This document shows positions 1 through 64,000 of a DNA stretch of 64,000 bases, piece after piece. Each line of letters starts with the position of its first letter. Position 1 is the stretch's first letter. The notes under the pieces were generated by a model. That model was not told the origin of the DNA. It saw only the letters and a program-made list of their open reading frames with translations, and searched no databases. The DNA lies in NCBI GenBank assembly GCA_948567375.1, contig OX419760.1, positions 64,042,911-64,106,910 on the forward strand. The letters are read 5' to 3'. Source of the DNA: Lunularia cruciata (Eukaryota; Streptophyta; Marchantiopsida; Lunulariales; Lunulariaceae). Both the position numbers and the translations under genes were made by a program.

Positions 1-716
1 CTCTACTAAGAGAGATAGCATTAGAGCCTCAAAATATATATATAGAAATGTATATGCATGCCAACTTTGCATCCTCTCTTCATCTATCGCACCATGACCA
101 ATGTGCTTTGGTCTGATCCTGTAGGTTGGTACATGGGTTTCTACTCAACCTCATTTACATCACGGTTCATCACTCTATATCAAGGAATAACCATAAAATC
201 AGAGCCCATTATGCAAGCTTCCCTAAAAGCTTGTCAAACTCCATCAACCACTTTAGTCATTGATGATCAATGATGAGCAATGAATGAGAGTAAAGGAGTT
301 ACCAAATAGGTAATATTAAAAATATGTTATTGTCTACATTGCTGCCAAAAATTTTCCCCTCATATGAACTATACTTTATTCTTGTTAATACTTTGGAGCA
401 ACTAGCATAGAACACCACAAAATCCTTCACCTCATCATCCTATTGGATGAGTGCTACTCTAAGCTCCAACATACTACAATTAGTATAAACCTAGAATGGT
501 CATCCTTTGATTGGTCTTCTAAGAATATGGGTAAATGTCAATCTCTCCTTGAGCTCTATAAAAACTCTCTCTTGCTCATCTCTCCAACATCACTCTTGTG
601 TAAGCTTGGTCAACTTTGTCAAAGCCTTGGCAATATCACTAAATCCTCTAACATATCAATGATAGAAGTTTACCAGCCAAGGAATGCTTGCACTCTACTC
701 ACATTTGTAGACCCCT
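1..716 (-). mobile_element. Gypsy copy Z, RNase H/RT part (3' fragment)
   Basis: This stretch, read on the minus strand, matches the RNase H and late RT region of the better-preserved copy C (about 37.8-38.5 kb), so it is the 3'-ward part of an old copy Z. Recognisable pieces are the RNase H metal-site neighbourhood near 200-300 and the RT tail near 600-705. It stops abruptly where copy A begins, and the RT sequence resumes at 10092. The rest of Z on the integrase side lies left of the window. The copy is old and A/T-enriched, with many interruptions. The assignment rests on alignment by eye to copy C. Confidence 0.8.
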
Positions 717-827
717 TGTTGTGCATATATACATTGCTATACAACATACATCACTTTCAACATCATACACTATATAAGCATAACTCACACATAAGTCATA
801 TATGGAATCTAAAGTGCCACAATAATC
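717..827 (-). repeat. B2 terminal segment of copy A
   Basis: This outermost 3' segment repeats the internal segment B1 at 1281-1390: both hold the cataagtcatata/gcataactcacac-type block and end near a gtgcc(a)-ataatc stretch. It lies outside the A2 repeat, where an ordinary LTR element would already have ended. The same arrangement occurs in copy C at 40728-40842. Confidence 0.8.
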
Positions 828-1280
828 ATATAATTTACAAATCTCAAATCAACTCAACTCAAATCAGTACTTGATTTATCACTCTAGAAACTGCCATCAA
901 TTAGGCATTGATTACAGTCAAGTCACACCCACTCTAGCTAAGAGAATCCAAGTGACGCTTGCCGGCCTTTGTCCACCATAGCCATGAACTCAAAAGCTCA
1001 ACATCAGAGAAGTGAGTTCTCTAGAGCTGCACTTTGAAAGTATACCCTTGGACTTGAGCTAGGTCTAGAACCCTAACGGTCTTGCTGAAGGCACACTTGA
1101 TGGTGCAAATGGTGCAAATGGTGCAAAGTGACAATGGGCCCCATCATGAAGTCAGTACTCCAAACACAAATCTGACCGTCAGAAAGTAGTCTCTGGGAAA
1201 CTATTGAAATACCTCTAACTACTATCATTGCAACTCCAGTGTCTGAGCAATCTAGATGTGACACTACAAATGGCATGACA
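828..1280 (-). repeat. A2 terminal repeat of copy A
   Basis: About 450 bp matching the 5' repeat A1 at 9640-10091. Shared marks are the tcaactcaactca run, the TGTCATGCC-type start on the minus strand and the conserved ctatggtgga block. It is flanked on both sides by copies of the B segment. Differences from A1 are numerous, which indicates an old insertion. Confidence 0.85.
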
Positions 1281-1398
1281 ACTATTGTGTGTATATACAT
1301 TGATACAAAACATACATCGGTGTCAACATCATACATTATAGAAGCACAACTCACACATAAGTCATACATAGACTCTAGAGTGCCATAATCGCCCCCCT
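1281..1398 (-). repeat. B1 segment and purine tract of copy A
   Basis: B1 (1281-1390) is the internal twin of B2. Next to it at 1391-1398 lies gcccccct, which is an aggggggc purine tract on the element strand, in the position where plus-strand DNA priming defines the start of a 3' LTR. This places the logical LTR start at B1 rather than at A2. Confidence 0.75.
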
Positions 1399-1579
1399 AG
1401 CTGGTGGTTAGGTCCCTCTAACTCCATATAGCCATCTACTCCAAGTTTATAGTATACCCTATGATGGGCAAAGATTAGAAGGCCAGGTGCTATGGAGCCC
1501 TATCATTACTCTCTGCCTACAATACATACCATATAAAGAATGAACTAGCTATAGATCAAGTACATCTAGGACATAACCA

Positions 1580-2420
1580 TTGTCCTTGAGGAACCACCGT
1601 GAGGGAAGGAGTCATACATGCCATATGCCATCCTCTTGAACAGCTATCACACACTAACATAGTAGGAGATCCACCAAAAGAGCCACATAACATACACCTC
1701 AAGCCTGCACGTACTAGTACCAAGCTTAGGTCCATAGTACCATTAATGTTTGAGAGGTGTCATGGCGCACAATTGCGCACATGATCCTTCCAAACAACAC
1801 CATCATGTCCTTCCAACAAAAGAACTCCAATTAGGGATCCCAATATCCTAAGAGGCCATACTTTTGCAATCCTCTCTTCATTGTTTGAACCACTCTCTTT
1901 GCTAAGCCATCTACCTTAGGGTGATCTAGGGATTTAGTGTGATGATCAATCAAAGCCTTGTCACACAAGACTTGAAACTCCCCCAAGAATTTTGTACCCT
2001 GATCAATCAAAACCTTAGCTGGTGCACCAAAATAACTAAGAACTTGATCTAGGAACGAGTAAGCTATCCCTTCACTAGACTTGTCAAGAAGTGCCACCAA
2101 CTCAATCCACTTGGAGAAGTGCTCCACCATCATCAAAACATACCAATGATGTCTCATAGTCAATGGTAAAAGTCTAGCAAAGTCCAAAATCCAATGGTAA
2201 CCCAACCCCATGATAGGTAATAGATGTAAATGTGGCATAGGAGCATTGAATGATGCTCTAACTTGGTCACAAACCACACATCTAGCAACAAACTATTGTA
2301 CCTTAGTGTGCATACCACACCACCAATAATGACTCTAGAGTAAGCTATATGTACGCTTTATTCCAAAATGTCCTAGCTCCTTATGAGCATGACGGACCAA
2401 CTATGCTCTCTAAAATGGAA
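1580..2420 (-). pseudogene. Integrase and C-terminal PHD finger region, copy A
   Basis: On the minus strand, 1831-2277 carries an integrase core closely like copy C (MVEHFSKWIELVALLDKSS and the YFGAPAKVLIDQGTKFLGEF-like stretch), with the zinc-binding part extending to about 2420. Roughly 1590-1740 corresponds to the PHD finger of copy C, read opposite to the plus strand, with the Cys/His-rich coding pattern still visible. Integrase joins cDNA to host DNA; a PHD finger in other proteins reads histone H3 tails. Degraded; part of the fossil copy A. Confidence 0.75.
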
Positions 2421-2479
2421 GTGGTACTTCTTGCACTCTACCATCCTCCCATACATTCAAAAGGTGTTTTCCCTCCAAT

Positions 2480-3660
2480 CTGACTTGTCTAGCTCACTGT
2501 AAGAACACAATCTCTCTCCTTGGCCCCAACTGTGCCACCCACAACATCGATGCAAAGATAGTCCATCACTAAGACATCATCATGAATGTCTTGTTGGAAT
2601 GTACCAATATCTTCACTCTTTGGATCATTGACCTCAATAAATCCTCTTATATTTGCTAAGAGAGATACCACCAAAGTCTCAAAAAATATACAAAGAAAGG
2701 CAGATGCATGCCAACCTGGCACCATCTCCTCATCTGTCTCACCTTGCCAACATGCTCCAATCTGATCCTACTGGCTGGGACATGGGTTTCTACTCAACCC
2801 ATCTACATCATGGTTCACCACTCTAGGTCTGTGAACAACCATGAAATTGTACTCTTGTAAATTCAGAGCCCATCATGCAAGCTTCCATGAAATCTTGTTG
2901 GACTCCATCAGCCACTTCAATGGCTGATGATCGGTGATGAGAGTGAAGGTGTTACCAAATACATAACATAAAAAATGTGCTACTCCCCAAACTGTTACCA
3001 AGCACTCTCTCTCATATGAACTATACTTTGCCTCTGCTGAATTGTTGGAGCGACTTACATAGGCCACCACAAACTCCTTTCCCTCATCACATGCTAAGTG
3101 AGCACTGCTCCAAGCCCCAACATACTCCAATTAATGTTAACCTAAAATGGTCATCCTTTGATCGTCTCTTCAAAATAGGAGCCAATGTCAACCTTTCCTT
3201 GAGCTCTATAATAGCTCTCTCTTGCTTATCTCCACAACACCACTCTTGTGTAAGCTTGGTCAAATTTGTCAAGGCCTTGGCAATGGCACTAAAACCTCTA
3301 ACATAATGGCAATAGAAGTTTGCCAACCCAAGGACTGCTTGCACTCTGCTCACATTTTTAGGTAAAGAAATATGTGCAATAGCCTTCACCTTGGTGTGTT
3401 GAACACCATATCCTTCTTGGATGGCATCATTTTTGCTGATGCATACTCTCCGTGTGAAATATCCACCAAACTTGCTTCAAAAAGGTCACTACTTTGGCTC
3501 TGAATCAATGTCCTCTCCATGTCACTATAACAATAAGGATGTTGGAAAATTGGTGTATCACTAGTTAGCTCAATCCATATACCAGGTCCCTTTAGAGCAC
3601 CCAAATCCTTCATACTAGAAGGCAAAACAACTCATGTAGCTCTTCAAGAGCCTCCAAACT
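2480..3660 (-). pseudogene. RNase H and reverse transcriptase region, copy A
   Basis: Minus-strand segments match the Gypsy RNase H (VVAYVSRSNNSAEAKYSSYE, LITDHQPLKWLMESNK) and the RT C-terminal part (VLGLANFYCHYVRGFSAIAK). 3386-3625 holds the upstream RT segment (TSDTPIFQHPYCYSDMERTL). The region is shorter than in copy C, so part of RT is not represented. This enzyme copies element RNA to DNA and removes the RNA strand. Fossil. Confidence 0.78.
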
Positions 3661-3759
3661 CTCCATCTTTCCTCTCCTATAAGCTTGGGTCCAAGATCTG
3701 GCTCCTAAGTATCCTCTATAATTGTAGTAGGAGTAGAAGACGCGATGACTGGCTGCTAC

Positions 3760-5560
3760 ACTAGCCCCTTGGGAGCAGTAGTGTCATGCCTCCGACCACT
3801 AGAGGTCCCAACCTTTGTGTGAAAAACTCTCTCCACTCTGGCTACAAGCTCCACACGTCTTCTAGTTGCATCCCAAGTGAACCAAGAGTGTAATCCAAGT
3901 AGCCAATGCTCACTTGGATGGACTCCAAGTAGACCACTCTTCCTAGTAGCTACTAGTTGTATCCCAAGAATACCATGTCCACTTGGTCCATTGCCCCCCA
4001 ACATGTGCCTAAATTGTCTCGATAGGTACAGAGCTCACAAGTGTCTGAGTGGTGATACCTATCAAGTGCATCCTATGCTGCTCTACCAAGCCAAGGCTCA
4101 CAATCCAGGTCAAACAGTTCAAGTCCATAGCTTGACCTAACACCTGACTCTTGGATGCCTCTAACACTGTTGGAATAGCGGTAATACCGGTGCAAAAGCC
4201 CATTGCCCGCTCTCTTTCATCGGCATTGGGCTCCACCAATTGCTGTAACTGTGAGTCCCAAACTAGTCCAAGACCTCTTTCTCAAAAAGCATGAGAGCCT
4301 AGGAAACTTATAAGTGTGGGAAAAATTTAGGGTTTAAGTTGTCCAACTAGGTTCACCACTACCATAGGTGACCAATCAGCCACTACCACTGTTTGAGACT
4401 GATGCCCAACTTCCAAGATGTCATCAACAAGGATGTGGTCTAGTTGCTGAATCCCATCATATGCACATTGTAGAACCTCTCTAGGTAAGAGGTTCATCCA
4501 CCAAAGACAAAGACAATGAGCCCATGATCCCACTATGGCTACAGCTAACAATATAGTAGGTCCATAGACTCTTGGATGCCTCTAACACTATTGGAATAGC
4601 TGTAATACCGGTGCAAAAGCCCATCACCTGCTCTCTCTCATCGGCATTGGGCTCCACCAATTGCTATAACTGTGAGTCCCAAGCTAGTCTAAGAACTCTC
4701 TCTCAAAAAGCATGAGAGCCTAGGAAACTTATAAGTGTGGGAAAATTTTAGGGTTTAAGTTGTCCAACTAGGTTCACCACTACCATAGGTGACCAATCAG
4801 CCACTAACTGTTTGAGACTGACGCCCAACTTCCAAGATGTCATCAACAAGGATGTGGTCTAGTCACTGAATCCCGTCATATGCACATTGTAGAACCGCTC
4901 TAGGTAAGAGGTTCATCCACCAAAGACAAAGACAATGAGCCCATGATCCCACTATGGCTACACCTAGCAATATAGTAGGTCCTATCCAAGAATACTCACC
5001 ACCACTTTGGTGTGAGAATCACCCATCAAAGGAACGTTCTCCAAAATGTAAGCTGGAGAAACAGACTAATGAACTTGGAGATGTTGTAGTATCCATAACA
5101 TCTCCCAAAACACATAAGAACAAGGATCTTGAAGACCCAAACCTTGACCAGCCCATGTATGTCCCTAACATGGCCATCCAAAAATCACCAAGAGAATAGG
5201 CCCATGTCTCTCCAAATCATACGCCCGTAGTAAGGAAATATCTACTAGTAACCTCTGATTGTTGACATTGGTAATAACTCAGAATACCAGTAGGCCAAGT
5301 GTGCCACATGATGTAGAAATTCTTGACTAGCTGTCTCATCTCTCTCCAAATACAGCTACCTCTGTACTTGTATACTTGCTTGTAATATCGTAGTTAGTCT
5401 GGTGCTAATCCCACCAAACAACTCCAATAGACATATCCCATCTACCGGATACTACCAAGCAATGAGTGGGGTATCTAGAGGTGTCAAAGTAATTGACTTT
5501 GGAGGCTCATCCTCACACTCATCTCCTGATGGTACGAAGGTTCCACTCCAAGCCTTTTGC
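3760..5560 (-). pseudogene. Cytosine-5 DNA methyltransferase region, copy A
   Basis: Read on the minus strand, this aligns along its length with the methyltransferase frame of copy C. Motif I (GICLLELFGG) is visible around 5415-5443 and motif VI (AYILENVP) around 5030-5050. The target-recognition side and motifs IX and X lie around 4010-4260. A tandem duplication of about 421 bp (4146-4566 and 4567-4985) lies inside the region. It sits between protease and RT as in copy C, which shows that the domain is a family property rather than a one-off capture. Fossil. Confidence 0.75.
4146..4985. repeat. Tandem duplication of ~421 bp inside copy A
   Basis: Two head-to-tail units, 4146-4566 and 4567-about 4985, both start gactcttggatgcctctaac and both end in the atatagtaggtcc stretch. 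They share nearly all sequence between, with scattered differences, so the duplication is not very recent. It lies in the methyltransferase region. Confidence 0.85.
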
Positions 5561-7000
5561 ACCAATTGATCTATATGCTATTGCAATGCCTCCTCCAAAC
5601 TCCACAATGGAAAATCCAAGGTGGATAGTATAATCCCACTTGTACTCCAAATCCAAATGATCTCCTCTGGTACTGGAGTATCCTTTGCATGGGCATTCCT
5701 CTCCAACAAGTCACCAGGCCAAGTAACTGCACCATTGAAAGCTAAAATTGATGTTGCCATGGTCCCAAACTATAGTGAGCCAAGACTACCACTACTGAAG
5801 CATATTGGTAAGCAACATACCTGTCCCTCACCAAACTCCCAACTTGGTCTATAGGAGGCTGTCTCCTCCCAATTTTCAATATTGAAACCCATGGGGTATA
5901 ACACTGCTCCTCCAATTTGCACATCATATGACTCAGCTATTGTTGCAATAGCTTGAGCTCCACCATTGAGCTATCAGTCAGATGACCAGGCTGAACCTGG
6001 ACAACAAGCTCTCCACGTGTGATATACTATGTCAAACCACCACCTAGAGATGTTTGGATCTAAAATGGACACCTCTCCACATCGATCTTCCGTAACCGTA
6101 GACCAACTATTGCAGCCTTCTCCAACATAAAGGGCTGTGCACTAGAGTCTAACAAGACTCTTTGTGGTGTATAGACCTTCCCTAAAGGTCCCACCAAGCA
6201 GAAAATCCCCCTCTAGTTATCCAATAGGACAACACTTGGTGTGAACCATGGTCTCTCAAAGGCTAGTCTAGTTGGCAACTCCTCCAGTGTAGCCGTTGTT
6301 GCCTGCCATAAACCATTGGTCACTGAATGGATCCCATGCTCCTCAACCACCTCTGCTCTAGTAGTAGGAACCGGATCATCCCTACTCTCACAAAGCATGG
6401 TAGCCAATTGTAACACTAGGGTTGGGTTAACTCTCAATGTAAACATATCACTCGCTGAAAACAAAGGGCATCGCATAATCAGCTAAGCCGCCTCCAACAT
6501 CATGCTAGACTCAGTCTATGTAGTAGTAGGTGGCTGACTAGCAGGTAGTCTATCATGCACTCCATCACCACCTACTACACTTACATTGGGACGTCTAGGA
6601 GCCATGGATGTCATCAACAATACCTCAGATAGCATGAAAGATTGGGAAAGTCTAACCTATCTCTCAACCTCTCCTCTTTGTGGGTCCAACTCTATTGATG
6701 CTCCTCTAGGCTCTAGAACACGTACTGCACTCCTAGTCACTAATGCAACTATATCCACCTATGTTGCTCCGCACATGAAGTCCAAAGCATCTCTATCACC
6801 AGCATATGAGGTGGAAGCCTTAGCATCCAAATCTGATCTCCTCCGAGCAATGGCCATACTAGCCATTCCCTACTCCAATTGCTCAATCCAAGTAACCATA
6901 GTTGTACAGAGAGTAAGAGCAAGTAATGCACCCTACTATGTGTAGATCCTCTACCACCTCATCCTACATGAACTAGAGCTCCTCTACTACCCTACCATAG
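5560..7000 (-). pseudogene. Protease and linker region, copy A
   Basis: The minus strand matches the 34.0-35.5 kb interval of copy C. 6120-6160 corresponds to the LLDSGAQ-type aspartic protease motif; 6213-6945 corresponds to the long linker that follows the zinc knuckles. The open stretches show the same residue pattern as copy C (for example ELPTRLAFERPWFTPSVVLL). Fossil. Confidence 0.65.
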
Positions 7001-8260
7001 TAGCCCTACCACTTTGTAACTCCAGGTGTTGGTCAAAGCACCGGTCACTAGTGTGACCAAATCTATGGCAATACTCACACTACCTCTATGCTGGCTGTGA
7101 TGCACCAGAGGTATCGGGTCCATTGCCATGAGTACACTCTCTCTTATGGTGAGGTCCACAACAAGTCCAACAAGCAACACCACTACTCATTGGCTGCTGC
7201 TGACCCAAAAATGAAGGTAAGGGTCTAGCTCCATTAAGTCTAGCATTAGGTTCAGGGCTGTCCATCATGTCCTCAAGAACCAATTGGGCATGATGCACTC
7301 TATTGCACTCTAGAAAAATTAATTGTTGTGGATGAGGTCTCCCTACCAAATCTAGATGTCACCACTCTCTCCTCCACCATGTTGAGCTCAATACGCTTAG
7401 CCAAACCAAAGACCATTGCCAAAGTAGGCAAAGTAGCCTGTAATAACATAGCATCATGAACTCTATGTTGCAACTCTGTGTCCAATATCCCATGCCAAAA
7501 CTGGATTGCTTGGGCCTTGGTAGCTCCCTGAGTGAAATTGATCAGCCGCCTCATGCGAGTGTATGCCTCAAGTAGGCTTTCTCCAGCCTTCTGCTGGAAC
7601 TCTTGCAAGCTCCTCAGCTTATCAGTCCCCACTCCCTGGTAGTTCTGCCTCAAACATTGGAAGAACTCTACCATGGGATTAAACCCCAATACCACACCAC
7701 CTCTTGCAGTAGTGCCTCCACTCGTGGTAGCACTAGCTCCAACTACTGCACCTCCACTAGCTCCACCAACACTACTTGAGCTAGAACTTGTGGGTACAAC
7801 TGATCTTCTCTTGGCAACCAAGCCTAAAGTGATAAAGATATAGTTTAGAGACCAATTGTCTCCATAACTCAATCTCCTCCAAATGAGCTCTCCTAAACTC
7901 ATGGTAGTTGTCCATTAGCGGACCCTCCAAATGCTGAAACAACCCCTTCTATGCCATGAAGGGTGTAAACAAAGCTGGGTTCCGCATCTACTATAGATCA
8001 CACCAACTATCAAACTCCTAGATGAAGTCATCCAACTCAATGGTACCCATTGTACCAGAGTAACGTTGAAGGCCTTTGGAGGCTCCATAAATCTCGTCCA
8101 TGTCCCACAACAATAGTGTTGACATGATAAGTGCACTCTCAATTGAATCAGCTCCTATGTCAAACTCCAACTCAAAGTCAATCTCCTCCCTCACAAGGAC
8201 CTAAAATACAAGCTGATATTGAGTGCCCCTCCGAGTAAACCTCCTATGTATTGCAAGGCT
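7000..8260 (-). pseudogene. Gag region with zinc knuckles, copy A
   Basis: The minus-strand frame at 7300-7902 encodes a gag capsid-like segment (GFNPMVEFFQCLRQNYQGVG, SLLEAYTRMRRLINFTQGAT) nearly identical in plan to copy C. It is followed by a Cys-rich segment (ACWTCCGPHHKRECT) near 7140-7190 that matches the first zinc knuckle. Upstream, 7915-8240 matches the gag N-terminal part. Gag forms the particle shell and binds element RNA. Fossil. Confidence 0.8.
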
Positions 8261-9639
8261 AACTCCTCTAGAATCCCCAACAAACTCCGCCGTGACAAAG
8301 TAACCGCAACCCCAACCGCAAACCAGAACTACCAAATGCAACCGCAAACCGCAACCGCAAGTACTCCACCAAGTGCTACCACCAATTGAGCACCACCAAG
8401 TGCCAATACACATGGAACACCACCCACTAATGTAACTCTAACTACACTAGGGGAAAAGGCAACCTATAACTTACCATCACAACATGCACTCTCACGATGT
8501 GCAGATCATCACTTCTTGCCTCACCAAAGAGAAATAAAGGTAGTCCAATTGGTCATCACTCTAGCCTTGCTACCAAGAGCACACTAGAGCACTAATGCTC
8601 TAAATTCAAGGCACCTCACAAAAATGTGGTGCACAAATAGGAAGTAAAGAATGGAGGAGGTCCAATCACAAGAAATCTAAACAAAAACCCTCTATCTCAT
8701 AAAGAAACACAAGACTAACTCTGCCACCATTTGCATTTGACATAAGAGAAGTTTGTATCTACATACTAAGCTACCAAGATCACCAAGAATGGGATCAAAC
8801 TGCCTTTCCTAGCCAAAGCTATAAGTGTATAGATAATAGTGGCACACTCACTAGGACAACAAGTGAGGGTGGACCAGTTGGCTATCACACCAATCTAGGA
8901 ACAAGAGATCTAGGGGTCAAACCCTATTGTGCACAATCTAATAGGATGTGCAAATTTTGCCAAACAATGACCAAGATCTACTCTAAACTAGCTAGCCTCA
9001 TGCCAACAAGCTGGATTGCTGGCCCTTCTAGGCCTTCATAGCATCTCATAGCCCACAACCCTATGCCCAAATGAGACCTTTCTTCTTGCCTCTTTGAACC
9101 CTCTCCAAAGCTGGTGAAACTCCTCCAAATATACAAAACTCCTCTAAATCTGGCAAACCAACAAAACTCCTTTGAATCTAGCCAAAATTTAATGTAAACT
9201 CCAGCAAAAATTTGATGTAAACTCCAGCAAAAACCCGACATAAAATCTGACATAAACCGTAAAGTTGGCTGATTGGCAAATCCTCCGTTAACTCTTCACT
9301 TGAGCCAAATTGAAAAATGGGTTTCTCCAAATCACAAATTCATGAGGATAAATTTCTCAATTTTACTTTGAGCCCAACTCATAGCAAATTGGTCTTGCCT
9401 TCACCTCTTGAGCTCAAATTCACAACCACTACTTGAAATTTGCTTCTTGTATGCTCAAAAATTGGCCTGCACTTCCGCACACTATATGCCTTACTGCCAA
9501 ATCTGCCTCAAGCAATGAGCTTATGCACACCAAGGAAAAGTTGAACTTTGATTGAGCTACCAACAATCCACCGAGCTTGGAGATACCACCAACACTCATA
9601 TTTTTTGCACCTAATTTCTCCTTGATTTCACTTCTCTGA
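8261..9639 (-). other. 5' leader of copy A
   Basis: No coding frame is supported here. Near 8280-8410 lies an accgcaaccgcaa-type low-complexity block, also present just upstream of gag in copy C as gcggttgcg repeats. The remainder is the untranslated leader between terminal repeat and gag. A tRNA-primer-like core (atcagag on the minus strand) lies beside the A1 repeat near 9630-9640. Confidence 0.6.
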
Positions 9640-10091
9640 TGTAATCAGATTGTTTAGAACTCTCAAATCAACTCAACTCAGATCAGTACTTGATTTGTCA
9701 CTCTATAAATTGCCAACAACTAGGCATTAATTACAATCAAGCCACAACCACTCTAGCAAAGAGAACCCAGGTGATGCTCACCGGCCTCTATCCACCATAG
9801 CCAAGAACTCAAAGGCTCAACATCAAAGAATTGAGCTCTCTAGAGCTGCATTTTGAAAGTATACCCCTAGACTCAATATAGGTCTAGAACCCTAACGATC
9901 CTATTGATGGTACACTTGTTAGTGCAAACGGTGCAAAGTGACGGTGTGCCCTATTGTAAATTCAATACCCCAAACACAAAATCTGACCAGCAGAAAGTAG
10001 TCTATGGGAAATTGCTAAAATACCTCTAACTACTATCACTACAACTCCAATGTCTAAGAAATCTAGATGTGACACTACACATGGTGTGACA
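9640..10091 (-). repeat. A1 (5') terminal repeat of copy A
   Basis: About 452 bp, on its own strand starting TGTCACACC and ending GATTACA, matching A2 at 828-1280 and the A repeats of copy C. Unlike A2 it has no B segment next to it; its outer side is directly Z's RT sequence. Its inner side is followed by the primer-site-like atcagag core. Confidence 0.85.
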
Positions 10092-11049
10092 CCTTGGCCT
10101 TCCCAAATACCCTCCACCTTGGTTTACTAACACTATAGTAAATAATGTGATCCAAATACTCAACGTGCATGTGGAAGAGTTTACACTTCCCAAGGTTTTA
10201 TTTGATTCCATGAGATTTCAATCTCATAAATACCTTTATTAAATGTCTCTCATGCTCCTCCATAGTAGTGTTATAGACCAAAATGTCATCAATATGACAC
10301 TAAGTAAAATCTAATCCTATTGGGATAATGTCCATGATCTTGGAACTTGCTATGGAGAGTTCTTTGACCCAAATAGTAAGGGTTTCCATTGATATAGTAC
10401 ATCCTTATTGTGAGGATCAATAACCCAAAATGATATCTTGGACTTATCCTCCTCCCTAACTGGCAACTAATGATATTATGTTCAAAGATCCAAAGAACTT
10501 AAGAGCTTTTCATATCCAATTGCATCAAAGATCTATTATGCTATAAGTAGTGCATATCAATCAGTCCTAGTTGTTGATTGAAAGGATGGTAATCTCCAAA
10601 CATCCACCTATCTATGTAGTTTCCATGCATATCTTTCTTGGTTGGCATCATTGTAGCTAAGTCATACTCTCCATGTGAAATGTCCACTAAACTAGCCTCA
10701 AACAAGTCTTTATTTTAGCTCTAAATCAAGGCTTTCTCCATGTTTGTAGGGATGTAAAGAAATTGGTGTATCAAGGTTTGATTAATCCAAATATGGATCC
10801 TTCAAAGCAATCAAATCCTTCAAACTAAAGGCAAAAGAACTTTTGTAGCTCCTCAAAAACCTCCAAACTCTTTGTCTTTCTCTCTTGTAAGTTATAGTCC
10901 AATATTTGGCTCCCAAATATTTTCTATAATTGATACAGGAGTGGAAGATGCATTGATCAGCAATTATGAGAGAAATAATGTCATGCTCTCCAACCACTAG
11001 AGTCTCCAACCTTAGAGCAAAAAACTCCCTTTGCTCTTGTTGCAAGTTC

Positions 11050-12330
11050 CACATGTTGTTTAGTTAGATCCCAAGTAGACCAAGGGTGTAACCCAAGTAG
11101 ACCATGCTCACTTGGATGTACCCCAAGTAGATCACTCTCACTATTAGTCATTAGCTATGTCCCAAGAATACCATGCCCACTTGGTCCATTGCTCCAAATA
11201 TATATTTAAATTTTCTTGATAGGCACAAAGTGTCCAAGTGTCCAAGTGGTGATGCTTATCAAGTGCATCATATGGTACCCAAATAATCCAAGGCTCACAA
11301 TCCAAGTCAAGTAGTTTAGGTCCATAACCTAACCTAATACTTGATGCTTGGATGCCTCTAACACTACTAAAATGGTGGTGATACTGATATGGAAACATAT
11401 TGCCCACTCTTTCTCATCAACATTGGGCTCTACCAACTATTGTAATTGTGAGTCTTAAACAAGACCAAGATCTCATTCTCAAAAATTATGGGAGTGTAGG
11501 AAATTCATGAGTGTGGCTCTAGGCTGCCCAATAAGGTCCACCATTGCCATAGGTGACCTATCAACCACTAACACTATTTGAGATGGGTGCCCAACATCCA
11601 AAATATCATCAATAATAAGGTAGACTAATCATTGAATATTATCTTATGCACATTCTAAAACCTCTCTAGGTAAGAGGTTCATCCACCAAAGACAAAGATG
11701 ATGAACCCATGATCCCACTTTAGTTGCATCTAGCAAAATGGTTGGTCCCATCCAAGAATGGACTCTATGTGTACTTGCCACCACATGTGTGCAAGAATCA
11801 CCCATGAAAGGGATGTTCTCCAAAACATAAGCTAGAGAAACATCATGGGGGGCTTAGAGATGTTATATTATATATGAGAATGAGGATCTTGTAGTTGGCT
11901 AACACAAGTATGTCCTTGACATGGCCATCAAAAAATGACTAAATGAATGGGATCATATCTCTTTAGATCATACACTCCCAACAAGGAAATGATTGTTGGT
12001 AGAGTCTTTTGGTAACCTCTAACTATTGACATTGGTTATAACTCAAGATACCAATAACTAAGTATGCTATATGATGTAGAGAGATTTACCTAGTAGTCTC
12101 ATCTCTCCACAAAAAAGTAATTTTGAACCCATATGCTTGCCTATAATATCACAATTAGTCCATTATTGATCCCACCAAATACCTCCAATAAGCATACTCC
12201 CTCTACTAAATACTTCCAAGCAATAATGTGGTATCTAAAATTAACAAAGTAATAGACTCTAGAGGCTCATCCTCAAATTGGTCTCATTGTGGTATAAGGG
12301 TTCCAATCCAAGCCTATTGTAACAATTGAT
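11050..12330 (-). pseudogene. Cytosine-5 DNA methyltransferase region, copy Z
   Basis: The minus strand aligns with the copy C methyltransferase. Motif I survives near 12172-12200 (reading LLEVFGG), motif VI near 11817-11843 (reading AYVLENIP), and the motif IV neighbourhood near 11900-11940. The C-terminal side with the GILGT-type spacer lies at 11144-11407. It is the third family member to carry the domain at the same place, between protease and RT. Fossil. Confidence 0.7.
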
Positions 12331-13549
12331 CCACATGATGCTATAATTCCTCATCAAAACTCCATAATAGGACATCCAAAGTAGATGAAACAACCTCACT
12401 TGACTCCAAATCAAAGTGATCTCCTCTAGTATAGGAGTATTCTTTGCATGTGTAATAGGACCATTGAAAATTGAGATTTATGCCATAATTCTTGACCATA
12501 GTGAGCCAAGACTGCCACTATTAAAGTGCACTAGTAGGTGACATAAATGTTCCTCACTTAATTTCCAACTTGGCGTATAGGAAGTTGTCTTGTCCCAAAA
12601 TTCAATGCTAATACCCATGGCGTATAACACTAATCCACCAACTAGCATATCATATGACTATAATAACAATGGCCTAAGCTTTCACCAAAAATCTATTAAT
12701 CTAATGATTGTGTTGAATCTGGATAATGAGCTCACATGTGATGTATTATGTAGAACCATCTCCTAGAGATGTTTATATCTAAAATGAGCACGTCTCTATA
12801 TTAGTCTTCCATAGCCCAAGATCACAACTACAACTTTCCCTAACATAAGAGACTATGCATTAGGGTCTAATAAGACACCCTATGGTAAATATACATTCCT
12901 TGAAGGTCCCACTAAATGGGAAATCCTACTTTGGTTCCAAAAGGACAACTCCATTTGTGAACCTAGCTCTCTCAAATGTAGGTCCAGTTGGTAACTCCTC
13001 CAACCTAGCAATTGTTGCTTGCCACAAGCCATTGGTAGCCAAATGGATCCCATGCTCTTCAACCAAGTGGGCTCCACCATCAACCACACCATCTTTACTC
13101 TCACAAAGTGTGACAACCAATCAATACATTAGAGTTGGATCAACTCCCAATGTAAACATTGGTTGAGAACAAAGAGAAGTGCATAATCAACTAAGCTACC
13201 ACAATATCATGCTAGACTCATTTTTTGTAGTAGATGATGATTGATTAGTATCTAGCCCATCATGCATTCCATCACCACCTACGACACCTGCACTAGGACA
13301 TTTAGGAACCATGGATATTGTATGTAGTACCTTAGAGACTATGAAAGACTAGAGAAGTCTAACTTGTCTAACTTTCTCTCCTCTTTATGTGTCCAACTCC
13401 AACAATACTCCTCTAGGCTTTGGAGCATGTATTTCACTCTTAGTGAATAAGGCAAATTTATCTACCTATGTTAATCTATACATGAAGTCAAGGATATCTC
13501 TATCACCAACATAAGAGGTGGAAGTCTCAACACTTGAATATGATCTCCT

Positions 13550-14620
13550 TTGGACTATAACCATGTTAACCAAGGTTGTATTAGAAGAAAGAGCAAGTAC
13601 ATGGCCCTTACCAAGTGTAGATCCTCTATCACCACCTCATCCTCCATGACTTGGGACTCCTCTATCACTTGCCACAGTAGCCCTTTCACTCCATAACTCC
13701 AAGTAGAGATCAAAGCATTGATCACTAGTATGACCAAATATGTAGCAATGGTCATACTATCTTTGATCTGGTTGTGACATTCTAGAGGTATCATGCCCAC
13801 TAACTTGGATGTACTCTCCCTTATAGTGAGGTCCACCACAAGTCCAACAAGCAACATCATCACCCATTGGTTATTATTGACTAGAAAAGGAGAGTGAGGA
13901 TCTATGTGCATTAAGCCCTCCACTTGTTCATAAGATCGGAGTTGTCCACTCTACCCTCAAAAGCCAATTTGGTGTGGTGTACTCTATTACAATCTAGAAG
14001 AAAAAAAAAACTTAGATGAGGTCTCTCTACAATCCAAATCTCACCTCTCTCCTCTCCACCATGTTGAGCTCAATGCATTGTGCCAAAGTAAAGATCATTG
14101 CTGTAATTATTGAGGTAGCCTATAATAACATAACATCATGTAAGTTGCAATTTTTTGTCTAGTATGCCATACCAAAATTGAATTTCTTGGGCCTCACTAG
14201 CTCCCTAAGTGAGATTGATAAGCCATCTCAAGTGATTATGCCTTGCATATGCTCTTTCTAGCCTTCCATTGTAACTCTTGCAAGCTCTTTAGCTCATCAA
14301 TATACACTCCTTGATCATTCTACCTCAAGCATTAGAAGAACTCAACCATGGAGTAGTTAAAACCCGGTACCACACCACCTCTTACAGTAGTACCTCCACT
14401 TGTAGTAGTTTTATCACCAAATAGTGCACCTCCACTAGATACACCAATGTTACTAGAGCTAGAAATTTTAAGTACTACCAATCTACCTTTAGAAATTGAG
14501 CTTGAAGTGATAGAAATGTAGTTTGGAGATCAATACTAACTCTATAGCTCAATCTCCTCTAAGTGAGCTCTCTTGAACGCATGTTAGTAATCTATCAATG
14601 GACTCACTAAGTGTTGGAAT
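13550..14620 (-). pseudogene. Gag/zinc-knuckle region, copy Z (downstream part)
   Basis: The minus strand matches the gag and knuckle region of copies A and C: MVMVAHQ-type linker at 13555-13923 and capsid-like sequence at about 13990-14560. The gag sequence continues on the far side of the insert at 15311-15600. Heavily worn; identified by alignment, not by an open frame. Confidence 0.6.
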
Positions 14621-15310
14621 TGTAACACCCATTTGTGCATGTGTGTGGTATTGTGATATTTAGCTTGGTATTACAAGTACTTGAGAGATATTATTTATAT
14701 AGAGATAAAGGATGGTTCTACATTAGTCATGATTAGCTAAAGTTAGTTATAGCTAAGATAGAGGGGACCTTACTTTAGAAGAAGTGGAAATGATGAGCAC
14801 CATTATTTTAGATTCTAGTGTGTTGACTTGGTATTATTCCTAGGTATTTGGCTTTGAGGAAAGAATTGAGAACTCGTGGGCCCGCAATCCTTTTTGCTTT
14901 GGATTCTTTTATAGTCCAAGGAAAGCCCATGTAAAGGAATTCTTGACTTAGTGGTTGGGTCAAGATAAGATCATATGCTTAGTGTAATATGCCCATGTGG
15001 ATGGATATTCCTTTATAATTTTTGACTTTACTTGACTTTTAGCCTAGTAACTTGAGTTAATCCAATAATTCATAGCGTTGGTGCGTAACTATTTCACAAG
15101 TATATAAACAAGGGGTGAGGAGGTACTCATCATCCTTTCATTTGCAACTATCTCTCTCTCATTGAGTTCTCTAGTGAGCAATGTCTTGAGTCTTGGAGTA
15201 TTAGCCTTGGAGGAGTATGACGGAGTTGGGGTTCCTTGCCTTCTTAGTCCATAGTGCGCTACCATAATAGCCATCAAAGGTTCATTCTCAGTGAGAGATA
15301 GGCCGGCTCA
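14621..15310 (+). mobile_element. Solo-LTR-like insert within copy Z gag
   Basis: About 690 bp not found in copies A or C interrupts otherwise collinear gag sequence. It starts TGTAACACCC and ends GGCTCA, so it has TG...CA ends. It contains a TATA-like box (tatataaaca at 15101-15110) followed by a pyrimidine-rich stretch, as in an LTR promoter read on the plus strand. The flanks tggaat/tagaac suggest a worn 5-bp target duplication. No internal retroelement sequence is attached, so a solo LTR is the best reading. The donor family is unknown. Confidence 0.65.
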
Positions 15311-17114
15311 TAGAACAAAGTCAAGGTCATGAAGTGTGTGAATAAAGTCAAGGTCCACATGTGCTATAGATCACACCAACTATCAAACTCTTGGATGAAA
15401 TCATCCAAATCAATGGTACTCATTATACTAAAGTAGCACTTGGGGCCTTGTAAATCTTGTCTATATCTCACAACAATAGTGTGGACACATAATATGCACT
15501 CTTAATTGGATTAGCTTTTTTATGAGACTCCAAATTGGAACAATATCTCCTTCACTAGGACTTGAGATACAAGCTGATACCAAGCATCAGTCCATGTAAA
15601 CCCACTATGGAGTGAAAAAAAGAAAATCTCTTCTAGAATCTTTGGAGAACTCTATCTTGACAATGTACCTCAAATTGCAACAATAACCAGCAAGTGCTAC
15701 CACCACCAAACACCACCCATTAATGTAACTCTAACTCTAACAACTACACTATGGGAAAGGGTAACCTATTACCTGCCATCACAACACATGCTCTCACGGT
15801 TTGTTGGTCATCACTTCTTGCCTCATAGAGAAACATGGATAGTTTGACTAATCATCATTCCAACCCACTACTAAGAGCACACCAAAGCACCAATGCTCTA
15901 AATATTATGACACCTTGCATAAACATGATGCACAAATAAGAAGTAGAGAATGGAGGTTCCCAATCATAAGAAATTTTGATGATAACACTCCATCTCACAA
16001 ATCAAAACCGGATTGACTTTATCACCATTTGGCATTTGACATAATCGTAGTGTCTATCTACTCTTATGCTACCAAGATCATCCTCTCTTAGCCAAAGCTA
16101 CATGGGTATATATATGAGTCTACCAATGTCTAGGATAACAAGTGAGTGTGGACCAATTGGTTAAGGCACTAGTCTAGGAACAAGATATCCAAGGTTCAAA
16201 CCTTGTTGCACATAATCTTCAAATATGGGTAGATTTTGCCAAACAACTAGCAAAAATTCAACTAAAATGGCTAACCTCATGCCAACAAGCTAGCTCTTCT
16301 AGGCCTTTGTAGATTCTCTAGTTCATAACCTATACCTCAAAGCCTCTAAATGCCCAATTGAGCTCTTTCTTTTTGCCAATTTGAACCTTTTCCAAATAGG
16401 CTAACCTTGACTAACTTAGTTACCAAATTCCTTTCACCTTTAGATGCCTCTCCATAGTTGATCAATCTCTAAGAATGACTCTACCTTGGAGTTGAGGTCT
16501 CCAAATGGACTACCTTGACTAACTCTACCACCAACTCCTTTCAAGACCTCTAGATGCCTCTCCAACTTTAGTCAACTTCCAATACTTGCTCTACCTAGGG
16601 GTTGAAACTTCCAAGTCAAACTTCCAACAATTCTAGAAGACCTCTACTACAATTGGCTGACCTCCAATTCCTTCACTAAATGCCAAATTAGATCAAATTG
16701 AGGAGATGAGGACTTCCAAATCCCTAAATTAAAGAGATGGTACACGTCTTCCCAAACCCCAAATTACTCCCAAATCTTATGCAAATTTTGATTTTAAGGT
16801 CCAATTTGCAACACCAGTGCCACTAATTTTTCATTACTTGACCCTAATTTCACCTCCTTGTGCTCAAATCAAACCCATTTTTAATGCAAATGAAGACCTA
16901 CATACTTGATTTCAGGAATTCCAACAACATCAAAAACTACAAATTCCAACATTTTTGCATCAAGTCCAACAAATTTATCAAAAAGTACGACAAATAGAGC
17001 AAGGCTTCAACATGAAATCCACTTAATTAAAATTGAACAATGATTGAAGGTACTATCATTTTGCTAGGCTTGGAGATATCACCAACACCTTTAGTTCTTG
17101 TATCCAATTTCATC
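15311..17114 (-). other. Copy Z gag start and leader
   Basis: 15311-15600 still aligns with the gag N-terminal part of copies A and C. The following 1.5 kb corresponds to the leader and has only short, worn matches to the leader of copy A, for example the accaattggttaaggc block near 16160 and the tcaatgctcta block. No open frame is supported. Confidence 0.55.
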
Positions 17115-17556
17115 TATCTTTTTAGTTTTCTTATGTATCAACTCAATTCACACACTCACCTTGGATCAAGATTCAATCATTAAACTCAATACTTTCAACA
17201 ACGTGCATTGATTACAATCAAACTACGCCCACTCTAATATAGGTTCCAAGTGATGCTTGTTGGCCATTGTCCACCATAGCCACAAGCTTGAAAGCTCAAC
17301 ATAAGAGAAGCAAGCTCTTTGGAGTTGCACTTTGAGGGATACCCCTCTAGACTTGACCTAGTGCTCCAATCTTAATATTGATGGTACAAACGATAGTGCT
17401 TGATAGTAGCTCCAATGGTGTAATCATTAGCACTAACACAAAATTTGATCATCATTAACTGGTCTCCAAGAAATTATTGGTATAATTATGATTGCCAAGA
17501 TTAACACTCCAACATCCAAGCAAACTAGCTTCAATGTTGCAAATGTAAGGACAACA
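17115..17556 (-). repeat. 5' terminal (A-type) repeat of copy Z
   Basis: This matches the A1 repeats of A and C at scattered blocks (ccaccatagcca, attgattacaatcaa, gatgctt). On its own strand it begins TGTTGTCC at 17556. The inner boundary is approximate. Confidence 0.65.
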
Positions 17557-19362
17557 CATGCATTAAATAAGAAGAACTAAATAAATTCTTAAAGTGAAAA
17601 AGCCAAATCTTTTATTTTAAGGATAGATAAGTTTAAAAAAATTCTATGTATGGATCACATGCATTAGAAGGGATAAATAAATTCATACATGGATCACATG
17701 CATATGAAGGAATAAATAAATTCATACATAGGAAAAATTCATATTACATAATGTACATCTCAATAAAGTGTAGTTTTTCCTAGCAACTTAGACATACTCA
17801 TATTACATATAATGTACATTTCAATAATGTGTAATTTATGTATTACTCTAATGTTTTTAAGCTTAGTTTTATAATTTTTATGTTTTTACTTATTACACCG
17901 CATCAAACTCTAGCATATTGGAATTTTACTTTTATTGGGCTTATTCTCAATCTTTTCAACTTCTTAGACCTTGATCCAAGAAAATATCTTGAAAAAATTT
18001 ACTTCTTATATATTACAACATAGTGTAACAAAAATATCTTCCAATTCACATTGTTAGTTCTACATGAATACCTTAGTAGTATTTATGAGTCAATGGAATA
18101 CTTTTGACCATATAATTATGAAGAAATTTATCTTTGGTAGACAAGAGAAGGAATTTTTCCATCCTTTTAATCCAGACAATATTAAAAAGTAGAGCGGTGC
18201 TGCATCTTGCTTTAAAAAGAAGGGTTGTACGGAAGAGAAAACTAATCATTTGTAACAAAAATTCACATTCATTCACATTGGTATTATAGAAGATAACTTG
18301 GTCTATAATTTATGTCAAGTCCGTAAATGATTGTGCACCCCATTAAAATAATCCAATATAGTATGTCTGTTGAACAAACATCTTTTTATATGATCATCAT
18401 GTTAGCGTAAGTTTTTCATCTATCTAATATTAATCTATATCTTATTTCAAAAGAGTATAAATATTTCACACTATTAACATTGGTCTATATAACTAATCTC
18501 ATAGATCTTATAATAACTAATATAATATATCATATGATAGTATAGTTATGTCTTGCTAAGCATGGACAAATTAAATTTGTCAAAAGTCATACTTGAATAA
18601 TGTGTATTTAATTATGGGTTGGTCTAGGTTGACACTTCTTTTAGCTACATTTTCCTCCTCCCTATAGCTATACTGTCATTGATTCACCAATCTGTTTCAT
18701 TTGCATTTATTGACCAATTTTCTATTTCATTGCTTTTCACCATTCCTCCATTTGCATTTATTTTGAATGCATTAGGGGGGTTTAGAAATAGTTTTGATGG
18801 ATGTCTATGGGATAAATTAAAAAGTTTGTAACTATTTGTAGTGAAATTTGTAGGGAAATGAGGTGTTAGTAAATGAATGCCCCATAAAATTGTAATACAA
18901 GATATTTGGAGCAAGTTGCATTCATTTATAAAAATCAGGTGCTATATTACAGATGTTTGGGATTATCATATTGAAATAAATAATTGTCAAAAGAAGTGAT
19001 GTGGCATCTTGAGAGGGTTTCTATATTTTTTGGTGAGTGGTGGATCAAAAATGCCACTCTCAACTATTCAAACTCAAATTCACCATGTGTGCAAATGTTC
19101 ATGTACATAAACTAAATGAAAATTTTTATACTTTTTCATTGGTGTGATGATTCATTTCCACAGATTAGTGCGGCAAAGAAGAAAGCACAAGTTATGGAAA
19201 AGGATCCATGCTGCCCTATACCAACCAAGAAATTGAGTGAGGGTCAAGGAATTTAACTCCATACGTGCAACATCAAGCGGCAATGCATAAAAACCTATTT
19301 AATCCTAAAGTAACACATTACACCTTGACAACAAGCAGCTATGGTGACTAGAATTGAACATG
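17557..19362. other. A/T-rich spacer between Z and D
   Basis: No gene or element is recognised in these 1.8 kb. Near 17650-17730 a unit of about 40 bp containing ggatcacatgcat and ataaataaattcatacat occurs twice in tandem. Near 17740-17830 a block with acatactcatattacat and aatgtacat also recurs. 19358-19362 (acatg) is the left target-site copy of element D. Confidence 0.6.
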
Positions 19363-19750
19363 TGTGGTGCCCACATTTTTTGGGTTTTTTTCAAAAGAGA
19401 GAAGAAGAAGTGTATAGAGAAGTTGGATTGCACATGTATGGCCAAAGAAGGCAAAGAAAAGAGTCTTTGGGATGAAACCAGAAGTAAAATGACTTTGGGT
19501 CATAAGGCAAAGTACTCGGAAATACCTTGTCAGCATACAACCCGAAGTAAGGAGTCTTTGTATCAAGGGGAGCTCAACCCGAGGCAAAGATAGTCTAACA
19601 ACCTTTTGTTGGGGCAAGAAATTCAAGAAAGGACCGTTCAAAACCAGCGGCCCATACACATGAAGTACAATTGACAATGATAAGTGCATGCAAGAGGTCT
19701 GATTTCTCGGAAGAAACTCAAATTGAAGAGAGACAAAGAAAGTGTGACTC

Positions 19751-19758
19751 TATAAAAA
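19751..19758 (+). promoter_or_regulatory. TATA-like box in D 5' LTR
   Basis: tataaaaa preceded by gtgactc; the 3' LTR has the same box at 29662-29669. An ATG follows 27 bases downstream in both LTRs, just where transcription from such a box would be expected to begin. It probably drives the element RNA and, by position, any product of the LTR-borne reading frames. Confidence 0.6.
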
Positions 19759-19777
19759 TTGGGCTCATGACGAAGCA

Positions 19778-22354
19778 ATGTCAAGCAATTTTCCTTTGCC
19801 GTTGAGAAGTTGTCTTGTAGGTGATCGTGGGAAGGGAAATAGAGTTGAAGATGCGCTAGTGTATAAGGGAGAAGTCAAGAGAGTGAAATTGAGAGACATT
19901 GAGAAAGCAAAGAGATGGGGGAAGGAAAGAAGAATTCCAAATTCATAGTGAGAAATCATGCAATTTTGGAGACTAGACGTAATCACAAGAATCGAAGTCT
20001 TGAGCCGACTTTGGATTACATTCTTGGCATGGAACTGGAATGTCAGTTTTCCAGGCTTCATGACCAAGATAATCAAGAGCAAGTGTCTCAATGGCCCCAA
20101 GGAAGAGGGGAAGAGAGAAAATCCGGCTCACTAGACAGAGTCGGATTGGAGATTAGTGCTCAGGAGAGAAGCAGGCACGGAGCAGGGTGCCACCTTCTTG
20201 GGTAAGGGAGAAGTAGCAGAAGAGACTCAGGAAGTGAGAGATGCCTTCTCTTCAAAGAGAAGAAAGAATGGGTATAAGGTTGAGAGTTACAAGGATCCAG
20301 TGAAGAGAAGGATCATGAGTGCTCTCATGGCAATCCTGAAGCCAAAGAGAACGACTTATGTGATGAAACACCAAGCGGTGTTCTTCCATAAGCTACTTGT
20401 AGGAGAACCGATCAACTGGGCAAGGTGCTTCCATGGAAGAACACAACAAATGGTGTGGAATTTGCGGGATAAGTTGCCTCCACACTACATAGTGCCATTT
20501 GCAACACAATTTTACCTCGGGTTGAATTTGATCAACTCAGCGGAGCAAAATCAAATGGTGTCGCACTTCCATCCCGATTTGAGAAGAGAAGTCGACGTGG
20601 AGGAACAACAATACATTCTTCGAATCTGGAGTACAAACAAGTACTATGCAAAGATGGGGAAGAGCATAGAGATAAAAGCGAGTACTCCAAAGTTGAAGAA
20701 GCAAAGTTGGCAAGGCAAAGCCAAAGACAAGACAAGACCTCAGAAGACCAAGAGAGGTAACCCAAGGAGAAGCATGGTGTTGATTGCATTAGAAGACAAA
20801 GACTCGGAAGGTGAAGCCGAGTGCAAGTCCAAAGACTTGGAACGCAATGAAGAACCAGAGCTTACGCTGTAAAGTGGGGATACAAGTAGCAACAACAATG
20901 AAGGTAGAGAAATGATGTTGGTACTAATTGCTGTGGAGGAAGAAGAAGAAGTTTGGGTCAAGCTCGGGCCAGAAGACAATACAAAGTTGGAGGATGAGAT
21001 ACTTGAGCCCGAGGAGAAGAAGATTGCAATCTAGAGGGGAGTTTGTTCAAGATGCAAGGCAAAGTGTGAAGTAGGTCCGAGTAAGGTGAAGGAAGAAGCA
21101 AATGCTAGCTTGGGAAGTGAGGCGTCGATTCCGATACGAAGACTATAGAGACAAAGACGAGTATCGGGAGAACAAGAAGTAAGAAGGGAGATTGCTATGC
21201 AGGAGGAAGTAGCTGCGAGTGATGGAGTGGAGTACCTGCGGGAGATCGTGTGTCCATTGTTGGTGAAATTGGAGCACAAGAAGAAGGAGATACAGTCGAC
21301 ATGTCCAGAGGTGAAGATTGTCTTGCAAGTGTTATTGAGATTAGAAGAAGAGAACATGGAGTTGAAGACGATTATAACCCGAGGTGAGGAGGAAAGGGAA
21401 GTACTACAAGGGGAGGCAGTAGTGCAGAATCAAGTAATTGAAGAATTGAAGAGAGAGGTGATGTATCGAGAGGATCTTGTTAAGAAGAGTGACATAGCAA
21501 GGGAAAGAGAAATAGCAGAGTATGAAATCTTGAAGCAGCAGTTTGCTAATTCTAGATTAGAAATTATCCATGCTATGGCAAGGGTAGTAGAGAAGGAACA
21601 AGAGCTCGATAGAGTGATGGAGAGTGTAGAAGAGAAGAAGCAATTGTGGCAGCGGGAATTGACAATAAGATATAGAGAAGAGGAGAGATTACGAGAGTTA
21701 CTTCGTAATCAAGAGGAGAAGATTGCACAAAAGGAGAAGGAGAAAGAAACGGTGAAAGTTGAGTTTGAAGCGGAATTGGCAATGTACAAGGAGGATTGGC
21801 TTGCAGATCAAGAGCGTGAAAGGAAGATGTGATTGGAGCCATTGAAGTAGATTGTCCTTAGAATGAACACGCTGCTAAGTACAAAGGCCAGTATTTGGGT
21901 TGAAGAGACAAGGTTGCACGAGTTGAAGTTGCTGGTGCAGGAGATGAGGAGGAAACAAGCAAAGGACACAGATTTGAACACACTGTTGACTAGTCTCAGG
22001 ACTCGTGTAGATAGAAAGATATTAGAAGTAGAAGATAATATTGCAATTAGATTAGACTTAGTGAAGTTGGAGATAGATAGACTTTGGAAAGTCGTTAGAG
22101 CCAAACCCAAAGTAGATGAAGTAGGAGTGCAAATGTCTTGGGAGTTACTGGTGGAGACATTAGAGAAGAGTGGGTTGGGAGATAAGGAGTTAGATAGATT
22201 ACCCACTAGTGCAATTTCAGATCAGGAAAGAGAATTGCTGGATCTGGTAGAAGAAGTAGAAGATCTAAAACCCGAGGACAGAGTAGTAGGAAGTAAAGTT
22301 ACTTCAAGTTTGGGTTTGAAAGCCGAGGAAGAAATAGACATTGGATCAGATTAG
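19778..22354 (+). pseudogene. LTR-borne reading frames, D 5' LTR
   Basis: Several long frames lie wholly inside the LTR; the clearest are at 20156-20872, 21197-21832 and 21863-22354. The first has a globular segment (KLPPHYIVPFATQFYLGLN, MKHQAVFFHKLL) followed by basic then acidic tracts. The others are rich in Glu, Lys, Arg and Leu with heptad-like spacing (for example LLRLEEENMELKTIITRGEE), as expected of a long coiled coil. The last frame ends in an acidic tail (KAEEEIDIGSD) that is the same in the other LTR. I do not recognise the family. Accessory frames upstream of gag are known in Tat/Ogre elements, but placement inside the LTR is unusual. Interrupted; not reassembled here. Confidence 0.7.
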
Positions 22355-23155
22355 TAACCAATTTGAGATTTGAATAGGTAGATATGAAGAAGTGCATTGC
22401 CATTTCGGATCTGTAGGTTTGTAGAGTTGTTAGGAAGAGGTGCAGTAGGAAGATAACTATCAATTGCTTCACTACTTAAGAGTGGCATTCGCAGGGAATT
22501 GTTGTTCAGTGCTCATTATTTTTGGGAATAGATAAAGCAAAGTACTGTGAAGCAATGCTTGTTGCTTGAGCTTGATTTGAAGTATCAACGTTGTACTTGT
22601 GGTTGTGAGTGTTTGGAGAAATTTGAAGTGAAAATTAGTGTGTTTGTTGGATGTTGGATTCCGCAGCCTTGATCTTCATTCTGTGTGTTTGATCTTGAGT
22701 GAAGTGCAATCGAAGCAATGCCTTGACAGATCTAAGAGGAATTGTAGTGTTGGTAGTATTCTGCATTTGTGAGTGCAGTACAAAGTTGATATGAAGCAAT
22801 ATTGATCAAGGAAGTTGTGCCTTCATTGGAGGGGTAGAACAAAATTCTAAGGCAAAGTCATTTTGCAATGAAGTGCCATTTTCAGGAGAGCCTGGATAAT
22901 CACAATCAAGATTGTTTGGAAAGATTTGATGGAGTTGTGATTAAAGAGTGTGAATTCATGACAAGATTGCAAATCAGTGCTTGTTACTCTCTTCTGGGTG
23001 TGGTTTCTACCTAAGAGACTAAAGAAGGAACCAAGAAGAACTAAATTTTTATTTTGCTTTGTATTTGACCAATTCTGACTTGTATCTTTGTGGGAACAAA
23101 CTTTACTTACTTGATTACCGCAAAAGTGATAGTTGTCGGGTTGTCACATGATTTT

Positions 23156-23173
23156 TGGTGCAGCTGCCGGGGA
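23156..23173 (+). other. Primer binding site of element D
   Basis: tggtgcagctgccgggga lies 7 bases inside the 5' LTR end. It matches 15 of 18 positions of the tRNA-Asp-complementary site I recall for Athila-type elements (TGGCGCCGTTGCCGGGGA). It would prime minus-strand DNA synthesis. Confidence 0.75.
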
Positions 23174-23236
23174 TACAAATCTCGGGAGTGGAAGAATACA
23201 AAGCCAAATTCAAAATTGGGTATCAATGCAATATGA

Positions 23237-25170
23237 ATGTCTGCACTGAGAGAACAACAGGAAGAGAGAGCTCAAAGACGAGCATCGCAGCATGAAGAAG
23301 ATGAACGTTTGAACGTCCCATCCACTGTTGACAAAACCAAACGAGAGGCGTTGGACTTTCAACTCCTGCACGAAGTGCAAGAAGCCTTGCAAGAGCTTGA
23401 CCATAAGAAACACAAAGGCGGTTGGAAAGGCTACTTTGCATCTCCCTCTTTGTCCAAGAAGAAGAAAGACTCAAGTGGACAAACATATGCCTTGCGGCCC
23501 AGTACACCGACTTCCCCTAGAGCTATAAAGGAAGTCACATCCTTAAAGAACTTTGTTCAAGAAAAGACAACACAAACACTTACGGAAGAGGAGTGTCAAC
23601 ATCTTCTACGAACAATTCCTTGGTTGTCCCAAAGGAATTTTGAAGAACATATCGGAGGTGTTGATCCTAAATCTTCCACCCGGGTTGAAGTCGACACCCT
23701 GCAGAAATTGTTGAAGAAGATCCCACCTTGAATTTGACAAATTGGAACCCCTGGGCTGACAACACTGCGTCAATTCCAGCCAATCCCTCAGTTCTATCAA
23801 GTTCAACATTACCTCAGCTGAACTCAGTGCATCGAATGATGACTTTGTTACCTATCACCCGACACGCCTATCAGAAGTATAAGGGGATAGAACAAGACAA
23901 AGACCCTAATGAATTCATCAAAGAATTTGAAGTCATCTCCTTTGCTAACAAGGAGTATGACTCGGTGGATCGACTGAGAATTTTCCCAAGTTTGCTCCAA
24001 AAGAAAGCTCGGAGATGGTACACCCATGTGACCCAGAAGGGGTTTGTACCGGCTGACTAGGCAGACTTGAGAAACAACTTCTTGGAACAATTCCGAGAGG
24101 TTGATTACAATACAAGTGTCTTTGCGGCACTCAACGATTTAGACTGAGGCAAGAAGGAGAAGTTGAGAGACTACTCGAGCGGTTCATGGCACTCTTGAAC
24201 CGAGTTCCCAAGCAATTGGGGGTGGTGGGTTACTCCGATGCCCAGCCATTACTTGGTTCCTTGGGGGACTTTCACCAGAGATCCAAATCTTTGCAAGGGA
24301 GAGGAATGTAACTTCCCTTGACAAAGTACTCAAACATGTTGCTCGTTACAAGGCGGCCCACTCTCACTCTGCCGGCAACCGGAGAAATTGGGAGAAGAAA
24401 GGCAAGAAGCCCAGAAGGAGAGCTTCGTGCAGCACTTCCCCCTCTTTGGAAGAATCCTCCCCATCTTCAAGCTCTTCTTTGGAATCCAAAGAAGAATCAA
24501 AGCCAAGACAAATAAGAAGACGTGGGGATAAGAAACCAGTGACTCCTCTAGCAAAGAGTGTAAATAAGGCGGATACCAAGCTAGATGCCCTCATCAAGGA
24601 GTTTTCGGATTTCAAGATCCAGATGATTGGGGCCAAAGACAGAAGGAAGGTCTTAGCATTTGGAAGATCAAATGTATAGTGCACCGCATGTGGCAAGTCA
24701 GGCCATGCAAACACAGAATGCAATACTCGTAATGCATTCTTGGTGCAACAAATTGATTGGGTTCCGAGATGGAGCCAAGATGAGGAAGAAGAGGCTGTGT
24801 ACCAAATGCAAGAGGTATAGCCTCAGGCTAATACATCATACCAAGGTCCGAGGTATGGACCAAGGGAGTATAACCCCAATGCTCCTCCACAAAGACCACC
24901 GATGAGCAACTAGAATCATCCTCAGAATGTTGCACCCGGAGCCTCTTACAATTGTGGCTCGATAGGACATTGGTCTCCAAATTGTCTGGAGCCAAGAAGG
25001 CAAATTGGGTATGTTCCTCTCCGTGGAAATTGTTAAGGATCGGGGCATACAGGCAACCAATGTCCTCACCCACCAAACCCAAAGCCGCCTGTAAAATATG
25101 TACAAACCCCCGCCGAGCGTGCAACAATTTAGGCAAAGGGGGATACAAATGTAAATTGTATCACGCTTGA
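23237..25170 (+). pseudogene. Gag region of element D
   Basis: The frame at 23237-23731 encodes a charged N-terminal part. 23728-24060 carries a retrotransposon gag capsid-like segment (DKDPNEFIKEFEVISFANKE, LLQKKARRWYTHVTQKGF), continued to about 24310. A CCHC zinc knuckle (CTACGKSGHANTEC) lies at 24680-24721. A second knuckle-like segment (NCGSIGHWSPNC) lies near 24949-24985. Ser-rich acidic sequence fills the gap between capsid and knuckle. Gag packages the element RNA. Fossil with several interruptions. Confidence 0.78.
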
Positions 25171-25231
25171 GGAGGAGAGACCTCAAGAAGGGAGTCCGGC
25201 CTCGGAAGGAGAATGGCTGGACCTTGAAATT

Positions 25232-26690
25232 TTGAAGGTTGAGACACATGCCAGTAAGAAGAAGCGTGATCCCGAAGAGCTGAGTACAACCTTGTTGTTG
25301 TCCAGAAAGGCAAAGAGATTGCACCCAAAGGCAATTCTTTCTGCCAAGGAGGAAAAGATCCTCTCAAAAGCCAAAGCTAAAGCCTTGCAAAAAGAGCTAA
25401 AGGAGGCACTACTCAAGACTCGGGAACTGAGTTTGAAAGAAGAGATGAAGACAAAGTCTCTAGTTTTTCTGGCAGACATCCGATCCGAAGTAAAGGGTCT
25501 GATCCAAGCCAAGGTGGACCAACCCGAGGAACCTCGGGTTAAACCCACTAGCAATCCCATCACTATTTCGAAGCGTTCCGAAGTCAAGATGGAACACGGA
25601 GAGACTTCAAACCCAAAGCCAAAGGCAAAGACGGTCAAATTGGGAAGAGTACCCCAATACAATATTGTAGCGGATCTGGCAGCCACAAATGCCAATGTTA
25701 CATTTAAGCAATTGTGGGAAGATCACAAGCTATACAAGAAGCAGCTGAATTTGGCCCTCAAGAAGGTGAGGTCAATGTCCAAGAAGGACCTGCCCGCTAT
25801 CTATCATATTGAACAAGAAGATCTGGGATCTCCTGAGGTGGACGTGGAGATTGCAGGGCACATCAATCACTGGATCACGGAGATTGCAGGGCACATTGAT
25901 CACATCGATGCCTATTGATTTGGGGTCCGGTGTGAATGTCATGACCAAAGATACTGCAAATTGACTCGGGTATCATACGTTTGAGCCAACACCCCAAGTG
26001 TTGAAATTTGCAGACCAAATCAGGAGACGGCCTTTGGGCATGCTATCAAACATAACCATGATCATTGGAGGTGTGCCCTTCAAGTTGAATTACATTGTGT
26101 TGCAACCATTGACAAAGACTAGTTACCCTATGTTGATCGGAAGACCCTGGTTTTACAATGCCCAAGTTGTGGTGGATTGGCATCAGCAGAAGTTAAGATT
26201 CAAGGACATTTTGTCCAAAGATCAGAAGATGGTGACTATGAGTTGGACAAAAATTCCTCACCTTGGGGAAACAAGTTTGTCGGAAGAGGAGAATGAATCC
26301 GAAGACTCATCGTCTTCATCCTCAAACAAATCTGAAGATGAAGTCCAAGTAAACTATTTGGAATGCTACAAGGTGGATGTCAAAGACGAAGATCCATATG
26401 ACCTCACCTCAGGTGAACCTGACTTGGAGGAAGGGGGTTTGATGGTAGCTCGCCTCAGGTTAAGCAGAGTAAGCCACGTTGAAGGGGTCATCAATCCCAA
26501 TGACTGTCAAGATGTTGTATTAACTAAGGGAAAAACCTTAAAATTTTTGAAGATAGTCACTTTGGAGGAGTTGGAAGGATACACTGCCCTGTTCATAGAA
26601 TTCCAGGTGTATTCGCCTGGTCTATTGATCAAATGCCGGGTATTCCACAAGAATTTGGAGAACACCGGATTGATCTGGTTGAAGGTGTAG
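25232..26690 (+). pseudogene. Linker and aspartic protease of element D
   Basis: 25232-25918 encodes a Lys/Glu-rich linker. A protease-like motif (DLGSGVNVM) lies at about 25918-25944. Downstream sequence (LQPLTKTSYPMLIGRPWFYNA, then VVVDWHQQKLRF) fits the C-terminal half of a retropepsin, with the usual LGRPW/IGRPW block. An acidic, Ser-rich tail follows to about 26690. The protease cuts the polyprotein. Fossil. Confidence 0.75.
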
Positions 26691-27900
26691 TTCCGGTTTG
26701 CCAAAGACAATACCGCTTGAACCCAAAGTACTTGCTTTTGGTGAAAGATGAAATTGACTCATTGTCCCAAAGAAGAAACCAGGGAAGATCCGAGTGTGCC
26801 AAGAGTTTCGTAAGTTAAATGCAAACACAAGGAAGGATCATCATCTCTTGCCTTTTACCGATACAATTCTAGATCAAGTATTTGGTCATCCTTGTTATAG
26901 CTTTCTCGATGGATTTTCAGGGTACAATCAAGTATCCATTTGAGAAGAGGACAAGGATAAAACCACATTCACAACCGATTGGGGCACTTTTGCTTACAAT
27001 CAAATGCCCTTTGGGTTGTGTAATGCTCCCGCTACTTTCCAGTGGATGATGAATTCAATCTTCAAAGATTTCTTGTGCAAATTTGTGGAAGTCTTCATTG
27101 ACGATTTTTGTGTGTTTGGGCAAAGAGATGTACATTTAGATTACCTTTGCCAAACTTTTGAAAGGTGTTGTTTTGCCGGCTTGTCATTACACCCGGAGAA
27201 ATGTTTCTTTGAAATGAAGGAAGGAATTCTTCTAGGGCATCGGGTGTCAAGCCGATGTATTGAAGTCAATGTCAAGAAGGTTAAAGTAATTGCAGCTTTG
27301 GAACCCCCAAAGAACATCCGGGAGCTAAGAACCTTTTTGTGACATGTCGGATACTATAGACACTTCGTGTCAAATTATGCAGTGCTTGCTGCACCCCTTA
27401 CAAAGCTTCTGAAGAAATCCGAAGACTATCTGTGGGAAGCAAATCAAGAAGAAGCTTTCCAGGTGTTGAAGAAGAAGCTTGTTGAAGCACCAGTTATGAG
27501 AGCCCCAAATTAGGACGTCCCTTTTCATGTATATGTGGACACTTTGTCCATGGCCATCGGAGTTGTCTTAAGTCAAAAGGACAAAAAGAAGAAGGACTAC
27601 CCGGTGTATTATGCCAGCGGACAACTTTCAGTTTCTGAAAAGAACTATTCAACAATTGAAAGAGAAGCACTCGGAATGGTGTATCCCTACAAGAAATTTT
27701 GCCACTATCTGTTGGGATACAAGTTTGTCTTCTATGTTGACCATTACGCATTGCAACATTTGGTCAAGAAGGCAGATTTGTTCGGACAAATTGCAAGATG
27801 GATCTTGTTGTTACAAGAATTCACATATACTGTACAAGTAAGGAAGGAAGCTTTGTATTTGAATGCAGATTTCTTGTCCAAGTTAGAAACTCAAGACCAG
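26691..27900 (+). pseudogene. Reverse transcriptase and RNase H of element D
   Basis: 27004-27342 holds the RT palm: MPFGLCNAPATFQWMMNSIF, then the FIDDFCVFG catalytic block and LGHRVSSRCIEV. RNase H follows at about 27530-27900 (VYVDTLSMAIGVVLSQKDKK, YYASGQLSVSEKNYSTIERE). The residue pattern resembles Athila/Tat RT more than the chromovirus type. It makes cDNA and degrades the RNA strand. Fossil. Confidence 0.82.
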
Positions 27901-27904
27901 GAGT

Positions 27905-29120
27905 GGGAAATTGAAGATCGGTTCCCTGATGAAGAGTTGTATCAATTATCAGCAATGCAAAGTACAAGGTATGCAGCAGAATATCATTATCTGCATACTC
28001 TCCATTGTCCTGAAGAGATGGACCCGGAGCACAGGGCAGTCTTTCTTAGGAAAATGGGGCCATACCAGCTCAAACACAACATTTTATTCAAGACAAAGTA
28101 CTTTGGCGATGCTTGGAGTCATACGAGTAGGAGGGATGGTTGAATCTTTACACTCCAAAGCATCGGGAGGACACTATGCTTTGAAGAATACTATAAAGAA
28201 AATTCTTTCAGTAGGGTATTGGTGGCCTACAATTTACAAAGACATGCACGCTCATATCCAAAGTTGTGATGCTTGTCAACAAACGGGGAAGCCGACAGCT
28301 ACTTCTCAATGGCCTTTGAGACCAATTTTGCCTTTGGCCCCATTTGAGAAATGGGGGATTGATTTTGTGGGTCCCATTCAACCAATGATGCAAGTCACAA
28401 GAAAGCAATACATTTTGGTTTTCATTGACTATGCTACCAAGATGGTCAAAGTTGAAGCAACTCGCAGAGATGATGCTAAAACTGTGGCAGAATTTTTCTT
28501 TCGAAACATCATCTCCCAATACGGGTGTGCTCTAGAATTGGTCAGTGACTGAGGAACACACTTTTTGAACTTTGTAATGGAGGCATTAACCAAGTTCTTT
28601 CAGATTAAACATCGGAAGACAACTCCTTATAACCCAAAAGCAAATGGCTTAACAAAAAAGGCAAATGGGTTACTTTGTAAAATTTTGAATAAGGTGACTG
28701 TCAATTATGCCTATGACTGGGACACAAAATTACCAGCCACATTGTGGGCATATCAAACGACAGAAAAGATTACAGCCAAACAAACTCCATACTTCTTGAC
28801 ATATGGCTTGCATCCCATACTACCAGTTGAATTTGAAGTATCGACATATCGTATTCTTTGCAAAGAATGGCTATCGGAGGAAGAAAGCCAGGATCTTCAG
28901 ATTCATCAATTGATGTGGTTAGAAGAGAAAAGAGACGATACAATGCAAACCACAAAGGAAGTACAAGCACAAAGGAAAGTCAGGCACGATAAGCATATCA
29001 AGCCTGTGGTTGTACGAGAAGGAGATTTGGTTTTGTTATATGACAAATTGCCAAACATTTTTTCCATGCAAGTTGCATTTGAGATGGATGGATCCTTATC
29101 AAGTTCTTCATCTTTATGAA
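27905..29120 (+). pseudogene. Integrase of element D
   Basis: Zinc-binding part at about 28160-28300 (GGHYALKNTIKKILSVGYWW, HIQSCDACQQTGKP). Catalytic core at about 28345-28650 (EKWGIDFVGPIQPM, YILVFIDYATKMVKVEAT). The C-terminal part runs to 29119 (TPYFLTYGLHPILPVEFEVS, VVVREGDLVLLYD). No chromodomain or PHD finger is seen after it. Integrase inserts the cDNA, consistent with the 5-bp target duplication. Fossil. Confidence 0.8.
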
Positions 29121-29262
29121 AATGGGTCTATGCAGCTTGTAGACCTGGAGGGTAATCCTTTGGCCACTTGAGTACACGGGTGGAGAGTTTGGAGATATTG
29201 GACCATAGACTCGGAAGTCTCTAAGACACCCAAGGTCTATGTTTGCGGGGACGTTCACATTT

Positions 29263-29275
29263 GAAGGAGGGGGTA
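29263..29275 (+). other. Polypurine tract of element D
   Basis: gaaggagggggta lies directly before the 3' LTR start at 29276, the standard place for plus-strand DNA priming. Confidence 0.8.
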
Positions 29276-30912
29276 TGTGGTGCCCACATTTTTTGTTTTT
29301 CTCAAAAGAGAGAAGAAGAAGTGTATAGAGAAGTCAGATTGCACTTGTATGGTCGAAGAAGGCAAAGAAAAGAGTCTTTGGGATGAAACCCGAAGTAAAG
29401 TGACTTCGGGTCATAAGGCGAAGTACTCAGAAATGCCTTGTCAGCATACAACCCAAAGTAAGGAGTCTTCGTATCAGGAGGAGCTCAACCCGAGGCGAAG
29501 ACAGTCTAACAACCTTTTGTCGGGGTGAGAAATTCAAGAAGGGACCATTCAAAACCGGTGGCCCATACGCGTGAAGTATGATTGACAGTGACAGGTGCAT
29601 GCAAGAGGTGTGATTTCTTGGTAGAAACTCAAATTGAAGAAAGACCAAGAAAGCGTGACTCTATAAAAATCGGGCTCACAACAAAGCAATGTTGAGCAAT
29701 TTTCCTTTGCTGTTGAGAAGTCGTCCTATAGGTGATCGTGGGAAGGGAAATAGAGTTGAAGACGTGCTAGTGTATAAGGGAGAAGTCAAGAGAGTGAAAC
29801 AGAGAGACATTGAGAAAGCAGGAGAGATGAGAGGAGGAAAGAAGAATTCCGAATTTGCAGTTAGAAATCATGCAATTTGGAGACTAGACGTAATTGCAAG
29901 AATTGAAGTCTTGAGCCGACTTTGGATTACATTCTTGGCATGGAACTGGAATGTGAGTTTTCCAGGCTTCATGACTGAGATAATCAAGAGCAAGTGTCTT
30001 GATGGCCCCAAGGAAGAGGGGAAGAGAGGAAATCTGGCTTGCTGGATAGAGTCGGATTGGAGATTAGTGCTCGGGAGAGAAGCAGGCACGGAGCAGGGTG
30101 CCACCTTCTTGAGTAAGGGAGAAGTAGCAAAAGAGACTCAAGAAGTGAGAGATGCTTTCTCTTTGAAGAGAAGAAAGAATGGATATAAGGTTGAGAGTTA
30201 CAAGGATCCAGTGAAGAGAGGGATCATGAGTGCTTTCATGGCAATCCTGAAGCCGGAGAGAACAACTTATGTGATGAAACACCAAGCGGTGTTCTTCCAT
30301 AAGCTGTTTGCAAGAGAACCGATCAACTAGGCAAGGTGCTTCCATGGAAGAACGCAACAAATGGTGTGGAATTTGCGGGAGAAGTTGCCTCCACACTACA
30401 TCGTGTTGTTTGCAGCACAGTTTTACCTCGGGTTGAATTTTCTCAACTCGGCGGAGCAAAATCAAATGGTGTCGCACTTCCATCCCAATTTGAGAAGAGA
30501 AGTTGACGTAGAGGAACAACAATACATTCTTCAAATCCGGAGCACAGACGAGTATTATGCGAAGACGGGGAAGAGTGTAGAGATAGAAGCGAGTACTCCA
30601 AAGTTGAAGAAGCGGAGTCGGCAAGGCAAAGCCAAATACAAGACAAGACCTTGGAAGACCAAGAGAGGAAACTCGAGGAGAGGCATGGTGGTGATTGCGT
30701 CAGAAGACAAAGACTCGGAAGGTGAAGCCGAGTGCAAGTCCAAAGACTCAGAATGTAAGGAAGAACCAGAGCTAATGCTGCAAAGTGGGGATACGAGTAG
30801 CGACAACAATGAAGGTGGAGAAATGACGTCGGTACTAGCTACTGTGGAGGAAGAAGAAGAAGTTCGGGTGGAGCTCGGGCCAAAAGACAATACAAAGTTG
30901 GAGGATGAGATA
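29276..30912 (+). repeat. 3' LTR of element D, first part
   Basis: Collinear with 19363-21000 of the 5' LTR, including the TATA-like box (29662) and the start of the LTR-borne reading frames (29689-30330 and beyond). It is interrupted at 30912 by copy C; the 5' LTR provides the intact, unoccupied version of the site near 21000. Confidence 0.92.
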
Positions 30913-31368
30913 TGTCACGCCATTTGTAGTTCCGCATCTAGATGCTCGAACATTGGAGTTCCAGTGATGGTAGTTAGAGTTATTCTAGCAGTTTCTCAAG
31001 GACTACTTTCTGACGGTTAGATTTCGTGTTCGGGGTACTGACTTCACGGTGGGGCCCACTGTCACTTTGCACCGTTTGCACCGTCAAGTGTGCCGTCAGC
31101 GGGACCGTTAGGGTTTCAGGGCTAGCTCGAGTCCAGGGGGTATAGTTTCAAAGTGAGCTCCAGAGAGCTCACTTCTCTGATGTTGAGCCTTCGAGTTCCT
31201 GGCTATGGTGGATAGAGGCCGGCGAGCGTCACCTGGATTCTTTATGCTTGAGTGGGTGTGGCTTGACTATAATCAATGCCCAATTGTTGGCAGTTTATAG
31301 AGTGACAGATCAAGTACTGATCTGAGTTGAGTTGAGTTGAGTTGAGAGTGTTAAGCAATCTGATTACA
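30913..31368 (+). repeat. A1 (5') terminal repeat of copy C
   Basis: Starts TGTCACGCC, ends GATTACA, and matches A2 at 40279-40727. No B segment adjoins it on the outer side. Just inside lies atcagag (31368-31374), the core of the initiator-Met-tRNA primer site (TGGTATCAGAGC) used by many plant elements, so primer use is plausible though the match is partial. Confidence 0.9.
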
Positions 31369-32600
31369 TCAGAGAAGTGAAGTCAGGGGGAAATTGGGTG
31401 CAAGAACGTTGAGTGTTGGTGGTATCTCCAAGCTCGGTGGATCGTGGTAGCTCGATTCAGGTTTTGTGTTTCCCTAGTGTGCAGAAGCTCATTTAGTTGA
31501 TGCAGATTTGGCAGTTAGGCGGACGGTGTGCAGAAGCGCAGGCCAAATTTCGAGCAAAGAAGGAGCAATTTTTGAGCAATGTTGTGATTTTGAGCTCAAG
31601 AGGTGAAGGCAGGACCAATTTGCTGCGAGTTGGGCTCAGACAGTGAAATTGAAGGTGGAGTTGGAAAGTTCTTCTCATGAAATTGTGATTTGGAAAAACC
31701 CGTTTTGTCAATTTGGCTCGAGTGGAAAGTTAGCGGGGGATTTGGCGGACATCCATCTTTAGGGTTTACGTCAGATTTTGGGCCAGAATTGGAGGAGTTT
31801 TGCTGTTTGGCCAGATTTAGAGAAGTTTTGCTAGTTTGGAGGAGTTTCACAGATTTGGAGAAGTATCACCAATTTTGGAGGAGGTTCGAAGTGGCAACAA
31901 GAAAGGCCTCATTTGGCTGAATTTTGGCGTTTCAAGGCTTCGAGGCATAGGGCTATGAGAGGCTACGAAGGCCCAGAAGGGCCAGCAAGCCAGCTTGCTG
32001 GCGTGAGGCTAGCTAGTTTAGTGTAGATCTTGGTCATTGGTTGGCAAAATCTGCCTTTCTTACTAGATTGTGCGCAACAGGGTTTGACCCCTAGATCTCT
32101 TGTTCCTAGACTGGTGCCCTAGCCAACTGGTCCACCCTCACTTGTTGTCATAGTGACTGTGCCACTGTTATCTATACACATGTAGCTTTGGCTAGGAGAG
32201 GCAATTTGATCCCATTCTTGGTGATCCTGGTAGTTTAGGACTTAGATACGAACTACTCTTATGTCAAATGCCAAATGGTGGCAGAGTCAGTCCCGTGTTG
32301 TGTTATGAGATGGAGGGTTTTCGTTTGGATTTCTTGTGATTGGATCCCCTCCATTTCTCTACTTCCTGTTTGTGCACCACGTTTGTGTGAGGTGCCCTGA
32401 CTTTTGAGCATTGGTGCTCTGGTGTGCTCTCGGTGGTGAGGCTGGAGTGATGACCAGTCAGACTACCTTTGTTTCTCTCCGGTGAGGCAGGAAGTGATGA
32501 CCTGTAGACCGTGAGAGTGCGTGTTATGATGGCAGGTTACAGGTTGCCCTTTCCCCTAGTGTAGTTATCTCGGTAGAGTTACATTAGTGGGTGGTGTTTA
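31369..32600 (+). other. 5' leader of copy C
   Basis: 1.2 kb with no supported frame. Shared blocks with the leader of copy A include the ccaactggtccaccctcact region near 32120. Near 32580-32690 a ggttgcg/ggtggt-rich stretch precedes gag, as in copy A. Confidence 0.65.
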
Positions 32601-33980
32601 GTTGGTGTTAGCACGTGGTGGTGTTGGCACTTGGTGGGGTACTTGCGGTTGCGACTTGCGGTTGCAGTTGGTGGTTCGGGTTTGCTGTTGCAGTTATGTG
32701 GTCATGACGGAGTTCTTTGGAGATTCCAGAGGAGTTAGCCCTGCAGTACGCAGTGGGTTTACTCGGAGTGGTGCTCGGTATCAGCCTGTATCTCAGGTCC
32801 CAGTGAGGGAGGAGATTGACTCTGAGTTGGAGTTTGACACAGGAGCTGATTCAGTTGAGAGTGCACTTGGTGTGTCCGCACCGTTGTTGTGGGACATGGA
32901 CGAGATTTATGGGGCCTCCAAAGGCCCAAGGCGTTACTCTGGTACAGTGGGTACCATTGAGTTGGATGACTTCATCCAGGAGTTTGATAGTTGGTGTGAT
33001 CTGCAGTAGATGCGGAACCCGACTTTGTTCACACCCTTCATGGCATGGAAGGGGTTGTTTCAGCACTTGGAGGGTCCACCGATGGATGACTACCATGAGT
33101 TCAGGAGAGCTCATTTGGAAGAGATTGAGTTATGGAGACAGTATTGGTCTCCACACTATGTCTCCATCACTTCAGGCTCGGTGGCCAGCAGTAGATTGGC
33201 TGTACCCACGAGTTCTAGCTCAAGTAGTGTGAGTGGAGCTAGTGGAGGTGCACTAGCTGGAGATAGTGATACTACGAGTGGAGGTACCGCTGTAGGAGGT
33301 GGTGTGGTACCAGGGTTTAACCCCATGGTTGAGTTCTTCCTATGTTTGAGGTAGAACTACCAGGGAGTGCGGACTGACAAGCTGAGGAGCTTGCAGGAGT
33401 TCCAGCGGAAGGCTAGAGAGAGCCTACGTGAGGCATATACTCGCATGAGGCGGTTGATCAGTTTCACTCAGGGAGTTACTGAGGCCCAGGCAGTCCAGTT
33501 TTGGTATGGGATACTGGATAGGGAGTTGCGACGTAGAGTTCGTGATGCTACGTTGTTGCAGGCTACTTCGCCCACTTTGGCAGTAGTCTTTGGTTTGGCT
33601 GAGCATATTGAGTTCAACATGGTGGAGGAGAGAGTGGTGACAGCTGGATTTGGTAGACAGACCTCATCCACGGTTGTGACTTCTTCTAGAGTACAGCAGA
33701 GTGCACCATGCCCAATTGGTTTTCGAGGACAGGGTGGACAGCCCAGATCCTATGGAGCGAGTGGAGGGCCTAGTGGAGTTAGACCCTTATCCTCATTTTT
33801 GGGTCAGCAGCAACTAGTGAGTGGTGGTGTTGCTTGTTGGACTTGTGGTGGACCTCACCATAGGAGAGAGTGTACTCAGAGCAGCGGACCTAATTCCTCT
33901 GGTGCATCACAGCCAGCATAGAGGCAGTGTGAGCACTGCCACAGATTTGGTCACACTAGTGACCGATGTTTTGACCTACA
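32600..33980 (+). pseudogene. Gag region of copy C
   Basis: Frames at about 32600-33010, 33010-33350 and 33367-33921 encode an N-terminal part, a helical segment (MAWKGLFQHLEGPPMDDYHE) and the capsid core (LRSLQEFQRKARESLREAYT, EAQAVQFWYGIL). Two zinc knuckles follow: ACWTCGGPHHRREC near 33831-33873 and a canonical CCHC, QCEHCHRFGHTSDRC, at about 33925-33970. Gag forms the particle and binds RNA. Interrupted; fossil. Confidence 0.82.
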
Positions 33981-33984
33981 CCCG

Positions 33985-35490
33985 GAGTTACGGAGTGGTA
34001 GGGCTGCTATGGCAGGTAGTAGAGGAGCTCCAGTTCATGGAGGACGAGGTGGTAGAGGTGGTGGTAGAGGATCTACACCTAGTAGGGGTGCAGTACCTGC
34101 CCTTACTTCTGACACAGCTATGGCTACTTGGATTGAGCAGTTGGAGCAGAGATTGGCTAGTATGGCTATTGCTCAGAGGAGATCAGATTCGGGTGCTGAG
34201 GCTTCCACCTCATATGCTGGTGATAGAGATGCTTTGGACTTCATGTGCGGAGCAGCACAGGTGGATGCATCTGCAGCAGTGACTAGGAGTGCAGTACGTG
34301 CTCCAGAGCCTAGAGGAGCATCAGTGGAGTTGGACCCACAGAGAGGAGAGGTTGGGAGACAGGTCAGACTTCCCCAATCTTTCACGCTATCTGAGGCATT
34401 GCAGACAACATCCATGGTTCCTAGATGTCCCAGTGCAGGTGTGGTAGGTGGTGATGGAGTACTTGATGGAGTACCTGCTAGTCAGCCACCTGCTACTACA
34501 CAGATTGAGTCTAGCATGATGTTGGGGGCGGCTCAGCTGATTATGCGGCATCCTTTATTTTCAGCCAGTGACATGTTTACATTGGGAGTTGACCCAGCCC
34601 CAATGTTTTGGTTGGCTGCCACGTTGTGTGAGAGTAGGGATGGTGCAGTTCCTACTACTAGAGCAGAGGTGGTTGGTAGTGGAGCTGACTTGGTTGAGGA
34701 GCATGGGATCCGTTCAGCGACCAGTGGTTTATGGCAGGCAGCAGCGGCTAGACTGGAGGAGTTGCCAGCTAGACCGGCCTTTGAGAGAGCGCGGTTTACA
34801 CCTGGTGTTGTCCTATTGGATAACCAGAGGGGGATCTTTCGTTTAGTGGGACCTTCAGGGAAGGTCTAGACACCACAGAGAGTCTTGTTAGACTCTGGTG
34901 CACAGCCCCTTATGTTGGGGAAGGCTGCAGTTGTTGGTCTGGAGTTACGAAAGACCGATGTGGAGAGGTGTCCATTTCAGATCTAGACATCTCTAGGTGG
35001 TGGTTCGACACAGTACATCACACGTGAGGAGCTTGTTGTCCAGGTTCAGCCTGGTCATCCGACTGATAGCTCGGTGGTGAGAGCTCAGGCTATTGCGACG
35101 ATAGCTGAGTCATATGATGTGCTAGTTGGGAGAGCAGTGTTATACCCTATGGGTTTCAGCATTGACTATTGGGAGGAGACAGCCTCTTATAGACCTGGTT
35201 GGCAGTCTGGTGAGGGACGGGTATGTCGCCTACCAGTACGCTTCAATAGTGGTAGTCTTGGCTCACTACAGTCTGGGACCATGGCAACATCAGTTTTAGC
35301 TTTCAGTAGTGCAGTTACTTGGCCTGGTGACTTGTTGGAAGGGAACGCCCATGCAGAGGATACTCCAGTACCAGAGGAGATCAGTCGACTTTGGAGTACG
35401 AGTGGGATTTTTCCATCCACCTTGGATGTTCCATTGTGGAGTTCAGAGGAGGCATTGCAGCAGCATGCAGATCAGTTGGTGTAGCATGCT
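33985..35490 (+). pseudogene. Linker and aspartic protease of copy C
   Basis: 34009-34869 is a long open linker that begins with a Gly/Arg-rich, RGG-like run (GGRGGRGGGRG), a type of sequence that often binds nucleic acid, followed by a sequence with no family I recognise. The protease motif LLDSGAQP lies at about 34885-34908. Sequence to 35484 (YDVLVGRAVLYPMGFSIDYW) fits the C-terminal half of the protease and a joining segment. The methyltransferase frame follows 70 bases later. Fossil. Confidence 0.7.
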
Positions 35491-35553
35491 TGGAGTGGAG
35501 CCTTCGTACCATCAGGGGATGAGTGTGAGGATGAGCCTCCAGAGGCAATTGCT

Positions 35554-36888
35554 TTGACACCTCTGGATACCACACTCATTGCTTGGCAGTACCCAGTAGA
35601 GGGGATATGCCTATTGGAGTTGTTTGGTGGGATCAGCACCGGACTAGTTGTGGTGTTACAGGCGGGTATCCGAGTACAGAGGTACTTGTATGTAGAGAGA
35701 GATGAGACTGCTAGGCGAGTCTCTCTACATCATGTGGCACACTTGGCCTATCGGTATCTGGAGTTATTACCGATGTCAGCAGTTAGAGGTTACCAGAAGG
35801 CCTTACCAAGAGACATTTCCTTATTGGGGGCGCATGACCTAGAGAGACATGGGCCTGTTCACTTGGTGATTTCTGGATGTCCATGTCAAGGACATGCACG
35901 TGCGGGCCGCGGTTTGGGTCTTCAGGATCCTCGTTCTGGTGTGTTTTGGGAGATGTTACGGATATTACAACATCTCCAGGTTCATCAGTCTATTTCTCCA
36001 GCTTACCTTTTGGAGAACGTTCCTTTGTTGGGTGATTTTTGCACTAGAGTGGTGGCGAGTACACATCAGGTCCATTCTTGGATGGGACCTGCTGTATTGT
36101 TAGATGCAGCCAGAGTGGGATCACGGGCTCATCGTCTTCGCCTTTGGTGGACAAACCTCTTACCCAGAGAGGTTCTACAGCGTGCTTATGATGGGATTCA
36201 GCGACTGGACCACATTCTTGTTGATGATATCTTGGATGTTGGGCGTCAGTCTCAGACAGTGGTAGTGGCTGATAGGTCACCTATGGCAGTGGTGAACCTA
36301 GTTGGACAACCTAGAGCTGCATTTCCTACACTCATGAGTTTCCCAGGCTCTCATGCTTTTCAAGAGGGAGGACCTGGACTTGTTTGGGACTCACAGTTAC
36401 AACAGTTGGTGGAGCCCAATGCTGATGAGAGAGAGCGGGCGATGGGTTTTTGCACCGGTATTACCACTGTTCTAGCAGTGTCAGAGGCATCCAGGCGTCA
36501 AGTGTTAGGTCAGGCTATGGACCTGAACTGTTTGACCTGGATTGTGAGCCTTGGTTTGGCAGAGCAGCGTAGGATGCGCTTGATAGGCATCACCACTCGG
36601 ACACTTGTGAGCCCTGTGCCTATCGAGACAATTCAGGCACATGCTGGGGGCGATGGACCGAGTGGACATGGTATTCTTGGGACACATCCAGTAGCTACTA
36701 GGGAGAGTGGTCTACTTGGAGTCCATCCAGGTGAGCGTGGGCTACTTGGATTACACCCTTGGTCCACATGGGATGCAGCCAGAGGATGTATGGAGCTTGC
36801 AGCCAGAGTGGAGGGAGTTTTTCACATAGAGGTTGGGACCTCTAGTGGTCGGGAGCATGACACCATTGCTCCCAAGGGCCCAGTGTAG
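35554..36888 (+). CDS. Cytosine-5 DNA methyltransferase domain within Gypsy pol, copy C
   Basis: An open stretch of 444 codons. C5-methyltransferase motifs appear in canonical order: motif I LLELFGGISTG (residues 20-30, cofactor binding); motif II YVERDETARRV (46-56); motif IV GCPCQGHARAGRGLGL (109-124) with the catalytic Cys of PCQ at 111; motif VI LENVP (153-157); motif VIII RVGSRAHRLRLWWTNL (187-202); motif IX RERAMGF (293-299); motif X RRQVLGQAMDLNCLTWI (314-330). The order is unpermuted and the short span between VIII and IX suggests a small target-recognition region, recalling DNMT3-like enzymes, though I cannot place the clade. Residues 366-420 form a Gly/His/Pro-rich spacer before RT. 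In other proteins this fold moves a methyl group from S-adenosylmethionine to cytosine C5. It sits between protease and RT. Activity is not shown. Confidence 0.87.
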   Translation: MTPLDTTLIAWQYPVEGICLLELFGGISTGLVVVLQAGIRVQRYLYVERDETARRVSLHHVAHLAYRYLELLPMSAVRGYQKALPRDISLLGAHDLERHGPVHLVISGCPCQGHARAGRGLGLQDPRSGVFWEMLRILQHLQVHQSISPAYLLENVPLLGDFCTRVVASTHQVHSWMGPAVLLDAARVGSRAHRLRLWWTNLLPREVLQRAYDGIQRLDHILVDDILDVGRQSQTVVVADRSPMAVVNLVGQPRAAFPTLMSFPGSHAFQEGGPGLVWDSQLQQLVEPNADERERAMGFCTGITTVLAVSEASRRQVLGQAMDLNCLTWIVSLGLAEQRRMRLIGITTRTLVSPVPIETIQAHAGGDGPSGHGILGTHPVATRESGLLGVHPGERGLLGLHPWSTWDAARGCMELAARVEGVFHIEVGTSSGREHDTIAPKGPV

Positions 36889-36899
36889 CAGCCAGTCAG

Positions 36900-38010
36900 T
36901 ATGTCTTCCACTCCTACTACAGTTACAGAGGATACTTGGGAGCCAGATCTTGGACCCAAGCTTACAAGAGAGGAAAGACGGAGGGTTTGGAGGTTCTTGA
37001 GGAGTCACACGAGTTGTTTTGCCTTCAGTATGAAGGATTTGGGTGCTCTGAAGGGACTTGGTATACGGATTGAGCTGACTAGTGACACACCAGTTTTCCG
37101 ACGTCCTTATCGATATAGTGAGATGGAGAGGACATTGATTCAGAGCCGGAGTATTGACCTTTTTGAGGCTGGTTTGGTGGAGATTTCACATGGAGAGTAT
37201 GCATCAGTGACAGTGATGCCAGCCAAGAAGGATATGCATGGCAACTATACAGATAGGCGGATGTGTGGAGATTACCATCCTATCAACCGACAGACCAGGG
37301 CTGATCGGTATGCCATGCCTACACCGGAGGAGATTTTTGATGCCATTGGGCATGCAAAGGTCTTCAGTACTTTGGATCTTTGAGCGGGATATCATCAGTT
37401 GCCGATCAGGGAGGAAGATAAGTCCAAGACAGCATTTTGGGCTATTGATCCTCACGGAAAGGATGTGTTATATCAGTGGAGATTCTTACCATTTGGGTTG
37501 AAGAATGCTCCCACTGAGTTCCAGAGGGTCATGGATAGGATCCTAGCTGGATTGGATTTTGCTCGGTGTTATATTGATGACATTTTGGTCTATAGCACTA
37601 CTGTGAAGGAGCATGAGAGACAGTTGTTGGAGGTGTTTGAGAGGTTGAGATCTCATGGACTCAAACTACATCCTAGGAAGTGTAGGTTCTTCCACGAGCA
37701 GGTTGAGTATTTGGGTCACACTATCTACCCCGGAGGACTTGGTGTTCAGCAGACCAAGGTGGAGGCTATTGCATGTATTCCTCGGCCTACGGATGTGAGC
37801 AGAGTGCGAGCATTCCTTGGGTTGGAAAAATTCTATCGCCGCTATGTTAGAGGATTTAGTGCCATTGCCAAGGCCTTGACAAAGCTGACCAAGCTTACAC
37901 ATGAGTGGTGTTGGGGAGATGAGCAGGAGAGAGCTTTTGTAGAGCTCAAGGAGAGGTTGACATTTGCTCCTATTTTGAGGAGACCGATCAGGGGACGACC
38001 ATTTTAGGTT
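36900..38010 (+). pseudogene. Reverse transcriptase of copy C
   Basis: Finger and palm blocks are clear: RRPYRYSEMERTLIQ, HGNYTDRRMCGDYHPINRQT, FSTLDL, WRFLPFGLKNAPTEFQRVMD and the catalytic YIDDILVYS near 37568-37595, then LHPRKCRFFHEQVEYLGHTI and FLGLEKFYRRYVRGFSAIAK. The pattern is Ty3/Gypsy with a chromovirus-like look. It follows the methyltransferase spacer directly. Interrupted; fossil. Confidence 0.85.
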
Positions 38011-38025
38011 CACACTGATTGGAGT

Positions 38026-40002
38026 ATGTTGGGGCTTGGAGCGGTGCTCACCCAGCATGATGATGAGGAGAAGGAGTTTGTGGTGGCCTATGCTAGTCGC
38101 TCCAACAATTCAGCGGAGGCGAAGTATAGTTCATATGAGGGAGAGTGCTTGGCAGCAGTTTGGGCAGTAGCACATTTCCGATGTTACTTGTTTGGTAACC
38201 CCTTCACTCTCATCACTGATCATCAGCCGCTGAAGTGGTTGATGGAGTCCGACAAGCTTTCAAGGAAGCTTGCACGATGGGCTCTGATTTTACAGGAGTA
38301 TGATTTCACGGTTGTTCACAGACCTGGAGTGGTGAACCGTGATGCAGATGGGTTGAGTAGAAACCCATGTCCCAGCCAGCAGGATCAGACCGGAGCACGT
38401 TGGCATGGTGAGACAGATGAGGAGATGGTGCGAGGTTGGCATGCATCGGCCTTTCTGTGTATATTTGCAGAGACTTTGGTGGTATCTCTCTCAGTGCATA
38501 CAGGAGGAGTTATTGAGGTCACAGATCCAGAGAGTGAAGATATTGGTACAGTTCAGCGAGACATTCATGATGATGTCTTAGTGATGGACTATCTTTGCAC
38601 TGGTGTTGTGAGTGGCACAGTTGGGGCCAAGGAGAGAGACCGTGTTCTTCAGCGAGCCAGACGGTTCAGATTGGAGGGTAGACACCTTTTGCGTGTATGG
38701 GAGGATGGTAGAGTGCGAGTAGTACCACTTCCATCACAGAGACCACAGTTGGTCCGTCATGCTCATGAGGAGCTAGGACATTTTGGAGTAAAGCGTACAT
38801 ATAGCTTACTCCTGAGTCATTATTGGTGGCGCGGTATGCAGACCGAGGTACAGCAGTTTGCTGCCAGATGTGTGGTTTGTGACCGAGTTAGAGCATCATT
38901 CAATGCTCCTACGCCACAGTTACACCCATTACCTATCATGGGATTGGGTTACCGTTGGAGTTTGGACTTCGCCAGACCTTTACCGCTGACTGTGAGACAT
39001 CATCGGTATGTTTTGGTGATGGTGGAGCACTTCTCCAAGTGGATTGAGTTGGTGGCACTTCCTGACAAGTCTAGTGAAGGGACAGCTTACTCGTTCCTGG
39101 ATCGAGTTCTTAGTCATTTTGGTGCACCAGCTGAGGTTTTGACTGATTGGGGTACAGAGTTCTTGGGAGAGTTTCAGGTCTTGTGTGACAAGGCTTTGAT
39201 TGATCATCGTACTACATCCCAAGATCACCCTGAGGCAGATGGCTTAGCAAAGAGAGTGGTTCAGATGGTGAAGAGAGGATTGCAAAAGTATGGTTTGCAG
39301 AGAGGCCACTTGGGAGATTGGGATCTCCAGTTACCTTGGTTGGCCATGGGCTATCGGTTCAGCCGGCAAGCTTCCTTAGCATCCTTCTCTCCATACTTTC
39401 TACTCTATGGACAAGATCCAGATTTACCTGCAGCCATTCGTCGAGATGATACTGTAGTTTTGGACTTGGATGACCCCGATGTATGGATGAGCGCATATTC
39501 TCAGCGGGCAGAGATCTTTCGGAGAGTGATGCCAATGGCCTTTGAGAACTTGGCGATTGCTCAGCATAGAGATACTTTACGCTATGCTACCATTCGAGGA
39601 GGAGGTTATAGACCCTCGATCCATCGATTTCATCCAGGCGACTATGTATATCTACAGCAGACAGCACCAACGACACTTGATGTTTCTACATGCCGCACTA
39701 TCTTGAGAGTGCGCGAGGTTTTGCCATCTGGAGTCCTTGTGTTAGAAGGACGTGATGGTGTTGTTTGGAAGGATCATGTCCGCAATTGTGTGCCATGCCA
39801 CCTTCCAAACATTGATGGTACTATGGACCCAAGCTTGGCACTTGTACGTGCAGGCTTGAGGTGTATGTTATGTGGCTCTTCTGGTGGAGCTGCTACTATG
39901 TTAGTGTGTGATAGCTGTTCGAGAGGATGGCATATGGCATGTATGACTCCTGCTCTCACGGTGGTTCCTCAGGGACAGTGGTTATGTCCTAGATGTACTT
40001 GA
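38026..40002 (+). CDS. RNase H, integrase and C-terminal PHD finger, copy C
   Basis: A 658-codon open stretch. Residues 1-113 are RNase H (VAYASRSNNSAEAKYSSYEG, LITDHQPLKWLMES, GVVNRDADGLSRNP). The integrase zinc-binding part is at about 240-290 (HAHEELGHFGVKRTY ... CVVCDRV). The catalytic core spans about 308-415 (WSLDFARPLPL, YVLVMVEHFSKWIELVALPD, APAEVLTDWGTEFLGEF). The rest of integrase extends to about 600 (FHPGDYVYLQ). Residues 612-658 are a PHD finger. RNase H removes RNA from the hybrid and integrase joins cDNA to the host genome. Part of the fossil element; this stretch is long and open. Confidence 0.88.
   Translation: MLGLGAVLTQHDDEEKEFVVAYASRSNNSAEAKYSSYEGECLAAVWAVAHFRCYLFGNPFTLITDHQPLKWLMESDKLSRKLARWALILQEYDFTVVHRPGVVNRDADGLSRNPCPSQQDQTGARWHGETDEEMVRGWHASAFLCIFAETLVVSLSVHTGGVIEVTDPESEDIGTVQRDIHDDVLVMDYLCTGVVSGTVGAKERDRVLQRARRFRLEGRHLLRVWEDGRVRVVPLPSQRPQLVRHAHEELGHFGVKRTYSLLLSHYWWRGMQTEVQQFAARCVVCDRVRASFNAPTPQLHPLPIMGLGYRWSLDFARPLPLTVRHHRYVLVMVEHFSKWIELVALPDKSSEGTAYSFLDRVLSHFGAPAEVLTDWGTEFLGEFQVLCDKALIDHRTTSQDHPEADGLAKRVVQMVKRGLQKYGLQRGHLGDWDLQLPWLAMGYRFSRQASLASFSPYFLLYGQDPDLPAAIRRDDTVVLDLDDPDVWMSAYSQRAEIFRRVMPMAFENLAIAQHRDTLRYATIRGGGYRPSIHRFHPGDYVYLQQTAPTTLDVSTCRTILRVREVLPSGVLVLEGRDGVVWKDHVRNCVPCHLPNIDGTMDPSLALVRAGLRCMLCGSSGGAATMLVCDSCSRGWHMACMTPALTVVPQGQWLCPRCT
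39859..39999 (+). other. PHD finger at integrase C-terminus, copy C
   Basis: The 47 residues carry the full C4HC3 zinc pattern: CMLC, then CDSC 11 residues later, then C-x4-H-x2-C (CSRGWHMAC), then CPRC 14 residues later, with the Trp two residues before the last Cys pair (WLCPRC). The frame stops one residue after it, so it is the end of the protein. PHD fingers of known proteins read the histone H3 tail; here that is inference. Confidence 0.88.
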
Positions 40003-40160
40003 CTTATAGCTAGTTCATTCTTTATATGGTATAGATTGCAGACAGGCGACTAACGATGGGGCTCCATAGCACCCGGCCTCCTGATCTTTGCCCATTAGAG
40101 GGTATACCATATACTTAGAGTAGATGGCTATTTGGAGTTAGAGGGACCTAACCGCCAGCT

Positions 40161-40168
40161 AGGGGGGC
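40161..40168 (+). other. Purine tract before B1, copy C
   Basis: aggggggc lies directly before B1 and 110 bases before A2. In LTR elements this tract marks the 3' LTR start, which here implies LTR = B+A. The same tract lies at the equivalent place in copy A (1391-1398). Confidence 0.7.
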
Positions 40169-40278
40169 GATTGTGGCACTTTAGAGTCTATGTATGACTT
40201 ATGTGTGAGTTGTGCTTTTATAGTGTATGATGTTGACAGCGATGTATGTTGTGTAGCGATGTATATATGCACGACAGC
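40169..40278 (+). repeat. B1 segment of copy C
   Basis: Contains tttagagtctatgtatgac, a TATA-like box (ttttatagtg at 40216-40225) and ends gcacgacagc right at the A2 start. It repeats as B2 outside A2. B1 could serve as the U3 promoter part of a B+A LTR. Confidence 0.8.
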
Positions 40279-40727
40279 TGTCACGCCATTTGTAGTTCCG
40301 CATCTAGATGCTCGGACACTGGAGTTCCAATGATGGTAGTTAGAGTTATTCTAGCAGTTTCTCAGGGACTACTTTCTGACGGTTAGATTTTGTGTTCAGG
40401 GTACTGACTTGACGGTGGGGCCCACCGTCACTTTGCACCGTTTGCACTGTCAAGTGTGCCGTCAGCGGGACCGTTAGGGTTTCAGGGCTAGCTTGAGTCC
40501 AGGGGGTATAGTTTCAAAGTGAGCTCCAGAGAGCTCACTTCTCTGATGTTGAGCCTTCGAGTTCCTGGCTATGGTGGATAGAGGCCGGCGAGCGTCACCT
40601 AGATTCTCTATGCTTGAGTGGGTGTGGCTTGACTGTAATCAGTGCCCAGTTGTTGGCAGTTTATAGAGTGACAGATCAAGTACTGATCTGAGTTGAGTTG
40701 AGTTGAGAGTGTTAAGCAATCTGATTA
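40279..40727 (+). repeat. A2 terminal repeat of copy C
   Basis: 449 bp; matches A1 with about fifteen substitutions and one 5-base (gttga) unit fewer. It is flanked by B1 and B2. Confidence 0.92.
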
Positions 40728-40842
40728 TTGTGGCACTTTAGAGTCACAATAATCTATGTATGACTTATGTGTGAGTTGTGCTTTTATAGTGTATGATGTT
40801 GACAGCGATGTATGTTGTGTAGCAATGTATATACGTACGACA
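40728..40842 (+). repeat. B2 terminal segment of copy C
   Basis: A second copy of B1 outside A2, ending TACGACA, which mirrors the TGTC start of A1. It carries an extra cacaataatc relative to B1, forming a 10-bp inverted repeat with gattattgtg at the A2/B2 joint. A TATA-like box recurs at 40782-40790. The short target duplication follows directly. Confidence 0.85.
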
Positions 40843-40846
40843 GATA

Positions 40847-42993
40847 CCTGAGCCCGAGGAGAAGAAGATTGCAATTTAGAGGGGAGTTTGTTCAAGACGC
40901 AAGGCAAAGTGTGAAGCGGGTCCAAGTAAGGCGAAGGAAGAAGAAAATGCTAGCTCGGGAAGTGAGGCATCGATTCCCATACAAAGATTGCAAAGACAAA
41001 GGCAAGTATCGGGAGAACAAGAAGTAAGAAGGGAGATTGCTATGCATGAAGAAGTAGTTGCGAGTGATGGAGTGGAGTACCTGTGGGAGATTGTGTGTCC
41101 ATTGTTGGTGAAATTGGAGCACAGGAAGAAGGAGATGTAGTCGACATGTCCAGAGGTGAAGACTGTCTTGCGAGTGTTATCGAGATTAGAAGAAGAGAAC
41201 ATGGAGTTGAAGATGATTATAACCCGAGGTGAGGAGGAAAAGGAAGTACTGCAAGGGGAGGCAGTAGTGCAGAATCAAGTAATTGAAGACTTGAAGAGAG
41301 AGGTGATGTATCGAGAGGATCTTGTTAAGAAGAGTGACATAGCAAGGGAAAGACAAATAGCAGAGTATGAAATCTTGAAGCACCAGTTTGCTGATTCTAG
41401 ATTAGAAATTATCCATGCTATGGCGAGGGTAGCAGAGAAGGAACAAGTGCTCAATAGAGTGATGGAGAGTGTAGAAGAGAAGAAGCAATTGTGGCAGTAG
41501 GAGTTGACAGTAAGATATAGAGAAGAGGAGAGATTACAAGAGTTACTTTGTAATCAAGAGGAGAAGATTGCACAGAAGGAGAAGGAGAAAGAAATGGTGA
41601 AAGCCAAGTTTGAAGCGGAATTGGCAATGTACAAGGAGGATTGGCTTCCAGATCAAGAGCGTGAAAGGAAGATACGATTGGAGCCACTGAAGGAGATTGT
41701 CCTTAGAATGAACACGATGCTAAGTACAAAGGCCAGCATTCGAATTGAAGAGACGAGGCCGCACAAGTTGAAGTTATTGGTGCAAGAGACAAGGAGGAGA
41801 CAAGCAAAGGACACAAATTTGAATGCGTTGTTGATTAGTCTCAGGACTCGTGTAGATAGAAAGATATTAGAAGTAGAAGATAATATCACAATTAGATTAG
41901 ACTTAGTGAAGTTGGAGATAGATAGACTTCAGAAAGACGTTAGAGCCAAACCCAAAGTAGATGAAGTAGGAGTGCAAATGTCTTGGGAGTTACCAGTGGA
42001 GATATTAGAGAAGAGTGGGTCAAGAGATAAGGAGTTAGATAGATTACCCACAAGTGCAATTTCAGATCAAGAAAGAGAATTGCTGGATCTGGTGGAAGAA
42101 GTAGAAGATCTGAAACCCGAGGACAGAGTAGTAGGAAGTAAAGTTACTTCAAGTTTGGGTTTGAAAGCCGAGGAAGAAATAGACATCGGATCAGATTAGT
42201 AACCGATTTGAGATTTGAATAGGCAGATATGAAGAGGTGCATTGTCATGTCACATCTGCAGGTTTGTAGAGTTGTTAGGAAGAGGTGCAATAGGAAGATA
42301 ATTGTTGATTGCTTCACTACTTAAGAGTGACATTTGCAAGGAATTGTTGTTTGGTGCTCATTATTTTTGAGAATAGATAAAGTGAAATGCTATGAAGCAA
42401 TGCTTGTCGCTTGAGATTGATTCTGAGTATCAATGTTGTACTTGTGGTTGTGAGTGTTTGGAGAAATTTGAAGTGCAAATCAGTGTGTTTGTTGGATGTT
42501 GGATTTTGCAGCCTTGATATTCATTCTGTGTGTTTGATCTTGAGTGAAGTGCAATCAAAGCAATGCCTTGACAGATCTGAGAGGAATTGTAGTGTTGGTA
42601 GTATTCTGCATTTGTGAGTGCAGTACAAAGTTGATGTGAAGCAATTTTGATCAAGGAAGTTGTGCCTTTAGTGGAGGGGTGGAACACAGTTCTGAGGCAA
42701 AGTCAATTTGCAGTGAAGTGCTGTTTTTGGGAGAGCCTAAATCATCACAATCAAGATTTTTTGGAAAGATTTGATGGAGTTGTGATTAAAGAGTGTGAAT
42801 TTGTGACAAGACTGCAAATCAGTGCTTGTTACTCTCTTCTGGGTGTGGTTTCTACCTGAGAGACTAAAGAAGGAACCAAGAAGAACTAAATTGTTACTTT
42901 GCTTTGTATTTGACCAATTTTGACTCATATCTCTACGGGAATGAACTTTACTTACCTGATTACCGCAAAAGTGATATTTGCCGGGTTGTCACA
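40847..42993 (+). repeat. 3' LTR of element D, second part
   Basis: Resumes the D LTR after copy C, collinear with about 21002-23148. Open frames at 41156-41500 and 41504-42199 match the coiled-coil frames of the 5' LTR and end in the same acidic tail. The LTR ends TTGTCACA, followed by the acgtg target copy. Confidence 0.9.
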
Positions 42994-43097
42994 ACGTGGC
43001 CATAAAAGATTTCAAGAAATAAAAGAGCGCAATTAAAAGAAGAATACAATGTACAAAAATGAATTATATAGCATAGACTTTTATGGATAATCTCAAG

Positions 43098-43100
<3 letters not shown>

Positions 43101-43142
<42 letters not shown>
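43101..43142. repeat. TA microsatellite
   Basis: About 21 uninterrupted TA units. Confidence 0.95.
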
Positions 43143-43145
<3 letters not shown>

Positions 43146-44815
43146 AAATAGAGTAAAGTTGATTTATTCAAAGAAGAAGGAATCATGATCCTATTAAAAT
43201 TGCATAAGTGTATATAAAGTATATGGATAATTTAGTGAAATGATAGGATTAACAAAAAATTAATTGAAAGCAACATGCAGAAAGTAGATGATATGTAACT
43301 TGTAGGCCGGACTCAAAACAAAGTTATTCATGCACATTTACTTCTAGTGGGACTCTTTCCCACCCGGATGATCAAAAGATGGTAAAGGGCATCAATTCTT
43401 TTAAGATGAAGATAAGATAATTCTGCAATATTGGATTGAGGTAACAGAAAGGTTTCACGGTTAACAGAACTTTTGGATCAATCATGGTGCTCCAATTTAT
43501 GTTTAATAGATTGAAAATAGTCAAAAGTTATTTTGTTATCAAGAAACCTAGAACTTTCAGTCAAAAGAGTTTGAATAAATAAATAATTTTCCAAGGAGCT
43601 CAACCAAAGAGTATCTATGATTTGCAATGAAGCAAAGGACAGATCTAGGATAAGATAACAAGGGCAAGAATTAGAAGAATGAAAAAGATTTTTCACTATG
43701 TACAAGTTTGAAAATAATCAAAAGTAGTTCATTTCAAGACATTAGAAATCTTTGTCCAAAAGGGTTCAAAAAATATTGGTTGAACCCAAAGCTTTGACTT
43801 AACAAACAAGACTTTGTGAATGGTTGAAAGAGAGAAGATGTAGGGAAAAGATCAAAGATTGATCCAAGGATAAAAGACCTAAAGAGAGTTTTGTTAAGAG
43901 AAAGGTAATCAATGCATGGAAAGGAATGGAAATGCAAAGTAACACTATAGATCAAAATAAAGGTAAGCCTCAAGATAGCAACTATGCCATTGAGTGGCTA
44001 TAGGCACCATCAAGCCTATTTATCCTATAATTATTAATTAATTAATTATTAATTATTCATATAATTAATACACCAACCGGAAACCGGTGCAAACCAGCAC
44101 TTTCTATGGTATCCTTTTATCCATGGCCAAAGCTCATCCAACGGACTGGTTTGTTCACATTTGGGTTTTATCTTGCGGCATGCGACATTTGCAGTATTCA
44201 CAACAAAAGTTCAATAGCAAAATCAGGGTATACCAAGTCAAGTCGAGAGTAAATCCATCACAATTAAAGTTCAAAACCATTACAATCAGTCTCACAAGTA
44301 TGAGAACATTTTTTTTATTGGCTTGTTGTCATTTATTTGGTTCCACCACTATATTCTATTTAGGAGAAACCTATCTTGATTGTGTATATTACGTTCATGC
44401 TTGCCTTGCCAGCAATTGCAAATTTTCTCACTCTATGAATGAGTGATTTCATATATGATCATTTACATTATGGGCATACAGTTGCCCCTGAATCCCTGAT
44501 TTTGAGAATACAATACAAAGAAGTCTTATAGGCTTGCAAAGAATAGCACTCAAAGTGTAGCCCTTGAGAATAACTTACAATTTATTCTCAATCTTGATTT
44601 AGATATTGTGAGGTTGGCCAAGAAAGGCATGTAAAAACTATGTACTAGCTGTATGGTCAAGGCCAAGAGTCTGAATTGATTAGTTTCTCAACTTTGTTAA
44701 ACTTCAGCTCTCCCTCCTATTGAATTGACAAGTTACTGCAAAACATTTTGCTCCAAAATTGAAAAATGTACATGGTTATCTGCCTTACTAAGGAGAATTT
44801 ATTGAGGACCAAAAA

Positions 44816-45119
44816 ATCACAAGATCAGCATGAAAAAATGACAAAGATATGGGCTATGGGAGCCACTCCCCCTCCTTCCAACCTACACCCATTCTTCCTA
44901 ATCTGCCATCAATTTCTCATTCTTGTTTCTTATTCTTGTACATCTTGTGATGTTCTTGCACAAAACCAGCATGAAAACATGATAATGATTCAAGCTATGG
45001 GTGTCACTCCCTCTCCTTCCAACCTACACCCAATCTTCCCACCTTGCACTCATTCTTCCTAATCTATCGTCAATTTCTTGTTCTCTTTTCTCATTCTTGT
45101 ACATCTTGTGATGTTCTCA
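44816..45119. repeat. Diverged tandem duplication (~140-160 bp unit)
   Basis: Two adjacent units share agcatgaaaa, tccttccaacctacaccca, ttcttcctaatct, catcaatttct and tcttgtacatcttgtgatgt in the same order. The second unit is slightly longer. Confidence 0.7.
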
Positions 45120-45480
45120 TACATAATATAGAAGAACCATCTCCTTGCTTTAGTGGCAACCAGACTCACCCTTAACCATGCACTTTATTAATCCTAATCT
45201 GTAATTAATGCATTATGGTATGACAACATAAAACTCCATATCACTTATTTTCTACAAACTACCTCTTATGGAGTGTGCTAATAATAAGGAACTTGACAGG
45301 AACTCCATAGTGGGATCCCTTCTTCCTCCCACCCGCACCCCATACCAATTTAGTCAACGCTTTGTAGTAATCTATATGAAAATATATAGAGTTCATAAAA
45401 CTATTTCTGAAACCCCTTATTGGCACAAGGCTTCTTTGCATTCATTGTTTACTTCCTCTTGCACCATTGTGTGTGCTATT

Positions 45481-48440
45481 TAGGGTTCAAGACCGTAAGG
45501 CCCAAGGCTCATACTAGCTTGTTCAACCTGTCTGAGTATAGGAGGCACAAATCTCAGCAGATGGGTGGTTGACTTCTCCGTTCTTGAACCTAGTAAAGGA
45601 TGGTTGATTAATTGTGTATGAATTTGTCTCAAGTCATGTTGTAATGAGCAGAAGAACTTTTGAAATAATCGGGAGCTTTGTTATGATCATTCAGTAATTG
45701 AGAGAGAATGACTCTTTCTTGTAATGCAATTTCAAGACAATTGATGTGATATAGTGTGTCTCAAGTACTCCAAGTGAGAGCCTTCTAATGTGATTCTCAA
45801 TGTCTAGGTCAAGTTTCATTTGGTGTTTAGTGTGTGATTGTAGAAATTTATCACAATTGATAATAGAGGTGTAAGTGATTATTTGAGAGATTTTGTGAAT
45901 TCATCTAGGTTGACTCCCCTTCTTGTTATGGTGACATCCCTCCACATAGAATTCTCTTGATTGGTTTATTGATCAAGTTTGTGAACAAAGGTTGCCAAGT
46001 AAACTTTGCAATCTTTGTTTGCATTCATTAGTTTGAGTTCCATTTTAGAAGGTCAATTATTGGAAGTGATAAAGGCTTGAGTAAGAGGTTGTAGTGTGTT
46101 TAGGAGGTTGAATTTTGTCCAAGATAAGAATGGTGATACATAGCACAGCTCACAAAACTATAAGCATATTCATGGGAGAACCTTGGAGGCCAAAACTCAC
46201 TAGAAGCAATGGTTACAATCTTTCAAGGAAGTTCATTGATAACCAAGACTCCATCTTGTCCTATGTGTATCTAAGATGAAAAGTAGACCTTAGGGTCAAG
46301 CAAAAATGCCTTGCAAGCCTCATGGTTCCAAGGAACTCCTTCTAGACCTCTATTGTTGGAATTATGATAAGAAGGAATTTTTGTGCAGTTAAAAGGAGTT
46401 ACTAGAGGTAATAAATAACAATTGGTAATAAATTGTATTTGGAAATGAAAAATAAAACCAGAAAATGTCAATGAAAAATGGAACCTTGAACTAGTGAACA
46501 AAAACAGAAATTGACAAGTAAATTTGATCGTAAAGCAATCAATATCCTCCTATGTGGAAGGAGGTGTCACCTTAGTGAGAAGGGGTGTCAACCTAGACTA
46601 ACCTTTTTATGAAATATTTGCTAAATCTCTACTATTGGTATTATGATAAAAAGGGATTTTTGGTGGGAAAGATGATGATTTATTGAGGAAGGGATCTTTT
46701 ATAGCGCCATCTCTTGGTGCATCTCTTGTGTGAGTAATCCCTCATTCAATCTCCTTCTTTGAGAATTGGAATTTGAACCAAAGTGGTTATAATTTGAGAA
46801 TCAGTGATTTTGTTTGCTCCTTTTAGCCTTCTCCTTTGAGGTTCCAATTCCAGCTCCATATTACCAAGAATAGAAATCTGCTCTGCTTGGAAATCTGCTC
46901 CCATATATGATTCACGGGGATGCAATAAGTATTACATTAAATTCTAAGTCTTAGTATATTCTAAGATTTAACTGAGAATATTAGTGATTTTTAATGAAGT
47001 ATACCCAATTCTATCTCACCCAAAAATGGACCTTCTCAATGTATATGGACCATATATGTTGAAACCTTCCTAGTTTATAAAGGCCATCATTCTGATCATG
47101 GTGAAACCAACCTTAATCCTTCAGTAACTTAGTGTGACGACATGAGGGCTAGTGTTGAATCTATCAAGTACTCATATATGGAACTCCAAACAAGATACAT
47201 GCCATAGGTTGGGCTTGTTAAAACCATAAGCAATGTACTATTGGATAGACGGGATTCCAAAGGAGTATATTTGGCTTTAGTCTTCTTCTTTGATCTATCC
47301 TAGAATTGGATGGAAAGAATTACTTTGACAGGTTGGAGTTTATTGACTTGCAAGGGTTCATCAACAATGATTCTCAAATCAATTAGTTTTAGTAGTACTT
47401 CAATTATTGTGTTTGAATAATGCACATACCCTTTAAGTTGAAAGGGTATACCAAAACTCTTAGCAAGCAAAAACACCCATAGGTATAAAGAGCTGCATAT
47501 GAGCTATTAGTTACCTTTTAAATGACCTCATAGATTTTTGTGTATGTGTGTTTCATCCTTAATAATATCAAAACATGGGATTTGTGCATTACTCACAAAA
47601 CTAAAACTAAAATTAAAGATATTATATTGTCTTGTCTTGTAAATCATTTTTTAGGTATACTTCCCTTCTTCTCCTTTTTGCTAATTTTCTATGACATCTA
47701 GATTAAAGCTCTATTCAAATATAGGTTTCTTTATGGTACTTATTCATAAGAAGTAGATAGCAATGAGGTTGCAAAAGCAAAACTTAAGGTTCCAGTTCCA
47801 ACTTCAATTGCCCTTAACTCAAGAGTAATATCTCCACTATCTCTAAGTATTGATGGTGGCCCTTTGTTGGGGCCTATATCCATTCTGTCAAATATTGACA
47901 AATGCTTCAATATGCTTTATTCATTACTTTTCATGTAGGTAGCATGAAATTTGGTGTTTTTACTCACATTTCAAGACTTCATTCCACCTACATGAAGAGA
48001 AACCCATACATGTCAATACATATTCCATATATTATGAATTAGAATATATTTTTGTCTACCATCTTCTTCTTGTTGTAAGGTAGCCATCTAATGAGACGAA
48101 GTAGTCATCTTTGTTGCTAACTAGTCTCTGCATTCATATGTTTCACATAGTGATTATGGATTACTCCATAATCTTCATGCTTGATGTAGTGATGCCTTTG
48201 GCATGTTCTCATATTCTACAAAAACAAACAAGAAACTAGAAACCTCTCCTCTCAAGGACAAATATGATTACTTTTAAATGTATTTTTTGCTATTGCTTCC
48301 CAAATATAACACCTATAGGACCACACAATGTTACCAATGCTGTACACAAGTTTTTTGTTTCTTCTCTACTTCCAACAATCAACATAAACTTCAAATGATC
48401 CACTACATGTATAATCTATAACAAAATTTAGTTTGAACAA
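45481..48440. other. Intergenic DNA with a large inverted repeat
   Basis: No coding gene is recognised. The main structure is the inverted repeat at 45840-46655. The rest, including 46660-48440, shows only short A/T-rich frames with no domain I can name. Confidence 0.5.
45840..46655. repeat. Inverted repeat, arms ~220 bp
   Basis: The left arm (about 45840-46065) contains catctaggttgactcccctt, ggtgacatccctccacatag and tttgagttccatttta. The right arm (about 46430-46655) contains these blocks in reverse complement and reverse order (ctatgtggaaggaggtgtcacc, gaaggggtgtcaacctaga, aaaatggaacc). The arms are imperfect. A short direct repeat around an attatgataa core (46347-46383 and 46626-46662) overlaps the structure. 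Could be a worn foldback or MITE-like element, or two copies of one repeat in opposite orientation. Confidence 0.6.
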
Positions 48441-48449
48441 TCTACAACC

Positions 48450-50030
48450 TCTACAAGAACAAGTATATAGCTCACTTGCTGAAGCGCAAGCTTTAATTGA
48501 GAACCATGCCGTAGCTCATGGATACACAATAAGTCATTTACATAGCAAAGTGTCAAAGTCAAGGGATATATAAAAAAATCATGGTTGTATTCCATGCATG
48601 GGTAGGATTACAAGAACAACTATGTGTTCCTCATAGACAACAATAGGAACTGCAAATTAAGCATACGTGCCGTTAACTGTCTATGGGATGTTGTCATTCA
48701 ACAAGAAACAAGTGGACAACAATGGTTAGTTCAAGTCAAGAACGGCTTGCACAACTACAAGGCCATTGTAGATGTTGCAACATATCCTTGATCTTGCATT
48801 TTTTCAGAAACAAGCCTTGCAACCATCAAGGAGATCTCAAGCATTGGAGATCTCAAGCATTGTCAACAACAACCCAATATTTTCTTGACGGCCAAAGATA
48901 TATACAATTCAAAGGGAATGGAATGAAACATGCAACTAGTAAGGAGAATGCCAATTAAAGCCTTACTGAGCATGATTCAAGAGGATGGTATTTTTCACAA
49001 TTATGTGCAATGACATGAATAGGTGAGTCACTAAATTTTTTTTTGCACCACCCATAACAATTACATTGTCCAAGAGTTTCAATAAGTTCTTATGGATTTA
49101 TAAGATGAACAAATTTGGAATGCCTCTTTTGCATGTTGTAGGTATGACATCAACAAACACTGCATTTTTGCTTGCTTTTTGTTTCAGGAGTGAAGAACCA
49201 AAGTAGATTATATGTAGGCTTCAGACAACATCAAGAATAATGTCTTGCCCCTACCTAATTCTATGAGGTCATTGTTAATAACCTTGAGCTAGCCATCAAG
49301 TTAGAAATTTCAAGACTTGTTCCTTCTATCATAAATCTTATTTGTGCATGACATATCTCCAAAAAAAATTTCAAATTTGAAGAAGAAATTTGCCATGCAA
49401 GAACAATGGACAAAATTTATTGGAATGTATTAGTTGCAAGTTTTGATGAAAGATCTTTTGTAGAGAGTTGGCATAGTATGCACTTGAAGTTTGTGGAGCA
49501 CTTAAATGGTCATGTAATTTTTTACATCATGAATACATGAGTTTTCCACAAAGAGTATTTTTTCAAAGCTTGGACAAAGTTTTCTCTTCATCTTGGGCAC
49601 CTTGTTACCTCATGTGTGGAAGGAAAACACTCTTTTCTCAAGAATTGGATTGGTATTTCCTCCAGAGATATTAAAGATATGGTAGAAAAGCTTATGCTCT
49701 CCATTCAACGTTAAGAGCATGTTATTCACCAAAAGATAGCATTTGATAGTAGGCATATATTGTTGAGCCATACTCACTTTATATGAAGTAATGTCCACCA
49801 TAAGATGTCCACACTGTAAGATCTTACACTTTGCACTCAAAAAGGCATATGATAAGCTATGTGAATCACAACATTTAAATGGAATCATGGAATGCACACA
49901 TACTTATCAAAGGGCAAATGGGAATACCTTGTGCTCATTTCTTGAGAGTGCTTTTGGATGTAGTTAGAGTGTTGTTTATGAACCACTTTCATCCGTATTG
50001 GTGGTTGATAAGATCCTAACCACATGACCA
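48450..50030 (+). pseudogene. Mutator-like (MULE/FAR1-type) transposase relic
   Basis: Several in-order blocks, spread over frames, match MULE transposases. 48640-48780 encodes a zinc-type N-terminal segment (NCKLSIRAVNCLWDVVIQ, then WLVQVKNGLHNYK). 48855-49000 reads QQPNIFLTAKDIYNSKGME and RRMPIKALLSMIQEDGIFHN. 49030-49200 holds the catalytic-domain start (YKMNKFGMPLLHVVGMTSTN, then TAFLLAFCFRSEEPK). 49440-49720 reads SFVESWHSMHLKFVEHLNGH, KAWTKFSLHLGHLVTSCVEG and KNWIGISSRDIKDMVEKLML. 49905-50000 reads GIPCAHFLRVLLDVV and NHFHPYWW, the SWIM-like end. In-frame stops (for example after KGME) and several frame changes show it is dead. No terminal inverted repeats were found by eye, so it may derive from a transposon or from a domesticated FAR1-like host gene. 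Confidence 0.75.
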
Positions 50031-51273
50031 AGAAAATCATGTGCCAATATTCAATGAAATGCTTGAATAGCTCATGACAAGATACCTCAAACTCATGTTG
50101 CATCAACAACATTTATGACAAGAGCAAATTTGACAAATTTCTCAACAACAAGTATTCATTGTTCACAACCCTAAAATGGTGTGTATGTATGGTTGTCCTA
50201 TGGGTACTATAGCTATAGCTAGACAATAACGCAAGAAGCAATTCTTTTTCTTTTGAGTATATCAAGGAAAATCAACAATGTAGGAGATGTATTGTTTGCT
50301 GATTGCCAAGGCACACGCATAAAACTTATACATTTTTCAATTCTTGTGAGTTGAAATTGACTAAATAGAGTTGGTAACATAGTAACTTAGCAAATTGATG
50401 TTCTTAAATAGTGGTTGTTATGAGGTCTTTTAGTATGGTAGTTTGCAAATCTCTAATTGTAGAAGTTGGATTCAAGTGCATGACAAAGACAACAAGGTCG
50501 TGTACTTGTGGAAAAGTGTTGAATTGTGTTGGATTAACTTTCAACACCAACATCCTTGTCCATTCCTTGAAGATAATAATTATCATGTCATCATACTATA
50601 CTTGAACCTGATAGGAAGTGATTATTTCATCCTCCATTTTGTTGTACCTAGCCCTTTTATTGACTCATCCAAAAGCATACACTTCTTTCCTTCTTATAAT
50701 GTCTCTTCATCTTCTACGCAACCATGGAGGTTAAACCCATCAGATTTTCTCTATTGGAATTTTTTGAGCCAATCTTTCTATGTTTCACCCATAACTATCC
50801 ATGTCTATATGGTTATTATGCAAGTGCTTTTATTTGCTTCTAATATTGATTCTTTTGCCTGCTAACAACAAACTTCAAGTTGCTTTAGTTTGTTCAACTT
50901 TCTTTTCTTTCCATCAAGTGTTCTTGTTATAATCATTTTGGTGTTGACATAGATTATTCCTTATGTGTCTATAGTGCCTTTAGTATATTAAGTGTATTTT
51001 TATTCTTGTTGTCCAAATGGCTTCTGTGCACCCTTACTCTTATACTCTAAAGCATTCCACAATACAATACTTCCTTCAGTATTTTGATCATCTTAAATGT
51101 TAATGGATGTCCTTGATACTTTCAAGGATATTTGTTCTTCTGGATTGTGGTAGGATTAGAGCTATACTAGACAAACATATCCCTTCAAGCAAGCATAGGA
51201 AAACTCTATCTTGCTTTATATGTGTCTAATGCTTCCTGAAAATATAAATAAATCATTTTTCATACATACCTAT

Positions 51274-51371
<98 letters not shown>

Positions 51372-53000
51372 CATACTTCCATGGTATTTTCTTTTCATAT
51401 ACTTGCATGGTAATTACATTTTGCATGATCTTGAGATAGTGCTTTGTATATTTTTTCTTCACAAACAATCTTTCCTCTTTTGCATTACTTCCTCTGACCT
51501 AAATATTTTTGTTCATCTTTAGATAGATACATATTAACTCAAACTTGTTTAGAGTCTTGCTCTCAATTTACTTTCCACCTCTCCATTTACTTTCCTTCTC
51601 TCTAAGTTTAACCTTCCTTTGCATTCTACAAATCTAAGATAAAAGGAACTCAAGTGGTCATTCTTAAGGATGTTTTTTTCCGTGGCTTCCAAAATTTTCT
51701 TTTGTTAGATTAATATGATTGCATCTCATGTTAATGATACTATCATAGCAATCAAATACATTAACTCACTAGCTAATGAGCATATGGTTCAACTGTCTTT
51801 CTTAAACTTCCCTTTCAACTCCTAAATTTGAAACTTGGCAAGTTCAACTTTTTTCCTTTTGTAGTCAATTTTCATCTTTGTTTGTTAGATGATGAATTTC
51901 CCCTTCCACTTTGCATCTTCTTCATCTCCTTCCTTGCAAACTTTGCATTTATCTTGTAGTGGTAGATTGGAGCATACCTTCTCCTCATCAGTCCCTTGCA
52001 ATTTTGGATATTTAGCCATTTCCTTGCATATTTGGCACAACCTCAATTAGGTTCAAGAACATAGAAGTCAAGAAGTCAACCACTTGTCTATAAAGACTTG
52101 TGATTCCTATATTCAAACCAGTCAAAACAGCTAGTCCATGCCTTGGACTTTAAACTGCATACTCAATGGATCAAGAAGAAGTAAATACTGAATTCAAACA
52201 AGCCTCAAGCCTTAGGCATTTTTCCTCAACTGTACACATAAGGGCACAAAGGAAGTGAACAAAGAAAGCATTTGGAAAAATGGTGAAAAGCACCCAATAG
52301 AAAATTGATCAATAAAAACATACAAATCAGATCGATTAATTATTCATAAGCATAATAACTTGACTTAGAAGGTTCAGATATTGCAAAAAATGTTCTTACA
52401 CCTCATGTCTTATCCCAATTCCTCTTATCCACATACATCTCAAATTTCCATCTTGACACAAAATATCAAATTTTGTACACATTTGCAATAATTTCCTATC
52501 CTTCTTGTTATCTTGTGATTGGGTGAGGCATCCGCATAGGATAACAAGAAAAATTAGAAGACCCCATCAAGCCATGCAAGAATAAAAGCATGAGGTAAAA
52601 TGGGGCTAAGTGCCATTTTTGTTTTTCATTTTTGTCTTCCAATCATTCTTGCTATCCTACATGGGTCAATTCTCTTCTTTAATGCCAAGGCCAAGTTTGG
52701 GCCCTTAATATAAATTCCTCATTCACAAGATCATTTTTGAAGTATGTGTCCACAACACCACTCCTAAGAACCCTGATTGAATTTTAAACCCACAACATCC
52801 AAGTGCATAAGTTTGACTCAACCAAACACTAAATCACTCTAAACCTTGTGACCTTTGTAAATAATGTTTCCACATCATCACTCTGAATAACCCCTACTTG
52901 AGTAATAAACCCACAACATCCAAGTGACTCAAGTACACACAAAATCTTATGACTTAAGAGTGACTCATCCATGAGTCCTCAATTCATCATAGTACTTTGT
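50031..53000. other. A/T-rich intergenic DNA
   Basis: No supported gene. Frames at 50411-50865 have no recognisable domain. Contains a long TA microsatellite (51277-51369). The rest is A/T-rich with pyrimidine runs on the plus strand near 51550-51620. Confidence 0.5.
51277..51369. repeat. Long TA microsatellite
   Basis: About 46 uninterrupted TA units; the frames read through it (runs of Tyr-Ile) are artefacts. Confidence 0.95.
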
Positions 53001-53406
53001 GAGGAGAAAAATTCTGCTCTATCTTGCTTACATTTTGGGGTAGTGTTCAAAACTCTTATTCTCTCAATTGTTTGTCTTGATCTCTTCTCTCAAGTGCCAA
53101 TGAAAATTCACCATCTTTGTACATTACTCTAATTTCAATCCACTCTCTAGGTTTCAATCTATCAAAGTAGGTCCTTGAGATATTGTGGAGTTGAATGACA
53201 CTTCCTTTATTACTTGTAAAAGTGGTAGAACAAAAGAGTAATGAACAATCTGGAGAATGTTTGTGCCAAGAGAAAGTAGGAAGAGTGATTGTAACTGAAC
53301 CATGGTGTGGCTACCATGCCGTTAGCAATCATAACTAAGCCATGGTGCAGCTACCATGCAGTGTAAGTGAACAACCACATGGCGAGTGAACCGCCATGTT
53401 GTAACA
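53001..53406 (-). repeat. Probable 3' LTR of Copia element F (inner end at 53406)
   Basis: On the minus strand a purine tract (taaggaaggaggga, 53407-53420) is followed at once by TGTTACAACATGG, a typical LTR start. An aataaa-type signal lies near 53200-53215. The outer end is not fixed because the partner LTR is outside the window. The LTR holds two 18-bp near-palindromes of the type catggtgcagctaccatg at 53301-53318 and 53341-53358, in 40-bp spaced units. Confidence 0.5.
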
Positions 53407-56003
53407 TCCCTCCTTCCTTATTAACAAAGGTGTTTTATATGTTGGAAGGAGGTCAATGTCAATGTCGGGTGCAGTCAAGAAGGAGGTGCATCTCAAGATT
53501 AGCAAGAAGTATATATAATAAGAGCTAGGTATGAGGAAGTTGTTGTGAACTTGAGGCTATAGAGAGGTCAATCATTTGGAAAAGCCATGGTATTTGAGTG
53601 ATAATAATTGGAGCTTGCTCTATTTGAGTTTGGATCATGTGTGATGTTTACGGAGAAAATGAGAGTGAGATTACAAACGAGACTATGAAGTGATAGTCCA
53701 AAATAGGCAAGCTAAGATGTAGTTGTGCCACTAGTGGTAGTGTTGTTAGTCAAGAAACTAGAGAGGGATTGCAAGGATTGAAAGAAAGGTCTAGGAAGTT
53801 ATGAGGTCCAAAGAAGGGGGGTTGAGACCAATGTGGGCACAAAGAGTAATAGTGTGAGGCCCAAGAAGTACTTTAGTAAGAGAATATGTAATTTTTTTTT
53901 ATGGGAATCAGTTCTAATAAGACAAGTCCTTTGGTGACAATATCTTTGATGTAGTGATGATGAACGTCAATGTGTTTCATTTGAGTGAAGGCAACAACAC
54001 TTGCATTCAAGGCTTGATATCACTCTACAACTATCAACATAGATGATTACTAGTCCACTGAAGTTGCTTATAGAGGTAAGAAAGTTATGTGGCTTCTTGG
54101 ATTGCAGCAGCAAGAGCATAGTACTTAGCTTCAATAGTTGAAAGTGCAATGACATTTTGTTTCTTGGAGAACCAAATAACAGCAGTACCATCGAAAAGAA
54201 GAAGTACACTGCTATATGATTTGCAAGAGGATTGCTAGTTGGCCCAATCTGCATCTGCATAAACATCTAAGGTGGGTGTGGTTTGAGACATCAAGTAGGT
54301 AAGAAAATAGTCAATTGTGCCAATAATGTAGCAATATATATATATATAAGAGCTACCCAATGTCCATCTGTTGGATGAGATGAATGATGAGCAAGTAAAG
54401 ATAGACTATGAGCAATGTCTGGGCATGTACAAGTTGCAACATATTTGAGTTTGCCAAGAAGTTGTCAAAATGGGTTCTTTGCTCTTGACATTGTGTTGTT
54501 AGTTGTGGTAAGTTGAGTTCTAGGAATAAAGAGTGCGCAAATGGAGTGCATGTTTGCAAGATTTTCCTAAAAGAGTACTTGTTTGAGGTAGCTAGTTTGA
54601 TTAATGGTGACACTACTAGTGCCTTGGCAGATAATCTCAAGGCCATGCAGGTAGCATGGTGAACCAACATTTTTTTATGTCAAATTTGCAAGCAAGACGT
54701 TGTTTGATAATAATGAGTAGTGAAAGAAGAGTTTATGCTAAGAAGAATATCATCCACGCATGAAATGAGATGCAATGATTATCCATTTTTTAGGAGATGA
54801 AACAAGCACTTATCATAAGATGATATAGTAAAACTTATGTTTAGTAGTCTGATTCTAATGTTTTGAGCCACTCATGACCAGATTGTCATAGATCATAGAG
54901 TGCTTTTTGTAACTTCTAGATAGTCCCAACTATGGTATAACCGAATGGTGGTGCTAGATAAGCATCATGCTTGAGAGTCATGCTCAGGTAAGTTGTGAAT
55001 ACATCCAACTGCTCAACAATGAGCCCATGTATTTCCACCATCCCGTGTAAGATTTTGAATATTGGCCATAGAAGCAACCTGTGCAAAAGTGGTCCCGTAG
55101 TCAATGCTAGTGATTTGAGTGAAGCATTGTGTAGCCTTGTGCTTGCAGACAAGATTTGTATCTTTTGATAACTCCATGTGCATTGATCTTGATTTTGTAG
55201 ACCCAATTGGAATGGGTGACATTGGAAGAGGGAGGTAAGTTGGAGCTTGGCATTTCTATAAATACTTACATTTGAATAAGTGCATGATATTCAGCTTGCA
55301 TAATATCAATCCATTATGTTGCATTGGTACTTCTAAGATCTAAAGTAGAGGATGTTGGTTCAAGGGAGTGTGATAATGTGCCTTCACTATCATCAGCTGA
55401 TTGTGAAATGTTGTTGTTGTTAGAGTCAGTTGTTGCACTAGTAGCGTATTTTGTTGCAAGTACCAACAAGATGGCTATGTAGTTCTAGTGGATCTGTGCA
55501 AAGCATCAACAAGTAGTGGTAGTAAATTTTTTGGCGTTATAGTCAATGCTATTACTAGAGGAAGACCAGGTACATCATCATTAATCAAATTGGATTCTTT
55601 TGCATTGTTGTTGAAGAAGTCCTAAAGTTCATTACGACTAGTGTCATCTTCAATTGCCATAGGCTACGGTGTGATGTGCTCCATGAAGCAAGCAGGATGT
55701 GAGCAGATTCATTTCTTTATATATGGAATGTAGAAGATGTAGCCGCTTGTTCCATAGCCAGTGAAGATTCCTTTGATTGCACATGAGTCAAATTTTCCTA
55801 AGGTATGCAGGTCATCAAGTATGAATATTTGGCATCCTCATGTGTGGAGGTGTTCCAAATCAAGTTTAACACCACTCAATGCCTCCCATAGTGTATAACC
55901 ATAGATTTATGAGTTAGGACTTTGATGTTGTAAATATATTGTGGTTAAATTTTTGCATGTTGAGTAGACATCTTGTTTTGTAGTTTGCATCATAGCTCTT
56001 GCT
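53407..56003 (-). mobile_element. Ty1/Copia element F, 3' part
   Basis: From right to left on the minus strand: the integrase C-terminal side up to about 55998 (reading RAMMQTTKQDVYS), RT at about 54.7-55.3 kb, and RNase H at about 53.93-54.3 kb (VVAFTQMKHIDVHHHYIKDI, preceded by a YADADW-like segment). The polyprotein end and a short 3' region lead to a purine tract at 53407-53420. Element E interrupts F at 56004. Worn, with many interruptions; fossil. Confidence 0.75.
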
Positions 56004-56263
56004 TGTTGGTCCAATTCAATATACACAAGAAATGCATGCACCATGTTTGACACAAGAAATTATGTGATGCTATGGACATAGCCTCAATGAGGTGAAACTC
56101 ATTGAGGCTATGTCTGTGGGAACACACAAGTAGCTTTACTAAAAATGAGACTAATGTGTCATGGGGAGCTTCTACTAGCTCTTCATATAGTAGTCTAGCC
56201 CTAGTCTAACTAACCACAATTAGAATAACTCAAGTTACTCAAGACCTGAGTTAACTCCTAACA
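56004..56263 (-). repeat. 3' LTR of Copia E
   Basis: 260 bp, TG...CA; pairs with 62459-62696. It contains a small inverted segment (cctcaatgaggtgaaactcattgagg) near 56092-56118 that is not matched in the other LTR. The purine tract gggagagat (minus strand) adjoins it at about 56264-56273. Confidence 0.88.
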
Positions 56264-56269
56264 ATCTCT

Positions 56270-57960
56270 CCCTTGACTCATGTCTTGGGATCCTTAACCT
56301 CTATAACTTATTTGATTACTTTGCAGGAAGTCCTAGAAGGAAACCTAACATGAACTAGGTCCTTCTATGAACTAGAGTTAACTAGAACTAAACCGTAGCC
56401 TAAATAGGAAAGAGTAAAATCATATATATATACGCACACACACAACATAATTGTTAGAATACTCTACTCGTGCCCATATTCACTACTTGCAATTTGGCAC
56501 AATGTCTCAAAAGTCTTTCCAAGGAAATCACTTTGGTAAAAGCAACATCAAGATGAGCTTACACTCAATCTAGATCAATCAATTTTTCAAATACAGCTTA
56601 TCTAAGAAAATGATACTTGATGTTGATGTGTTTCACTCTACTGTCCATGACCTGATTTATAGCTAGATATAAAGTACTTTGGCTATCACAATGAAGATTC
56701 ACAATGTCATGTGTCAATTGCATCTCTATGATAAGCCTGTCCAACCAAATTGCTTCCTTTGTTGCTTCTGTAGGCACTACATACTCAGCTTTTATAATAG
56801 ATTAAGCTACACACTTGTGCAATGTAGATCTCCAACTTATGTATCCACCTCCAAGTATGAACACATACCCAATTGTAGATTTCCTCCCATCCAAATCTTA
56901 TCCACAGTCAACATCTACATAGCCAATAAGTGATTTGGCTATGTAGATGTTGTAGGATTTAAAATTGTAGGATTTAAAATCAAATGCAAGGCCAAAATCC
57001 AACATACCCTTGAGATATTTGATGATCCACTTCACCGCTTCCCAATGGATCCTCTTTGGATTTAACATTTATCTGCTAGTATTGCCCATAGCTAGAGCAA
57101 TGTCAAGCCAACTGAAAATCATCAAAAACATGAGACTTCACATTGCCTTGTCATAGACGATTTGGACCTCAAATCTTTCTCCATGGCATTTGTTGGACAA
57201 AGAGTTGATGAAAGCTTGAAGTGAGGAGCTAAAGGAGTACTCACAACCTTGAAATTCTCCATGTTAAATCTTGCAAGTACCTTTCTAGCATACTTCCCTT
57301 GAGTTAACCACAACTTCCCATCCTCCAAATTCCTTTGGATCTCCATTCCCAAAATCCTCCATTTTCTACCAAGATCTTTCATTCTAAACTCAAAACTCAA
57401 GAGAGCTTTGAGTTTATCAACATCAGATCTATTCCTAGCTGCAATAAGCATGTCATCCACATAGATTACCAAAAGAATGAAGCCAAAGACTTCATAACTC
57501 ACCTTTTTCATGTATACACAAGGATCAAACACACTCTATTTAAATCCTTGTGACCTCATGAAATCATCAAACCGCTTGTTCCATTGTTTAAGAGCTTGCT
57601 TCAATCCATACAAGGATTTTAGCAACCTACAAACCATGTCCTCTTGGCTTTTCTTCACAAAGCCCATAGGTTGGTCCATGAATATTGCTACATCTAAAGC
57701 CATAGAGGAAAATATTGACAACATCCATCTGATCTAAAGATAAGACCAAAGAAAGTCATAAGTACACATAATAAGCAAATAGTGGCATACTTAGCAACTA
57801 AAGAGTAGACCACATTGTAATCCACACCTTTTTCTTGTGTGAAGCCCTTGGCTACCTGCTTGGCTTTGTAGATCTTCTTTTCTCCATTAGTGGCACTATC
57901 TTTCAGTTTGTAGACCCACTTATTGTCCACCAGTTGTTGACGTTTTGGAAGCTTCACTAA
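56270..57960 (-). pseudogene. RT and RNase H of Copia E
   Basis: RT frames at 57694-57957 (KLPKRQQLVDNKWVYKLKD, then QVAKGFTQEKGVDYNVVYS) and 57122-57532 (VYMKKVSYEVFGFILLVIYV with the YVDDM catalytic block, then EFRMKDLGRKWRILGMEIQR). RNase H follows at about 56.6-57.1 kb (YVDVDCG-like, then DGRKSTIGYVF-like on the minus strand). Standard Copia order, with RT after integrase. Fossil. Confidence 0.82.
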
Positions 57961-57999
57961 CTCCTAAGTCTTGTTGTCAATCAATGATTGCATCTTTCT

Positions 58000-59110
58000 A
58001 TGCATTTTTCATTCCAGTCAAGCTTATCAATTGAAGCTAGATCTCCATTGTATGGAGAAGGTTCCTCTTCTTTGAAGATCAAAGCCATAATATCATCATC
58101 AAGAGAGATATCCTCATCTCCTAATTGTGTTGAATCAACCCATTTTCCAAAACATTAAAATGCATTAATAGAGCATCTAGATGTCTTCCTTATTTAAGAT
58201 TATGCTTGATCTTCTTGTGCTAACATATGTCAAAGGTTCACTAGTCTACTCATGCCCTTGTAATTCCTCAATTTGGAGAACTTGCTCCTTTGTGGGAGTG
58301 CCTCCATGTAGCTCATCATAAAAACCATCATAATTAATCTCCCCCTCAACAATATTTAGAGGAGATTCTCCCTTGTCAATATGAGGAGCTGGAGCTTTCT
58401 CCTCCTTAGTCAATGATCTAGACTCATTGAACAAAACATCTTTACTAACAATCAATTTACAAGTGAGGAGATTCCACAACTTGTAACCCGTCATGCCACT
58501 CTGGTAGCCAAGAAAAACACATTTCTTGGAAGTAAGATCCAACTTAGATCTACTTTCCTTGGGTATGATAAAATATGAATTACAGTCAAAGAGTACTAAA
58601 TGACTATAATCTACATGCAATTTGTGCCTCATCTCAAATAGTGTCATGTAATTAATCGCATTGGAAAGAGAAAGATTTACCAAATAAGTTGTAATGTCTA
58701 CCGCTTTAGCCCAAAATCCATGTGATAAACCTAATTGGCTCAACATACTCCTCATCCGCTCTAATAGTGTTTGATTGAGCCGCTCAACAACACCATTCTA
58801 CTATGGAGTATATATTGTAGTGAGATGGCAAGTTATCTTCTCTTGTTGACAGTACACCTCCAATTCTCTAAATGTGTATTCTTGCCATTATCTAATCATA
58901 GAAATTTCATTTTCTTACCAGTTGGGGTCTCAACTTAGGCTTTCTACTTCTTGAAAGTGACAAAGACCTTAGACTTCTATTATAGGAAATAAATCCACAC
59001 AAACCTCAAATAATCATTGATGAAAGATACATAGTTCCAGAATGTGGCGGAGTAGGGGATGGACCCTACATGTCACTATGTATATAATCAAGAGTCTCTT
59101 TGGAATTATG
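58000..59110 (-). pseudogene. Integrase of Copia E
   Basis: The minus-strand frame at 58246-58755 holds the integrase C-terminal side (MLSQLGLSHGFWAKAVDITT, KKCVFLGYQSGMTGYKLWNL). The catalytic core extends to about 59.1 kb. The segment to about 58.0 kb joins RT. Fossil. Confidence 0.78.
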
Positions 59111-59139
59111 AGTTCCAATGCCAAAAGCAATTTTATGTT

Positions 59140-59640
59140 TCTTTCCTAGTATACAATGCTCACAAATTCTAAACTTTTAGACAATAATGTAGAAAGAAAG
59201 CCTTTCTTGCAAAGAATAGACATGCTCTTCTCACTAATGGGACCTAGTCTTGAATTCCACAAGTAGTCAATCATATCATGAGATTTATTAACATGAGCTT
59301 CTTTGAAAATAGTGTTGCCCTTTGGTACACATAGATTCTTTTGCATATTTCCTTTCAAGATGACTTTTCCCCTAGCCATGACTTGAAGTACACCATCAAC
59401 TACTTCTCATTGATGACCATTTGTATCTTACATGCCAAGAGATATCAAGTAATTCTTTATGTTTAGGATATGCCTTAAATTAGTCAATGTGTGCACAAGA
59501 CCATCAAACATTTGAATCTTAATAGATCCAATGCCTACAATTTGACAAGGATGATCATTTGCCATCAAAGTTGAACCATTTGATATTGAGTAAGAACTAA
59601 AGAATTCTCTTTTATAGCACATATGGTATGAACAAGCACA
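59140..59640 (-). pseudogene. Protease and pre-integrase of Copia E
   Basis: 59428-59640 reads the Copia protease region (SYHMCYKREFFSSYSISNGS, VHTLTNLRHILNIKNYLISL). 59146-59379 matches the pre-integrase zinc part (NKSHDMIDYLWNSRLGPISE). Fossil. Confidence 0.75.
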
Positions 59641-59779
59641 ATCTAAAATCCATTCATCTCTCCTTCAGTGAAATGAAATGCAAAGGGCATACCGTTGGCA
59701 TCATAAAGCATAGTTGTCATCAAGCAGGTGCTCATCTTCTTCTTCCTTGTTGTCCTTTGCTACATTGGCTGAGGACGGC

Positions 59780-60560
59780 TCATTTACTTTGCCAAGACAA
59801 TATCTCTTGAGGTTGCCAACTTTGACACACTTCCAACAAAGTACAATCTTACGGTCTTGGGATCTCCCCTTAGACTAAGATCTGGTCTTAGATCTCTTCT
59901 TCCCATCATTTGTCCGCTTTTGAGTCCTTCCACAATTCATGTTCAATGTTGTTCCTAAAGGAGTCAAGGGTTGAGAAGGTAACATCATCTTTTGTTGAAG
60001 GTCATCTATTAACAAAGTGCTCACCACCTCATTGTAGGTGATGGTCTTCCTATCACAATGTAGTAATACTTGTAACAAGGACTGGTATGACATAGGGAGA
60101 GAACTCAATAGGTGGAGAACATTACTCTCATCACTTAGGTCCTCCCCAAGATTCTGCAATCCACCACAAGATCATTCAAGGCATCAATATGATCTTGTGT
60201 CTTGATCCCATTGTCCTTCATCTTGAGGCTCATCAGCTTCAAGGACATGTAGAGATGATTTGATAACTCTTTTTTATGGTACTTTTGTTGTAGCTCATCA
60301 AAAAGACTAATGCAGTCCTTATACTCACCCAATTACTTTATAACATGTGGCTGCAGATGTTAAACCATTGTGTGTATAGCTATCTCCTACGTTTTGTTCT
60401 AATCATCCTCTTACACCAAATTGGTCTTGGGTCTCAACAATTTCCCAAAACCATTGGCCTTGAGCATACCTTTCACCTTACACTCCCATAGGAGATAATT
60501 TGAGAGTCCATCATACTAGGCAATGTCAAATTTGGCACCTTTAGTCTTCATGACTGCCAT
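59780..60560 (-). pseudogene. Gag and zinc knuckle of Copia E
   Basis: The minus-strand frames at 60135-60332 and 59875-60159 encode Copia gag (DCISLFDELQQKYHKKELSN, HLLSSLPMSYQSLLQVLLHC). The start ATG is at 60558-60560 (reading MAVMKTKGAKFDIA). A zinc-knuckle segment (CWKCVKVGNLKRYC) lies near 59795-59840. Fossil. Confidence 0.78.
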
Positions 60561-62458
60561 CTGTTAGATTGTATGCAGCTTGAAAGAGATGGTGATTATA
60601 GTAGACCAAAACAAGTAAAAGGTTTAGAAGGAGAAACAATAATGAAAGTCTCAAACAAGACTAGAAGCAAAAGCTAGGATATACAACTCAGCCTTTTTGC
60701 TTGATAATCTGAGGTGGACATGCAGAAATTTCTTTGGGAGCCAGACTTTGAATGCTTGAAGAGAACCTTGGGGCTAAGTACTAGGTGATTAAGTTGCATC
60801 TGAAGCACTTTATCATAGCCACAAGATTATCTAGCTTTCCAACTCTACAATGGACTCCACTAAAGAAGGCTAATTTTTGTACAAACAAAAAATATTGTAC
60901 AAAAACCTCTCCTTTGGCAATCACTTACCCTATTGAAGAAAAATAAGCTACTTGGATACATAATCCACACCTTGTAACACATGCTATATAATCCTCAACT
61001 AAATGGCCTCTTATTTATTATAGGCAGAATCTTGCAAGTTCTTTGCAAAACATGTGGCCTGTATAATAGAGTTGTAAAGGTAGCAACACAAATGTCCTCC
61101 ACTTCCTCTCCTTCACATAAGATTTGTAGGGATCACAAGACTATGCTCTTTTTTTGGGCCTTCCCAATCTACCTACTCAATTTTGGTATCTACCATGACT
61201 TATAGTCCCAATCAATACTCATCATGTCTCCTTTGTGCTTACTCAACCCCACCACTAGATCCTATTCCAATTTAGCTTGCCTACTATCCCAAAACCCTTG
61301 TCTTGACTTCCTTGCAAATATGCCCACCACAACCACATCTCTCAATGTCCAATGGGGTGATTGCTCCACTTGCTTAGTCCAAACCAACCCAAACAATCTT
61401 CTTTGCCTTGCCCTGCCTTGCCTTGCCCACGACCCTTTCTTCCTTCTCCCGAGGTTTCCAAAATTCTTTGCAGCTGCTACACCCACACACTATATCAAGT
61501 TTGTTTCCATACCAAGTATGGAGTAGTGCCATCAATCACCCACAACACCCAAAAAAAGTGCACTTATTTGCTTGACATCTAGACTCTCAAATAAGGGCAA
61601 TGGCATGAGAAATTTGGATGTGATGGAAAGAGGTAGTAAAACACAATCAAATGCTCTTACTTGTGAGCCTTCCTACTTCTTCTTCTACAATTGTCTCCCA
61701 ATATGGGCAAGAAGAAAATTTTTTGCTACTCTGGTCATGTCAAGCATGGACAAGGTGGTCTGTAATGAATAGTTGAGAAGTACTATTGCATTAGTCCCAA
61801 TTTTTGTTGGTCAAACCAGATGCCTTTTATCATGCAACCAGTAGCCTAACTTCCTTCTTTAGGAGCATAAAGACTCTTTGTTGTGACACTATAGATTTCA
61901 TCCTTGTAAAATGCACATTTTTGTGGAGTGCTTCATGAGCAAAAGCTAGAGGTAAGTTCATCCAGATTGTGCATTGATTCTAAAATGCAATAGAAAATCA
62001 GTAAATCACAAATGCTCGATCTCCATTTTGCACTTCAATTTTTTGGTCATCCCAATTGTAGCTAATCAAGCTGCCCAGACGCTTGCTAGCAAGAAAATCC
62101 TCTTTAGGATATAGTCCTAATTGAGTTGCTTCAGCCCCTTCCTTTAACAAATTGCTAACTTCCCAATTGTTTGGCTCTTCTCTTTGATGGATTGTGATAA
62201 TTCACAAAGAACTAACAAAACACACTACTTGGACTCCTTTGGAACCTCTTGATAAGACTATCTAAAGTGTTTTTTGCTACACTATTAGCACTATTTTCCC
62301 AAGGCTAAGAACTTGCCATGATCACTCAAAGTCAAGATGCATGAACCAGATGTAGATTGAGTGCTTGAGGACTACTATACCCTATGAGACCAAACACTCT
62401 CATCCAAATTTTGGATGCATCTGTTTCTATTGTCAATTGCTTTTCTCTAATACCATTT
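60561..62458 (-). other. Long 5' leader of Copia E
   Basis: 1.9 kb between the primer site and gag, long for a Copia leader. I recognise no element domain. On the minus strand about 62193-62000 is a 60-odd-codon open stretch (EEPNNWEVSNLLKEGAEATQ, then LGLYPKEDFLASKRLGSLIS) of protein-like composition and unknown family. It could be a captured host piece or chance. The frame at 61262-61486 has no recognisable domain. Confidence 0.45.
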
Positions 62459-62696
62459 TGTTGGTCCAATTCAATAATACACAAGAAATGCATGCACCAT
62501 GGTTGACTTAAGAAACTACGTGGTTTACCTCATCGAGGCTAAGTCCATAGGAACACACAAGTAGCTTTACTAAAAAATGAGACTAATGTGTCATGGAGAG
62601 GTTCTACTAGCTCTCTTATAAATTAGTCCATCCCTTGTCTAACTGACCACAATTAGACTAAATCAAGTTACTCAAGACTTGAGTTAACTCCTAACA
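62459..62696 (-). repeat. 5' LTR of Copia E
   Basis: 238 bp, TG...CA; pairs with 56004-56263. The primer-like site lies immediately left of it (about 62447-62457). Confidence 0.88.
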
Positions 62697-64000
62697 TTGC
62701 TCTTTCAACAAGAGTGCAGATAGCTCATTTTGCAACTCCATTGAGCTTGGGCAATCAAGGAAATGGCATCTCCTTGGTAATTCCACATTCATTTAACCAA
62801 GTTTTCACTATAGAGTTGAAAAATTTGCCTCCTCCATCAGTCCATAATGTTTTAAATGGTCAACCTAAAGATTTATCCATCTTGTTATGGTAATATTTTA
62901 GTGCAGATAATGTTTATGTTTTGTGCTTGAGAGGTACAACATCAACCATTTTTGTGAACTCATCCACTATGACTAAAAACTAGATGTTGCCTTGGAATGA
63001 TGTAGTGCGCATAGGTCCAGCCAAATCTGCATGAATTCATTGAAGTTTCATTATGATAGTGTGTGAAATACCTGGATGGCAAAGTATCAATGCACGGTGG
63101 GATTTAGCCAGAGCACAAGGTTTGCAATTTTCATGAGGTAGATTGCTATAGGGAAGACCTATAGCAACGTTTTGTAGTTTATCCATATTTGAAGCTCCAA
63201 GGTGCCCTAAATGTTGGTGTCATAATGTGGCACTATTTTTTATGGCTACATTAGTGATTTCATATGGATAAAGGACCAAACCATCAAGCTTATATAATAG
63301 ACCAACTACATTTGCAAGTGCTAGCATATGTCCATCTTTGTGTATAGTTGCTTTGCTTCCTTGAAAGAAAACTCATGCACCCGTAGCCTTGAGCACACGA
63401 CTAGATAATAGTGTCATTCCTAGGTTGAGGCCAAGCAAGAAATGTTGGAAAGCAAGTGTCTTACCAACCGTTGTGTGGATGCAAAGTGTACCTATCTCTA
63501 TAGGCGTTGGTAGTACGACCATCTCCAACGATAATTGGCTTAAAGATACCCAAACTCTTGTAGTCATGCAGAGCAGCACCATCATTAGTGATGTGACATT
63601 TTGCACCAGAGTCAAGGACTAATCCGCTAAGTCCTATTTGTGATGTCTCAAAGATACCCAAGAATGACCACTCATGATCTTGGACAAAAGACAATAATCC
63701 ATCTATTGTCTACCTAAATTCCACTATTGTAGCTACAATATGTGATGCTTGGCTTGATATGCAATTGATTGTTGTTGGATGAGTGTGGCTTTGGACACGT
63801 CCATGTGACATGTTTTTATGAGGTAAATTGGTTTGTTGAGTGTGGGGTGGGTGCCCATGGGAAAAACATAACTTGCAACATATAGTCTCTCAATGCTCTC
63901 TTTTGCCATAATAATTGCAAGTGATATTTGTCTTGTTTCTTCCTTGTAGGTAAGGTGTTGCTACAAAGATTGATTCATGTTCCTTACCTTATCTTTCCTT
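62697..64000 (-). mobile_element. Ty1/Copia element F, 5' part (runs off window)
   Basis: Continues F beyond element E. Minus strand: integrase core near 62702-63100 (PKLNGVA-type then ERAM-type joint at the insertion point), pre-integrase near 63120-63400, protease at 63461-63694 (GLSGLVLDSGAKCHITNDGA, with the DSGA motif) and a zinc-knuckle-like segment near 63870-63930. Gag and the 5' LTR lie right of the window. Fossil with several interruptions. Confidence 0.75.

What the first reader, a model, noticed from the sequence alone, without database searches (positions are those of the whole stretch)
35554..36888. Cytosine-5 DNA methyltransferase domain built into a Gypsy pol gene
Seen: a 444-codon frame between protease and RT carries methyltransferase motifs I, II, IV (PCQ), VI (ENV), VIII, IX and X in canonical order. 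Known: LTR elements bearing cytosine methyltransferases have been reported in a charophyte alga and in dinoflagellates (from memory). A land-plant-like genomic setting with the domain between protease and RT would extend that. Inference: the element may have used it to methylate its own cDNA or the insertion site, influencing silencing or tolerance by the host.
Basis: partly seen in the sequence, partly recalled or inferred. Interest (0 to 1): 0.92.

Follow-up and report, generated by a model that had tools for sequence, protein, structure and literature searches.

The report
Jumping gene with a DNA-methylating enzyme
A jumping gene in this plant genome (likely a liverwort's) carries its own cytosine-methyltransferase domain, found again in at least 94 other near-identical full-length copies in the same genome, and it would probably use the enzyme to mark its own new DNA copies as they are made or inserted.

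Summary

A UAG follows the domain in 20 of 20 copies examined, in the TMV-type leaky context in 19, so DNMT ends a Gag-protease frame and is probably made at Gag level. The integrase frame ends in a PHD finger. The ends are split direct repeats (A1...B1-A2-B2), as in tyrosine-recombinase elements, yet have exact 4-bp target duplications in 29 of 33 readable copies.

A Dnmt3 in a Gypsy element with DIRS-like repeats is published for the alga Klebsormidium (PMC5890265), so this is a land-plant variant of a known kind. Activity and role are untested.

The parts
30913..31366 (+). A1, left terminal repeat of element A (454 bp, begins TGTCACG)
   Evidence: 96% to A2 by BLASTN; left end fixed by the empty-site paralogue at about 21001
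32704..36888 (+). Frame 1: Gag (CCHC-like knuckles), retropepsin-like LLDSGAQPLMLG, DNMT; ends at TAG 36886-36888. Broken by earlier in-frame stops in this copy; the start ATG is assumed
   Evidence: other copies keep this frame open for up to 1428-1448 codons
35554..36885 (+). DNMT3-type cytosine-5 methyltransferase domain and its tail
36886..36894 (+). UAG CAG CCA: conserved stop in a TMV-type (CAR YYA) leaky context; readthrough predicted, not measured
   Evidence: TAG in 20 of 20 copies, CAR YYA in 19 of 20; context from PMC2754532 and PMC2194720
36901..38007 (+). Reverse transcriptase (with two further stops in this copy)
   Evidence: RVT_1 E 1e-24 on 37399-38007; tblastn
38026..40002 (+). 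RNase H, integrase H2C2 zinc domain, integrase core
   Evidence: RT_RNaseH 8.7e-32, Integrase_H2C2 2.3e-17, rve 3e-11
39862..39996 (+). PHD finger at the C-terminus of the integrase frame
   Evidence: PF00628 E 3.9e-10, residues 613-657 of that frame
40171..40278 (+). B1, first B repeat, just after a purine-rich run (AGGGGGGCGA)
   Evidence: B1/B2 2.8% different
40279..40727 (+). A2, second A repeat
   Evidence: 15 differences from A1 in 449 sites, 14 of them transitions
40728..40842 (+). B2, right terminal repeat, ends GACA; GATA (or AGATA) target duplication flanks the element
717..10091 (-). Copy B: older copy with the same A1...B1-A2-B2 plan and an AAGG duplication, nested in copy C
   Evidence: A1/A2 15.4% different
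10097..17450 (-). Copy C: oldest copy, decayed; continues at 1-712. Its far end lies outside the window and its left limit is approximate

Best explanation
The frame at 35554-36888 is the DNMT3-type cytosine-5 methyltransferase domain of a Gypsy-type retrotransposon (30913-40842), placed at the end of a Gag-protease-DNMT frame, followed by a conserved and probably leaky UAG stop and then by RT-RNase H-integrase-PHD, and it would most likely methylate the element's own newly made DNA. Shown: the domain and its fold class (by sequence profile and predicted model), the order of parts, the multi-copy family, the conserved UAG, the split direct repeats and the 4-bp target duplications. Inferred: lying before the leaky stop, it would be made in Gag-like amounts and enter the particle with Gag, where it could methylate cDNA (probably at CG, as two related Symbiodinium DIRS enzymes do in yeast), so that new copies arrive already marked. 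Inferred too: integrase opens circular or tandem cDNA at the B|A junction, which would give A1...B1-A2-B2 insertions with short target duplications, and the PHD finger would steer integrase to chromatin with a given histone mark.
For: Domain. In 30 aligned relatives the near-invariant residues include PCQ, the Glu-Asn of ENV and the Arg-x-x-Trp-Thr-Asn stretch. PCQ is kept in 20 of 20 genome copies and ENV in 19 of 20, with no frameshift. UAG in 20 of 20, CAR YYA in 19 of 20, no ATG at 36901 in the 19 other copies. Of 38 Gag-side relatives with DNMT that I counted, 23 end 67-162 residues after DNMT without RT. Ends: 29 exact 4-bp duplications in 33 readable of 40 copies examined. Related enzymes of Symbiodinium DIRS elements methylate CG in yeast (PMC5890265 section 10). 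In 20 copies, shared DNMT variants show fewer replacement changes (N/S 0.39 of expectation, transitions) and no stops, against 0.59 and 6 stops for private ones.
Against: No activity was tested, and the Klebsormidium Gypsy enzyme showed none in yeast. Selection is not proved: in-window dN/dS is 0.37-0.44 but the wrong frame +1 gives 0.47-0.56; the 20-copy comparison has p 0.20 and a sample chosen by protein score. Of 38 Gag-side relatives 8 run on into RT without a stop and 7 end within 12 residues of DNMT, and protein ends can be contig ends. Inserted copies decay at CHG as much as at CG, which points to host methylation and shows no separate mark of the element's own enzyme. P0168, P0171 and P0180 showed no PHD match. 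Copies with one or three B units also fit recombination after insertion.
Confidence: 0.55

Rival explanations
1. The enzyme is active but serves restraint: it marks the new copy and insertion site so that the element falls silent early, sparing the host and so the element.
For: Copies show heavy C-to-T decay at CG and CHG sites, so they are silenced-type DNA; de Mendoza et al. discuss this role (PMC5890265 section 11).
Against: The decay pattern is what host CG and CHG enzymes alone would give; at least 95 copies is not strong restraint.
Confidence: 0.17
2. The domain methylates RNA (for instance the element's RNA or its primer tRNA), not DNA.
For: C5 enzymes of the DNMT2 type act on tRNA; de Mendoza et al. 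raise RNA as a target for the LINE enzymes.
Against: The profile is nearest DNMT3A (7.2e-26) and far from DNMT2 (2.3e-5).
Confidence: 0.08
3. The domain is kept as a nucleic-acid-binding or structural part of the Gag-protease product, with catalysis unimportant.
For: It lies on the Gag side of the stop; no activity is known for the Gypsy type.
Against: Catalytic motifs are the near-invariant columns in 30 relatives and PCQ is kept in 20 of 20 copies.
Confidence: 0.08
4. The UAG is an ordinary end of frame and RT-integrase is made another way (re-initiation, splicing or a separate RNA), so DNMT dosage says nothing about packaging.
For: Some Marchantia gene models join DNMT and RT in one protein (P0104, P0110), which may reflect predicted splicing; readthrough was not measured.
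Against: Same frame on both sides, no ATG at 36901 in 19 of 20 copies and a TMV-type context in 19 of 20.
Confidence: 0.25

Closest known systems
KnitGypsy-Dnmt3 of the charophyte Klebsormidium nitens (de Mendoza et al. 2018, PMC5890265)
   Same: Dnmt3-type, unrearranged DNMT in an LTR Gypsy element; repeats arranged as in DIRS elements with Gypsy domains (legend of Fig. 4c)
   Different: Alga, fewer copies than Symbiodinium's; text found no mention of PHD, target site or bryophyte elements.
SymbioDIRS-Dnmt3 of dinoflagellates (PMC5890265)
   Same: Dnmt3 domain in Pol and A/B split repeats (passages); CG methylation shown in yeast
   Different: Tyrosine recombinase instead of a DDE integrase; another retrotransposon class
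PAT-type DIRS elements (PMC4157794)
   Same: Split direct repeats A1-B1-A2-B2 (passages)
   Different: They use a tyrosine recombinase; here rve integrase and 4-bp duplications
Chromoviruses (recalled)
   Same: Gypsy element with a chromatin-type domain at the end of integrase
   Different: PHD finger, no chromodomain match
TMV-type leaky UAG (PMC2754532)
   Same: UAG CAR YYA between an upstream product and the polymerase part
   Different: Readthrough not measured here; the DNMT lies upstream of the stop

Membership tests
Ty3/Gypsy LTR retrotransposon | RT-RNase H-integrase order with Gypsy-type domains | tested here: met
Ty3/Gypsy LTR retrotransposon | TG...CA ends and a short target duplication made by a DDE integrase | tested here: met
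   29 exact 4-bp duplications in 33 readable copies, ends TGTC...GACA
Ty3/Gypsy LTR retrotransposon | Two equal long terminal repeats | tested here: not met
   Left end A1, right end B1-A2-B2 in 30 of 40 copies; so Gypsy-type by domains, not a canonical LTR element
Ty3/Gypsy LTR retrotransposon | tRNA primer site after the left repeat | tested here: inconclusive
   By eye, CATCAGAGAAG follows A1 in copies A and B; no clear TGG start; no tool run
KnitGypsy-Dnmt3 | Dnmt3-type DNMT in a Gypsy-type element with DIRS-like repeats | tested here: met
   against the paper's description
KnitGypsy-Dnmt3 | Sequence homology to the Klebsormidium elements | not tested
   No Klebsormidium name among the listed hits; sequences not in hand
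DIRS/PAT elements | Split direct repeats A1-B1-A2-B2 | tested here: met
DIRS/PAT elements | Tyrosine recombinase, no DDE integrase | tested here: not met
   Integrase_H2C2 and rve found; no tyrosine recombinase among the Pfam hits of the frames scanned
DNMT3-type C5-methyltransferase | Profile closest to DNMT3, motifs in unrearranged order | tested here: met
DNMT3-type C5-methyltransferase | De novo cytosine methylation | not testable with these tools
   needs expression
DRM (plant rearranged DNMT3) | Rearranged motif order | tested here: not met
   Motif I before IV and VI; the host's own rearranged gene is L030
Chromovirus | Chromodomain at the integrase C-terminus | tested here: not met
   PHD finger there, no chromodomain among Pfam hits

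The most novel reading that the evidence does not exclude
A land-plant retrotransposon lineage that both writes and reads epigenetic marks: a leaky stop gives it a DNMT3 writer at Gag dosage in the particle, a PHD reader (in one relative also a Tudor domain) rides on its integrase, and that integrase opens circular cDNA at an internal junction, giving split repeats with short target duplications: a Gypsy engine on a DIRS chassis.
Probability: 0.3. Interest if true: 0.88.

Novelty: new variant of a known kind. Interest (0 to 1): 0.7.

Why it matters
It takes element-encoded DNA methylation from one charophyte alga into land plants at high copy number, in a group that includes the genetic model Marchantia, so the open question of what a transposon gains from its own methyltransferase becomes testable. 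The conserved UAG suggests an answer on dosage (writer with Gag, not with Pol), and the split repeats with 4-bp duplications show that this repeat order does not require a tyrosine recombinase. Some bryophyte proteins that UniRef names cytosine methyltransferase (for example P0100, P0011, P0017) look like frames of such elements.

Tried and rejected
Host identity: no tRNA and no Rfam match at gathering scores in the window. Bryophyte or liverwort is inferred from the relatives and from eight contigs of 60-85 Mb (contig lengths); that liverworts have 8-9 chromosomes is recalled.

Recent capture from the host's own DNMT3: not supported, path lengths over 4.4 to any retro-DNMT; but the host rows are exon pieces and the tool warns that long branches meet there.

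In-window dN/dS: inconclusive, since frame +1 gives nearly the same ratio. Twenty-copy N/S test: right direction, biased sample, p 0.20. A sample by a DNA query next to DNMT was asked for and a pattern count of copies; none was answered. So the copy number is a lower bound.

Viral-contig scan: 8 loci, 28-42% identity over short stretches, not pursued. Paper searches for a bryophyte retrotransposon DNMT listed none that I could recognise from titles and abstract starts; the library holds open-licence papers only and supplements were not open to me. (split direct repeats with Gypsy and integrase) was seen as a listing, and one of its papers in passages.

Full report

THE ELEMENT. The domain matches between 32704 and 40002 lie in one frame, which holds nine internal stops in this copy, counting the shared one at 36886. 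Downstream lie RVT_1, RNase H, Integrase_H2C2, rve and a PHD finger. Upstream the translation shows CCHC-like knuckles and LLDSGAQPLMLG, a retropepsin-like signature. The upstream pieces of this copy that I scanned gave no protease or Gag family; of relatives with the same signature, P0025 reaches a Pfam protease cut-off and P0102 a weaker match.

ENDS. Element A is nested in another Gypsy element whose second copy in the window keeps the empty site: 19363-21001 matches 29276-30912 and 20997-23148 matches 40842-42993. That puts the ends at 30913 and about 40842, with GATA (or AGATA) on both sides. The ends are not two LTRs. The left end is A1 (454 bp); the right end is B1-A2-B2. Copy B (717-10091, minus) has the same plan and an AAGG duplication. 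I examined both ends of 40 of the 95 genome matches (ranks 2 to 41 by score). The right end reads B-A-B in 30, B in 2, B-A-B-A-B in 1 and is partial, complex or missing in 7. Both ends could be read together in 33, and 29 of these have an exact 4-bp duplication flush with TGTC...GACA. Of the other four, one lacks B2, one is complex, one differs at one base of four and one has none. Split direct repeats in the order A1-B1-A2-B2 mark PAT elements (PMC4157794, passages), which use tyrosine recombinases; here the same repeats go with a DDE integrase and short duplications.

COPY NUMBER AND AGE. The host genome (565.8 Mb, 74 contigs) gave 95 scored matches over 443-444 residues at 94-100% identity out of 15,444 first-look candidates, the window's own included; a lower bound. 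A PF00145 search scored 123 of 2,161 candidates. Among the best are host genes: a DNMT3-like gene in two exon pieces (L029), a second one (L032), a rearranged DRM-like frame (L030) and a further C5-methyltransferase exon (L031) (names by my reading of the translations). A1 and A2 differ by a median of 1.3% in 27 of the 40 copies (0.4-3.3%), with 142 transitions to 19 transversions. These copies were picked by closeness to the query, so the median is not that of the family. In the DNMT region of 20 copies there are 19 private C-to-T changes over 82 CG positions, 37 over 157 CHG and 20 over 463 CHH, or 1.16%, 1.18% and 0.22% per position and copy: inserted copies have probably been methylated at CG and CHG. 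CpG observed/expected is 0.43 in A, 0.19 in B and 0.09 in C, falling with age.

THE STOP AFTER DNMT. Directly after the 444 residues stands TAG in 20 of 20 copies (L009-L028, the window's own included) and in copy B, followed by CAR YYA in 19 of 20. CAR YYA after UAG is reported as essential for readthrough of tobacco mosaic virus RNA (PMC2754532, passages; PMC2194720, passages). The ATG at 36901 in the window is ACG in the other 19 copies. In 4 of 20 copies no further stop follows within the 1,500 bases fetched; in the rest later stops occur, as expected of decaying copies. Among 38 relatives with DNMT after an N-terminal Gag or protease part (my count on the list, class II and Copia rows left out), 23 end 67-162 residues after DNMT without RT, 8 run on into RT and 7 end within 12 residues of it. 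So DNMT is on the Gag side of a probable leaky stop. This is a prediction; no readthrough was measured.

RELATIVES. Three searches gave 97 of 7,996 scored, 252 of 7,999 with 120 listed and 56 of 7,988. Named ones are Calypogeia fissa, Sphagnum species, Marchantia polymorpha and paleacea, and Riccia sorocarpa; most others bear no species name. In a tree of 86 DNMT domains (those of 191 proteins in hand with a single match of 270 or more model positions; 48 of unknown placement, the placement labels being mine) the window falls in a 19-row clade with Calypogeia, Marchantia and Sphagnum rows, support 100/100. Three placements occur: before RT (window, bryophytes, P0168, P0169, P0171, P0174), between RNase H and integrase (P0172, P0175, P0177, P0180, P0182, P0185, P0186 and others), and in Copia between the Gag zinc knuckle and integrase (P0189, P0191). 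In an RT tree of 19 of 31 rows with RT, the ten RT-first rows form one clade, 100/100. In the DNMT tree 13 of 14 rows so labelled fall together with 2 unplaced rows (99/94), P0179 outside. So the placement follows the lineage; whether the DNMT moved once or was captured twice is open, and the Copia pair lies far off. A PHD finger ends the integrase part in members of both Gypsy groups: the window and a Marchantia model (P0069) on one side, P0172, P0175, P0177, P0182, P0185 and P0186 on the other. P0168, P0171 and P0180 showed none.

HOW IT MIGHT WORK. Committed reading: the DNMT is made with Gag, is packaged, and methylates the element's own new DNA, probably at CG; integrase joins circular or tandem cDNA to the target after opening it at a B|A junction, and the PHD finger helps choose the site. 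The first half rests on domain identity, dosage logic and the yeast activity of Symbiodinium DIRS enzymes (PMC5890265 section 10); the Klebsormidium Gypsy enzyme showed none, which its authors call inconclusive. The second half rests on the repeat order: ordinary reverse transcription between a primer site after A1 and a purine tract before B1 would make B-A units, and cutting tandem units between B and A gives A...B-A-B. Copies with one or three units fit, but so does later recombination. Purifying selection on DNMT is suggested by the conserved catalytic columns and the direction, not proved.

KNOWN OR NEW. de Mendoza et al. 2018 (abstract, sections 9-11 and passages seen) described KnitGypsy-Dnmt3 with a Dnmt3 domain in the Pol frame and DIRS-like repeats. 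A 2025 paper mentions DNMT3 in Copia and DIRS elements of streptophytes and dinoflagellates (PMC12344493, passages). I recognised no report of it in bryophytes in the listings, over an open-licence library only. New here, as far as those searches go: bryophyte range and copy number, the conserved UAG, the PHD finger, exact target duplications with split repeats, and two Gypsy placements. Hence 'new variant of a known kind'.

Noticed in passing
P0175 (metagenome relative): After integrase and the PHD finger comes a PTM/DIR17-like Tudor domain (PF21743, E 6e-8): a second possible chromatin reader.
   Followed up: no
P0189, P0191: Copia polyproteins (RVT_2) with a DNMT domain between the Gag zinc knuckle and integrase; far from the Gypsy DNMTs in the tree.
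   Followed up: partly
window 4146-4982 (minus strand, copy B): A tandem duplication of about 420 bp inside the DNMT of copy B, 95% alike.
   Followed up: no
window 19363-23148 and 29276-30912 plus 40842-42993: The Gypsy element that element A struck is present twice, 90.5-92.4% alike over the shared stretches; RT and RNase H at 26761-28660, no match of the DNMT relatives to its pol beyond single hits.
   Followed up: partly
window 40717-40760: At the A2-B2 junction of element A, ATTATTGTG...CACAATAAT forms a 9-bp inverted repeat that copy B lacks (by eye).
   Followed up: no
L029, L030, L031, L032: The host keeps its own DNMT3-like genes, a rearranged DRM-like frame and a further C5-methyltransferase exon.
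   Followed up: partly
window 44818-45126; 56003-56269 and 62458-62703: Tandem-like and dispersed repeats of unknown kind.
   Followed up: no
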